A stretch of DNA of 64,000 nucleotides, taken from NCBI GenBank assembly GCA_964019135.1, contig OZ025248.1, positions 50,399,670 to 50,463,669 of the forward strand, in the 5' to 3' direction. The notes under the pieces were generated by a model. The model made no database searches, was not told the DNA's origin, and was given only the letters and a program-made list of their open reading frames with translations. The stretch is from Arenicola marina (taxonomy: Eukaryota; Annelida; Polychaeta; Arenicolidae). This document shows positions 1-64,000 of the stretch, piece by piece. Numbering within the stretch: the stretch's first letter is position 1; each line of letters begins with the position of its first letter. The translations under genes and the position numbers were made by a program.

Positions 1-1
1 A

Positions 2-979
2 AGATGGCCAAGTCACATTGAGGAGGTGGTGTTCTGCTATAACACTACACCCCACGGCAGCACCGGATTCTCTCCCTTCTACCTAATGTATGGTAGGGAT
101 GCCCGACTTCCGGTAGACTCGCTGTGGGACGAGATGCAGCCTGGACCAGAGGGCGACGTACTTGCCGACCAGCAGAACTGGGTCGCGCAACACCACCGAC
201 GTATGCAGGAGGCACAGGCCCTAGCGAATTCAAGACTTGTACAAGCCGCTGCACAACGGAAGGGGTACTACGATGCCAAGGCAAGGGAGATGCCCCTGAC
301 AGTAGGTGCGAGAGTCTACCTGCGGAACCGAGGGGTGAAGGGCCGAAACAAGATCCAGGACGCTTACAGACCAGAAGTCTACAGAGTCGTCCGAAGACTG
401 GACGAGAAGAACGTGTACCTGGTGGAGCCAGCAGACGGTTTTGGGGTTGCCAAGTGGGTCAACCGCACGGAACTGCGACCGTGTTCACATGTGCGCGGTC
501 AGGCGCAGGACGGTCGCCAACGGAGGGCAAGAGCCCCCGAGCCGAGAGCAGGACCACCACAGCGACCTCAGGACACTGACTCATCGGAAGACTCCGACGA
601 ATGCCTGGTCATCTGCAGAGAACCTCCTCCGGCTATTGTACGAGAAGACGCAGTCGTACAGGACCAGGAGGAGCAGCTCCAGGCGAGGCCCGAATCCGAC
701 GGAGACGACGAGCAGCTCCAGTCGAGCTCCGAATCCGACGGAGACGACGAGCAGCTCCAGGCGAGGTCCGAATCCGACGGGGAGGACGAGCAGCGCCAGG
801 CGAGGTCCGAATCCGACGCAGAGGACGAGCCTAGAGTCGGCCCACGTCGGAGTCAGAGGACGACAGCTGGAAAGCACAGCAACCCTGCGCATGTGCCCAA
901 GTCCGTCAATGGACCCGCAGTGCAACTTGAGGTGACTGAGGGCACCTCGTTGACGTCTCTACTGGAGACCACAGTCTGA
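2..979 (+). CDS. Gypsy-type Pol C-terminus: end of integrase core, GPY/F-like region, acidic repeat tail (partial, fossil element)
   Basis: The open frame enters from outside the window. It carries the integrase signature NTTPHGSTGFSPFYLMYGR, then a GPY/F-like chromatin or DNA-binding segment (around VGARVYLRNRG to KWVNRTELRPC). The C-terminal tail holds about four copies of a 13-residue acidic motif (EEQLQARPESDGD and variants, about 665-830) and a final basic RRSQRTT stretch that is common at the end of gypsy Pol. In the live family this polyprotein integrates the cDNA. Here it is annotated only as part of an old element; no host role is implied. Confidence 0.85.
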   Translation, partial: RWPSHIEEVVFCYNTTPHGSTGFSPFYLMYGRDARLPVDSLWDEMQPGPEGDVLADQQNWVAQHHRRMQEAQALANSRLVQAAAQRKGYYDAKAREMPLTVGARVYLRNRGVKGRNKIQDAYRPEVYRVVRRLDEKNVYLVEPADGFGVAKWVNRTELRPCSHVRGQAQDGRQRRARAPEPRAGPPQRPQDTDSSEDSDECLVICREPPPAIVREDAVVQDQEEQLQARPESDGDDEQLQSSSESDGDDEQLQARSESDGEDEQRQARSESDAEDEPRVGPRRSQRTTAGKHSNPAHVPKSVNGPAVQLEVTEGTSLTSLLETTV

Positions 980-1058
980 GCGACTGCAACGTAGGATCAT
1001 AGTTATAGCGATGATGAGTCGCTTAGGGTGTTTGATGTTTGCGCATAGGCAAACAAAC

Positions 1059-1072
1059 AAAGAGGGGGTGAG
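1059..1072 (+). promoter_or_regulatory. Polypurine tract of the LTR element
   Basis: A purine-rich run (AAAGAGGGGGTGAG) stands directly before the LTR start, where plus-strand DNA priming occurs in LTR retrotransposons. It fixes the LTR boundary at 1073. Confidence 0.7.
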
Positions 1073-2598
1073 TGTGGCAGAGCCACGGAGTTGCTCCAGT
1101 GGCGCCATCTAGCGAGTTAGTAAGTAGTTAGGTTCACGGTAGCGTAGCGCCCTCTAGCGAACGGCGGGTGGTCCTCGCCGGAAACTGGATTGCATGTGGG
1201 ATTCATTCGAAAATGAGATGCCGTGCGGATCAGGTGAAACCATATGTGATCTGGAAAAATCTGCAACATCCGCGACCGACAGGCGTCCACGTTAATCTCA
1301 ACACAGAGAGGAGAAAGCCTACGTTACGTAGAGGTGTGTATTTTGGGTGAAAGATCCCGATTACGTTATATTTTTAAGTGTGTACGGCAGGGCCTAATCC
1401 AGCCATCTTTGTCACATGTGTTTAACGTGTAAAACCGAATTTAATGTCTGACTATATCGTGTGCTGCCATTTAGTCCACTGTGGTGTTTTTGTACGGGTT
1501 TAAATGTACCCTAGGATCTTTTATGTGAAGTCAACGTTAAATTAGACAGGTTATTTACGTGGTTACCGCGGACAGTTTTAATAGTTAGATTATCGTTGTG
1601 CTTTATCTCTGGCTCTGGGCGGGCTGCCCCTGTGTGTGTGTGTATACAGCGGGCTTGACCGGCCTGGCGAGCGGGGTCACCAACGGGTCAAACAATTTTA
1701 CATTTGCAGTCTATTACTATGCGTGGTGTTATAAGCTATCTATACGTGTATTTGCTTTATCGTGTTACCAGCGGAGACCGTTAATCTACTGCGGTTAAAT
1801 ACAGTGAGGGGGCGCGTGGGTTTAACGCCAGGCCCAAGATTATATGTATGTTTAAATCAGTTGTGTCGCTGTAGTGGCGCGCGGAGGTTGTATGTAGTGT
1901 ACAGTGTGTATGCGGCTACTGGGCTCCAGCGGGCAGGCGCATGCAGGGGGGCAGACCAGTCCTTGACCTGAGGCCTTACAGCCCAGGCTCATGAAAGAGA
2001 TCCTGTGATACACGTGTATGCAGCGAGGACATATGGTTATGCGCCCGGGGGCAGTTATTTATAGACCTTTGTGTAGCATCAGGGAAATGTTAAGCGCTGA
2101 CTGGGTAATTCCACCCCTGTTGGATTACGAGTAGGTTTTATAGATTTTGTCTGTTGATCTGCAGGTAGCTGTGTGTCCCGGTATATCCGGACGCAGCTGA
2201 CAACGAGCACCCGCGGGTCGATATGCGGTTAGTAGTGGCATAACACGCCTCTCTACATACGCTGATTTACTTTATATATATGCTGGTCAAATACGCAATA
2301 CGCTATGATTTGTAATACGCCATGATTTATACAAGTTATGATTTTATGACAGCTTTATACATAATTACATATCTCCCGATTGATCTTTCTATAGCAATGG
2401 ATTATATAATAACGTAAAGGAATTACCCATATAACTCAATTTGTATTTGTATTTGTATCGTTTTATCCTGTTTTCACACAGGGTGCTTGGTTAGGACTGG
2501 TGTCCAACGCAGTTCACAATAAAAGCATGAACATGGCCAAACTGTAGTTGCTTTTCTTTGCCCAACCGACGCTCCCACCAATCGAATCTTGCTACACA
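1073..2598 (+). repeat. 3' LTR (about 1.5 kb)
   Basis: The segment starts with TG directly after the polypurine tract and ends with CA (CTACACA). It contains a TATA-like stretch near 2271-2280 and an AATAAA polyadenylation signal at 2518-2523, about 75 bp before its end. The other LTR is outside the window, so the outer end is inferred from the terminal CA and the start of unrelated AT-rich DNA. Confidence 0.72.
2518..2523 (+). promoter_or_regulatory. Polyadenylation signal AATAAA in the LTR
   Basis: AATAAA is followed by a T/G-rich stretch, as expected for the R-region end of an LTR element. Confidence 0.5.
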
Positions 2599-2826
2599 TA
2601 TATAAACTAGATATCAATAATTTATTTTGCGATATACCTCAAGTATTAAAACTAATGTCATTTAAATCGACTTAACCAATTGCAAGTACCAGGTGACATA
2701 AGTCAATCATCTCACTGGAAGTACACATAAGGGCATCCTTACTGTAATTGGCTGTTAATTATGGCCTAAGTGATCAGGTTCACCTTTGACATAGGACTCT
2801 ACCTCTCTACGACTCTTACATGTGGC

Positions 2827-3084
2827 GGGGCCGGCGCAACAGCTCAGTGGGCTAGAGCGCTGGCATTGAGTGCTCTGGTCACCCGAGAGCCTAACGGCAT
2901 GTGGGTCAGTGGTTCGAGCCCTGCTGTGGCCATGTCTGTGTGGTTGCAGGATAAAGATCCCATGTCTTTCTTGGTAAAGAGTAGGGGGTTACCCCCGGGG
3001 ACATGGCTTCACTCTACCTTCCTTCTCCCATTGACGCGATATGACCAAAAGTGGTTAAAGCATCCTGAATAACCAACCAACCAA
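2827..3084 (+). mobile_element. tRNA-derived SINE, full length, copy 1
   Basis: The 258-bp body starts GGGGCCGGCGC, has an A-box-like region at 2841-2857 (AGCTCAGTGGGCTAGAG) and a B box at 2911-2921 (GGTTCGAGCCC), and ends in an (AACC)n tail. It is bounded by a perfect 13-bp target-site duplication, TCTTACATGTGGC, at 2814-2826 and 3085-3097. A second copy in the opposite orientation at 43894-44135 confirms both ends. The A and B boxes are an internal RNA polymerase III promoter; mobilisation would depend on a LINE in trans. Confidence 0.93.
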
Positions 3085-3401
3085 TCTTACATGTGGCAGT
3101 CTCTCCAGCCATTAAATATAAGTGTTTATAACGATTGTGTTTCTTACTGTAATACAGTGTCAAGCTTACCCAATGATCAATGCAATGATCAAGTGGGATC
3201 AATACAGAAATATTTGTCCGGAGTAGGATACTTTTCATAATCCCATCTGAGGCACATATATTACATGAAACTGGAGGATTTCATACATTTGTTATATTTA
3301 AGGTCAATGTGAATCAGCTTCAGAAATTGTCAATGTGGCAGGGATAAGTGCAGGATCCAGGAGTTTGAAAAGCTATGGGTCCACTGATAACTGGCGACTT
3401 A

Positions 3402-3418
3402 GGGGGGGGGGGGGGGGA
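3402..3418. repeat. Poly-G run
   Basis: About 16 consecutive G. A similar G run sits inside the MITE at 7406-7711. Nothing else is recognised between 3098 and 3483. Confidence 0.9.
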
Positions 3419-3483
3419 AGAGGTTGCCATTAAGGTTGATCCATTAAAATGTATCACAACATGCAACTCGTTGATGCAACTAT

Positions 3484-3690
3484 ATTCAAATTTATTAATG
3501 GCGTTCACACTCCTTTTGGCTGATATCTTCGTTAATATTAGAGCAATCTCCCAGATATTTTCTGATTGGCTGCACTGAACTAAGACCCAACAGATTTAGA
3601 CTTACTTTCCTCTCTTTGCAAATTATTTCTTTCTGTGTTATCCAAAGAAATATTCCATGTGATGAAGCTCCATTGACCACAAATGTCTGC
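3484..3690 (-). repeat. Partial inverted arm related to the adjacent foldback element
   Basis: This segment is the reverse complement of about 3825-4025 and runs in the same orientation as 4278-4480. Together with the foldback element at 3700-4611 it makes a three-armed palindromic region, most easily read as a partial second copy or a rearrangement of the same element. Confidence 0.75.
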
Positions 3691-3699
3691 CTCTTAATA

Positions 3700-4611
3700 A
3701 GCTAAAAGGAGGAGCATGTGCTTGTTATGACGTGTACTGTATCCATTGTCTCAATTACATCCAATGGCAACCATTGCCAGGCAATGCTTCGCGCACACTC
3801 CTTGTTTTAGTTTGTTAAATGGCTGACGTTTGTGGTCAATGGAGCTTCATCATATGGAATATTTCTTTAGATAACACAGAAAGAAATAATTTGCAAAGAG
3901 AGGAAAGTAAGTCTAAATCTGTTGGGTCTTAGTTCAGTGCCGCCAGTCAGATAATATCTCGGTGATTACTCCAATATTAACGAAGATATCGGCCAAAAGG
4001 AGTTTGAATGGCATTAATGAATTTGAGCCTTTGCCTTTTCATTGTCTGTGATTTAGTCAAGATTTTATTTGCGACAAAGTGTCTGCTGCCAATGGAGTGT
4101 CAGCATGGAGAAATATTGTTTGTGTGTTAAAAAGGGATAACCTCGCTGTACACACGTAAGTTTAGTATTATTAAAATTGCGCGGGGTTGCTTTCTCACGT
4201 CAGTGATTTTCAAAGCGATCGCGGCTAACTTATCATCTTATGGGAAAATATGGGCCGAAACGTGAGTCTATAAGCTTACTATACTCAAATTCATTAATGC
4301 TGTTCACACTCCTTTTTGCCGATATCTTCCTTAATATTGGAGCAATCACCGAGATATTTTCTTACTGGCTGCACTGAACTAAGACCCAACAGATTTAGAC
4401 TTACTTTCCTCTCTTTGCGAATTATTTCTTTCTGTGTTATCCAAAGAAATATTCCATATGATGAAGCTCCATTGACCATAAACGTCAGCCATTTAACAAA
4501 CTAAAACAAGGAGCGTGCACGAAGCGTTGCCTGGCAATGGTTGCCATTGGATGCAATTGAGACAATGGATACAGTACAGGTCATAACAAGCACGTGCTCC
4601 TCCTTTTAGCT
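3700..4611. mobile_element. Foldback element with about 330-bp terminal inverted repeats
   Basis: The outer arms, about 3700-4025 and 4278-4611, are inverted copies of each other; they start AGCTAAAAGGAGGAGC and end with its complement. They enclose about 250 bp (4026-4277). A TA dinucleotide flanks each end (3698-3699 and 4612-4613), as expected for a mariner-type TA duplication. There is no transposase. A diverged inverted copy of the central part lies at 6112-6281, so the loop is repetitive too. Confidence 0.75.
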
Positions 4612-4613
4612 TA

Positions 4614-5418
4614 CTGTCTATAGGGCTGTACAGTCACTTCTGGATCTTATCGAGACTCCACGAGACAGGGATACCTATGCTCTACGTCAATGCCTAGCAT
4701 CAACGGCCTGTATGTGCTGCCTACCTTCCGGTTGTTTGCCTTCACTCGCCTCACACAGAAGATCGGCTAAAGCTGTCCTTGGAAGCACTAATAACCACTG
4801 AAGTTATGTGCATATCCGAATTATAACCATCTGAGTAGATTTATGTAATGTATGAGTGGCTAGGCAGTTGATAAACCAGAATGCGGTTGTCTCATGAGTG
4901 ACTGTCACTGTCAGGCGATCTAACATGCTGCGCGGGGTTTTCCATGTCGTATGACGTAATAATCATCATGACGCGCGTGTCTGCGCGCGGTATCTATGGT
5001 TACATAACAACGCTCCTTATATGGACTGAGCAGGTGAGGACAATGGTGCTCCGTTTGTCGTAAAACTGTAAACATCGATGATTTGGCTCAAAATACAACG
5101 CTTCCAACAGTCTCATCGAACGGACCACATGCATTATGGAGAGATAAATGTCTTATCTTGAATTATATTGCGATTTTATAGTTAACCATGCCTGGACCAA
5201 AGCAAACAAAAAATAGTTTCACACCCGCTCGATTCTTCACGCACAAACCGAGCAGCCGGCCGGTTACCAACACTAAAACGTTGACTACAATGAGTGCGAG
5301 TCACGCATTTGCAGCAAGGCACCAGCGTGATGCGCACTCGTTCTAAGAGCACGTGTTTTTTTGTTGGTCCCCAACAGACCTAAACCGGAAATAGAACCCG
5401 CGAGAACTGTACAGCCCT
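4614..5418. other. Intergenic stretch, nothing recognised
   Basis: No coding exon, RNA gene or named repeat was found here. The short open frames have no recognisable motif. Confidence 0.6.
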
Positions 5419-6084
5419 GGCCTCGTTCGCAAGCGACCGTTAGTCGACTAATGGTTGACGATTTGGCTGCCGAACGGTGATTTGTCCAACCATCTAGTCG
5501 ACCAGAACGAACCATGCCGCCACCCACGGTTCCTCTGGTCGATTGTCGTCCAATATGGCGGAGGGAAATGAGCAGTAAGCGGTATTCGCGTCATCTTTGT
5601 GGCGTATACTTAATCTGTAACTTCGTTTGCAAGTTGATATCCATTCAAACGAATTAAAATATAGTATGGTTCATATGTAATTGCTTATTTTGCCAATTTA
5701 TCATGTTTTCGTGCTAAGTGTTTACATGATCGAACTAACTGTACGCTCGTTTACGGTACCCTTATCTCTACTGTTTAGATTTTTGTTTGGCGGGGGGGCG
5801 TTGGTACTCCTCCGGTCACCAAGCCGATATAGTGAGGCTCTAGCCAAAGGATACAGGGTGAAATGTTCTTTGTAATACAATTCAGTGACGAACCAGAATT
5901 TTGCACAAGAGGGTCAGAACACACGGCGGTTAAAGGTGCTTGTTATTGGTGTTATTTCCGCCATGAGACCGATTGTCAACCCTTTTCGACTATCTTGCGT
6001 TCGGCATTAGGCTGTAATGCGCAGGCGCAATGGCGAAATCTAGGTTAAGAAATAGTCGACTAGCTGTCGCTTGCGAACGAGGCC
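5419..6084. mobile_element. MITE-like element with about 34-bp terminal inverted repeats
   Basis: The left end (5419-5453) begins GGCCTCGTTCGCAAGCGAC and continues to a GTCGACTA motif; the right end (6051-6084) is its inverted copy with a few mismatches. The 666-bp interior has no transposase reading frame. A target-site duplication is not clear, so the superfamily cannot be named. Confidence 0.65.
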
Positions 6085-6111
6085 CTAATAGACTAAAGTC
6101 AAAGTCATAAA

Positions 6112-6281
6112 TGCCGTAGACACACGTTTCGGCCTATATTTTCCGCGATTGTGCTGCGATCGCTCTACAAATCACTGACAGGAGAAAGCAACACTATATT
6201 TTAATGATACCAAACTTACGTTTGTACTGCGATGTTATCCTTTTTTATGACACAAACAATATTTCTCCATCCTGAGCGAAC
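6112..6281 (-). repeat. Diverged copy of the foldback element's central region
   Basis: The reverse complement matches about 4100-4277 throughout, sharing blocks such as ACGTTTCGGCC, GCGATCGCT and CAAACAATATTTCTCC. It shows that the central 250 bp of the foldback element occurs separately from its arms. Confidence 0.65.
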
Positions 6282-7405
6282 ATAGTGATGAGGTCGGAAA
6301 CGACACAATTAGGCCTACCTCACAACATGTAACAAGTGCACAAGTGAGCTCACATAAACTTACCCATTAATTCTAAACGCTTCACTAAAATCCACAGCTG
6401 GCGAGATTTGTTTACATCGGCCATCTTGGCAACGCAACTGTAAGGTTACACACCAATAGGTCGTGCGTAGAAAAGCATATGGTGTCAAGTGCCTAAAATA
6501 TGGTCGTATATCAGGGTTATATGGTTACTAATTATTTCTGTCTTTGTATATATTGTTTGTTTGACTAATGTTTAGCCAGGTTAATGTCTGTTCAATTAAT
6601 CTGTGACGTATTTAATCATGCATGCCGATGTTACGGGTGCGTAGTCCGGTTGACCTCATCACATGCTAAATCGCGGGGTTTTTGGCGGGTTGCTCTAGGG
6701 GGTGTCATACTATGAGCTGTAGCAAAAAATATCCCACATCAACCTATGTTCTGCTTGTTTTTAAAATAAAGTTAGATATTTGCTCTATAATTTCCTATGG
6801 TCCACATAGTCAAACATGGGTGCCGATTTTCCTCTGGCAATGGGTTGAAAATTTGGGGTTTTCCATTGCTTATCATGGGGATGGTTTCTATTGGCGTGTA
6901 ACCTGTAAGTACTGGCCGGTTCCCTGCCTTTAGCTACCTCACACAAAAATGCTTTACCGGCTGGTTCCTAGCGAGCTTTGAGTCTGCGATCTCCCGGCAG
7001 AGAGCGTTTCTTTCCCTCTCTACCGCACCTCCTCTACCGTGCTTCAACTCACTCCGCTAGGGCTCCAATGTAAAAGCGGAGCTTGCGTAGCGCCACTGTG
7101 CGGAGAGCTTGGAGCTGCGGTACTTTGAGTGGCGCTCGATCCCCCTACCGAGCGCCTTCCCCTTACACTAAAGTAGTTCGATCCAAGCTACTTTCTACGG
7201 ACATTGGTAGCAAATTAGGTTGTACTAATATCTGTTTGTAGTTTCGCTTGCACTAATCCTTCATAGTCCACCGCCACGTGGTGCGTTCACTCCGCTTGGC
7301 ACATGGAACGCGCGGCTGGGAGGCCCGACATGTGTATTAAGTGCTAACGCTGTAGGCCTAGTGCAGTTTCTACTACCAGTTAACGTGAACCAACCAAACC
7401 TATAT
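6282..7405. other. Intergenic stretch, nothing recognised
   Basis: No gene or defined repeat was recognised. The part from 6940 to 7150 is GC-richer, but I see no RNA fold or coding frame I can support. Confidence 0.5.
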
Positions 7406-7711
7406 CATACACGCCAACCCTACCGCTTTACGCGGTAGACTACCGCTTTTTGAAGACTTCTACCGCCTACCGCTTTTAACATTATTCCTACCGCATTGCA
7501 AAATGTTCAGTTACAAGAAAAACTGGGATGCGGTTTTCCGCATAACGCAGTCAAATTACTCCCCAGAATGCAGGAGAAGGCACCATTTAGCACCATTTTT
7601 GAAACTTTCTTGGGGGGGGGGGGGGGGCATGCCCCCAGACCCCCCTAGCGGCGCGCGACTGCGTCGCACGCAGATCTACCACTTTTCATTCAAAATAGGT
7701 TGGCATGTATG
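7406..7711. mobile_element. MITE family with 6-bp TSD, copy 1
   Basis: The termini are CATACACGCCAACC and, at the other end, GGTTGGCATGTATG, an imperfect 14-15-bp inverted repeat. A 6-bp direct repeat CTATAT flanks it (7400-7405 and 7712-7717). A second, nearly identical copy at 42203-42502 has its own 6-bp duplication, which fixes both ends. The body contains a long G run and no open transposase frame. A 6-bp duplication is uncommon; the superfamily is left open. Confidence 0.88.
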
Positions 7712-7989
7712 CTATATAGTTCTAGATCTATTAAAGTTCGTGCGGCCACAGTTGACGTAAACCAACCAGACTCACATTACAGCTACATGTAGTAAAATTA
7801 CAGTTCGTGCCTAAGTAGGCTAAAAATGAAAATTTCGCCGGGTCACGTTAACTGCATTATGTTTGACACACGTTCCGCCGAGCACAACACGTTAAAGCTC
7901 GTTAAAGACGTTGAAGCTCGACAGAAGTGGCTGAGTTATAGCCTACGTGAGATGTGGGACGCCCGGGTGTGACGTCAGGACATTTGTGA

Positions 7990-8406
7990 GACCCCAAAAC
8001 GTCCGACTGCCCCAAAGCACAACACGACCATTAAAGAATAACTATGTCCCCAGATTTGTTTCATACCCTCCTAATTTTGCAATTATAAATATTGTTTTAA
8101 TGGGTAGATCTAGGTCCGGAGGGTGTGACAAGTCCCATAACCAAGAGGCCAAGGGTGTAATTAAGTACTGCTAACGCCTTTTCCGTGCCTTGCTACGCAC
8201 CGTTCCCATACTGAAGCTCACGTGTCCGCCCCTCCTCAGCTTCTCATGAAACCTCAATGTTATTCGTATATCGATAACTAAGAGCTACAAAACGAGCTTA
8301 TCGCGGCTTCATATCGGCACATTGTGTAGAATCCCAACGTCAAATGTAACTGTTAGTTTGTTCTTAGTTATGTAGGACGTTTTGGGCAGTCGGACGTTTT
8401 GGGCCC
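7990..8406. mobile_element. Inverted-repeat-bounded element, probable MITE
   Basis: CCCCAAAACGTCCGACTGCC near 7992 recurs inverted near 8384-8404, enclosing about 415 bp of non-coding DNA. No clear target-site duplication was found, so the exact ends are approximate. Confidence 0.55.
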
Positions 8407-9168
8407 CAACAGACGTTAACAACCTCTACCTCTAAAATGTGCAATACCAAATAATTACGGACACATAAAGAAAGAAAAGTGAAGATATGTTATGACCCAC
8501 AGATACGGTGTGGTGTCTTCAGTTTATTAACACCCAGTAGTCAATTATCCGGGAGTGTCGTGGCCCGGGATATAATGGTCTCCTAAATGATTCCAGTGTT
8601 CAAATGACACGTCCGTTCTCTTATATATATCTGGAGCAAGTGGCGCGTGAACTTCCTGCGCGGCTGGCCGGGATGTCGACCGTACGCGCCCGCTCCCGCA
8701 CGCGCCCGCTCCCGTACGCGCCTGCTCCTGCTCGCTCCCGCCGGCAAACACCAGCCGCTGCTCTCGCTTCCGGACTCGTCATTTAATTAAGTCAATATAC
8801 CCAGTCGACATATAAGGTTAACTAAATTAAAGTACAAATGGCGAAAGCCTCACACAAATCATTCCCCCGCTCGCATATCAAGCCGACAGATTAAGGCCTA
8901 AAATAAACTTAATCGATTTTTTACACATAGAAAAGATATACGATGCATGTTTCTGATTTGAAAACTTTCTTCTTACAAAAAGTAACTACGCTACGATATG
9001 TTCATGTTTGTAGTTTAATTATGGCACATTACAAATAATGTGCACGTGGCACATCAATGAACATCAAATATTGTGAAAAAAACGTTCATATCGATTGCAA
9101 CCGATTATACGATCGAGTGCATTTTGCATTTTATCTGCGAATTTGATGAGTGGCATCAAATGCGACTC
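8407..9168. other. Intergenic stretch downstream of the thioesterase gene
   Basis: No coding exon was recognised. It probably includes the end of the minus-strand thioesterase transcript near 9169. Confidence 0.5.
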
Positions 9169-9174
9169 GTTTAT
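9169..9174 (-). promoter_or_regulatory. Possible polyadenylation signal of the thioesterase gene
   Basis: AATAAA on the minus strand lies about 85 bp beyond the stop codon at 9256-9258. The placement is reasonable; AT-richness makes chance hits common. Confidence 0.4.
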
Positions 9175-9255
9175 TAATTCATAACATTAAATTATAATAA
9201 ATCACTGCATAAATACATATTTATATAATTTTGTCAGTAAATTGTGCGTCAGGAG

Positions 9256-12200
9256 TTACAATTTCGACTGAAACTGTGTGGCGCCTAAATTCTTGCGGAA
9301 GAATTCTAATATCTGATTCCAGGAATCTTCCTGAGCTATAGCATGGTCATCTGTTTTCCCGCCGAAGTCCACCACATTGCCTGCAAAATGAAACATCAGG
9401 GTGAAGAATCATAACAATTTTATTGCAAGGCTATACAGTTGATCCCAAAACTAACGAAAAGACAATGTGAGATGGGACACACTGTTGGGACTAACGAGTA
9501 TGGCGGATTATTGCTGCTTTCAGGAAAAGTGTAGAGGCACATGTATATGAACTTACCGACGACCTTGTGGTAGGCGAACCTACAGAGTGGAGTGTAGGGT
9601 GGTTCGATGAGGTGGCCCGCGCCGGGATAGACAATCAGGCGATAGTTGTCCCGCCCGTGGGTCTGCAGTCGTTCCACGAGCCGCTCGTAGTGAATGGAGC
9701 CACACATCTCATCGTCTCCACCGTGAATCAGCAAGAGATGCGCGTGCGGGGTCTCCTCAACCTGCCGTGGTGTTAAATAATGGGCAACCAGCATATCCAG
9801 TCGACATGTAGAGGTAAGTGGAATGAACTATGGTATTAACTCATTATTTATCATCCGATTTAATGCTAACTTCATTGTAGACGAGTGACAACGGTCCCAT
9901 ATGGGGAATTAGGCCTCTAACATCGAGCATGATGTTGTTGTAATTGCTTGGATATATCAAATTGGAAAATTATAGAACGATAAAGCCATTTGCTCCTCCC
10001 CTCCTTCACCCCTTCGACCAATATCACATTTCACCCTACATTAATATATATGTATACAGTTCAGTTCACCTTAAGCCTGGTTTCTTCAGGGGCATTGACC
10101 TCAATGAAACTTCTTCTGAAGTTCCAACCTGTTTCTGAAAAGTCAATGGCTTCCAGATTGGGGCTGAAAGAATAAAATTACGTGTGACCAACAATTAAAG
10201 TTCGATCAGAGTTTCAACTTTCTTAACACAACTGGGGAATATATGCGATATATTACTGGCATAAAACCACTTTTATTCTAAACTGCCATAGATTTCCATC
10301 CCTAAATATTTCTGTCACAAACTGTAAGGTATATAAAGCACTGCCTATCCTAAATTCCAAGATAAGCACGTTCTATCCTAAATGCCAAAGTAAGCACGTT
10401 CTATCCTAAATTTATTGCTAGGATAGCCTATTTCTATTGAACTTTTCAATGCGCTTGCGCTTGGAGGCAAAATGCACGCGATGGCTCACATGAACGTAAG
10501 AATATCTGCCTACGTCACGTTGCTTGGTAACGTTTAAACGTTAAAATAGACTTGTTTGTAAGTACGTTGCAAGCGGTGGACATAACGTGGCATTATTAAA
10601 CGGCCCAGGCTACGGTGTCACAGTCGGCATAGAAAATGGAACATGTTCAAAGCGTTTTCTCCTCCGTTAGAAAAGCTTTCAACCAAATCCACATCTACAA
10701 GCAGTCTGTGGAAAGCGGTCCGTGGCAGTTGGAGCTACATCCTTATCGACGAGATGTTCTTCGCTTGGCACAACAATTTACGGCAGAACCTCAAACTAAC
10801 GCCAACATGGTTCAAGTATTGCAGACTAAGGAAGACATGCTAAGGGAACTGGGCCACATGGTTTATATGGGAGGCCAAGAGGCGGTGAACGCAGTGCTGC
10901 CCTATATGCCCAATATCCTAGCCATCTTGCGGGACCCCGAGGCGCCCACCACCTTTCGCCTGCAGGCGATGCGTTCCCTGACGGAGTTGTGCGTTGGGAC
11001 CCGCAGCGCACAGGATGCCATATTTGCCGACCCGAAGAGCCTGAATGCTATAATTGACTTTGTAGCCGATACGACGCGTGTCCATGGCAGTCGACTGGGC
11101 TGCTATACGCTCATCGTGCTAGCCAATGACAACGCAGACGCGCTATATCTGTTAAGGAGCAACAGGGAGCTGAAGGAAGCCCTGCAGAATGCGGCAGAGT
11201 TTCCGCTGCCGTGGATGGCCTGGGGATGCAACATGGCTGATCATCTACTAAAATTATTAGGACATACAAATCTAAAATTTAAACCACCTATGGCTTAACT
11301 CTGATTCAAAGGAAAGCATCTGTACGCGTTTTCTTGAGTTGAGTAATCAAAAGATGACAATGGACTAATCGGACGGACAACGTATAGATCTACATTTGCT
11401 GGTAGATTCTCTAATCTGAACCAAAATTCGCTAAAAGTTAAAACTACAGTTAAGCTTAATTTATTCTTGGTCAATGTTAAGGTAGATCTATAAGATGGAA
11501 AAATAAATGCATTCAATTAGGCCTTGACATTGTGTTCCATACACATACTACGTTTGACAGAATAGTCCAACAAAATATTATTTCAAATGATGATCGGTGT
11601 TTTATAATGAATGTATAGCGTATACACGTAGGCCTATATCTGAAGCGTACATCAACCAATACATGTAGCCCGTTCTCACGCGTTGCCAAGTTCGGATAAT
11701 CGCTTCGGATAATAACTTCGGTTGCAACAATTTTGCTGCCAAACAGATGTTGCAATTAAGCGGAGGGCACTGTACATGCCTTGCTCGTTACGCATATTAT
11801 GATAGCGTAGATGCGACAAAACTTGCAACAACATAATGTGACTTATTTGTACATTTACCACATAGTTATCCCTGGATGTCAATAGCCGAAGCCTTTTCCA
11901 TCTGTCACATTAGCACATTTGTCTATTTAATTAAACCAAAAACCCTAAATAATACATAATCTTAACACGGACCCGGCACAAAACATTTGGCTGCACAAAT
12001 ACTTACAAGACCGTGGGAAATGGTTCTCCATTTTGAAACTGTTCGGCAGAGGAATGGTAAAAGTAGCTGTTGATAGACACTGCGGCCTTCACCTAAAATG
12101 AGGAAACCTAAAAATGAGAAAAGGTTTAATCTTATGATACGAATATTACCAAACTCAGCGAGCATAGCTATTACCATGGTGTCCGTGCAACATTGCACCC

Positions 12201-15200
12201 AGTTCATACGGAATGGACAACGCTGCCACGAACTGAAATACGCCGCGGTAATAATTACCTTGTGATGCCGTGCCATATGAAGGGAAAGTTCCGCCCCCTT
12301 TGATACTCCGAGAGTACCAATACCCGACTTGGAAACATTCGGGTGGCGGTGGAGCCAGTCTATAGCTTCCTGTATGGAAACATCACAGCATTAGTTACAG
12401 CTTAAAGCTCGTCATATTCATGATTGCAGACCTCATAGGCCTCTCACAAAAAATAGGGATAAAGTGGGAATATTTCTGCCTTTAAATAGGGGGGGAAATA
12501 GGAATGTATACGAAAAGCATTCTAATGATAATTTCGATCAATGTATAGACTTGTATTAGGTAGAAACTTAATCAAATTTTCCCAACGACTTATCCACCCT
12601 CCCAAAATGATCCAACAAATCAGAAGCACCTTCAAGTCCATCACTAGTGTTTTATCCTAGTCACCCACAAATAATTCTTACCCGGTAATAGCTAAGTTAT
12701 TGTGACTGAGTATTATCCTTCAGCTAATGTAGATCTAGAGCTATCGCGATCTACAGATCGATTCACCATTTTTCCGTGCCATTTTTTAACAGCAACGGGG
12801 TTTTTGGCATATATTATTATCATTATTTACGATTTACCGGTTAATGTACCTAAATTGTGAAAAGCGAGATGGGATCTGAGATACGGCCTTTAAAGACTTG
12901 ACCAGGCTCTGCCCTCTATAGCACGGAGATAGCATTGCTTTAACGTTATTTTATCTGATGCACTAGGGTGCCTTTTATTTCACCTCGTCAAATCTGGATA
13001 TATAGTAATAAATTAGGGACCACATCAAAAATATAGTGAACAAAGTAAGGAAAACATGAACATTTAGTGAAAAAGTAGGAGCGTAAGAATCAATCTCAGG
13101 CCTGCCACCGATGTCTACTGGTATTTGTAGCTGTAGGAAAACAAAGATAGTCCGATCCAGTCTATATTCCAATTAAGCACTCGAGGATGAGTTGCCCTGT
13201 ACTTTTTTTTTTTTTTTTTGGCAACGACATTCAAAAGCAAGTTTTCATTTCCAAATAAAGAATTCGCGCATCCGAACTGTCACTTCGACTGGGATTTCGA
13301 AGCCCTTTTGCATTTCTTTGATATAAAAAAACAGCAAAGAAACTAACATCAAAGTATTCCATGTCGAAACGCAACCCCTCCGGAAGATCATCGTATCCAA
13401 AGTAGGCCAAAGCAAAGGCAACAAAACCTCTGGAGGCTAACAAAGCTGCGCGATATTCATTCAAACCTCCAGCCGTTCCAAACATATCGACAACGCCTGG
13501 AAATGGACCGTCGCCTGCAAAACAGCATGAAAGGGAAACATAACAATGCATCATATAAGCTGACCAACGAAAGCGACGAGAAGATAATTTCAAACGTAAT
13601 AAGAATGTTCTTACTTTTTTAGTACGTTTCGAAAATCCTTCACTTTAATATAATCGCGCTTTATGTAAATTGCCCTGCCCATACAATTCACAATCTCTTT
13701 GTATCTAGTCTGACAGCGCGACAAGTTAGTTATACGTCTAGCCTTTATCTATCTGAATTATAACGTGCCTTACTAGTTTAGCGGTATAAGTACTAAGTTA
13801 TGTTTTTATATATGACTTTGGAAATATCTTTCATCTTAGGAAAAACGTAACTGGAGCAAATATGTTCTAGGGCAGTGACATAGAATGTATAAAATTAGTG
13901 ACTTTAGTAAGTGAGTCTAAATGACACTCAGAAGATATATCTTCCGTAAATACTACTCAGGATACATTGCACATGCAGTGGTGCCTCACAGACACGAAAT
14001 GAACGAATTGTCTATTGCTCGTCCCAACTATTGTAACGTACACTGGTACTGTTGGCAATGACCCAAATGTCTCCAGCCACGTGTTTTACCATAACGTTTT
14101 CATAGTCACCTTCAGGAATAAACACGGTTCCTCTCACTCGTCCTGCCCTGACCGGAACTCGCCTGACGTTGTGAGCCAAGTAGAATCGTCTAAGATCGGC
14201 AGACGCCAGGGCTGACGCGAGGTCTGGATCGGTGTCTCTGGTAATGACGCAGTGCCCAGGGAGCACACTAATTCTAACTCGAAACGGCTCCGCAGCGTTC
14301 TTTTTCATCATTCTGTATCCAAATGATTCTGTTTCCGCGGGGATCATATGAGTCAATAATCCCATTGGCGCCAGCCCTGCATAAGAGAAAGTGTCATAAC
14401 CGAGCGGTATCGAAATAAAACAAGAGTTTGTCTTCAGATTTCAGAATCTGTATAACCCTGCCAGCTGTCATTATCAGATCCCTTCACAATCTGTATAACC
14501 CTGCCAGCTGTCACCATCAGATCACTTCTGAATCTGTATAACCCTGCCAGCTGTCACTATCAGATCCATTCTGTGTAACCCTGCCAGCTGTCACTATCAG
14601 ATCCCTTCAGCATATGTATAACCCTGCCAGCTGTCCCTATCAGCTTCCCTTCAGCATATGTATAACCCTGCCAGCTGTCCCTATCAGATCCCTTCAGAAT
14701 CTGTATAACCCTGCCAGCTGTCACTATCAGATCCATTCTGTGTAACCCTGCCAGCTGTAACTATCAGATCCCCTCAGAATCTGAATAGCCCTGCCAACTG
14801 TCACAATCAGATCCCTTTAGAATCTGTATAACCCTGCCAGCTGTCACTATCAGATCACTTCAGAATCTGTATAACCCTGCCAGCTGTCACTATCAGATCC
14901 ATTCTGTGTAACCCTGGCAGCTGTAACTATCAGATCCCCTCAGAATCTGTATAACCCTGCCAGCTGTCACTATCAGATCACTTCAGAATCTGTATAACCC
15001 TGCCAGCTGTCACTATCAGATCCATTCTGTGTAACCCTGCCAGCTGTAACTATCAGATCCCCTCAGAATCTGAATAGCCCTGCCAACTGTCACAATCAGA
15101 TCCCTTTAGAATCTGTATAACCCTGCCAGCTGTCACTATCAGATCACTTCAGAATCTGTATAACCCTGCCAGCTGTCACTATCAGATCCATTCTGTGTAA

Positions 15201-16530
15201 CCCTGGCAGCTGTAACTATCAGATCCCCTCATAATCTGTATAACCCTGCCAGCTGTCACTATCAGATCCATTCTGTGTAACCCTGGCAGCTGTAACTATC
15301 AGATCCCTTTAGAATCTGTATAACCCTGCCAACTGTCACAATCAGATCCCTTTAGAATCTGTATAACCCTGCCAGCTGTCACTATCAGATCCATTCTGTG
15401 TAACCCTGGCAGCTGTAACTATCAGATCCCTTTAGAATCTGTATAACCCTGCCAACTGTCACAATCAGATCCCTTTAGAATCTGTATAACCCTGCAGCTG
15501 TCACTATCAGATCACTTCAGAATCTGTATAACCCTGCCAGCTGTCACTATCAGATCCATTCTGTGTAACCCTGGCAGCTGTAACTATCAGATCCCTTTAG
15601 AATCTGTATAACCCTGCCAACTGTCACAATCAGATCCCTTTAGAATCTGTATAACCCTGCCAGCTGTCACTATCAGATCACTTCAGAATCTGTATAACCC
15701 TGCCAGCTGCCACTATCAGATCCATTCTGTGTAACCCTGGCAGCTGTAACTATCAGATCCCTTTAGAATCTGTATAGCCCTGCCAGCTGTCACTATCAGA
15801 TCCCTTTAGAATCTGTATAACCCTGCCAACTGTCATTATTAGACCACTTCATCTCTTCTGACATATAACGTCTAACATTACAAATGTTCTCGAGCCAAAT
15901 ACTACTATTTTACTGTTGCTTCATTCAAAATGTAATGGAAGAGGCCAAAATATGCTATATCCCTCCACTAAGACAGTTACATTACAATGACGGTTCCCAT
16001 CAACACGTCAGGATATTAATGTGTAATTCACCTAAAAAAATCAAAGAAGGGGAAATGTATGGTCTCGGCCTTCATACCTACCTTTATAGCTTCCTCCTTT
16101 TGATTCATTTTCTTTAACCCTCACATTACCGGATGGGTCTGCGGTATAGTGTGCAAAAGAAACAAAGTGATGACCGTCTTCTTCCAGGACCGCAGCGATC
16201 GTAACATTCTGTGCTGGTTGTAGGCCGTTAACCTAATGTGTAAAGACAAAGTCACACGAGATATTTCATGTTCATATTTAGTTTCTCACGGCTATATGGA
16301 CCTACCGGTACTAATAAAGTAATAGCTAGGCGGCAGACGCTGCCAGCTCGGAAATGTTTTATCCACAAGCTATATTAAACAGTTACTATTTGAATTAAAC
16401 ACCTTTATGTTTATTATACAACACTGATATTCATAAGTGAAGTCGGGCAATTAATTACCTCCACATCCAAAGGTTCATCAACTAATGCTATGGCTGGTGA
16501 TGCAATTATTGATACTTGGCTTGAAGACAT
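9256..16530 (-). CDS. Peroxisomal acyl-CoA thioesterase / bile acid-CoA:amino acid N-acyltransferase family protein (ACOT/BAAT), 9 coding exons
   Basis: Exons in transcript order: 16530-16459, 16232-16082, 14376-14110, 13514-13348, 12369-12259, 12092-12007, 10163-10070, 9761-9557, 9380-9256. All junctions are GT-AG, phases agree, and they sum to 425 codons plus stop (human BAAT is 418). Residues about 6-110 form the N-terminal thioesterase/BAAT domain (ALVDEP, GGSYKG, APMGLL). The alpha/beta hydrolase domain carries the nucleophile elbow GVSKG (Ser242), Asp332 in HGGD, and His366 in [12 protein letters not shown] Ser nucleophile, rather than the Cys of mammalian BAAT, favours hydrolysis of acyl-CoA to free acid and CoA. 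The C-terminus is SKL, a canonical PTS1, so a peroxisomal location is likely. The start chosen (16530) has A at -3 and fits the family's length; in-frame ATGs at 16566 and 16665 would add 12 or 45 residues. An intronless ARM-repeat gene lies opposite-strand in the intron 12006-10164. Confidence 0.93.
10636..11298 (+). CDS. Armadillo-like helical repeat protein (ARMH2-like), single exon, nested in a thioesterase intron
   Basis: A complete 220-codon frame with a strong start context (A at -3, G at +4) and an AATAAA 204 bp past the stop. The protein is alpha-helical: a short amphipathic N-terminus (about 1-50), then leucine-rich helix pairs typical of ARM/HEAT folds (about 65-215), including [18 protein letters not shown] and [14 protein letters not shown]. 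The C-terminal pattern [20 protein letters not shown] resembles the end of ARMH2 proteins as I recall them, and the length is similar. No enzyme motif is visible; ARM folds bind other proteins, and the partner is unknown. It lies wholly inside the intron between exons 6 and 7 of the minus-strand thioesterase gene. Absence of introns could mean an old retrocopy, but no poly-A tail or duplication is seen. Family assignment is from memory of sequence pattern. Confidence 0.75.
   Translation: MEHVQSVFSSVRKAFNQIHIYKQSVESGPWQLELHPYRRDVLRLAQQFTAEPQTNANMVQVLQTKEDMLRELGHMVYMGGQEAVNAVLPYMPNILAILRDPEAPTTFRLQAMRSLTELCVGTRSAQDAIFADPKSLNAIIDFVADTTRVHGSRLGCYTLIVLANDNADALYLLRSNRELKEALQNAAEFPLPWMAWGCNMADHLLKLLGHTNLKFKPPMA
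11502..11507 (+). promoter_or_regulatory. Polyadenylation signal of the nested ARM gene
   Basis: AATAAA 204 bp downstream of the ARM-repeat stop codon on the same strand. Confidence 0.55.
14440..15850. repeat. Minisatellite, 43-bp unit with shortened variants, in thioesterase intron 2
   Basis: About 34 units built on TATAACCCTGCCAGCTGTCA plus a CTATCAGATCCCTTCAGAATC half. Full units are 43 bp and a common shorter form (beginning ATTCTGTGTAACCC) is about 37 bp. Blocks of several units recur (for example the GAATAGCCCTGCC variant at about 14780 and 15068). The array starts only about 60 bp upstream of the exon-3 acceptor at 14376, and so occupies most of the intron 16081-14377. Confidence 0.95.
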
Positions 16531-16566
16531 TGTTTTCAACTGAGATGCACTGATGCTTGCAGACAT

Positions 16567-17347
16567 AATCTTTCTCTCAGCATGAGACACTACACATTGC
16601 ATGCAACTGTATCTCCTGGATGCTTCCAAGGTACACCTGTATGTAGACAAAGCTACAAAAGACATATAAACAACTTATTTTGGTTTATATGCTAAGTCAA
16701 TAGTCAGTCAGTGCCAACTTAGTGATTTGCCAGTAAACATAATAGTAGCACTAAGGAAACTGAGGAGACCTGCCGAACAATTAGGGTGTCATTTGATCAA
16801 TCTATACTTGTACTTACTTGAGGGCTAATAATAGGAACTTATAAATCTCGCAAATAAAATATTGCACAAGATATTTAGAAATTACTCATAGTAACGCTGA
16901 ACAATGCCTCTGGAAAATCCGACAAGTAAATAGATTTTTCTATCATTACAGGTGCTACATGGAACTATTTAATATTGAGTTATTTATGAAACCGAAATAT
17001 ATATGTAGGAAAGCATTACCCAGTCATGGGATTAAAATTGCTTAAAAAATGATGAAAGAGATCTTCACAGTTGTAACTTCTCATTTAAATATATTTATAG
17101 CTTATTATTATTGCCAGAACTTAAAAACTGAAGAGAACAAACTACAGATGGAGTAAAAATACTAAAATATATCAGATAACCCACCTAATAATTTGGAGAG
17201 CCACTTGGTCATTATTGATACTGGTACTTTATGCTAAAGTATAAAGAAAGAATACATATAAAAACAAATATTATTACAGTTTTTACATATAATTTTAGTA
17301 CTTCACATGCCTATAGCAAGGATTAATTCTGTTTAAGGAATGTAGTC
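16567..17347. other. AT-rich DNA upstream of the thioesterase gene
   Basis: It should contain the thioesterase promoter and 5' UTR. The frame stays open upstream to an ATG at 16665, but no promoter motif or further exon can be supported. Confidence 0.4.
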
Positions 17348-20300
17348 AATGAAGCAGCAGTACCGCCACCCTACAAGGGGTCCAGCCCATGTATCAGCAT
17401 GCCAGTACTGCCACCCTACAAGGGGTCCAGCCCATGTATCAGCATGCCAGTACTGCCACCCTACAAGGGGTCCAGCCCATGTATCAGCATGCCAGTACTG
17501 CCACCCTACAAGGGGTCCAGCCCATGTATCAGCATGCCAGTACTGCCACCCTACAAGGGGTCCAGCCCATGTATCAGCATGCCAGTACTGCCACCCTACA
17601 AGGGGTCCAGCCCATGTATCAGCATGCCAGTACTGCCACCCTACAAGGGGTCCAGCCCATGTATCAGCATGCCAGTACTGCCACCCTACAAGGGGTCCAG
17701 CCCATGTATCAGCATGCCAGTACTGCCACCCTACAAGGGGTCCAGCCCATGTATCAGCATGCCAGTACTGCCACCCTACAAGGGGTCTAGCCCATGTATC
17801 AGCATGCCAGTACTGCCACCCTACAAGGGGTCCAGCCCATGTATCAGCATGCCAGTACTGCCACCCTACAAGGGGTCCAGCCCATGTATCAGCATGCCAG
17901 TACTGCCACCCTACAAGGGGTCCAGCCCATGTATCAGCATGCCAGTACTGCCACCCTACAAGGAGTCCAGCCCATGTATCAGCATGCCAGTACTGCCACC
18001 CTACAAGGGGTCCAGCCCATGTATCAGCATGCCAGTACTGCCACCCTACAAGGGGTCCAGCCCATGTATCAGCATGCCAGTACTGCCACCCTACAAGGAG
18101 TCCAGCCCATGTATCAGCATGCCAGTACTGTCACCCTACAAGGGGCCCAGCCCATGTATCAGCATGCCAGTACTGCCACCCTACAAGGGGTCCAGCCCAT
18201 GTATCAGCATGCCAGTACTGCCACCCTACAAGGGGTCCAGCCCATGTATCAGCATGCCAGTACTGCCACCCTACAAGGAGTCCAGCCCATGTATCAGCAT
18301 GCCAGTACTGCCACCCTACAAGGAGTCCAGCCCATGTATCAGCATGCCAGTACTGCCACCCTACAAGGGGTCCAGCCCATGTATCAGCATGCCAGTACTG
18401 CCACCCTACAAGGGGTCCAGCCCATGTATCAGCATGCCAGTACTGCCACCCTACAAGGAGTCCAGCCCATGTATCAGCATGCCAGTACTGCCACCCTACA
18501 AGGGGTCCAGCCCATGTATCAGCATGCCAGTACTGCCACCCTACAAGGGGTCCAGCCCATGTATCAGCATGCCAGTACTGCCACCCTACAAGGAGTCCAG
18601 CCCATGTATCAGCATGCCAGTACTGCCACCCTACAAGGAGTCCAGCCCATGTATCAACATGCCAGTACTGCCACCCTACAAGGAGTCCAGCCCATGCATC
18701 AGCATGCCAGTACTGCCACCCTACAAGGAGTCCAGCCCATGTATCAGCATGCCAGTACTGCCACCCTACAAGGAGTCCAGCCCATGTATCCGCATGCCAG
18801 TACTGCCACCCTACAAGGGGTCCAGCCCATGTATCAGCATGCCAGTACTGCCACCCTACAAGGAGTCCAGCCCATGTATCAGCATGCCAGTATTGCCACC
18901 CTACAAGGGGTCCAGCCCATGTATCAGCATGCCAGTACTGCCACCCTACAAGGGGTCCAGCCCATGTATCAGCATGCCAGTACTGCCACCCTACAAGGGG
19001 TCCAGCCCATGTATCAGCATGCCAGTACTGCCACCCTACAAGGAGTCCAACCCATGTATCAGCATGCCAGTACTGCCACCCTACAAGGAGTCCAGCCCAT
19101 GTATCAGCATGCCAGTACTGCCACCCTACAAGGGGTCCAGCCCATGTATCAGCATGCCAGTACTGCCACCCTAAAAGGAGTCCAGCCCATGTATCAGCAT
19201 GCCAGTATTGCCACCCTACAAGGGGTCCAGCCCATGTATCAGCATGCCAGTACTGCCACCCTACAAGGGGTCCAGCCCATGTATCAGCATGCCAGTACTG
19301 CCACCCTACAAGGGGTCCAGCCCATGTATCAGCATGCCAGTACTGCCACCCTACAAGGGGTCCAGCCCATGTATCAGCATGCCACTACTGCCACCCTACA
19401 AGGAGTCCAGCCCATGTATCAGCATGCCAGTATTGCCACCCTACAAGGGGTCCAGCCCATGTATCAGCATGCCAGTACTGCCACCCTACAAGGGGTCCAG
19501 CCCATGTATCAGCATGCCAGTACTGCCACCCTACAAGGGGTCTAGCCCATGTATCAGCATGCCAGTACTGCCACCCTACAAGGGGTCCAGCCCATGTATC
19601 AGCATGCCAGTACTGCCACCCTACAAGGAGTTTAGCCCATGTATCAGCATGCCAGTACTGCCACCCTACAAGGAGTCCAGCCCACGTATCAGCATGCCAA
19701 TACTGCCACCCGACAAGGAGTCCAGCCCATGTATCAGCATGCCAGTACTGCCACCCTACAAGGAGTCCAGCCTGTGTATCAGCATGCCAATACTGCCACC
19801 CGACAAGGAGTCCAGCCCATGTATCAGCATGTCAGTACTGCCACCCTACAAGGAGTCCAGCCCATGTATCAGCATGTCAGTACTGCCACCCTACAAGGGG
19901 TCCAGCCCATGAATCAGCATGTCAGTACTGCCACCCTACAAGGAGTCCAGCCCATGTATCAGCATGCCAGTACTGCCACCCTACAAGGGGTCCAGCCCAT
20001 GTATCAGCATGTCAGTACTGCCACCCTACAAGGAGTCCAGCCCATGTATCAGCATGCCAGTACTGCCACCCTACAAGGAGTTTAGCCCATGTATCAGCAT
20101 GCCAGTACTGCCACCCTACAAGGAGTCCAGCCCATGTATCAGCATGTCAGTACTACCACCCTACAAGAAGTCCAGCCCATGTATCAGCACGCCAGTACTG
20201 CCACCCTACAAGGAGTCCAGCCCATGTATCAGCATGCCAGTACTGCCACCCTACAAGGGGTCCAGCCCATGTATCAGCATGCCAGTACTGCCACCCTACA

Positions 20301-23300
20301 AGGAGTCCAGCCCATGTATCAGCATGCCAGTACTGCCACCCTACAAGGGGTCCAGCCCATGTATCAGCATGTCAGTACTGCCACCCTACAAGGAGTCCAG
20401 CCCATGTATCAGCACGCCAGTACTGCTACCCTACAAGGAGTCCAGCCCATGTATCAGCATGCCAGTACTGCCACCCTACAAGGAGTCCAGCCCATGTATC
20501 AGCACGCCAGTACTGCTACCCTACAAGGAGTCCAGCCCATGTATCAGCATGCCAGTACTGCCACACTACAAGGAGTCCAGCCCATGTATCAGCATGCCAG
20601 TACTGCCACCCTACAAGGAGTCCAGCCCATATATCAGCTTGCCAGTACTGCCACCCTACAAGGAGTCCAGCCCATGTATCAGCATGCCAGTACTGCCACC
20701 CTACAAGGGGTCCAGCCCATGTATCAGCATGCCAGTACTGCCACCCTAAAAGGAGTCCAGCCCATGTATCAGCATGCCAGTATTGCCACCCTACAAGGGG
20801 TCCAGCCCATGTATCAGCATGCCAGTACTGCCACCCTACAAGGGGTCCAGCCCATGTATCAGCATGCCAGTACTGCCACCCTACAAGGGGTCCAGCCCAT
20901 GTATCAGCATGCCAGTACTGCCACCCTACAAGGGGTCCAGCCCATGTATCAGCATGCCACTACTGCCACCCTACAAGGAGTCCAGCCCATGTATCAGCAT
21001 GCCAGTACTGCCACCCTACAAGGGGTCCAGCCCATGTATCAGCATGCCAGTACTGCCACCCTACAAGGGGTCCAGCCCATGTATCAGCATGCCAGTACGG
21101 CCACCCTACAAGGGGTCCAGCCCATGTATCAGCATGCCACTACTGCCACCCTACAAGGAGTCCAGCCCATGTATCAGCATGCCAGTATTGCCACCCTACA
21201 AGGGGACCAGCCCATGTATCAGCATGCCAGTACTGCCACCCTACAAGGGGTCCAGCCCATGTATCAGCATGCCAGTACTGCCACCCTACAAGGGGTCTAG
21301 CCCATGTATCAGCATGCCAGTACTGCCACCCTACAAGGGGTCCAGCCCATGTATCAGCATGCCAGTACTGCCACCCTACAAGGGGTCCAGCCCATGTATC
21401 AGCATGCCAGTACTGCCACCCTACAAGGAGTTTAGCCCATGTATCAGCATGCCAGTACTGCCACCCTACAAGGGGTCTAGCCCATGTATCAGCATGCCAG
21501 TACTGCCACCCTACAAGGGGTCCAGCCCATGTATCAGCATGTCAGTACTGCCACCCTACAAGGAGTCCAGCCCATGTATCAGCATGCCAGTACTGCCACC
21601 CTACAAGGGGTCCAGCCCATGTATCAGCATGTCAGTACTGCCACCCTACAAGGAGTCCAGCCCATGTATCAGCATGCCAGTACTGCCACCCTACAAGGAG
21701 TTTAGCCCATGTATCAGCATGCCAGTACTGCCACCCTACAAGGAGTCCAGCCCATGTATCAGCATGTCAGTACTACCACCCTACAAGAAGTCCAGCCCAT
21801 GTATCAGCACGCCAGTACTGCCACCCTACAAGGAGTCCAGCCCATGTATCAGCATGCCAGTACTGCCACCCTACAAGGGGTCCAGCCCATGTATCAGCAT
21901 GCCAGTACTGCCACCCTACAAGGAGTCCAGCCCATGTATCAGCATGCCAGTACTGCCACCCTACAAGGGGTCCAGCCCATGTATCAGCATGTCAGTACTG
22001 CCACCCTACAAGGAGTCCAGCCCATGTATCAGCACGCCAGTACTGCTACCCTACAAGGAGTCCAGCCCATGTATCAGCATGCCAGTACTGCAACCCTACA
22101 AGGAGTCCAGCCCATGTATCAGCACGCCAGTACTGCTACCCTACAAGGAGTCCAGCCCATGTATCAGCATGCCAGTACTGCCACCCTACAAGGAGTCCAG
22201 CCCATGTATCAGCATGCCAGTACTGCCACCCTACAAGGAGTCCAGCCCATATATCAGCTTGCCAGTACTGCCACCCTACAAGGGGTCCAGCCCATGTATC
22301 AGCATGCCAGTACTGCCACCCTATAAGGAGTCCAGCCCATGTATCAGCATGCCAGTACTGCCACCATACAAGGAGTCCAGCCTGTGTATCAGCATGCCAG
22401 TACTGCCACCCTACAAGGAGTCCAGCCCATGTATCAGCATGCCAGTACTGCCACCCTACAAGGAGTCCAGCCCATATATCAGCTTGCCAGTACTGCCACC
22501 CTACAAGGGGTCCAGCCCATGTATCAGCATGCCAGTACTGCCACCATACAAGGAGTCCAGCCTGTGTATCAGCATGCCAGTACTGCCACCCTACAAGGAG
22601 TCCAGCCCATGTATCAGCATGCCAGTACTGCCACCCTACAAGGGGTCCAGCCCATGTATCGGCATGCCAGTACTGCCACCCTACAAGGAGTCCAGCCCAT
22701 GTATCAGCATGCCAGTACTGCCACCCTACAGGGAGTCCATCCCATGTATCAGCATGCCAGTACCGCCACCCTACAAGGAGTCAAGCCCATGTATCAGCAT
22801 GCCAGTACTGCCACCCTACAAGGAGTCCAGCCCATGTATCAGCATGCCAGTACTGCCACCCTACAAGGGGTCCAGCCCATGTATCAGCATGCCAGTACTG
22901 CCACCCTACAAGGGGTCCAGCCCATGTATCAGCATGCCAGTACTGCCACCCTACAAGGGGTCCAGCCCATGTATCAGCATGCCACTACTGCCACCCTACA
23001 AGGAGTCCAGCCCATGTATCAGCATGCCAGTATTGCCACCCTACAAGGGGTCCAGCCCATGTATCAGCATGCCAGTACTGCCACCCTACAAGGGGTCCAG
23101 CCCATGTATCAGCATGCCAGTACTGCCACCCTACAAGGGGTCTAGCCCATGTATCAGCATGCCAGTACTGCCACCCTACAAGGGGTCCAGCCCATGTATC
23201 AGCATGCCAGTACTGCCACCCTACAAGGGGTCCAGCCCATGTATCAGCATGCCAGTACTGCCACCCTACAAGGAGTTTAGCCCATGTATCAGCATGCCAG

Positions 23301-26300
23301 TACTGCCACCCTACAAGGGGTCTAGCCCATGTATCAGCATGCCAGTACTGCCACCCTACAAGGGGTCCAGCCCATGTATCAGCATGTCAGTACTGCCACC
23401 CTACAAGGAGTCCAGCCCATGTATCAGCATGCCAGTACTGCCACCCTACAAGGGGTCCAGCCCATGTATCAGCATGTCAGTACTGCCACCCTACAAGGAG
23501 TCCAGCCCATGTATCAGCATGCCAGTACTGCCACCCTACAAGGAGTTTAGCCCATGTATCAGCATGCCAGTACTGCCACCCTACAAGGAGTCCAGCCCAT
23601 GTATCAGCATGTCAGTACTACCACCCTACAAGAAGTCCAGCCCATGTATCAGCACGCCAGTACTGCCACCCTACAAGGAGTCCAGCCCATGTATCAGCAT
23701 GCCAGTACTGCCACCCTACAAGGGGTCCAGCCCATGTATCAGCATGCCAGTACTGCCACCCTACAAGGAGTCCAGCCCATGTATCAGCATGCCAGTACTG
23801 CCACCCTACAAGGGGTCCAGCCCATGTATCAGCATGTCAGTACTGCCACCCTACAAGGAGTCCAGCCCATGTATCAGCACGCCAGTACTGCTACCCTACA
23901 AGGAGTCCAGCCCATGTATCAGCATGCCAGTACTGCCACCCTACAAGGAGTCCAGCCCATGTATCAGCACGCCAGTACTGCTACCCTACAAGGAGTCCAG
24001 CCCATGTATCAGCATGCCAGTACTGCCACCCTACAAGGAGTCCAGCCCATGTATCAGCATGCCAGTACTGCCACCCTACAAGGAGTCCAGCCCATATATC
24101 AGCTTGCCAGTACTGCCACCCTACAAGGGGTCCAGCCCATGTATCAGCATGCCAGTACTGCCACCCTATAAAGAGTCCAGCCCATGTATCAGCATGCCAG
24201 TACTGCCACCATACAAGGAGTCCAGCCTGTGTATCAGCATGCCAGTACTGCCACCCTACAAGGAGTCCAGCCCATGTATCAGCATGCCAGTACTGCCACC
24301 CTACAAGGAGTCCAGCCCATATATCAGCTTGCCAGTACTGCCACCCTACAAGGGGTCCAGCCCATGTATCAGCATGCCAGTACTGCCACCATACAAGGAG
24401 TCCAGCCTGTGTATCAGCATGCCAGTACTGCCACCCTACAAGGAGTCCAGCCCATGTATCAGCATGCCAGTACTGCCACCCTACAAGGGGTCCAGCCCAT
24501 GTATCGGCATGTCAGTACTGCCACCCTACAAGGAGTCCAGCCCATGTATCAGCATGCCAGTACTGCCACCCTACAGGGAGTCCATCCCATGTATCAGCAT
24601 GCCAGTACCGCCACCCTACAAGGAGTCAAGCCCATGTATCAGCATGCCAGTACTGCCACCCTACAAGGAGTCCAGCCCATGTATCAGCATGCCAGTACTG
24701 CCACCCTACAAGGAGTCCAGCCCATGTATCAGCATGCCAGTACTGCCACCCTACAAAAAGTCCAGCCCATGTATCAGCATGCCAGTACTGCCACCCTACA
24801 AGGAGTCCAGCCTGTGTATCAGCATACCAGTACTGCCACCCTACAAGGAGTCCAGCCCATGTATCAGCATGCCAGTACTGCCACCCTACAAGGAGTCCAG
24901 CCCATGTATCAGCATGCCAGTACTGCCACCCTACAAGGAGTCCAGCCTGTGTATCAGCATACCAGTACTGCCACCCTACAAGGAGTCCAGCCCATGTATC
25001 AGCATGCCAGTACTGCCACCCTACAAGGAGTCCAGCCCATGTATCAGCATGCCAGTACTGCCACCCTACAAGGAGTCCAGCCCATGTATCAGCATGCCAG
25101 TACTGCCAGCCTACAAGGAGTCCAGCCTGTGTATCAGCATACCAGTACTGCCACCCTACAAGGAGTCCAGCCCATGTATCAGCATGCCAGTACTGCCACC
25201 CAACAAGGAGTGCAGCCCATGTATCAGCATGCCAGTACTGCCACCCTACAAGGGGTCCAGCCCATGTATCAGCATACCAGTACTGCCACCCTACAAGGAG
25301 TCCAGCCCATGTATCAGCATGCCAGTACTGCCACCCTACAAGGAGTGCAGCCCATGTATCAGCATGCCAGTACTGCCACCCTACAAGGGGTCCAGCCCAT
25401 GTATCAGCATGCCAGTACTGCCACCCTACAAGGGGTCCAGCCCATGTATCAGCATGCCAGTACTGCCACCATACAAGGAGTCCAGCCTGTGTATCAGCAT
25501 GCCAGTACTGCCACCCTACAAGGAGTCCAGCCCATGTATCAGCATGCCAGTACTGCCACCCTACAAGGAGTCCAGCCCATGTATCAGCATGCCAGTACTG
25601 CCACCCTACAAGGGGTCCAGCCCGTGTATCAGCATGCCAGTATTGTCACCCTACAAGGAGTCCAGCCCATGTATCAGCATGCCAGTACTGCCACCCTACA
25701 AGGAGTCCAGCCTGTGTATCAGCATGCCAGTACTGCCACCCTACAAGGAGTCCAGCCCATGTATCAGCATGCCAGTACTGCCACCCTACAAGGGGTCCAG
25801 CCCATGTATCGGCATGCCAGTACTGCCACCCTACAAGGAGTCCAGCCCATGTATCAGCATGCCAGTACTGCCACCCTACAGGGAGTCCATCCCATGTATC
25901 AGCATGCCAGTACCGCCACCGTACAAGGAGTCAAGCCCATGTATCAGCATGCCAGTACTGCCACCCTACAAGGAGTCCAGCCCATGTATCAGCATGCCAG
26001 TACTGCCACCCTACAAAAAGTCCAGCCCATGTATCAGCATGCCAGTACTGCCACCCTACAAGGAGTCCAGCCTGTGTATCAGCATACCAGTACTGCCACC
26101 CTACAAGGAGTCCAGCCCATGTATCAGCATGCCAGTACTGCCACCCTACAAGGAGTCCAGCCCATGTATCAGCATGCCAGTACTGCCACCCTACAAGGAG
26201 TCCAGCCTGTGTATCAGCATACCAGTACTGCCACCCTACAAGGAGTCCAGCCCATGTATCAGCATGCCAGTACTGCCACCCTACAAGGAGTCCAGCCCGT

Positions 26301-28696
26301 GTATCAGCATGCCAGTACTGCCACCCTACAAGGAGTCCAGCCCATGTATCAGCATACCAGTACTGCCACCCTACAAGGAGTCCAGCCCATGTATCAGCAT
26401 GCCAGTACTGCCACCCTACAAGGAGTCCAGCCCGTGTATCAGCATACCAGTACTGCCACCCTACAAGGAGTCCAGCCCATGTATCAGCATGCCAGTACTG
26501 CCACCCTACAAGGAGTCCAGCCCATGTATCAGCATGCCAGTACTGCCACCCTACAAGGAGTCCAGCCCATGTATCAGCATACCAGTACTGCCACCCTACA
26601 AGGGGTCCAGCCCATGTATCAGCATGCCAGTACTGCCACCCAACAAGGAGTGCAGCCCATGTATCCATGCCAGTACTGCCACCCTACAAGGGGTCCAGCC
26701 CATGTATCAGCATACCAGTACTGCCACCCTACAAGGAGTCCAGCCCATGTATCAGCATGCCAGTACTGCCACCCAACAAGGAGTGCAGCCCATGTATCCA
26801 TGCCAGTACTGCCACCCTACAAGGGGTCCAGCCCATGTATCAGCATACCAGTACTGCCACCCTACAAGGAGTCCAGCCCATGTATCAGCATGCCAGTACT
26901 GCCACCCTACAAGGAGTGCAGCCCATGTATCAGCATGCCAGTACTGCCACCCTACAAGGGGTCCAGCCCATGTATCAGCATACCAGTACTGCCACCCTAC
27001 AAGGGGTCCAGCCCATGTATCAGCATACCAGTACTGCCACCCTACAAGGAGTCCAGCCCATGTATCAGCATGCCAGTACTGCCACCCTACAAGGGGTCCA
27101 GCCCATATATCAGCTTGCCAGTACTGCCACCCTACAAGGGGTCCAGCCCATGTATCAGCATACCAGTACTGCCACCCTACAAGGGGTCCAGCCCATGTAT
27201 CAGCATGCCAGTACTGCCACCCTACAAGGGGTCCAGCCCATGTATCAGCATGCCAGTACTGCCACCATACAAGGAGTCCAGCCTGTGTATCAGCATGCCA
27301 GTACTGCCACCCTACAAGGAGTCCAGCCCATGTATCAGCATGCCAGTACTGCCACCCTACAAGGAGTCCAGCCCATGTATCAGCATGCCAGTACTGCCAC
27401 CCTACAAGGGGTCCAGCCCGTGTATCAGCATGCCAGTATTGTCACCCTACAAGGAGTCCAGCCCATGTATCAGCATGCCAGTACTGCCACCCTACAAGGA
27501 GTCCAGCCCATGTATCAGCATGCCAGTACTGCCACCCTACAAGGAGTCCAGCCCATGTATCGGCATGCCAGTACTGCCACCCTACAAGGGGTCCAGCCCA
27601 TGTATCGGCATGCCAGTACTGCCACCCTACAAGGAGTCCAGCCCATGTATCAGCATGCCAGTACTGCCACCCTACAGGGAGTCCATCCCATGTATCAGCA
27701 TGCCAGTACCGCCACCCTACAAGGAGTCAAGCCCATGTATCAGCATGCCAGTACTGCCACCCTACAAGGAGTCCAGCCCATGTATCAGCATGCCAGTACT
27801 GCCACCCTACAAGGAGTCCAGCCCATGTATCAGCATGCCAGTACTGCCACCCTACAAGGAGTCCAGCCTGTGTATCAGCATACCAGTACTGCCACCCTAC
27901 AAGGAGTCCAGCCCATGTATCAGCATGCCAGTACTGCCACCCTACAAGGAGTCCAGCCCATGTATCAGCATGCCAGTACTGCCACCCTACAAGGAGTCCA
28001 GCCTGTGTATCAGCATACCAGTACTGCCACCCTACAAGGAGTCCAGCCCATGTATCAGCATGCCAGTACTGCCACCCTACAAGGAGTCCAGCCCATGTAT
28101 CAGCATGCCAGTACTGCCACCCTACAAGGAGTCCAGCCCATGTATCAGCATGCCAGTACTGCCAGCCTACAAGGAGTCCAGCCTGTGTATCAGCATACCA
28201 GTACTGCCACCCTACAAGGAGTCCAGCCCATGTATCAGCATGCCAGTACTGCCACCCAACAAGGAGTGCAGCCCATGTATCAGCATGCCAGTACTGCCAC
28301 CCTACAAGGGGTCCAGCCCATGTATCAGCATACCAGTACTGCCACCCTACAAGGAGTCCAGCCCATGTATCAGCATGCCAGTACTGCCACCCTACAAGGA
28401 GTCCAACCCATGTATCAGCATGCCAGTACTGCCACCCTACAAGGGGTCCAGCCCATGTATCAGCATGCCAGTACTGCCACCCTACAAGGGGTCCAGCCCA
28501 TGTATCAGCATGCCAGTACTGCCACCCTACAAGGGGTCCAGCCCATGTATCAGCATGCCAGTACTACCACCCTACAAGGAGTCCAGCCCATGTATCAGCA
28601 TGCCAGTACTGCCACCCTACAAGGGGTCCAGCCCATGTATCAGCATGCCAGTACTGCCACCCTACAAGGAGTCCAGCCCATGTATCAGCATGCCAC
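17348..28696. repeat. Giant minisatellite: about 252 tandem copies of a 45-bp unit
   Basis: The unit is GCCAGTACTGCCACCCTACA then AGGGGTCCAGCCCATGTATC then AGCAT, 45 bp. Almost all copies are exactly 45 bp; the main variant changes AGGGGTCC to AGGAGTCC. Two copies (near 26664 and 26799) lack 2 bp. Because 45 is divisible by three and the consensus has no stop in any forward frame, open frames of hundreds to thousands of codons arise: one starts at 17349 and runs to 29426 (4,025 codons), reading CHPTRGPAHVSACQY repeats, then other frames, then the 36-bp array. Stops appear only through point changes such as GGTCTAG. No flanking exon, signal peptide or known domain is seen. Longer blocks are duplicated within the array. 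I read it as non-coding satellite-like DNA; transcription cannot be excluded. Confidence 0.97.
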
Positions 28697-29745
28697 TTGT
28701 GATGATACCCCTGTGTCTGTGAATCAGGGTGCCTGTGATGACACCCTTGTGTCTGGGAATCAGGGTGTTTGTGATGACACCCCTATGTCTGTGAATCAGG
28801 GTAGTTGTGATGACACCCCTGTGTCTGTAAATCAGGGTACTTGTGATGACACCCCTGTGTCTGTGAATCAGGGTGTTTGTGATGACACCCTTGTGTCTGT
28901 GAATCAGGGTGCTTGTGATGACACCCCTGTGTCTGTAAATCAGGGTACTTGTGATGACACCCCTGTGTCTGTGAATCAGGGTACTTGTGATGATACCCCT
29001 GTGTCTGTGAATCAGGGTGCTTGTGATGACACCCCTGTGTCTGTGAATCAGGGTGATTGTGATGACACACTTGTGTCTGGGAATCAGGGTGTTTGTGATG
29101 ATACCCCTGTGTCTGTGAATCAGGGTGTTTGTGATGACACCCCTGTGTCTGTGAATCAGGGTGTTTGTGATGATACCCCTGTGTCTGTGAATCAGGGTGT
29201 TTGTGATGACACCCCTGTGTCTGTGAATCAGGGTGTTTGTGATGATACCCCTGTGTCTGTGAATCAGGGTGTTTGTGATGACACACTTGTGTCTGGGAAT
29301 CAGGGTGTTTGTGATGATACCCCTGTGTCTGTGAATCAGGGTGTTTGTGATGACGCCCCTATGTCTGTGAATCAGGGTACTTGTGATGATACCCTGCATG
29401 TGTCTGTTAGAGGAGGGTGTTTGTGATGATACCCCTGTGTCTGTGAATCAGGGTGCCTGTGATGATACCCCTGTGTCTGAATCAGGGTGCCTGTGATGAT
29501 ACCCCTGTGTCTGTGAATCAGGGTGTTTGTGATGATACCCCTATGTCTGTGAATCAGGGTGCCTGTGATGACACCCCTGTGTATGAGAATCAGGGTGTTT
29601 TGGATGATACCCCTGTGTCTGTGAATCAGGGTGCCTGTGATTATACCCCTGCATGTGTCTGTGAATCCGGTGCTTGTGATAATACCTCTGTGTCTGTGAA
29701 TCAGGGTACCTGTGATGATACTACTGTATCTGTGACTCAGTGTGA
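28697..29745. repeat. Minisatellite: about 29 copies of a 36-bp unit, abutting the 45-bp array
   Basis: The unit is TGTGATGACACCCCTGTGTC then TGTGAATCAGGGTGTT, 36 bp, encoding CDDTPVSVNQGV in one frame. Units become irregular after about 29395 (short insertions and deletions), and the array fades near 29745. It begins immediately after the last 45-bp unit, with no unique spacer. Confidence 0.95.
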
Positions 29746-30484
29746 CATGGCTATGGTTGAAGAATCCCAGCCATGTTGCATTCTATAGTGAAAATCAACT
29801 TTACATGAGAAATGGAACTTAAATTTACTTTTCAAGAAAGCCTATAATCATGTGATTAGTTATAACAGTTAATAATAGAAGAATTAAGTTTTATTTCTCT
29901 TATAAGGTTTTCTCCACACAAATAGAAAAATGAGAGTAACATTATGTCAAAGTCAAACCACTCTAAAATCCATTGAATGTGATTAGGCTATGCTTCAGTC
30001 GACAAATAACTCAGCTAATAGCATCCCTTGACGTTACAATTAAAATGCATGTTTTATGCATAAGCTATGTCAGTGCTAGCCTCAGGAGAGCTACTCCATT
30101 GGGTCTTGGTTCCAGTCTGTATTTCCCACAGGAGTTTTTAAAAATAATAACAATAGAAGCATTTGGGATTTCTGACCTGCAGGAGGCATACTGCTCTGGG
30201 GTTAAATATCACACATTCATATACTTTAATCCTTCAACCATCAATTTTTTCCAAATAATCAAAACTATTTCTCACTTGTATCTGTGTTTAGAAGACGTTT
30301 TGCTGGAACCGAGACCTAATGGATTGAGTCTCTTGAGGCTACGTCAGTGGGCGCATTTCTTTAGGCCAGGTTTGGTATACTGCCTTCCGAGTGTACCGAT
30401 AGGGATATGCCTATTCCAATGAAGTGCACACACCATTTACACCCGGTGCACGTTAGGGCATTAGAACCAACCTACTCTCATCAC
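29746..30484. other. Intergenic stretch, nothing recognised
   Basis: AT-rich sequence. A 149-codon open frame at 29973-30422 has no recognisable domain or splice context and is not called. Confidence 0.5.
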
Positions 30485-30575
30485 CTTTCAATCGCTGCCA
30501 TCTTCTCCAGAATGTCCCCGAGCTGTTTTGAACGGAGCACATCAGCATCCAGAATGGAAATGCGAGCACCAATAC
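30485..30575 (-). CDS. Possible internal coding exon of an unrecognised gene
   Basis: On the minus strand a pyrimidine-rich acceptor (CTTTCACCCAG) precedes 91 bp that read ARISILDADVLRSKQLGDIL and then EKMAAIE, followed by a GTGATG donor. The composition looks like a real helical segment, but I do not recognise the protein and no full gene could be assembled. Its entry phase would fit the candidate exon at 35675-35747. It may be a chance frame. Confidence 0.3.
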
Positions 30576-30710
30576 CTGGGTGAAAGAAGTGTTGGGTGGT
30601 GAACTGATGCGTAATATGCATATTCGATCTACTGTAGGGATACACCTGGGTTACCAAAGAAATGCGTCCAGTTTCGTGCGGTTTATGAATACAGACCCCG
30701 CCCTATAGAT

Positions 30711-30784
30711 AGTTCCATCTCCGAAACCTAGCTCCGCCATCGATGGGGAAGCTTGCAGAGCCACTAGGTTTCTGAGATGGAACT
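30711..30784. repeat. Short palindrome (21-bp arms, one mismatch)
   Basis: AGTTCCATCTCCGAAACCTAG at 30711-30731 is matched inverted at 30764-30784 with one difference, around a 32-bp centre. It could form a hairpin; no target-site duplication is evident. Confidence 0.7.
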
Positions 30785-30901
30785 AACCCCGCCTTGAAGG
30801 GCTTTTCCCCGCCCTGGCCTGCGCTAGTGAGTCAGTAAATACGTCATTAGATCATGACACTTCTTGGTAACATGATCCACTTTACTAGTTAGGTTACTTA
30901 A

Positions 30902-31578
30902 AGGGAACCGCCAGCCTGGCCTCTAACGCTGCTTTACAGATTCATATAATACCCAATTGTCTATCCTCCAAATTACAGAATTTGTCCTCCTATCTATAGC
31001 TCACAATAAAATTTAGAAGTGACCGCCGGACGCGATTTCACCGCCTACCCAGGCGGTAGCCCTTTTTGGAAGTGTGTCCCCGCTTGACCAATCAGGAGCC
31101 GATACTCTAATTTATTCAAACCGGAAATTGCGCCTATTGTGTGAGCAAAACAAGAGCGTGTGATCATCGCTAATCTAAAGAGCTGCGATTCTAACTCCAA
31201 TCATGGCATTGTTGCGGAGTCAATCGTCGCAAGACGTATATCAATTTGTTTGGACGGTTCCTTTTTATGAAACACTAAGATCTTGCGCTACTGCTCGGCT
31301 TGGAACTGCCACTGTTCATCGGTAAATCGCGGCCCTGATCTCTCTCCCTGTGAGTGATAACGTAAGGCGGTGTCACATGAATAGCCACAATGCGCGTCAC
31401 TGCCCCCGGCAAAATGGCGCTCTGCTTGACATTGCTGGAGGCGGGTTGCCTTTAATTTTTGGATTTTTTTCTCCTTACCAGTCGGCCGAAACGAAGTGTT
31501 AACAATCGCCAATTGAATTTAAAGATGTAAACTTTCGGTGCAGATCGCGATTAAATTAGGTCCGGTTGGACACCCGCT
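30902..31578. mobile_element. TTAA-flanked MITE, copy 1
   Basis: A 677-bp non-coding element flanked by TTAA at 30898-30901 and 31579-31582, with short terminal similarity (AGGGAACC against AGCGGGTG). Copy 2 at 44758-45362 has the same ends and the same TTAA flanks. TTAA duplications are typical of the piggyBac and Kolobok superfamilies. Confidence 0.82.
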
Positions 31579-31753
31579 TTAAGTTAATGGTATGATCAGG
31601 AGCTGACGAAAGACCATTTTTCAGGAGAAAAAACACAATTCAGCACCTTACCCTGATGTTTCATGTTTCTAAAGTCCAGTTCACGAAAATGCAAGTTGTT
31701 CCTAGATACGGAAACCATGAAAGTATTATTTGCAGTTGTTTGCTGGCGTGAAA

Positions 31754-32163
31754 CTGGGGTGCGTTGCATATGGGTGTCGATCGCGTGCGCACGCCATCGG
31801 CAACGACAAATAAGGATTTGAACTTGGCGGATTGATCAAGGACGCGTACAATTTTGAACCGGAAGTGGGGTATGGTTCGCCGCGATCAAGAGCAGCCTCG
31901 CATGATAATATCAAACTCTGGACGACGATTCTTCTCAAATAAGTGGGGATAACCCGTAAATATCGATGCTTTATAGTTATCTTTTATTTATTAATATTTA
32001 CACTATTTAGATTGTCCTGCTATTTCCAAAGTAAAGACATTTATTTAGTAGATATCCCCGCAACAAATGGAAATAGTTCGATGTGACCAATGTCGTTGCA
32101 TAGCGAGCTCCGAGTGACCCAAAATGTTCGCGGCGGTCGAGCGTGCTCCGCAACTCAACCCTG
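31754..32163 (-). mobile_element. 409-bp MITE family (hAT-like ends), copy 1, inverted
   Basis: In reverse orientation it begins CAGGGTTGAGTTGCGGAGC and ends GCAACGCACCCCAG, like the two copies at 32377-33191. The CAGGG termini resemble hAT elements, but a clear 8-bp duplication was not found here. Confidence 0.72.
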
Positions 32164-32376
32164 GCACGGCGCCTTGCTTATCCACGTCAGGAATTTTCAA
32201 AGCCGTAACACTTTAGTGAAAAACATATAGAGGTCTATTAGAAAGTCATTATATACGGCATTTATAATTTTGACTCACTCACTAATTTACCCCTCCTATC
32301 GTTCTTTAGCAATGATGTTTTACGGGAACTTCTATATGTCCAACGCACTTTTGAACTAGATCTATTAGATCTATAT

Positions 32377-32785
32377 CAGGGTTGAGTTGCGGAGCACGCT
32401 CGACCGCCGCGAATATTTTTGGTCACTCGGAGCTCGCTATGCAACGACATGGGTCACATCGAACTATTTCCATTTGTTGCGGGATATCCACTAAATAAAT
32501 GTCTTTACTTTGGAAACAGCAGCACAATCTAAATAGTGTAAATATTGATAAATAAAAGATAACTATAAAGCATCGATATTTACGGGTTATCCCCACTTAT
32601 TTGAGAAGAATTGTCGTCCAGAGTTTAATATTATCATGCGGGGCTGCTCTTGATCGCGGCGAACCATACCCCACTTCCGGTTCAAAATTGTACGCGTCCT
32701 TGACCAATCCGCCAAGTTCAAATCCTTCTTTGTCGTTGCCGATGGCGTGCGCACGCGATCGACACCCATGTGCAACGCACCCCAG
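32377..32785 (+). mobile_element. 409-bp MITE family, copy 2 (first of a head-to-tail pair)
   Basis: It starts CAGGGTTGAGTTGC and ends ACGCACCCCAG. Its last three bases (CAG) are also the first three of the next copy, so the two copies share a terminus. The internal sequence closely matches copies 1 and 3. Confidence 0.78.
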
Positions 32786-33191
32786 GGCTGAGTTGCGGAG
32801 CACGCTCGACCGCCGCGAACATTTTTGGTCACTCGGAGCTCGCTATGCAACGACATTGGTCACATCAAACTATTTCCATTTGTTGCGGGATATCTACTAA
32901 ATAAATGTCTTTACTTTGGAAAAAGCAGGACAATCTAAATAGTATAAATACTGATAAATAAAAGATAACTATAAAGCATCGATATTTACGGGTTATCCCC
33001 ACTTATTTGAGAAGAATCGTCGTCCAGAATTTAATATTATCATGCGGGGCTGCTCTTGATCGCGGCGAACCATACCCCACTTCCGGTTCAAAATTGTACG
33101 CGTCCTTGACCAATCCGCCAAGTTCAAATCCTTATTTGTCGTTGCCGATGGCGTGCGCACGCGATCGACACCCATGTGCAACGCACCCCAG
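32783..33191 (+). mobile_element. 409-bp MITE family, copy 3 (second of the pair)
   Basis: It starts CAGGGCTGAGTTGC directly on the end of copy 2 and ends ACGCACCCCAG at 33191. It is nearly identical to copy 2, which suggests a recent duplication of the element or insertion into its own end. Confidence 0.78.
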
Positions 33192-33857
33192 GATGTCTCT
33201 TTAAAAAAGGTATGTATATATATATACATAGATCTATATTGGAAAAAACAATTATCAATTGTTGATTTCACCAATTATGCACATCGTCTGAAAAATAATA
33301 AAGAGGGGTACGTACTCCTTAAACATGCATGGTGGATCACCGGCAGTTTGGGGATTGTTCCAACCTGACCCCATTGCATGAACATAGCCAACATTGGAAA
33401 TAAGAGTAACGTACTAGCTAATTATTGTGGTAGAGTTTATAGAAATACATTAAAAATAACGCTAAAAATGTCAATCATTTTTTTCATATTCATCGCTGTA
33501 ATTTAATGGTGTATTTGAAGGTAATTGTGATTTCTGCACGGCGTCGTAGCTTATCTCACCTTGCAGTCCCACTGTCCTCTCTGTTGCTCTAATATATGTA
33601 GATAATAATGTTCTAATTTTGAAGATTTCAACTCTTGAGAATTGTCATCAAGGAAAACAGTTTTGACTTATCGCGAAAGGCGTATTGAGTGGAGAGGGAG
33701 ACGCGTTTGGGTCAAATTTGTCCATTCTGTGAACCCGATACAATTTTAATCAAAGAAGGGTGATTATAGACTGTACATCGCATAGCGTGATCGAGAACGC
33801 TTTGGGGAAAAATATGTCGGTCACTGTGTCCTGTTGCCAAATTGAAATGTCAAATAT
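33192..33857. other. Intergenic stretch, nothing firm
   Basis: AT-rich, with a short (TA)n near 33214-33224. A minus-strand frame near 33300-33400 looked faintly coding but lacks good splice signals and is not called. Confidence 0.45.
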
Positions 33858-35303
33858 TGAGTGAGGCTTATAACATAGCGGCGGTACGGTAACCCGGGGT
33901 TTGGTGGCGAGACGGGACTATGTCGGTCAGTACCAGGCTCTGAGTGAGCCTTATAACATAGCGGCGGTACGGTAACCCGGGGTTTGGTGATGAGACGGGT
34001 CCATGTCTGCCAGTACCAGGCTCTGAGTGAGGCTTATAACATAGCGGCGGTACAGTAACCCGGGGTTTGGTGGCGAGACGGGACCACATAGGTCAGTACC
34101 AGGTTCTGAGTGAGCCTTATAACATAGCGGCGGTACGGTAACCCGGGGTTTGGTGAGAAGACGGGACTATAATTGTCAGTACTAGGCTCTGAGTGAGCCT
34201 TATAACATTGCGGCGGTACGGTAACCCGGGGTTTGGTGGCGAGACGGGACCACATCAGTCAGTACCAGGCTCTGAGTGAGCCTTAGAACATAGCGGCGGT
34301 ACGGTAACCCGGGGTTTGGTGATGAGACGGGTCCATGTCTGCCAGTACCAGGCTCTGAGTGAGGCTTATAACATAGCGGCGGTACAGTAACCCGGGGTTT
34401 GGTGGCGAGACGGGACCACATAGGTCAGTACCAGGTTCTGAGTGAGCCTTATAACATAGCGGCGGTACGGTAACCCGGGGTTTGGTGAGAAGACGGGACT
34501 ATAATTGTCAGTACTAGGCTCTGAGTGAGCCTTATAACATTGCGGCGGTACGGTAACCCGGGGTTTGGTGGCGAGACGGGACCACATCAGTCAGTACCAG
34601 GCTCTGAGTGAGCCTTAGAACATAGCGGCGGTACGGTAACCCGGGGCTTGGTGGCGAGACGGGACCATGTCTGCCAGTACCAGGCTCTGAGTGAGCCTTA
34701 GAACATAGCGGCGGTACGGTAACCCGGGGTTTGGTGGCGAGACGGGACCATGTCTGCCAGTACCAGGCTCTGAGTGAGGCTTATAACATAGCGGCGGTAC
34801 GGTAACCCGGGGTTTGGTGGCGAGACGGGACCATGTCTGTCAGTACCAGGGTCTGAGTGAGCCTTATAACATAGCGGCGGTACGGTAACCCGGGGTTTGG
34901 TGGCGAGACGGGACCACATAGGTCAGTACCAGGGTCTGAGTGAGGCTTATAACATAGCGGCGGTACGGTAACCCGGGGTTTGGTGGCGAGACGAGACCAC
35001 ATAGGTCAGTACCAGGCTCTGAGTGAGGCTTATAACATTGCGGCGGTACGGTAACCCGGGGTTTGGTGACGAGACGGGACCACATAGGTCAGTACCAGGG
35101 TCTGAGTGAGGCTTATAACATAGCGGCGGTACGGTAACCCGGGGTTTGGTGGCGAGACGGGACCACATAGGTCAGTACCAGGGTCTGAGCGAGGCTTATA
35201 ACATAGCGGCGGTACGGTAACCCGGGGTGGATAGACGGGACTATGTCTGTCAGTACAAGCTAGGCTCTGAGTGAGGCTGATAACATAGCGACGGAGCGGT
35301 AAC
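33858..35303. repeat. Minisatellite with an 83-bp unit (about 17 copies)
   Basis: Each unit carries TTATAACATAGCGGCGGTAC, then GGTAACCCGGGGTTTGGTGG, then a variable middle and CAGTACCAGGCTCTGAGTGA. A four-unit block of 332 bp is repeated (about 34087-34418 and 34419-34750), marked by the ATAATTGTCAGTACTAGG and CATTGCGGCGG variants. Open 73-codon minus-strand frames spaced 83 bp apart are by-products of the repeat. Confidence 0.95.
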
Positions 35304-36608
35304 CCACAAATTGTCAATTGAATCCACAAAATATAGTTTGTCGCCCTATTGCCAGGGCTAAATAAAATTTAATAGAGGACTTACAAACATTAGCGAATTT
35401 CTTTTCGATATATCTCATTCGACGACGCCATCATTGGCAAACTGTTGACTAAACCTAGAGGTGTCGATCCTTATACAACAGATTATGACTGAACTCTTAG
35501 GGAAACAAATCATAAATACTTCTTGAGTTAACGCTGTGCAGCAAGCAAGTGAATGAAAGGCAATAGTTATTGTTAAAATTGACGTTATTTGAATATGAAG
35601 CTTGCGTATTTGAATTGTGTTTTTAGATGTTATGGAATGGCCACAGCACAAAAAAAACATGCATTAACATTTACCTTCCGATTTCCCAAAAGTCAAGAGT
35701 TTTGCATGATACAAGAAATCACTAAATATCATCACATATCCTTCAATCTTTATTGAAGATATACAGTGCGGCAATCTTACGATCTACTGATGGACGTGAT
35801 TTCCAGCATCAATCTCACAGACAAACTTTTATCAGTTTCACACCTAATCCCATTCAGCGATAGGAAACTGATTAGCAATTAAAAGTTATTACATGTACTT
35901 GGTATCAATAGATAATAAAGAACGTGATAAGATTATATAATGTTAAAAAAATAGTACACCGCTTTTAAAATTGGATAAAACTAAAACTTTGATGGTAATC
36001 TTTAAGGGTAATTTTTGAAATACATCAAAAAATGATTAATCTTTGCCAGAAAACGGATAAAACCATCTATGTGATAAACAAATAAAATAAAAAAAAAACG
36101 TCCAACATTCCTTAAAAGCAAAAGTATACGACGGCATCTGCGTTTACAATAGTTGAATCTTGAATCTAAGTTCAAATCACTGGTACGGTATAATCCAATG
36201 ATGTGAAATATAAATAATAAAGTTATCACAGGTACGTCCTATATACCTTGCAAAAATGCGACACATTAAATATTAATCCTGTTTGCATCTAAATTATGTA
36301 TCACAGTATCATATCATAACGCTTGGAAACTAAAACGTTCGGAGATCTCTACGGAGATATACGTACCTGTATATATGCTGCTAGTAACAGACAAATATTT
36401 GGGCCCGTACGTGACACTAAAACGATTACACAGTTTGATACAACTGATTTGTGAAGCACTCTTGGACAAAACATTAATATCAACTCCACAATATAAAGAA
36501 CTTGAAGACATGAGACAGGTCAGCAGCAGTTCTTCGCGTTACCGAAGGTCCATTTTTCTGTCTGAATCACAGTCTTGCTGCTGTAAATAGTATCGCAGAA
36601 CACAAGTG
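35304..36608. other. Region downstream of UBXN11 (3' UTR and intergenic)
   Basis: AT-rich. It probably includes the UBXN11 3' UTR; a minus-strand AATAAA lies at 35749-35754. A plus-strand frame at 36375-36590 has no recognised domain. Confidence 0.4.
35675..35747 (-). CDS. Possible coding exon of an unrecognised gene
   Basis: A 73-bp minus-strand segment reads IEGYVMIFSDFLYHAKLLTF and then GKSE, ending at a GTAAAT donor. The would-be acceptor (AATAAAG) is weak and coincides with a polyadenylation-like signal, so this may be UBXN11 3' UTR. The exit phase fits the candidate exon at 30485-30575. Confidence 0.25.
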
Positions 36609-38585
36609 TTAACATTGTTTCGATGGTCTTAACTGCAATGTTGCATTCGGACATAAACCCAGATCTCGAAGAGATAATGCGTCATCGTCTAATACTCGAC
36701 TGGGAAATGTGGACATAATCTGATAGGGTGGAGACTTCTTTGACCTGCAAGAGAAAGTTTGAACATTTAATTAGCCATGTGAAGAACAACATATGTTCGT
36801 ATTTCTTGACCAATTTATTGTGAAACAAGCTTAACGAACCAAGTTTAAAATAAACTAGAATAATAGAAACAGTTAATTCATAACAAACTTTATTGAAAGC
36901 ACCGTGTAAGCACAGTGTAAATACAAGGCGTTCCTTGGTAACGACATGTTTATTGAAACTTTACACCTGTATTTAATCTAAGAAAACTAACGACCACAAT
37001 TACTGGCACTTCACACACTGAGCAGACTCGGTATTACTAATTTCTGAGTCGACAATCACAACAACTGAAGACAACCACACACCTCTGGCCATTCAGGTAT
37101 TGTCTCACAGTGACCATTGTATCAGTCGCCTTCATCTTCAAGATGTACGTGTGATCTCGATTTTCGGATAGAATCCGTAAAGTGGTTACATCTTTAGTCG
37201 GCGTTTGTCGTCCACTGCGGTCGCCCTCCATTCTGTATATGCAAGGCATTTAAATTGTCATCAACACCTAAGATAGCTTAAATATTGGCACTGACAGACC
37301 GCTTGATTACATATCACGTATAGCTAGCATATTTGCTGATCGATGTCCACGCCTCCAATAGTCATTGTCTAGGTCTCCTGCCATCATATCAGCCCATATC
37401 TGAACATTATCTCACCATAGGAGCTAGGCGTATAATATATGATATAGCTGTGGCCTAGCCATGAACGCGAGAAGCTTCATGGTGAGGGCGGAAATCGTAG
37501 GCAAGTTGGATAACACTAAACCCTAGCTTTGCTTTATTTTCGGCCTGAAAATACAGGTAAAGGCACTTAAAAGTGCGAGACTTTCGTATACCCTAAATTA
37601 TCGGGAACTTACCTCGCTTTCATATCCAGCACAGTCTCTGTCTCAACCACTGTCACCTGCTTTTCACTTTGTTCACCCTGGAGAGTAGCCCAAAATACAG
37701 CAAAAAACAAATGGGGGAGGGGTAAACAATCACAATGTATATGGTTCTGTACTTAATTCAACGTTGGCATTTGATTTCACAGGCTCGGTCTTCTATTATT
37801 ACTATTATTTGTACAGTTATCGAGACAGCTATTTGTTTATTACTTTATATGGTATCATATCGTTAGTAACTACATGAAAATGAACAACATTTTGCCATCG
37901 CGGATAAGGTGCGAATGTGGCCCATAGCAATGTCTGAATCAACCTTAAATGAGTTAAATAAGATAATACCAACATTATCTCTTACCGAAACTTGAAGAAT
38001 GTGCCCGATTCCGCTTCTAATATCGATGACTTTTCCCTGTTTGATTACATTTGCTGGTAGCTTGTTCAGAAACTGGCCAACACCAATACGTTTACCTGTA
38101 AATGTGATAAATTACATTTTGCATCACCATTAAAATCGTCATAATGAGTACTTCAATATCCAGTATTTAGACCCATTAATTTGTGAGTGCACTGCACTGA
38201 AATCCAAGACAGAAAACAACTGCGCAATACCATGATGCGTACCACCAACAAATAAAACGTGCTGAGCAGAAAAATATCAAAGGCGCGCGACAAAAATACT
38301 TCCCGTGCAGATTAACATTGTAGATGTGCTTGATTCAAAGTCTTACCCGGCCGTTGACTGGTTTCATTCTGGTGCTGAGCAGGCTCAGTGTGGTCCTGCA
38401 CGGAAGACGGTACTAGCCGAGACGGCTTTGAATCGCCGCCAAGTGCAACTCCGGGACCTTGAAATATCTTACTCCGGTCATCTTTGAAGTGCACGTCGCG
38501 TCTGTCTGTCACCTAAAAAATTACAATAACACACGCCCGATAAGACAGCAGCTGCAAGTCGGTTGGAGGACACAATCGGTAATAC

Positions 38586-38616
<31 letters not shown>

Positions 38617-41600
38617 TGGAGGCGCACGTTGCATGCCGAACTGATACATTTATAATGATTTCCTCTCTGTCGATAGTTTTTTGACAATACTAATTACTAA
38701 AAAAGTAAAAACAAAAATTTTAAGGACTGAAAAGAAATAAGATTTACCAAGTTTGCACAAAAAACCGTCAGATACTCTTATTCATATAAAGACGCCATTT
38801 CATTCTATGAATTGAATTTCAGCAATCCACTGTCAATAATATGACAAGCTGAAGTGTCACCGTGATTACGACGCCGTCTGGATACTTGTGTTGCAGTTCC
38901 GAAGGAAAGAATCCGTCCATGAAGTCCTGGACACAAGCCTGCGTACTCGCATCAGTGAAGGGCCTGAAGGGCCCCTCAAACATGAATATGCCGTTGGCAA
39001 AGAGCGTCAAAGGAATATCCTCGTTCATCTGGAAATGATCATGGACAATGGCATTGACTGGTCAAATATACATGTACACGTATATAACACACAGCTGTTT
39101 ACACAATGTGGGTCAGCCTAAGAAAATAAAAATACCAACATATGTATCAACGTTTGGTAAAGGCGGCAAATATTTAGGTAGAACTTATTTAATTATAACT
39201 ATGTTGGTCAATTTAGTTAAAGCAATAATGAAGAATTAAGCTGATGTTCGGAATAATGAAATATTCATTACTCTTACACAGAAGCGTTTGACACACGATT
39301 TCGAAATTTTATAATGTGAACTGCGCGGTCCCTTTGAGCCTGAGCTGTTACGTGTTACCAGCAGGGGAAACGTTACTGACCCTGAGCCGTTACGTGTTAC
39401 CAGCAGGGGAAACGTTACTGACCCTGAGCCATTATGTGTTCACCAGCAGGGGAAACGTTACTGACCCTGAGCCATTATGTGTTCACCAGCAGGGGAAACG
39501 TTACTGACCCTGAGCCGTTACGTGTTACCAGCAGGGGAAACGTTACTGACCTTGAGCCATTATGTGCTCACCAGCAGGGGAAACGTTACTGACCCTGAGC
39601 CGTTACGTGTTACCAGCAGGGGAAACGTTACTGACCCTGAGCCGTTATGTGTTCACCAGCAGGGGAAACGTTACTGACCCTGAGCCATTATGTGTTCACC
39701 AGCAGGGGAAACGTTACTGACCCTGAGCCGTTACGTGTTACCAGCAGGGGAAACGTTACTGACCCTGAGCCGTTATGTGTTCACCAGCAGGGGAAACGTT
39801 ACTGACCCTGAGCCATTATGTGTTCACCAGCAGGGGAAACGTTACTGACCCTGAGCCGTTACGTGTTACCAGCAGGGGAAACGTTACTGACCCTGAGCCG
39901 TTATGTGTTCACCAGCAGGGGAAACGTTACTGAGCCTGAGTCGTTATGTGTTCACCAGCACGGGAAACGATACTGACCCTGAGCCGTTATGTGTTCACCA
40001 GCAGGGGAAACGTTACTGACCCTGAGCCATTATCTGTTCACCAGCAGGGGAAACGTTACTGACCCTGAGCCATTATCTGTTCACCAGCAGGGGAAACGTT
40101 ACTGACCCTGAGCCATTATCTGTTCACCAGCAGGGGAAACGTTACTGACCCTGAGCCATTATCTGTTCACCAGCAGGGGAAACGTTAATGACCCTGAGCC
40201 ATTATCTGTTCACCAGCAGGGGAAACGTTACTGACCCTGAGCCGTTATGTGTTCACCAGCAGGGGAAACGTTACTGACCCTTAACCATTATGTGTTCACC
40301 AGCAGGGGAAACGTTACTGACCCCGAGCCGTTATGTGTTCACCAGCAGGGGAAACGTTACTGACCCTGAGTCGTTATGTGTTCACCAGCAGGGGAAACGT
40401 TACTGACCCTGAGCCGTTATGTGTTCACCAGCAGGGGAAACGTTACTGACCCTGAGTCATTATGTGTTCACCAGCAGGGGAAACGTTACTGACCCTGAGC
40501 CGTTATGTGTTCACCAGCAGGGGAAACGTTACTGACCCTGAGCCGTTATGTGTTCACCAACAGGGGAAACGTTACTGACCCTGAGTCATTATGTGTTCAC
40601 CAGCAGGGGAAACGTTACTGACCCTGAGCCGTTATGTGTTCACCAGCAGGGGAAACGTTACTGACCCTGAGCCGTTATGTGTTCACCAGCAGGGGAAACG
40701 TTAGACCCGGAGTCGTTATGTGTTCACCAGCAGGGGAAACCTTACTGACCCTGAGCCGTTATGTGTTCACCAGCAGGGGAAACGTTACTGACCCTGAGCC
40801 GTTATCTGTTCACCAGCAGGGGAAACGTTACTGACCCTGAGCCATTATCTGTTCACCAGCAGGGGAAAAGTTACTGACCCTGAGCCGTTATGTGTTCAAC
40901 AGCAGGGGAAACGTTACTGACCCGGAGTCATTATGTGTTCACCAGCAGGGGAAACGTTACTGACCCTGAGCCGTTATGTGTTCACCAGCAGGGGAAACGT
41001 TACTGACCCTGAGCCGTTATGTGTTCACCAGCAGGGGAAACGTTAGACCCGGAGTCGTTATGTGTTCACCAGCAGGGGAAACCTTACTGACCCTGAGCCG
41101 TTATGTGTTCACCAGCAGGGGAAACGTTACTGACCCTGAGCCGTTATTTGTTCACCAGCAGGGGAAAAGTTACTGACCCTGAGCCGTTATGTGTTCACCA
41201 GCAGGGGAAACGTTACTGACCCGGAGTCTCGCCCCGTCAACGGTGTGGTGTATGTGAGACATTCCCTCCCCGGCCAGCACGTTTAGTTCTTTTATATTCT
41301 CCACTATGAGGTCGTAATCCACCTTTAGCGGAGAATCGTCGACAACCGACTCGGCTAGATAAAATAAGAAAATGCAAACATCAGACAGTTCGTGCGAATA
41401 CAAATAAATAGTTACTCATTACATGTTAGTTACAACATTCGTACGAGCCACAGTATAATTTTTTGCACTTAGCTTGGTTTCATCGCTGAGTTGTCTCTAC
41501 TCGCAAATATATACCACGAATACTGCCTTTCTGTCGCTTTAAAATGGACCAAAAAAAATATATATATTGGAATTAATATGTTGAAAGTACCTTCGGATCT

Positions 41601-44600
41601 AGAGGGTGGACTTTTTTTTTATCTGAACAAGGCAACGCGACAACATCAGCCCGTTTGCTGCAAGAATGGATTGGTATTGCATATAGACCACATTTGAGCT
41701 AAACACAGCCAATAAATCAGTCCCTGTCACAATGAGACAAAAGGACAAAATGGTCTGTGGCTTTATTTCTATAATTTACCTGGACGCCAAGACTTATTCC
41801 CCGAATTTTCTGTCACGTGCACAGCATTATGACCTTGGGAATGTTCTGACGCTCCGTCCTCATCAGACGCACCGATCCATACCATGCCGTAATCACTTAA
41901 AAATGTCTGAAAGCAATAACAACAGAACATAGTGTTTTAAAATCGGGCAACACCCACGTATCAGTATGGTGAATAAAATCCCCGTCAAATTCAATTCTCT
42001 TTTAATTAACTGTTAGACGGTTCAAATAGGGGACAATCAACTTGTATTACTTTATTGCCGTGTCCGTACCTCGTTTAGCACAATGCTGCCGCCCAGTGGG
42101 TGAGTCGGTCAGTCATCTAAACGTTGGAGACATACATTTTTGTTGCCAAGTGTTTACTCAAGCAGCATATCGGGGACGGAGGGCGGGGGAGGGGGGTGGT
42201 AACATACACGCCAACCCTATCGCTTTACGCGGTAGACTACCGCTTTTTGAAGACTTCTACCGCCTACCGCTTTTAAGATTATTCCTACCGCATTGCAAAA
42301 TGTTCAGTTACAAGAAAACTGGGATGCGGTTTTCCGCATAACGCAGTCAAATTACTCCCCAGAATGCAGGAGAAGGCACCATTTAGCACCATTTTTGAAA
42401 ATGTTCTTGGGGGGGGCATGCCTCCAGACCCCCCTAGCGGCGCGCGCGACTGCGTCGCACGCAGATCTACCACTTTTCATTCAAAATAGGTTGGCATGTA
42501 TGTGGTAATGAAATGGACACGTTGATAATTCATCGATACAAATATATATCAACCTACCTCCATTTCATGGACATGTCGCTGCAATTGGAGACATTTGTTC
42601 TGCAGGTCATGAACGTGGTTTGCATCATAGTCACCTGCAATTTCATAAAGTTTAGAGCTTTAGGCCAGCTTCTGGGTAAATCAATTTTCAAAATTAACAG
42701 AACATACCGACATAAAAGGAAAGTTTGATGCAAGCTAAGTGATTGCGCAAATTACGAACAAAGTTACACGTAACTGAGTTACACGTAACTGAGTTACAGG
42801 TAACTGAGTTTGTAATTGAGTTTGTAACTGAGTTGTTTTGTAATTGAGTTACAAATCAAAAGAAATAGCATGAATGCCTGTGTCAGGCGTACAGCGCACC
42901 CGCTCTTCAAAGGGGAATCTACATTTACGTCACGAAACGTCGAATGATCGCCTCTGACTATTTCTAGATGTTGGGAGGCCGCTAATGGAATAATGGCCAA
43001 TTTTTTTTATATTATTGCTCCACTATAGAACAACAGGTATTCTAATTTTATGGCGTAATATATTGGGAGGAATATCTTGAATATCCCATTGGTTCTAGGA
43101 GCTAGACTTTTTTTATCTGAACAAGGCAACGTACAACAAACCGTCCGTTTGCTAGAATGACGGATTTGTATTGCATATAGGCCACCTTTGAGCTAAACAG
43201 AGCCAAGGAATTAGTCACTGTCACAACGAGACGAAAGGATGAAATGGTCTACCGCCTGTTAGAAAACAATGCTATTCACCATATAGACAGCAGGCATGGG
43301 GTGATTACATTGTAAATGTAATCGATTACGATTACAAGTAATCGATTACGATTACAAGTAATCTTGATTACAATCATGATTACTTTCTGCGTGTTTTCTT
43401 AATGGGCTCTGAACTAGGCCTTTAAGTAGATATTTCAACAAACAGTGAATATTGGAATAGCGAGGCCACACATATTTGATGGGAACGAGTTCAGATGCAG
43501 GCAATTTAATTACCAGCAGTTTGTATGAATACTAGGCAGCTTGGTTGGAAGAGCGGCGGATTTCTGATCATAGGGCTGTGCATTTAATTCCCGACGGGGG
43601 CAATTGTTGAGGGCATTTAATAAGGGTTACAACCCACGGTAATCACTTGGTGAAGAAGAACCCTCGATCATAATATGTCATTTTAAATAATCTTAATTAA
43701 TCAAATCATAACTATAAAAGTTATTATATTAATTATATTCAATAGTAACTTTGTAAAAACACACATTATATATTTGTTTATACAGATCCACTGGGTTTAT
43801 TTTTATCTTCCTTAGAAGGTGGTATGGTGCGTAACACAACTTATGGCCTCTATGTAAAATGGCAGGTAATAGAGGAAACCACAATGCTATAGGTTGGTTG
43901 GTTATTCAGGACGCTTTAACCACTTTTGGTCATATTGCGTCAATGGGAGAAGGAAGGGAGAGTGGAGCCATGTCCCCGGGGGTAACCCCCTACTCTTTAC
44001 GAAGAAAGACATGGAATCTTTATCCTGCGACTACACAGACATGGCCACAGCAGGGCTCGAACCACCGACCCTCTCAGGTGACCATGAGCACTCAATGCGA
44101 GCGCTCTAGCCCACTGAGCTGTCGCGCCGGCCCCAAATGCTATAGGACACGGGGGGTATCTATACCATACGTTGCCGCGCCCCAGTACTGAACCCAGTCA
44201 AGTTCGTTTTATAACAACACCTCTTCCAATCCATCTATACATAGAACAATAACACAAGCATCTATCACCATTCCATCAACCCCCCACCCACCCACTCCCA
44301 ATAACAACAGGTGGCTCTGGACCATCCCTAGTTATCCAAAGCAAACAAGATAAGTATGGAATTAGATGGGGGTCTACTTTCGGTTACCCAGCCAGCTTAA
44401 TTGTTATGTCTGGTTATGTGTCGGATGGGGCAGGAAGGACCCGAAGGCTAAGGGGTGGTTGGGAGGGGGGGGGTGGCGTCTCTACAGTAGGACTGCAGTG
44501 GCCAGTTTCCACTTATGATACTGACAAGTGTGAAGCTCAATTTGGAGACTAAAACAGCCTGAGTGAACATTGTGAAGTAATCATCAAAAGTAATAATGAT

Positions 44601-47600
44601 TACGATTCCATTAGCAATGTAATCAATTACGATTACGATTACATTGCTTTTAAAACCAATGTAATCGACTACGATTACGATTACATGGAAAATGTAATCG
44701 ATTACAATCGATTACGATTATCCCATATCTGATAGACAGCAGTGTGTCTTCACTTAAAGGGAGCCGTCAGCCTGGTCTCTAACGTTGCTAGACCGATTCT
44801 TATAATACCCAAGTGTCTATCCTCCAAATTACAGAATTTTCCGTCCTATCGGTAGCATCAGAAATTTAGAAGTGATCGGCCACGATTTCGCCGCTTAACA
44901 AGGTGGCAGCCGTTTTTGGAGGTGTGTCCGCGATTGGCCAATCAGGAGGCGATGCTTTAATTAAATTAAAACCGGAAGTGACGCATTAAGTGACAATGAG
45001 AGCACGTGTTCATCACAAATATAAATAGCTGCGATTCTAATTATTGGTTCTTTACGAAGACAATCGCTGCAAGCCCTATCCATGAAACACTAGTGCACTG
45101 CGCGGCTTGGAACGGCCTCTATTGCCTCCACTTTTAAGAGTTTTTCACGCGAGATAACTTCCAGTTATAACGCAAGACGGCGCCACATGAAGGGTCACAA
45201 TATACAGCATAATGGCGCGCTGCTCGACATAGATGGGGTCGGGTTGCCTTAATTGTTTTCTCCTCACTAGTCGGCCACAACGAAGCATTAACACTCGCCA
45301 ATTTAAATTGAATATGTAAACTTACGGTGCAGATCGCGCTTAGATTAGGTTTTACACCCGCTTTAAGCAACATAGGTAATTTCAATATCTCTCGATATGT
45401 GATACCAAAACGCTTGAACAGAATCTGTCGGTATGTGAAAAATCGGTTTAATAAGAACAACGAGCGCGAATATCTTGATAAAATAAGTGTAACGAACCTT
45501 TTGCATCTCGCAGTATGACGACCTTTTCTTCTAGAATTCTAATCGCTTTGTCCTGAAAACGCAATTAAATGAGATAGATAAGAAATGTTTCCAGGTAGGA
45601 TTACCTGATACAGAACATTGTAAAGAAGTATCATAATAAACAATCAAACTTATCAAACGATTCAGTCACGTTTTTCATGTACCTTTTCAGAGATTTCCCT
45701 AGCTTGAAACTGAATCCTCTGCTCTAAGACGCTGAGACGCGTCATCATCAGACTCATCAGGTCGGCGTCACTGGGACCTGTCCGGCGAATTAGTCATCAT
45801 TTAACGTTAGAAAGAAACCCATTTAATACAGTGTCAATGTGGAATATGGCGTTTTTGTATAGTACCCAAGAAGGACATTCTTATCTTTAAGAAGTTAGAA
45901 AGTTCGCCATTGTAACATTATCAGTTGTACTTTACAAGCGATGCGTTCGATATTCACTTCCTATGTAAGTATTGCATTAACTGTATTTGAATGGTGCTTT
46001 ATACCTGTTTTAGGCATTTTACCGGCCTTCATCTTCACGTCTTTCAGTTTGGAAGCCGCCATGTCGCCAGTGATCTCTTCCAATAGCTTAGATTCATCAG
46101 CTTGGGAGAATACAAGTTCACAAATGACAAGTTCACAAATGGATACGGCAATCCAGTAAGTTTGTTCGTCATTGGAAGACACAGAATTATATTGTTCAGA
46201 TCGTTTCGTAAGTAATAAAAAGACGGTAGTTGCTAAATGACGTTTACTCCGTCAGCAAAATCAATCAAGTAATAAATCTATCTCTGGCGAGAACAAACAT
46301 GTATATACTTATTCAGGACAACAAGAACATGCGTCTCACTTAGGGAAAATCGTTCTGTTAATAGCCACCCTGTCATCCCTAATTCCAAAATGAAATACGT
46401 ACCCCACACTCCTGGCTATGTTGGTACATACCGGAATATTCTGTGTAACGGAATGGTACATTTCTTCTTGCTCCATTCCTGAAATAAAATATAAAATACA
46501 GTTCCATGGACAAAAAAAGACAACCATGACAGCAGTTCATGGATCATCGTGTAGTGTCCGGCGTGACATGTGCGGGACGGGGTGGAGGCTGATCATCTCA
46601 CCACCAGCCACTAAGCCCCTGCTCTCTGATTGGCTGGCTCCACAGAGCCAGAGATCGGGTTGCACTGTCGCCCGGACCTGGGCTCCCGGGGTGATCGCCG
46701 TAATTAGGAGACGAGGGAACCAGAGACTACCGATAAATATATATATCAGTTCAGTTTTCGTAGGTTAGAAATAGTTTACCGGTGGAAGTTATCAACGAAT
46801 CTTGCTACGTGTTAAGATGTTGAAGCCAAGATTCTATGCCTATGGCCGCGCTGAGACAATTAAGGCAATGCAAAAATGTCCAGGATCGCGAGCTAAGACA
46901 ACACAGTGAAAAGTGTCCCTCGTCGCGAGCCAAGACAAGGAAGTCAAAGATTGTCTATGGCCGCGATCTAAGACAAGGAAATGACAGAGTGTCTACGGCC
47001 GCAAGCTGAGACAAGGCAATGCAAAAGTGTCCATGGTCGCAAAACAAGACAAAGCAGTGAACAAACTGTCCATGGCTGCGAGCCAAGACAAGGCAGTAAA
47101 AAACTGTCCAAGGCTGCGAGCTAAGACAAGGCAGTGAAAAAGTGTCCCTCGTCGCGAGCCAACACAAGGAATTAAGTCAAAGATTGTCTATGGCCGCGAG
47201 CTAAGACAAGGAAGTGACAAAGTGACCATGATCACGAGCTGATACAAAGCAATACAAAAGGGTCCATGGTTACAAAGCAGTGAAAAAGTGACCCTCGTCG
47301 CAAACACGTCTCCATGGCTGCGAGCTCAGACAACGCAGTGAAAAAGTGTCCATGGCTGCGAGCCAAGACAAGGCAGTGAAAGTGTCCATGGCTGCATGCG
47401 AGCCAAGACAAGGCAGTGAAAAAGTGTCCATGGCTGCGAGCCAAGACAAGGCAGAGAAAGTGTCCATGGCTACATGCGAGCCAAGACAAGGTAGTGAAAA
47501 AGTGTCCATGGCTGCGAGCCAAGATAAGGCAGTGAAAAAGTGTCCATGGCTGCGAGCCAAGGCAAGGCAGTGAAAGTGTCCATGGCTGCGAGCCAAGACA

Positions 47601-48747
47601 AGGCAGCGAAAAAGTGCCCATGGCTGCGAGCCAAGACAAGGCAGTGAAAAAGTGTCCATGGCCTGCGAGCTAAGACAAGGCAGTGAAAAAGTGTCCATGC
47701 CTGCGAGCCAAGACAAGGCAGTGAAAAAGTGTCTATGGCTTCGAGCCAATTAGACAAGACAGTGAAAGTGTCCATGGCTGCGAGCCAAGACAAGGCAGTG
47801 AAAGTGTCCATGACGGCGAGCCAAGACAAGGCAGTGAAAAAGTGTCCATGGCTGCGAGCCAAGACAAGGCAGTGAAAAAGTGTCCATGGCTGCGAGCCAA
47901 GACAAGGCAGTGAAAAAGTGTCCATGGCTGCGAGCCAAGACAAGGCAGTGAAAAAGTGTCCATGGCCTGCGAGCTAAGACGAAGAAGTGACAAAGTGTCC
48001 ATGGTCACGAGTTGATACAAGGCAATGCAAAAGTGTCCATGGTCGCGAAACTCGACAAAGCCGTGAAAAACTGTCCATGGCTGCGAGCCAAGACAAGGCA
48101 GTAAAAAAGTGTCCATGCATGGCTGCGAGCCAAGAGAAGACAGTGAAAAAGTGGCCATGGCCTGCAAGCCAAGACAAGGCAGTGAAAAAGTGTCCATGCA
48201 TGGCTGCGAGCCAAGAGAAGACAGTGAAAAAGTATCCATGGCCTGCAAGCCTCTCTTTTTATTTGGTTGAAATTCACACAGTGGGCCACACTCATTGTGT
48301 AAATACACTAATCGTGGTTACTGGTACCTGCTGCATCAATTAGTATAAAGGAGCAATAATTTGCATGCCAAGTAACAAGCCACATTGGTCCTGATTATTA
48401 TGGACACCTCCAATTAAAATGGTCTGGAGTCAACCATGCTTTGTTGGCACTTTTCTTTGGCAGTTCTGTCTGTTAAAGTCTGGACTCACCCTGCCTAATT
48501 CTCACTGATAAAGTTGGATCAACATGCAGTTGATGTATATAATTGACTTGACATTCATTTCTTAGACTGTTCACATACCCAAACAAGTTAAACAAATTCA
48601 GTGTTAGAAAATGCATGTGAAACACAACACTTACCCAGTATTAGGTCAACATGATAAAGCTATTAGTTGGATCAGGTCTATAACTTACCCTTGAAGTGAG
48701 TTAATAGGCCTCTTCACTTTCTTCAAACTTGACAGCGGACTACTCAT
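36609..48747 (-). CDS. UBXN11: UBX domain protein 11 (SEP and UBX domains), 14 coding exons
   Basis: Exons in transcript order: 48747-48689, 46478-46432, 46100-46005, 45777-45683, 45552-45498, 42634-42558, 41906-41780, 41354-41221, 39028-38861, 38512-38347, 38095-37986, 37677-37613, 37232-37083, 36744-36609. Every intron is GT-AG, all phases agree, total 494 codons plus stop (human about 520). The N-terminus MSSPLSSLKK matches the human start (MSSPLASLSK). Residues about 70-150 are coiled-coil, followed by METFLSDYGMVWIG; the SEP domain is about 232-296 (PLTLFANGIFMFEGPFRP, FMDGFFPSELQHKYPDG), then KLPANVIKQGKVIDIR (about 350-367), and a C-terminal UBX domain about 408-492 (TLRILSEN, IMSTFPSRVLDDDALSLRDL). 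The human protein (Socius) binds Rnd GTPases, and UBX domains generally bind p97/VCP; it lacks here the Pro/Gly-rich human tail. Introns 1 and 8 carry minisatellites with splice-site-like units, and intron 5 holds stacked transposons. Confidence 0.96.
38589..38614. repeat. (TA)n microsatellite in UBXN11 intron 9
   Basis: A short TA/AT run about 77 bp upstream of the exon-10 acceptor at 38512 on the minus strand. Confidence 0.9.
39331..41226. repeat. Minisatellite, 43-bp unit (about 44 copies), in UBXN11 intron 8 and reaching the exon-8 splice donor
   Basis: The plus-strand unit is CCGTTATGTGTTCACCAGCA then GGGGAAACGTTACTGACCCT then GAG; a 42-bp form with CGTGTTACC is frequent at the low-coordinate end. 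Read in gene sense, each unit contains CTCAGG/GTCAGTAACG (slash at the splice point), close to the real exon-8 end CTCCGG/GTCAGTAACG at 41221. Some units (for example near 40921 and 41044) carry exactly the ACTCCGG form. The last unit overlaps the exon end itself. Confidence 0.97.
42203..42502. mobile_element. MITE family with 6-bp TSD, copy 2 (UBXN11 intron 6)
   Basis: A 300-bp copy nearly identical to 7406-7711, with the same ends CATACACGCCAACC and GGTTGGCATGTATG. It is flanked by the perfect 6-bp duplication TGGTAA at 42197-42202 and 42503-42508. The G run is shorter than in copy 1. Confidence 0.9.
43291..44731. mobile_element. Non-autonomous hAT-type element with nested SINE (UBXN11 intron)
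   Basis: Termini CAGGCATGGG and, inverted, CAGATATGGG (8 of 10 match), flanked by a perfect 8-bp duplication ATAGACAG at 43283-43290 and 44732-44739, as in hAT transposons. Subterminal regions (43310-43380, 44585-44720) are packed with TAATCGATTACGATTAC repeats. No transposase frame is present. A tRNA-derived SINE has inserted at 43894-44135, so the hAT element is the older of the two. Confidence 0.9.
43894..44135 (-). mobile_element. tRNA-derived SINE, copy 2, inserted in the hAT element
   Basis: The reverse complement matches copy 1 (2827-3084) from the GGGGCCGGCGC head to the (AACC)n tail. It has a perfect 11-bp duplication AATGCTATAGG at 43883-43893 and 44136-44146. The B box reads GGTTCGAGCCC in the sense orientation. 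Confidence 0.93.
44758..45362. mobile_element. TTAA-flanked MITE, copy 2 (UBXN11 intron)
   Basis: A 605-bp copy of the element at 30902-31578, same orientation, with TTAA on both sides (44754-44757 and 45363-45366). It lies 14 bp beyond the hAT element's duplication and 131 bp short of exon 5 (45552-45498). Several internal length differences separate the two copies. Confidence 0.82.
46840..48255. repeat. Minisatellite, 38-bp unit (about 37 copies), in UBXN11 intron 1
   Basis: The plus-strand unit is TGTCCATGGCTGCGAGCCAA then GACAAGGCAGTGAAAAAG. In gene sense it reads CTTTTTCACTGCCTTGTCTT then GGCTCGCAG/CCATGGACA, a pyrimidine-rich stretch ending in an acceptor-like AG followed by an ATG in good context. 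Units near both ends are more diverged. Reverse-strand open frames of 60-190 codons in the array are by-products. Confidence 0.95.
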
Positions 48748-49346
48748 TATATCTATCTGATAAATCTAAAATCAAAAACATATTTAATCATATTTCTATT
48801 TCAGATATATATATTGACCATTAACTCAAGCCATGCTCTTTTATATAAACTTTAAAACTTATTTGCATATATATCTAGTTATATCATAGACCTAATAATA
48901 CTTTATGATACATCATTCTGCAATAAATATATGGCAGGATAACTTCTTATATGAAATTTATTCGGATCATATAATTTAAAATTAGATAATTAATTTAATC
49001 TAGCCCTTTACATAAATACAGTAACTCACTTAAAAGAAGTACTAAGTGAATAAATATAACAGGCACTCTGATCTATTAACAATTACAACAGTAGATATAA
49101 ATATATCACTGCACAGCCTGCATGGATATAGTTCCAAGTCAGTCACAAGACCCAATTTCATCAAAAGATAGATCTGGGTCTACTGCAGTACTGAGCATTT
49201 GAAAACTTGAAATCTATAAAGTAAGACTTACTGAATTGCTTAGTTGAATAGACCTTAGTGTAACTTTTTTATGGGTAAACAATCTATATAGCTATTCATA
49301 TATATATATTAGTCCTTCCCTATATATATAACTCATACTTTTGTAG
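48748..49346. other. AT-rich region upstream of UBXN11
   Basis: Presumed promoter and 5' UTR side of UBXN11. No core promoter motif can be singled out in this AT-rich DNA. Confidence 0.4.
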
Positions 49347-49355
49347 GCATATACC

Positions 49356-49433
49356 CTGGCGCAAGTGCCCCCAGGCAAGCCCGCTTCACGAAAAGTGGGC
49401 TTGCCTGGGGGCACTTGCGCCAAGCATATACCT
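49356..49433. mobile_element. Near-perfect hairpin insertion with 9-bp direct repeats
   Basis: TGGCGCAAGTGCCCCCAGGC continues to AAGCCC and is repeated inverted after a short A-rich loop (arms about 29 bp, one mismatch). The direct repeat GCATATACC flanks it at 49347-49355 and 49434-49442. The GC-rich hairpin stands out in AT-rich DNA. This looks like a minute foldback insertion with a 9-bp target-site duplication. Confidence 0.72.
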
Positions 49434-49442
49434 AGCTTAATG

Positions 49443-52400
49443 TCAAATTCACAAATGCCAGTCAGCTATTTTTGCTGAAGCTTGATCCATTTACTACAAA
49501 TGTCAGCCATCAATCAAATTAACAGATGGGAGTATGCATCAAGCATTGCATATATCAATGGTTGCTATCTATTAGATGCAACTGACATGATGGAGTAAAT
49601 ATCATAATAGGCAGGCACTATAGCTTTTTCTTTCATCATGCTTCAGATCTTACTTAATAGTGGATCAAGCATCATCTTATTCAAGATTTTTTAGGATGAT
49701 ACAGAAAGAAATTATCAACAAAGAAATTTTATGAAAGGTAAGAATGTCAACTTTGTCAACTTTTGAATGCTGGCTCAAATTTTAATGAAAATAACAGTTT
49801 GGCAATTGTAAATTTTACTAAATATCTAATTAACCAAAGCTTAGGGATGATCTAGCCTGAAAACAAGACATTACTGTCATTAGACAGTTGGTAATAGATG
49901 ACAAGTAGCAACTTCCTTCATTAATTACCAATGACTAATGACAGTAACATCTTTGTTTTTACAATTTCATGCTAGGCCTAGGAATGATACTGCACAGATA
50001 TGCACATATATAAATTTACTTGACTGCAAATGATGCAGCCGTTGGATGCATGCATATAGCTAGTCTAGCTAGTGGTCAGTGCCCTAGCTGGTGCAAGTGA
50101 AATGTTTACTGGCTTTGTAACTTTTGTCATCGACATTGATGTACCCTTCATTGGCTTCAATTGTTAACCCTTGCCTTGGCCTTAGCTCTTACCAATTATT
50201 AATCATAGTTGCAACGGTAATTTTCCAGACAATGAAATTTCCTATTTACGAGAAAATATTTACTCATTTAAGGAAAAAAATACTTAATTTCTGTGTGAAC
50301 TTGAAGTCTGGGCCCAATAAGTGCATATCGATTGATCAACTCCGGTTTCTTGAGATACTTGCAAATAATAAACTATAAGCCAATGTTGCTTTGCTACACT
50401 TCGAAGCAGCTGCTCGGTTTGCATGATACCATATACATCTCTGTGAAAGGTCATAGGTTTAAATTCCTTCATAGCGTTTATCATTAACTGAGTCATTAAC
50501 TCTGTTTTTAAGCATCGATGCATAGATCTACCTATAATCAAATAATGACCCAGAGTAAACTCTAAATCAGTTTAATATCAATTGAAGCTAAACTTGGATT
50601 CCTTGCATGAAAGTAAACACCTCCTGCAAAAGTAGGGACTTTGCCAGCCTAACCTAAATTTTGAACCAATCAGGTGGCAGTTGGATGACCTTTGGCTTTG
50701 CATGACTGACAAGAGAACAATAAAAACATTGTCTGCTCTAAATTTAATAGCATGGCAGGTCATGTATTGTGAAAATAGGAATCGAACTACAGATCGGATA
50801 AACGATTGTTCAGCGCAGACTTGCCTCAGTTCATAGGTAAGGAATATGCATAGATTTCGTCCTCAACTCGTACATTAAAAACAGAATTCTTTGTCCAGAG
50901 ACAGAGTAGATCTAGAGAGTTTCCGTGGCGACAGTGATAACAGTGTTCGATCCTTAATTATTTACTAAGTTTAAGGTGTTGCTTTCTTTTTGTAGAATAC
51001 GAATATGATCCAATTAAAATTGAAAGGCTCTGATAGACGCATCACTAATCGATAAAAGTCTGAATAAGCAGTGGTAAACAAACGTTCTGGCCAGAGGTAG
51101 GCCACATGGAAATTAAACCGGAAGTGTAAACAGTCATGTTACCAGGTTACCACGGTACGTCTAAAGACCGATGAGTGCCGGTGGGCGAAATTTGTGCCGC
51201 ATGGAGCCGGTGAGTCGTGAATATTTGCCGATGGGCACTAAAAGGTGTGAATTGTTACGAAATAGGGTTAATGATATCAGGCCAACATATGCTATGGGTG
51301 CATGTATGTTCTAAGTTAATAAGTTCAACACCTCTACGACCATAAACTGAATAAAATCAATCTTTCATCAATGAAAACCCCTATAGCTATTCTACTTTTA
51401 GTTACATATATAGCATACAATACAAATTGCAATGTGTAATATCAATCATCTTGGTCACGCTCCCCCATGTAGGTTGGACACGCTCTTTTCGTCTTGGTCA
51501 CATTTATCTCTGTATAGCTTTTCTCTTTCTTTGTCCGGGCTTCTTTTCCTTGGAGGGTGTGGAGAGTACTTTAAGCTTTCCATCAGTTCGTACAATATTC
51601 ATGTTATCTCCGTCTGCTGCCCGGAGGGGGCACTACATTTATTTAGGCATACACATAAATGTGCCGCACAAATGACCCCTTTAATTTTGTCTCAATCCTC
51701 GCGAAGCATAAACCTACAATTTCTCTCGATGTGCCCATCTGAAACTGAAGTTTCATCAACATTGTAGCTCATGACTATATATATTCCACTTAATATCGAC
51801 ATGCATCTATAATAATAAAATGAAGCGGTCTTTCCCACTATGCCGCTGCATGCAAGAGCACATTGGCCCCAGCAGCCGCCTTGAACGTATATCCAACCGA
51901 ACCACTGCATGCACTGAATGGTCCGCCTTGGATGTATCAACATTGTCGCTCTTAGATGTGTCAACGCTATCGCATGTGTCAACACTACCGCTGGGTGCTT
52001 ATCACCTTATCCCGCGCATAATATCGCTTTCGGGTGCTTATCCCTCATGGTGACCATGTCTGCGGCGGGCTACCTGGCTTGGTGCCAACAGTAATAATAT
52101 TTTTCCCAACGCCTTATCGCCCGAACCGTCATCAAGACAAACAAATCCCGTACTGTCTCGCGTCCACAACTTCCCATCAGTAGCAAGAGAACGAACTCTG
52201 CCCGGGGAACCTTGCCTATAATACGCTTCTCTTAACATCAGTCACAGCAGGATCCAATTTTACAGTACAGTTAATTAAGCGGACTATACACGTCAATTCT
52301 ATAGATCCAACCAGGACGTCAGGCAGATTTTATCCACTGAAGGTACGTTAAATGACGAACAACGGACGGGAAACAGCCCCTTTTTTTACTCAATCACCCC

Positions 52401-53400
52401 CCTTTTTTTTACTCAATCAATGTATTGGGCCTAAGTTTTATTGGACTGATATTCGTTTATTAGCGTGCTTTAGCCGCAATTTGAGTATTCTGTACTGGAT
52501 GCACAATAATTGCACAGAAAGTGTTTAAATATCCTTAACATTCATGTCCCGTTATTCCGTAGCTCCCGGTCTCAATTTATGTTAATATAATTATCGATAT
52601 TATTTCTGCCCAATGTCTACCTTCTGCCTGCTACTATTTGATGTATAAAACAAAATACTGTCATTCTGTTATTTCTTTCGCTTAATTATTACTAAGAAGG
52701 CTAGACGTTAGCTAGCGGAGCGAGCGGGGCGGCTAGCTAGTTGTTCAAATAATTAGCCTCCATATACATTGCCATTACTGTCAGTAACTATTTTGGATGC
52801 TTTTTTTAGCCAAAAATGTCTCTCTCAATATACTGTTTTCATTTGTCGATGGTTGAATCCATTCGCAGTTTTGTTTATAGATATATACTTCGACTACATA
52901 CGTCGATGTCTCTTTGTCCTCGGTGGATATATATATATTTTCTCTTTCTTGATTATTTCAATTTCGTTGTTTTATTTCGATATTTACTTATTTCAGAAAA
53001 AAATTGTCGTTTAGGGTTTAATATTATTAGAGATGCGGGACTGCTCCGGGGACTGCTATCGCTCGCGGCGAATTCAGCGACAGTGTGACTAAAATTGTAC
53101 GCAGCGACCGACGGGAACTCAGCCTACTTTCGGTATTCAGCTAAAATAAACGCATGGCACCATGGGAACTAAACTGTAAACTTTACTAATTCAGGGCCAC
53201 ATCTGCCAAAGGTTGACTCTAAGGTGTCTTTGTATCTTTCAAATGTAAGATAGCCGGCCAATAAATGTAACGGATTATATAATCAATGCCATTCTCTCGA
53301 CTGGTGATCCTGCAGTTTGTGACCTAGCCTCGGGAGGCCCACTTCGCTTCTCACAAGGCTGTGTTAGCCCCATTATCGCTCAAGCTTATGCTAGGGCTAT
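49443..53400. other. Gene-free AT-rich intergenic DNA
   Basis: No supported exon or RNA gene. The stretch around 52990-53110 resembles the internal part of the 409-bp MITE family (TTTAATATTAT, ATGCGGG-CTGCTC, TCGCGGCGAA, AAAATTGTACGC) and is probably a decayed relative. Open frames near 51430-51770 and 52770-53090 lack recognisable motifs. Confidence 0.5.
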
Positions 53401-53404
53401 ATAT

Positions 53405-53920
53405 TATTACTGACAGAAGTTGAAAACTTCTGTCAGTATAGTACTATGTTCGGTTTGTAAATTAGTTTGTTACTGACAGAAGTCTGTCAGTATACTACTA
53501 TGTTCGGTTTGTAAATTTGTATGTTTGTTTGTCTCCTTTGTTGTCCGCTCGATACAGGTCGTAATTCGACAGCTACGAGCATCGGTCTTGACCAAAAGGT
53601 AGACTGGTGAAATAGCTCGGCTAAGTTCGTTATTGGCATATGTAGGTCAAAGGTCAAGGTCACAGCGATTTTTTGAAAAAAAAGTTAAGAACGCGTCTAT
53701 CTCCCTTAATATTAGATCTAGAGACTTCGGGTAAGTTTCAGAATGTGCTACTATTTAAGGCGCATCTTTCAGCCGTTGATCACTTTTTGACGCGTCATAC
53801 TCATTTTCGAGCTACATGACGTTTTATGTTTTCTGAAAAACGCCAAAGATGCCCTTGAACGGTTGTACTGCGATTTGACCACTTTAAGTTAAAGATATCA
53901 CTCTGGTGTTCTGGCCTCTG
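53405..53920. repeat. Diverged partial duplicate of 54757-55200
   Basis: It opens with the palindrome TACTGACAGAAGTT/AACTTCTGTCAGTA (53408-53438) and shares, in order, the ATAGTACTATGTTCGGTTTG block, the AGGTCAAAGGTCAAGGTCA block, and ACTTTTTGACGCGTCATACT with 54757-55200. Copies differ at many positions. Function unknown. Confidence 0.7.
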
Positions 53921-56540
53921 GTAAATGGCGATAGAATTGCTCTAGGACGCTTAGTTTGGCCGCTAGAGCGCTCGCAAGAGGTGCACCCCCCGTTTGCTGA
54001 AGCTTCCATTATGAGTCAACGGCGATATCGAGCGGCAATGGGTCTGCTTTGCGATGGCCGCCGTTTGCTTAATAGCGACGCTAGAGAGTCGGGATTGGTT
54101 TCAAAGGACGGGCAAACGTCGACTTTGGTGAGGAATCTGCATTCGCTTCTAGCCTAGCACGCTTAGTTTTGACGCTGGAGGGCTCCGTAATTTAGCAATG
54201 ATGAGTGCGAGAACAGGCATTAGGGCGGGACCAAGGACACGTCGAAACTCGGGATTTGGCCGAATTCACTCAAAATGGCGCCCTCTATCTGGGAAAACAG
54301 CCCGCGTTGAACAGCAGCCGTTAGATTGTGCTATTCCAGCATCCGCATCGTAGAGGTTCAATTTGGGCTAAATTGCGCTTTCAGCGAGCCCAATACGGCT
54401 TTCAGTGGGCAGTGTGGGCTAGAACTGCCTTGGGATATCGGCACTATTGAGCCCAAATTGGCCATCGAAGGCCATGTTTAGCCCAAATTGGCCGCTGAAG
54501 GCGGTAACTATTCCAATTTGCCCGTTTATAGCGCTATTGAGCCCAAATTGTTCGTTCAAGGAGCTGTTTAACCCAGTCTGCCCACTGAAGGCATCATGTA
54601 GCCAGCACGAGGCAGGAGCAGCTTACAGTATATGTGTTTCTGCATGTCATCGCCTGTACCATAGTTTCGGCGCATAAATGGTGCCACAGACGTGTGCGTC
54701 AAAGATGAAGTCACTTCTGTCAGTAACCCTCAGCCTCCGGCTGATTTCGGCTCTTGTTACTGACAGAAGTTGAAAACTTCTGTCAGTATAGTACTATGTT
54801 CGGTTTGTAAATTAGTTTGTTTGTATGTTTGTTTGTTTGTTTGTCGGTTGAATGTAGGGCGCATGGTTACATGTAGGAATGTTATATTGCACCTAGAGAT
54901 AGATATGAAAAATTGTGAGGCTAAGTTCGTTAACGGTGTATGTAGGTCAAAGGTCAAGGTCACAGCGATTTTTTGAAAAAATAACGTAAAACGCTCATAT
55001 CTCCGTTAATATTAGAGCTAGAGACGTCGAATAACTTTCATAACGTGCTACTAGATACGGCGCAACTTTCGTACATTGTCCACTTTTTGACGCGTCATAC
55101 TCATTTTCGAGGAAAACGTCATTTTATGTTTTTCGAAAAACGCTAAATATGACCTTGAACGGCTTTTCTATAGTTTGACCCATTTTGGTTGAAGATATCG
55201 CTCAAGGCCTCTAACACGTCATAGAAATATGGATGACAATGAGCTTTGTGAAATCTGAGATTTCGCGGATACGTGCTATGACGTCACGGTGACGTCACTT
55301 CCGGTACATTAAAAAAATCGCCAAAAATCGGAAAAAAATTACAAAAAATTGCGAGTGGACTCATCTTGCGTCAAATGTGATCCTATGTTTGCTTGTGACA
55401 TAAAAACGGTATGTTCCTATCTTACTTCCGATTCTAGAGCTGGCGCAAAATGCTCTATGGGAATCTCCATGTTAAAAACCTCAATCCTTTATCATTACAG
55501 TCACATTTTGTCGCATAATTCAGAAGTGCCGTTTTCAAACAGTACACAAAAAATTTACATACTGTAAGACGGTACCCAGCAGAGGTTGTCCATTGCCTGC
55601 GTGATTCGACCCGGAAATGACGTCACAGGAAATTGTCAAATATTTCTCCATTGTGAAAGATAGGGATTTTTGGCGCTTGCAGGGGCTCCCACGGGCGTCC
55701 TATTAAAGCCATCGCTCTATACTTTCAGTTGTAGATGGATACTAGTGGGATGAGCCATTATCTATAAACACGGCAATATAGCCCTGTAACGTTTCGGTAT
55801 ATAGTCGAACGCGTTTAACATGGGACCCTATGGAGATAATCAAACTTCCTTCAATATGACGTACTTCCGGTTATGCAATCTCACTTTGCTTTATCTCGGT
55901 GCGAGATCAGGACGTGTACAAGAGACTCAAGGTAGGCTGACGGCAAACGTTAGTCTCAGTTTCGTTTCCATGGCAACCGAATATTTTCCCAATGATAAAG
56001 TATACAAATTCCCTCTAACTTAGAAAATTCGTCAAAAATCGGAAAAGCTAGGTAGGCCTTCGATCTTTGCGTATAATGGTAGGGAAGATATGTCTCCAGA
56101 TTACTGTTGGCAGTAAAGCATTATTACCTTTTACATCTTATCTACAGAGTCGTTTCTTCGTCTGCTTGTTTTTCACTTATCCGTAATGGTGAAGAATAGC
56201 AATTTTCGGTAATTAGGTGAAGCTATATCTGAAGAACTAACAGACCTACCGCGGTTCTAATCAACATTTTGGATTGAGGGCATAAATATCTGTGTTTAGA
56301 TATTTGGACGTTGCCGTGCGTCATGCCATGACGTCACCATGACGTCATGACATCATAATTTTATAACCTTTATTACTCAACTATTATACCTCATAGCGAC
56401 TACCGGTTGATTTGACACTGCACCTTATATCAAGGGACAACTGCTGCGATGCGTAACTTTTTTTGCAGTACCGAAACGTGTGCGTCAAAAATGACGTCAT
56501 AGCTAACGTGCTCCTAAGAAATGTTGGGTTTGCTTCATTT
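53921..56540. repeat. Long dispersed repeat, copy A (longest form, about 2.6 kb)
   Basis: It begins TAAATGGCGATAGAATTGCT and shares its whole order of blocks with copies at 59749-61549, 61550-63510 and 63511-64000. Relative to those it contains about 650 extra bases (about 54985-55640), so the other copies derive from an internally deleted form. No long coding frame. It contains several TGACGTCA motifs and a nuclear-receptor-like AGGTCAAAGGTCA. Confidence 0.8.
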
Positions 56541-57097
56541 TCAGCCACTTTGGCAATAGCTGTCCTAACCCGAGTTGATAAGTAGGTATATTCAAGAAAT
56601 AGAAGCCATCTTGAGCATTTTCGCGAACGTCAAATGACGTATTATTAGATAAAAAGAAAAATTCGTAGCGCCATTCATAACGAGTCGAGCAATCGCTCTT
56701 GAGAACGAAATTTCATGTTCACTTAAACTCTAATATAGCATTAAATTGGCGAGCGGAAGATGCGTTACACGACGCGATCCTCACGTCACCGGCACAAACA
56801 ACGGTTTTACCTGTAATTCCGTTAATATCGGTTAATATCTGTAATTCTGTAATATTGAGCAATGTGCTCATTGCACATTGCTCAAAATAGAGCCTGCGGT
56901 GCGCACGTTGTCGGATGAATGCGCTATTTGGCTTAAATTTCCCGTGATGCGCGCTGTTTAGCCCGAATTGTCCCCGTATAGGCGCTGTATCCAACATTGC
57001 CCCCATATATGCGCTGTTCAGCTCAAAAGACCGGATATATTCGCTATTTAGCCCAAATTGCCCGTTATGTCCGATATTTAGCTCAAATTGCCCGCCG
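56541..57097. other. Non-coding stretch grading into 21-bp-type repeats
   Basis: After 56900 the sequence becomes a degenerate series of 20-21-bp phrases of the type GCGCTATTTAGCCCAAATTG, similar to 54420-54600. No gene seen. Confidence 0.5.
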
Positions 57098-57770
57098 AAA
57101 GCTCTAATTTTTGAACTAAAAGCTCCATTTTGCCACCAGAAAGCCATATTTTGCCAACAAAAAGCTCCATTTTGGCAACAGAAAGCGCTATTTTGTCAAC
57201 ATGAAGCTCCATTTTGCCCACAGAAAGCGATATTTAATCAATAGAAAGCTCCATTTTGCCAACAGAAAGCGCTATTTTGTCAACAGAAAGCTCCATTTTG
57301 CCCACAGAAAGCGCTATTTTGTCAACAGGAAGCTCCATTTTGCCACCCAGAAAGCTCCATTTTGCCACCAGAAAGCGCTATTTTGCCGCCAGAAAGCTCC
57401 ATTTTGCCAGCAGAAAGCGCTATTTTGCCAACAGAAAGCTCCATTTTTCCCACAGGAAGCGCTATTTTGTCAACAGGAAGCTCCATTTTGCCCACGAAAA
57501 GCGCTATTTTATCAACAGAAAGCTCCATTTTGCCAACAGAAAGCTCTATTGGGCATAAGTTGCTCTTCCAGGCTGCCAGCTATGCTGAATTGCCCTCTGA
57601 AGGCCATATTTGGCCCGCCGAAAGCTCTATTTACCTCAAATTATGCCTTAAAAGCTCTATTTGGGCCAAATTGTATGTGTAATGGCCTACTTAGCCAAAT
57701 TTACTCACTAAAACTCTATTTTGCCCGCTGAAACCTTTATTTGACCCAACTTGTCAACTGAATGCACTAA
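57098..57770. repeat. Minisatellite of about 21-bp units
   Basis: Alternating AGAAAGCTCCATTTTGCCAAC and AGAAAGCGCTATTTTGTCAAC units, about 22 clear copies to 57560, then more diverged ones. The 21-bp period keeps frames open (for example 57201-57731), which explains the long LHFANRKRYFVNRK-type frames; these are not called as genes. Confidence 0.9.
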
Positions 57771-59340
57771 TTGACCCCTGATATCCCAATTTGACCTCTA
57801 ATATCCAGATTTGACCTCTCGGATCCAGATTGACCTCTCAGATCCAGATTTGATCCCTCAGATCCAGATTTCACCCTTCAGATCAAGATTTTATCCCTCA
57901 GATCCAGATATGACCTCTAATATCCAGATTTGACCCCTCAGATCCAGATTTGACCCTCAGATCCAGATTTGATCCCTCAGATCCAGATTTGACCTCTTAG
58001 ATCCAGATTTGACCTCTCAGATCCAGATTGACCCCTCAGATCCAGATTTGACCGTCAGATCCAGATTTGACCCTCAGATCCAGATTTGACCCTTTAGATC
58101 CAGATTTGATCCCTCAGATCCAGATTTGACCTCTCAGATCCAGATTGACCCCTCAGATCCAGATCTGACCCTCAGATCCAGATTTGATCCATCAGATCCA
58201 GATTTGACCTCTTAGATCCATATTGACCCCTCAGATCCAGATTTGACCCTCAGATCCAGATTTGACCCTTCAGATCCAGATTTGACCCTTCAGATCCAGA
58301 TTTGATCCCTCAGATCCAGATTTGACCGTCGGATCCAGATTCGACCCTTCAGATCCAGATTTGATCCCTCAGATCCAGATTTGACCTCTCAGATCCAGAT
58401 TGACCCCTCAGATCCAGATTTGACCCTCAGATCCAGATTTGATCCATCAGATCCAGATTTGACCTCTTAGATCCATATTGACCCCTCAGATCCAGATTTG
58501 ACCCTCAGATCCAGATTTGACCCTTCAGATCCAGATTTGATCCCTCAGATCCAGATTTGACCTCTCAGATCCAGATTGACCCCTCAGATCCAGATTTGAC
58601 CCTTAGATCCAGATTTGATCCCTCTGATCCAGATTTGACCTCTTAGATCCATATTGACCCCTCAGATCCAGATTTGACCCTCAGATCCAGATTTGATCCT
58701 TCAGATCCACATTGGACCTCTCAGATCCAGAATTGACCTCTCAGATCCAGATTGATCCCTCAGATCCAGATATCATTCACAGAGGCCTATTTTGCCTCTC
58801 AGATCCAGATTGACCTCACAGCTCCCTATTCGACCTGGACATCCACATTTGCCCTCTCAGATCCCGAGTAGTCATCTGGCATCCCCACTAGACCCGTCAG
58901 ACCCAGATTTAATCTGTCGGATCCAGATTGGACTCATATGATTCTTATTGACTCCCTCATAACCTGATGGAAGCCGCCAGATAGAGATTTGACAACTAGG
59001 ATGCAGATTGACCCGTCGCATCCCTATTTGACCTTCAAATCCCGATTGAACCTTGGTGATCCTGATTGAACATTGCTAATCCAGATTGAACCCAACGAAA
59101 CCAGCTTTGACCCGTCGTATACCAATGTGTCCCACGGATCCCGTTTCGAACCGTCGAATTCGACCCTGCACATCTCGATTTGTCCCACACAACCCTAATC
59201 GACCCATCAGATCCCCATTGGTCCCACGAATCCTGATTAGAGCTCCCGCATCCCTATTCGAACACCCTGCGGACCCTCACTTGCGGAAGACAACCCAAGG
59301 CATCCTCGATACACGCCTGATCACTTCAGAGGGGTGATTT
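57771..59340. repeat. Minisatellite of 18-20-bp units (CAGATCCAGATTTGACCCT)
   Basis: About 50 clear copies to 58790, then a trail of increasingly diverged units (AATCCCGATTGAACC, GACCCATCAGATCCCC) to about 59340. Each unit contains GATC. It follows the 21-bp array without a unique spacer. Confidence 0.92.
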
Positions 59341-59748
59341 GTTTAGTCCTCTAATGAATGACCAGTGGCCATAGTGCTGGCTTCCCAACGCACACCCCCA
59401 GGAAATCCGGAAACAAAATTTGTGCAAAATTTCACAAAAAATTAGGCCACTAACTTTTTACTTTTTTTTTTTTTTTTTTTTTTTATTTAAGTCCACACTA
59501 GGTCGGCACGAGCATTTGTAATACCATTCACTCAAGCCGCTCACCTAATTCCGAGGCCCCGTCTTGACCTCAAAACCACGCTATCATATTCAATGTAAAG
59601 TTCAAGCCAGGGGACCGAGCATATGTACTCAATGTACCGCAATCTAGAAATGGCCCTCATTCCCTTAATAATCATCGTGGAGGGTCGCGGTTTGGATCAC
59701 CATGTTCGGAAAGACACGCTCTTTGACCCAAAGTCGATTTCCGTCATT
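59341..59748. other. Spacer with a poly-T run
   Basis: Contains a T run of about 23 at 59461-59483. Nothing else recognised before the next repeat copy. Confidence 0.6.
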
Positions 59749-61549
59749 ATCGTTTGCTTAATAGCGACGCTAGAGAGTCGGGACTGGTTTCAAAGGACGG
59801 GCAAACGTCGACTTTGGTGTGGAATCCGCATTCGCCTCTAGCATAGCACGCTTAGTTTTGACGCTGGAGGGCTCCGTAATTTAGCAATGATGAGTACGAG
59901 AACAGGCATTAGGGCGGGACCAAGGACACGTAGAAAGTCGGGATTTGGCCGAATTCACTCAAAATGGCGCCCTCTATCTGGGAAAACAGCCCGCGTTGAA
60001 CAGCAGCCGTTAGATTGTGCTCATCCAGCATTCGCATCGCAGAGGTCCAATTTGGGCCAAATTGCGCTTTCAGCGAGTCCAATACGGCTATCAGTGGGCA
60101 GTGTGGGCTAGAACGCCTTCGGATATCGGCATTATTGAGCCCAAATTGGCCATTGAAGGCCATGTTTAGCCCAAATTGGCCGCTGAAGGCCGTAATTATT
60201 CAAATTTGCTCGTTTATAGCGCTATTTAGCCCACGTTGTTCGTTCAAGGAGCTGTTTAACCCAATATGCCCAGTGAAGGCATCATGTAGCCAGCATGAGG
60301 CCAAATCAGCTTATAGTATATGTGTTTCTGCATGTCATCGCCTGTACCATAGTTTCGGCGCATAAATGGTGAAATGAAGATGAAGTCACTTCTGTCAGTA
60401 CCTCAGCCTACGGCTGTCTTGTTTGTTTGTTTGTCCGCGCGCTGTAGGGCGCACGGTTACATGTAGGAATGTTATATTGCACCTGGAGATAGATATCAAC
60501 ATTTGTGAGGCTAAGTTCGTTAACGGTGTATGTAGGTCAAAAGGTCAAGGTCACAGCGATTTTTTGAAAAAATTAAATGTTCCCCCATTGTGAAAGATAG
60601 GGATTTTTGGTGCTTGCAGGGGCTCCCACGGGCGTCCTATTAAAGCCATCGCTCTATGCTTGCAGTTGTGGATGGATAGTTGTAGGATGAGCCATTAACT
60701 GTAAGCAAGGCGATATAGCCCTGTAACTTTTCGGTATATAGTCGAACGCGTTTAACATGGGACGCTATGGAGATAATCAAACTTCCTTCAATATGACGTA
60801 TTTCCGGTTATGCAATCTCACTTTGCTTTACCTCGGTGCGAGATCTGGACGTGTACAAGAGACTCAGGGTAGGCTGACGGCAAAGATTAGTTTCAGTTTC
60901 GTTTCCATGGCAACTGAAGATTTTCCCAATGATAAAGTATACAAATTTTCTCTAAATTAGAAAATTCGTCAAAAATCGGAAAAACTAGCTAGACCTTCGA
61001 TCTTTGCGTATAATGGTAGGGAAGATATGTCTCCAGATTACTATTGGCAGTAAAGCATTATTATCTTTTACATCTTATCTGCAGAGTCTTTTCTTCGTCT
61101 GCTCGTTTTTCACTTATCCGTAATGGTGAAGAATAGCAATTTTCGGTCATTAGGTGAAGCTATATCTGAAGAACTAACAGACCTACCGCCGTTCTAATAA
61201 ACGTTTTGGATTGAGGGCATAAATATCTGTGTTTAGATATTTGGACGTTGCCGTGCGTCATGCCATGACGTCACCATGACGTCATGACGTCATAATTTTA
61301 TAACCTTTATTACTCAACTATTATACCTCATAGCGACTACCGGTTGATTTGACGCTGTACCTTATATCAAGGGACAACTGCTGGCGTGCGTAACTTTGTT
61401 TGCGGTACTGAAACGTGTAGGTCAAAACTGACGTGCAACTCGCGTTAAACGGCGTATTGAACTTCAAAGGGCCGTAACTCGGTTAATATTTGAGCTAGGG
61501 AGCCCAGATTTGGCATGAAGCGAGAGGCAAGTGTAAGGTTATCTATGGT
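59749..61549. repeat. Long dispersed repeat, copy B (5'-truncated, internally deleted)
   Basis: It begins CGTTTGCTTAATAGCGACGC, about 140 bp into the unit, and then runs collinear with copy C. It lacks the 650-bp segment present in copy A. It carries the ATGACGTCACCATGACGTCA cluster near 61264. Confidence 0.85.
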
Positions 61550-63510
61550 AAATGGCGATAGAATTGCTCTAGGACGCTTAGTTTGGCCGCTAGAGCGCTC
61601 GCAAGAGGTGCACCCCCCTTTGCCGAAGCTCCCATTATGAGTCAACGGCGATATCGACCGGCAATGCCTCTGCTTTGCGATGGCCGCCGTTTGCTTAATA
61701 GCGATGCTAGAGAGTCGGGACTGGTTTCAAAGGACGGGCAAACGTCGACTTTGGTGAGGAATCCGCATTCGCTTCTAGCCTAGCACGCTTAGTTTTGACG
61801 CTGGAGGGCTCCGTAATTTAGCAATGATGAGTGCGAGAACAGGCATTAGGGCGGGACCAAGGACACGTCGAAACTCGGGATTTGGCCGAATTCACTCAAA
61901 ATGGCGCCCTCTATCTGGGAAAACAGCCCGCGTTGAACAGCAGCCGTTAGATTGTGCTATTCCAGCATCCGCATCGTAGAGGTTCAATTTGGGCTAAATT
62001 GCGCTTTCAGCGAGCCCAATACGGCTTTCAGTGGGCAGTGTGGGCTAGAACTGCCTTGGGATATCGGCACTATTGAGCCCAAATTGGCCATCGAAGGCCA
62101 TGTTTAGCCCAAATTGGCCGCTGAAGGCGGTAACTATTCCAATTTGCCCGTTTATAGCGCTATTGAGCCCAAATTGTTCGTTCAAGGAGCTGTTTAACCC
62201 AGTCTGCCCACTGAAGGCATCATGTAGCCAGCACGAGGCAGGAGCAGCTTACAGTATATGTGTTTCTGCATGTCATCGCCTGTACCATAGTTTCGGCGCA
62301 TAAATGGTGCCACAGACGTGTGCGTCAAAGATGAAGTCACTTCTGTCAGTAACCCTCAGCCTCCGGCTGATTTCGGCTCTTGTTTGTTTGTTTGTCCGCG
62401 CGCTGTAGGGCGCACGGTTACATGTAGGAATGTTATATTGCACCTGGAGATAGATATCAACATTTGTGAGGCTAAGTTCGTTAACGGTGTATGTAGGTCA
62501 AAAGGTCAAGGTCACAGCGATTTTTTGAAAAAATTAAATGTTCCCCCATTGTGAAAGATAGGGATTTTTGGTGCTTGCAGGGGCTCCCACGGGCGTCCTA
62601 TTAAAGCCATCGCTCTATGCTTGCAGTTGTGGATGGATAGTTGTAGGATGAGCCATTAACTGTAAGCAAGGCGATATAGCCCTGTAACTTTTCGGTATAT
62701 AGTCGAACGCGTTTAACATGGGACGCTATGGAGATAATCAAACTTCCTTCAATATGACGTATTTCCGGTTATGCAATCTCACTTTGCTTTACCTCGGTGC
62801 GAGATCTGGACGTGTACAAGAGACTCAGGGTAGGCTGACGGCAAAGATTAGTTTCAGTTTCGTTTCCATGGCAACTGAAGATTTTCCCAATGATAAAGTA
62901 TACAAATTTCCTCTAAATTAGAAAATTCGTCAAAAATCGGAAAAACTAGCTAGACCTTCGATCTTTGCGTATAATGGTAGGGAAGATATGTCTCCAGATT
63001 ACTATTGGCAGTAAAGCATTATTATCTTTTACATCTTATCTGCAGAGTCTTTTCTTCGTCTGCTCGTTTTTCACTTATCCGTAATGGTGAAGAATAGCAA
63101 TTTTCGGTCATTAGGTGAAGCTATATCTGAAGAACTAACAGACCTACCGCCGTTCTAATAAACGTTTTGGATTGAGGGCATAAATATCTGTGTTTAGATA
63201 TTTGGACGTTGCCGTGCGTCATGCCATGACGTCACCATGACGTCATGACGTCATAATTTTATAACCTTTATTACTCAACTATTATACCTCATAGCGACTA
63301 CCGGTTGATTTGACGCTGTACCTTATATCAAGGGACAACTGCTGGCGTGCGTAACTTTGTTTGCGGTACTGAAACGTGTAGGTCAAAACTGACGTGCAAC
63401 TCGCGTTAAACGGCGTATTGAACTTCAAAGGGCCGTAACTCGGTTAATATTTGAGCTAGGGAGCCCAGATTTGGCATGAAGCGAGAGGCAAGTGTAAGGT
63501 TATCTATGGT
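61550..63510. repeat. Long repeat, copy C (tandem unit of 1,961 bp)
   Basis: This unit is followed directly by copy D at an offset of 1,961 bp; landmarks such as TAAATGGCGATAGAATTGCT (61550 and 63511) fix the period. Very few differences separate C from the overlapping parts of B and D, so the duplication is recent. Confidence 0.9.
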
Positions 63511-64000
63511 AAATGGCGATAGAATTGCTCTAGGACGCTTAGTTTGGCCGCTAGAGCGCTCGCAAGAGGTGCACCCCCCTTTGCCGAAGCTCCCATTATG
63601 AGTCAACGGCGATATCGACCGGCAATGCCTCTGCTTTGCGATGGCCGCCGTTTGCTTAATAGCGATGCTAGAGAGTCGGGACTGGTTTCAAAGGACGGGC
63701 AAACGTCGACTTTGGTGAGGAATCCGCATTCGCTTCTAGCCTAGCACGCTTAGTTTTGACGCTGGAGGGCTCCGTAATTTAGCAATGACGAGTTCGAGAA
63801 CAGGCATTAGGGCGGGACCAAGCACACGTAGAAAGTCGGGATTTGGACGAATTCACTCAAAATGGCGCCCTTTATCTGGAAAAACAGCCCGCATTGAACA
63901 GCAGCCGTTAGATTGTGCTATTCCAGCATCCGCATCGTAGAGGTCCAATTTGGGCCAAATTGCGCTTTCAGCGAGCCCAATACGGCTATCAGTGGTCAGT
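63511..64000. repeat. Long repeat, copy D (cut by the window end)
   Basis: Continues the 1,961-bp tandem series to the end of the window. Differences from C appear after 63788, resembling copy B there, which suggests the array continues with mixed variants. Confidence 0.88.

What the first reader, a model, noticed from the sequence alone, without database searches (positions are those of the whole stretch)
39331..41354. A minisatellite that repeats a splice donor about 44 times inside UBXN11 intron 8
In gene sense the real exon-8 end reads CTCCGG/GTCAGTAACG. Every 43-bp unit of the adjoining array carries CTCAGG/GTCAGTAACG or the identical ACTCCGG/GTCAGTAACG, and the last unit runs into the exon itself. 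The array therefore seems to have grown from the exon-intron boundary, giving a ladder of donor-like sites behind the true one. Use of them would extend exon 8 in 43-bp steps (mostly frame-shifting), or they could act as decoys or U1-binding sites.
Basis: partly seen in the sequence, partly recalled or inferred. Interest (0 to 1): 0.78.

Follow-up and report, generated by a model that had tools for sequence, protein, structure and literature searches.

The report
Splice-donor minisatellite in an annelid gene
A stretch of worm DNA that marks where an exon stops has been copied about 44 times in a row just behind the real mark, and the same thing turns up behind exons of several other genes of this worm, so its cells presumably have to keep picking the right mark out of a row of near-identical ones.

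Summary
The array is real: 43 bp x 44.2 at 39335-41226. Its periodicity runs through the true donor CGG|GTCAGT (41221/41220); 39 of 44 units repeat GTCAGT. The next exon carries a SEP domain. Splicing from a later donor would put a stop into the extended exon for 38 of 39 and shift the frame for the other.

This matches the amphioxus 'mirages', tandem repeats of exon-intron boundaries (PMC3087553), but the host looks like an annelid (mitochondrial gene order), and it is not a one-off. A ladder of three strong donors occurs 20,987 times in the genome; three control ladders 4,794, 1,421 and 7,296 times. Of 11 ladder arrays sampled, 9 edges were reached and 6 start at an apparent exon end, including ALDH1L1, cytoplasmic dynein and NCLX, whose units copy 19-28 nt of conserved coding sequence. 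Of 60 sampled myosin/kinesin exons, 5 end in a donor-carrying array.

Best reading: recurrent tandem duplication across exon edges, tolerated because the first donor is used. No transcripts could be examined. Known kind; apparently new host group and scale.

The parts
41221..41354 (-).
   Evidence: open frame preceded by AG and ended by CGG|GTCAGT; ends in phase 0 with the next exon
41215..41220 (-). True 5' splice site GTCAGT, the first rung of the ladder
   Evidence: among the GTCAGT sites the only one that keeps the reading frame into the SEP exon; fits the donor consensus GTYAGK reported for earthworm metallothionein genes (PMC12783039, passages)
39335..41226 (-). 43-bp x 44 minisatellite; unit in gene sense GTCAGTAACGTTTCCCCTGCTGGTGAACACATAACGGCTCAGG
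41221..41228 (-). Exon tail GACTCCGG shared with array units 4, 7 and 12 (exact), two mismatches to the commonest unit
39375..41177 (-). 39 further GTCAGT donor-like sites, 36 as AGG|GTCAGT (approximate span)
   Evidence: approximate recalled matrix 6.15 against 6.24 for the true site
39029..39334 (-). Non-repeated 3' part of the intron with the acceptor
38850..39028 (-). Next exon, SEP domain (end of exon approximate)
   Evidence: Pfam PF08059 E 6.7e-11, 43.1 bits against cut-off 27

Best explanation
The array is a mirage-type minisatellite: a short segment spanning the exon-intron edge was tandemly duplicated, then grew and was partly homogenised by ordinary minisatellite turnover. Copies behind the exon become intron as long as the first donor is used, so the array is tolerated although it repeats the donor. 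Shown: the register with the true donor, the ladder, the coding cost of using any later GTCAGT rung, and sister arrays in the same genome that contain coding exon ends. Inferred: that the first donor is the one used, through exon definition and first-come binding during transcription, and that the array has no function of its own.
For: Donors exactly 43 bp apart starting from the true one. Exon-identical units lie only among the 12 units nearest the exon. Sister arrays that copy exon tail exactly: ALDH1L1 19 nt, dynein heavy chain 27 nt, NCLX 28 nt, myosins 29 and 51 nt, open frames without a family match 25 and 15 nt; the first three tails are conserved to PDB proteins, so exon-to-array is the direction there. 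Donor ladders 20,987 against 4,794, 1,421 and 7,296 for three control motifs; 5 donor arrays in the first 1.76 Mb of C1 against 13 control arrays in its 77 Mb (a small sample from one chromosome end). 5 of 60 exons not chosen for arrays carry such an array. Amphioxus precedents are reported to splice normally (PMC3087553, PMC3902484; passages).
Against: At UBXN11 the copied exon tail is only 8 nt. Arrays are common in the sampled introns anyway: coverage 16.5-19.5% from 20 nt past the donor, and of the 12 exon ends inspected by eye 6 had an array at or near the donor whose unit shows no clear donor (L077, L079, L098, second exon of L099, L101, L103) and one was unclear (L104). The fraction of motif copies that open a ladder is 34% for the donor against 21% for its reversed control, a milder excess than the raw counts. 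Two of nine array edges showed no exon (L056, L057), and L061 was unclear. No RNA evidence. SRSF1 favours intron-proximal donors (PMC5585400, passages), the opposite of the assumed choice.
Confidence: 0.75

Rival explanations
1. The extra donors are used: transcripts with 43-nt steps arise and are destroyed by nonsense-mediated decay, so the array tunes expression or makes allele-dependent isoforms, as the human IFI6 minisatellite does on a small scale.
For: The 36 AGG rungs score close to the true site (6.15 against 6.24, approximate recalled matrix); 38 of 39 GTCAGT rungs would give stops in the extended exon. Human IFI6 uses two downstream repeat units as donors (PMC4526556, passage citing Turri 1995).
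Against: Amphioxus mirages are reported not to disturb splicing (PMC3087553, PMC3902484; passages). The true 9-mer pairs somewhat better with U1 in the duplex estimate (-7.0 against -5.6), and only 3 GT sites of the array score strictly at or above it. Similar ladders in dynein and ALDH1L1 would be costly if leaky (inference).
Confidence: 0.12
2. A plain intronic minisatellite that happened to spread up to the donor; the GTCAGT in the unit is coincidence or was spread into the splice site by conversion.
For: Only 8 exon nt are shared at this locus; intronic arrays are very common in the sample, also at exon ends without a donor in the unit (6 of 12 edges inspected); four donor-ladder cases copy only 1-4 nt of exon exactly (L055, L092, L094, L096).
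Against: The true donor is in exact register with the ladder; seven sister arrays carry 15 nt or more of exon tail.
Confidence: 0.15
3. The ladder is a functional U1 snRNP platform, for example protecting the intron from premature polyadenylation or raising splicing of this intron.
For: Some 40 donor-like sites in 1.9 kb; the donor ladder exceeds all three control motifs genome-wide.
Against: The pattern is explained by duplication alone; the unit sequences seen differ from gene to gene; no measurement.
Confidence: 0.04

Closest known systems
Amphioxus 'mirage' minisatellites (Adh3, TnC, globins BflGb6/BflGb9; PGBD5 repeats likened to them)
   Same: Tandem repeats that span an exon-intron boundary and repeat splice sites; both 5' and 3' boundaries occur; units of 10-72 bp in Adh3 and 150-160 bp in globins (PMC3087553, PMC3902484; passages).
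   Different: Host here appears to be an annelid; 44 units here and 46 donor-like decoys in the stretch read of L041, against 3 and 6 units in BflGb6; here also found in 5 of 60 exons not chosen for it.
Human IFI6 (G1P3, 6-16) minisatellite providing multiple splice donors (Turri et al. 1995; seen only as cited in PMC4526556 and PMC2572611)
   Same: A minisatellite repeats the donor.
   Different: There two downstream repeat units are used as donors in mRNA; use of later rungs is untested here.
Internal tandem repeats at human exon-intron boundaries that may form novel introns (PMC2812944, passages)
   Same: Minisatellite variation changes exon-intron structure.
   Different: Those are variable repeats in recently duplicated human genes, half of them in coding sequence; here the exon stays and the intron grows.
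Earthworm metallothionein first-intron minisatellites (PMC12783039, passages)
   Same: Annelid intronic tandem repeats; donor consensus GTYAGK fits GTCAGT.
   Different: The passages I saw do not report repeats that include the splice site.

Membership tests
Mirage minisatellite | Tandem repeat spans an exon-intron boundary | tested here: met
   periodicity runs through 41220/41221 into the last 5-8 exon nt
Mirage minisatellite | Units carry the splice dinucleotide/consensus | tested here: met
   39 of 44 units carry GTCAGT
Mirage minisatellite | Units carry recognisable exon sequence | tested here: inconclusive
   8 nt at UBXN11; 15-51 nt in seven of the eleven sister loci scored
Mirage minisatellite | Regular splicing is not disturbed | not testable with these tools
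   no transcripts available
Mirage minisatellite | Length instability between haplotypes or cells | not testable with these tools
   only one match of the exon in the assembly
Minisatellite with multiple used donors (IFI6 type) | Downstream repeat units are used as donors in mRNA | not testable with these tools
   no RNA data; coding outcome predicted to be harmful
Intron created by tandem duplication | Intron consists of the repeat and both splice sites lie in it | tested here: not met
   the acceptor lies in about 300 bp of non-repeated sequence

The most novel reading that the evidence does not exclude
In this annelid, exon ends are hot spots from which minisatellites grow: a few to nearly 20 percent of introns (5 of 60 sampled; interval) start with a ladder of copies of their own donor, and the spliceosome reliably takes the first rung. 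If so, one genome holds hundreds to thousands of natural competition experiments among near-identical 5' splice sites that differ mainly in order and distance (my extrapolation from 5 arrays in 1.76 Mb), and donor strength cannot be the deciding signal: in 10 of 12 loci scored at least one later rung reaches the true donor within 0.15 bit.
Probability: 0.35. Interest if true: 0.75.

Novelty: new member of a known kind. Interest (0 to 1): 0.55.

Why it matters
How a cell chooses one 5' splice site among several equal ones is an old question, studied (as I recall) mostly with built constructs. Here important genes (cytoplasmic dynein, myosins, ALDH1L1, a SEP-domain gene) each carry natural rows of donors like their own behind the true one, from 2 to 46 in the stretches read. 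Counting junctions along such rungs in existing or new RNA data would directly separate 'first transcribed wins' from 'closest to the acceptor wins' and from rules based on donor strength. It also suggests that mirages are not an amphioxus oddity and that in such genomes gene models and repeat masking at exon ends need care.

Tried and rejected
Amphioxus as the host: the first idea after meeting the mirage papers; a GFP-family search found nothing (weak, since no control genome rang either). The mitochondrial contig reads ND3-ND2-COX1-COX2-ATP8-COX3 with AGA as Ser and AAA as Lys, which fits annelids; only COX1 was identified by a profile, the other genes, the code and the annelid order are my recollection.

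Acceptor-side equivalent: ladder TTTTHCAGR gave 340+1391 against 397+371 for its reverse, and the two largest sets among the listed places also carry a GT donor; no clear acceptor excess. In the exon sample 3 of 60 acceptor edges against 8 of 60 donor edges by a mechanical rule, Fisher p 0.20; by eye 2 against 5, p 0.44: the donor bias there is not significant.

Other arrays of the window: no exon end noticed at their edges by eye; not tested systematically.

PDB search with the joined exon 8/9 protein found nothing. Pfam gave nothing for exon 8, nor for the presumed UBX exon, an upstream exon, and the dynein, L058 and L059 pieces; NCLX and lustrin matches stayed below their cut-offs.

The kinase family was a poor source of exons (best places mostly uninterrupted copies); myosin and kinesin were used instead. 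Of 210 matches (77 + 133) I dropped 8 before the sample: 5 on small contigs C390, C536, C504 and 3 with four or more stops; 202 went into, of which 60 exons (40 of 137 merged regions, shuffled order) were fetched.

The donor matrix used is an approximate recalled one.

Full report
What is there. On the minus strand the exon at 41354-41221 ends ...GAC GGG GCG AGA CTC CGG and is followed by GTCAGTAACG. A 43-bp minisatellite of 44.2 copies occupies 39335-41226. I split it into 44 units: most are 43 bp, two 41 bp, five 42 bp. The true donor at 41220 and the following ones at 41177, 41134 and 41091 are exactly 43 bp apart, so the true donor is the first rung of the ladder; 39 more GTCAGT sites follow, 36 preceded by AGG and one by CGG. 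The exon tail GACTCCGG recurs exactly only in units 4, 7 and 12, of which two have lost two bases of the donor. Two blocks of units (3-7 and 11-15) nearly repeat each other, a sign of block duplication.

The gene. The next exon begins at 39028 and its 63-residue translation matches Pfam SEP at 6.7e-11. UBXN11 is the likely name because flanking pieces resemble what I recall of the human protein, including GARLR at the exon end; no call confirms it, and Pfam did not recognise the presumed UBX exon. The exon gave a single match in the genome, and the 26 exact copies of a 29-nt core of the unit all lie in this array.

Coding cost. Splicing from any of the 39 later GTCAGT rungs would put a stop into the extended exon in 38 cases; the one other, the rung 43 nt downstream, shifts the frame and meets a stop in the next exon. 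By an approximate matrix the 36 AGG rungs score 6.15 against 6.24 for the true site; strictly at or above it lie 3 GT sites of the array. U1 duplex energies of the 9-mers favour the true site slightly (-7.0 against -5.6; the true site with longer context -8.9, not computed for the others). So strength alone hardly separates them.

The host. The window lies at C1:50399670-50463669 of an 867-Mb assembly in 762 contigs. Contig C762 (15,942 bp) carries a mitochondrial COX1; I read the translations around it as ND3, ND2, COX1, COX2, ATP8, COX3, with AGA as serine and AAA as lysine. That order is, from memory, the annelid one. A GFP-family search, meant as an amphioxus test, found nothing, but its control was silent as well.

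Known kind. Tandem repeats across exon-intron boundaries are known from amphioxus as 'mirages' (Adh3, globins, TnC; PGBD5 likened to them), and are reported not to disturb splicing (PMC3087553 and PMC3902484, passages). In human IFI6 two downstream repeat units serve as donors (PMC4526556, passages; the 1995 original is not held). Searches that joined annelid or polychaete terms with minisatellite or tandem-repeat and intron or splice terms, general searches on repeats or duplications at splice sites and two searches for 'mirage' listed no annelid example that I could see of a repeat including the splice site; I judged this from titles, abstract beginnings and, for PMC12783039 and PMC9977687, passages. 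The library lacks most subscription papers.

Not a one-off. The pattern of three strong donors CAGGTVAGT at 27-57 bp spacing occurs 10,154 + 10,833 times in the genome; its reversed control 2,410 + 2,384 times. Changing GT to GA gives 886 + 535, and the reverse of that 5,195 + 2,101. The controls vary widely, since a large array gives many matches, but the donor exceeds all three. The single motif occurs 62,558 times against 22,712 for its reverse, so 34% of donor motifs open such a ladder against 21% of control motifs: a clear but milder excess in a genome that is rich in arrays. For CAGGTAAGT at a period of 37-38 bp there are 114 matches against 1. By array rather than by match, 5 donor arrays lie in the first 1.76 Mb of C1 against 13 control arrays in its 77 Mb (ratio about 17, p 4e-5); the donor figure is a small sample from one end of one chromosome, because only the first places are listed.

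Edges of sampled ladder arrays. I took the 11 arrays among the listed places (five; six). For 9 the 5' edge was reached; for two (L053/L063, L054/L064) it was not. Six begin at an apparent exon end with the donor in register. L041 is ALDH1L1 (1e-24; FRYFAGWCDKIQ is identical to a solved 10-formyltetrahydrofolate dehydrogenase). L060 is cytoplasmic dynein heavy chain (1.2e-14). L062 is NCLX (4e-7). L055 is a cysteine-rich exon with a lustrin-type match below its cut-off, behind an exon with an antistasin domain. L058 and L059 are open frames without a family match. Exact copies of the exon tail inside the array measure 19, 27, 28, 3, 15 and 25 nt in the order just given. Because those tails encode conserved protein in the first three, the direction exon to array is firm there. 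L056 and L057 showed no exon, and L061 was unclear.

Exons not chosen for arrays. I inspected 12 exon ends with an array at or near the donor side. In 5 the donor lies inside the repeat (L080, L092, L094, L096, L099; 5 of 60, exact 95% interval 2.8-18%). Of these L080 and L099 copy 29 and 51 nt of exon exactly, L096 a longer stretch imperfectly and with partly decayed donors, and L092 and L094 only 4 and 1 nt. One was unclear (L104), and six had arrays whose unit shows no clear donor (L077, L079, L098, second exon of L099, L101, L103). By a mechanical TRF rule 8 of 60 donor edges and 3 of 60 acceptor edges are covered (not significantly different); two acceptor cases, L073 and L097, repeat the exon start. 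Array coverage is 9% in the last 10 exon nt and 16.5-19.5% from 20 nt into the intron; on the acceptor side it is 3.3% and 6.7-11.3%.

Donor strength. In 10 of 12 loci scored, UBXN11 included, at least one later rung reaches the true donor's score within 0.15 bit; the exceptions are L094 and L096. Published work says that SRSF1 favours the donor nearest the acceptor and hnRNP A1 the other (PMC5585400, passages), so exclusive use of the first rung, which these genes seem to need, is not self-evident and would be worth measuring.

Conclusion. The main addition is that this seems to be a genome-wide habit in the host, which looks like an annelid.

Noticed in passing
17358-28695 and 28696-29744: A 45-bp x 252 array with one frame free of stops for 3,779 codons on the + strand, directly abutting a 36-bp x 29 array.
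   Followed up: no
14440-15851, 33858-35305, 46862-48251, 57119-57550, 57771-58771: Five more minisatellites (43, 83, 38, 21 and 20 bp units) in the same 64 kb.
   Followed up: partly
G000 contigs C443, C465, C504, C330, C652, C390, C536: Kinase or kinesin frames interrupted only by TAA/TAG, as expected of a ciliate code: possible contaminant or symbiont contigs in the assembly.
   Followed up: no
L073 and L097: Acceptor-side mirages: the start of a myosin exon (85-bp unit) and of a kinesin exon (166-bp unit) repeated upstream of the exon.
   Followed up: partly
L041: The 39-bp ALDH1L1 unit is in frame and free of stops over the stretch translated (VSTARPLWCDKIQ repeated), so later rungs there would only add 13-residue blocks.
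   Followed up: no
G000:C3:2286213-2288094 and C3:3303360-3304684: Two places 1 Mb apart carry the same 47-bp unit TTTTACAGGTGTGTCGG..., which joins an acceptor-like and a donor-like site.
   Followed up: no
G000:C5:5402476-5437356: Five kinase copies of identical score at about 8.5-kb spacing.
   Followed up: no
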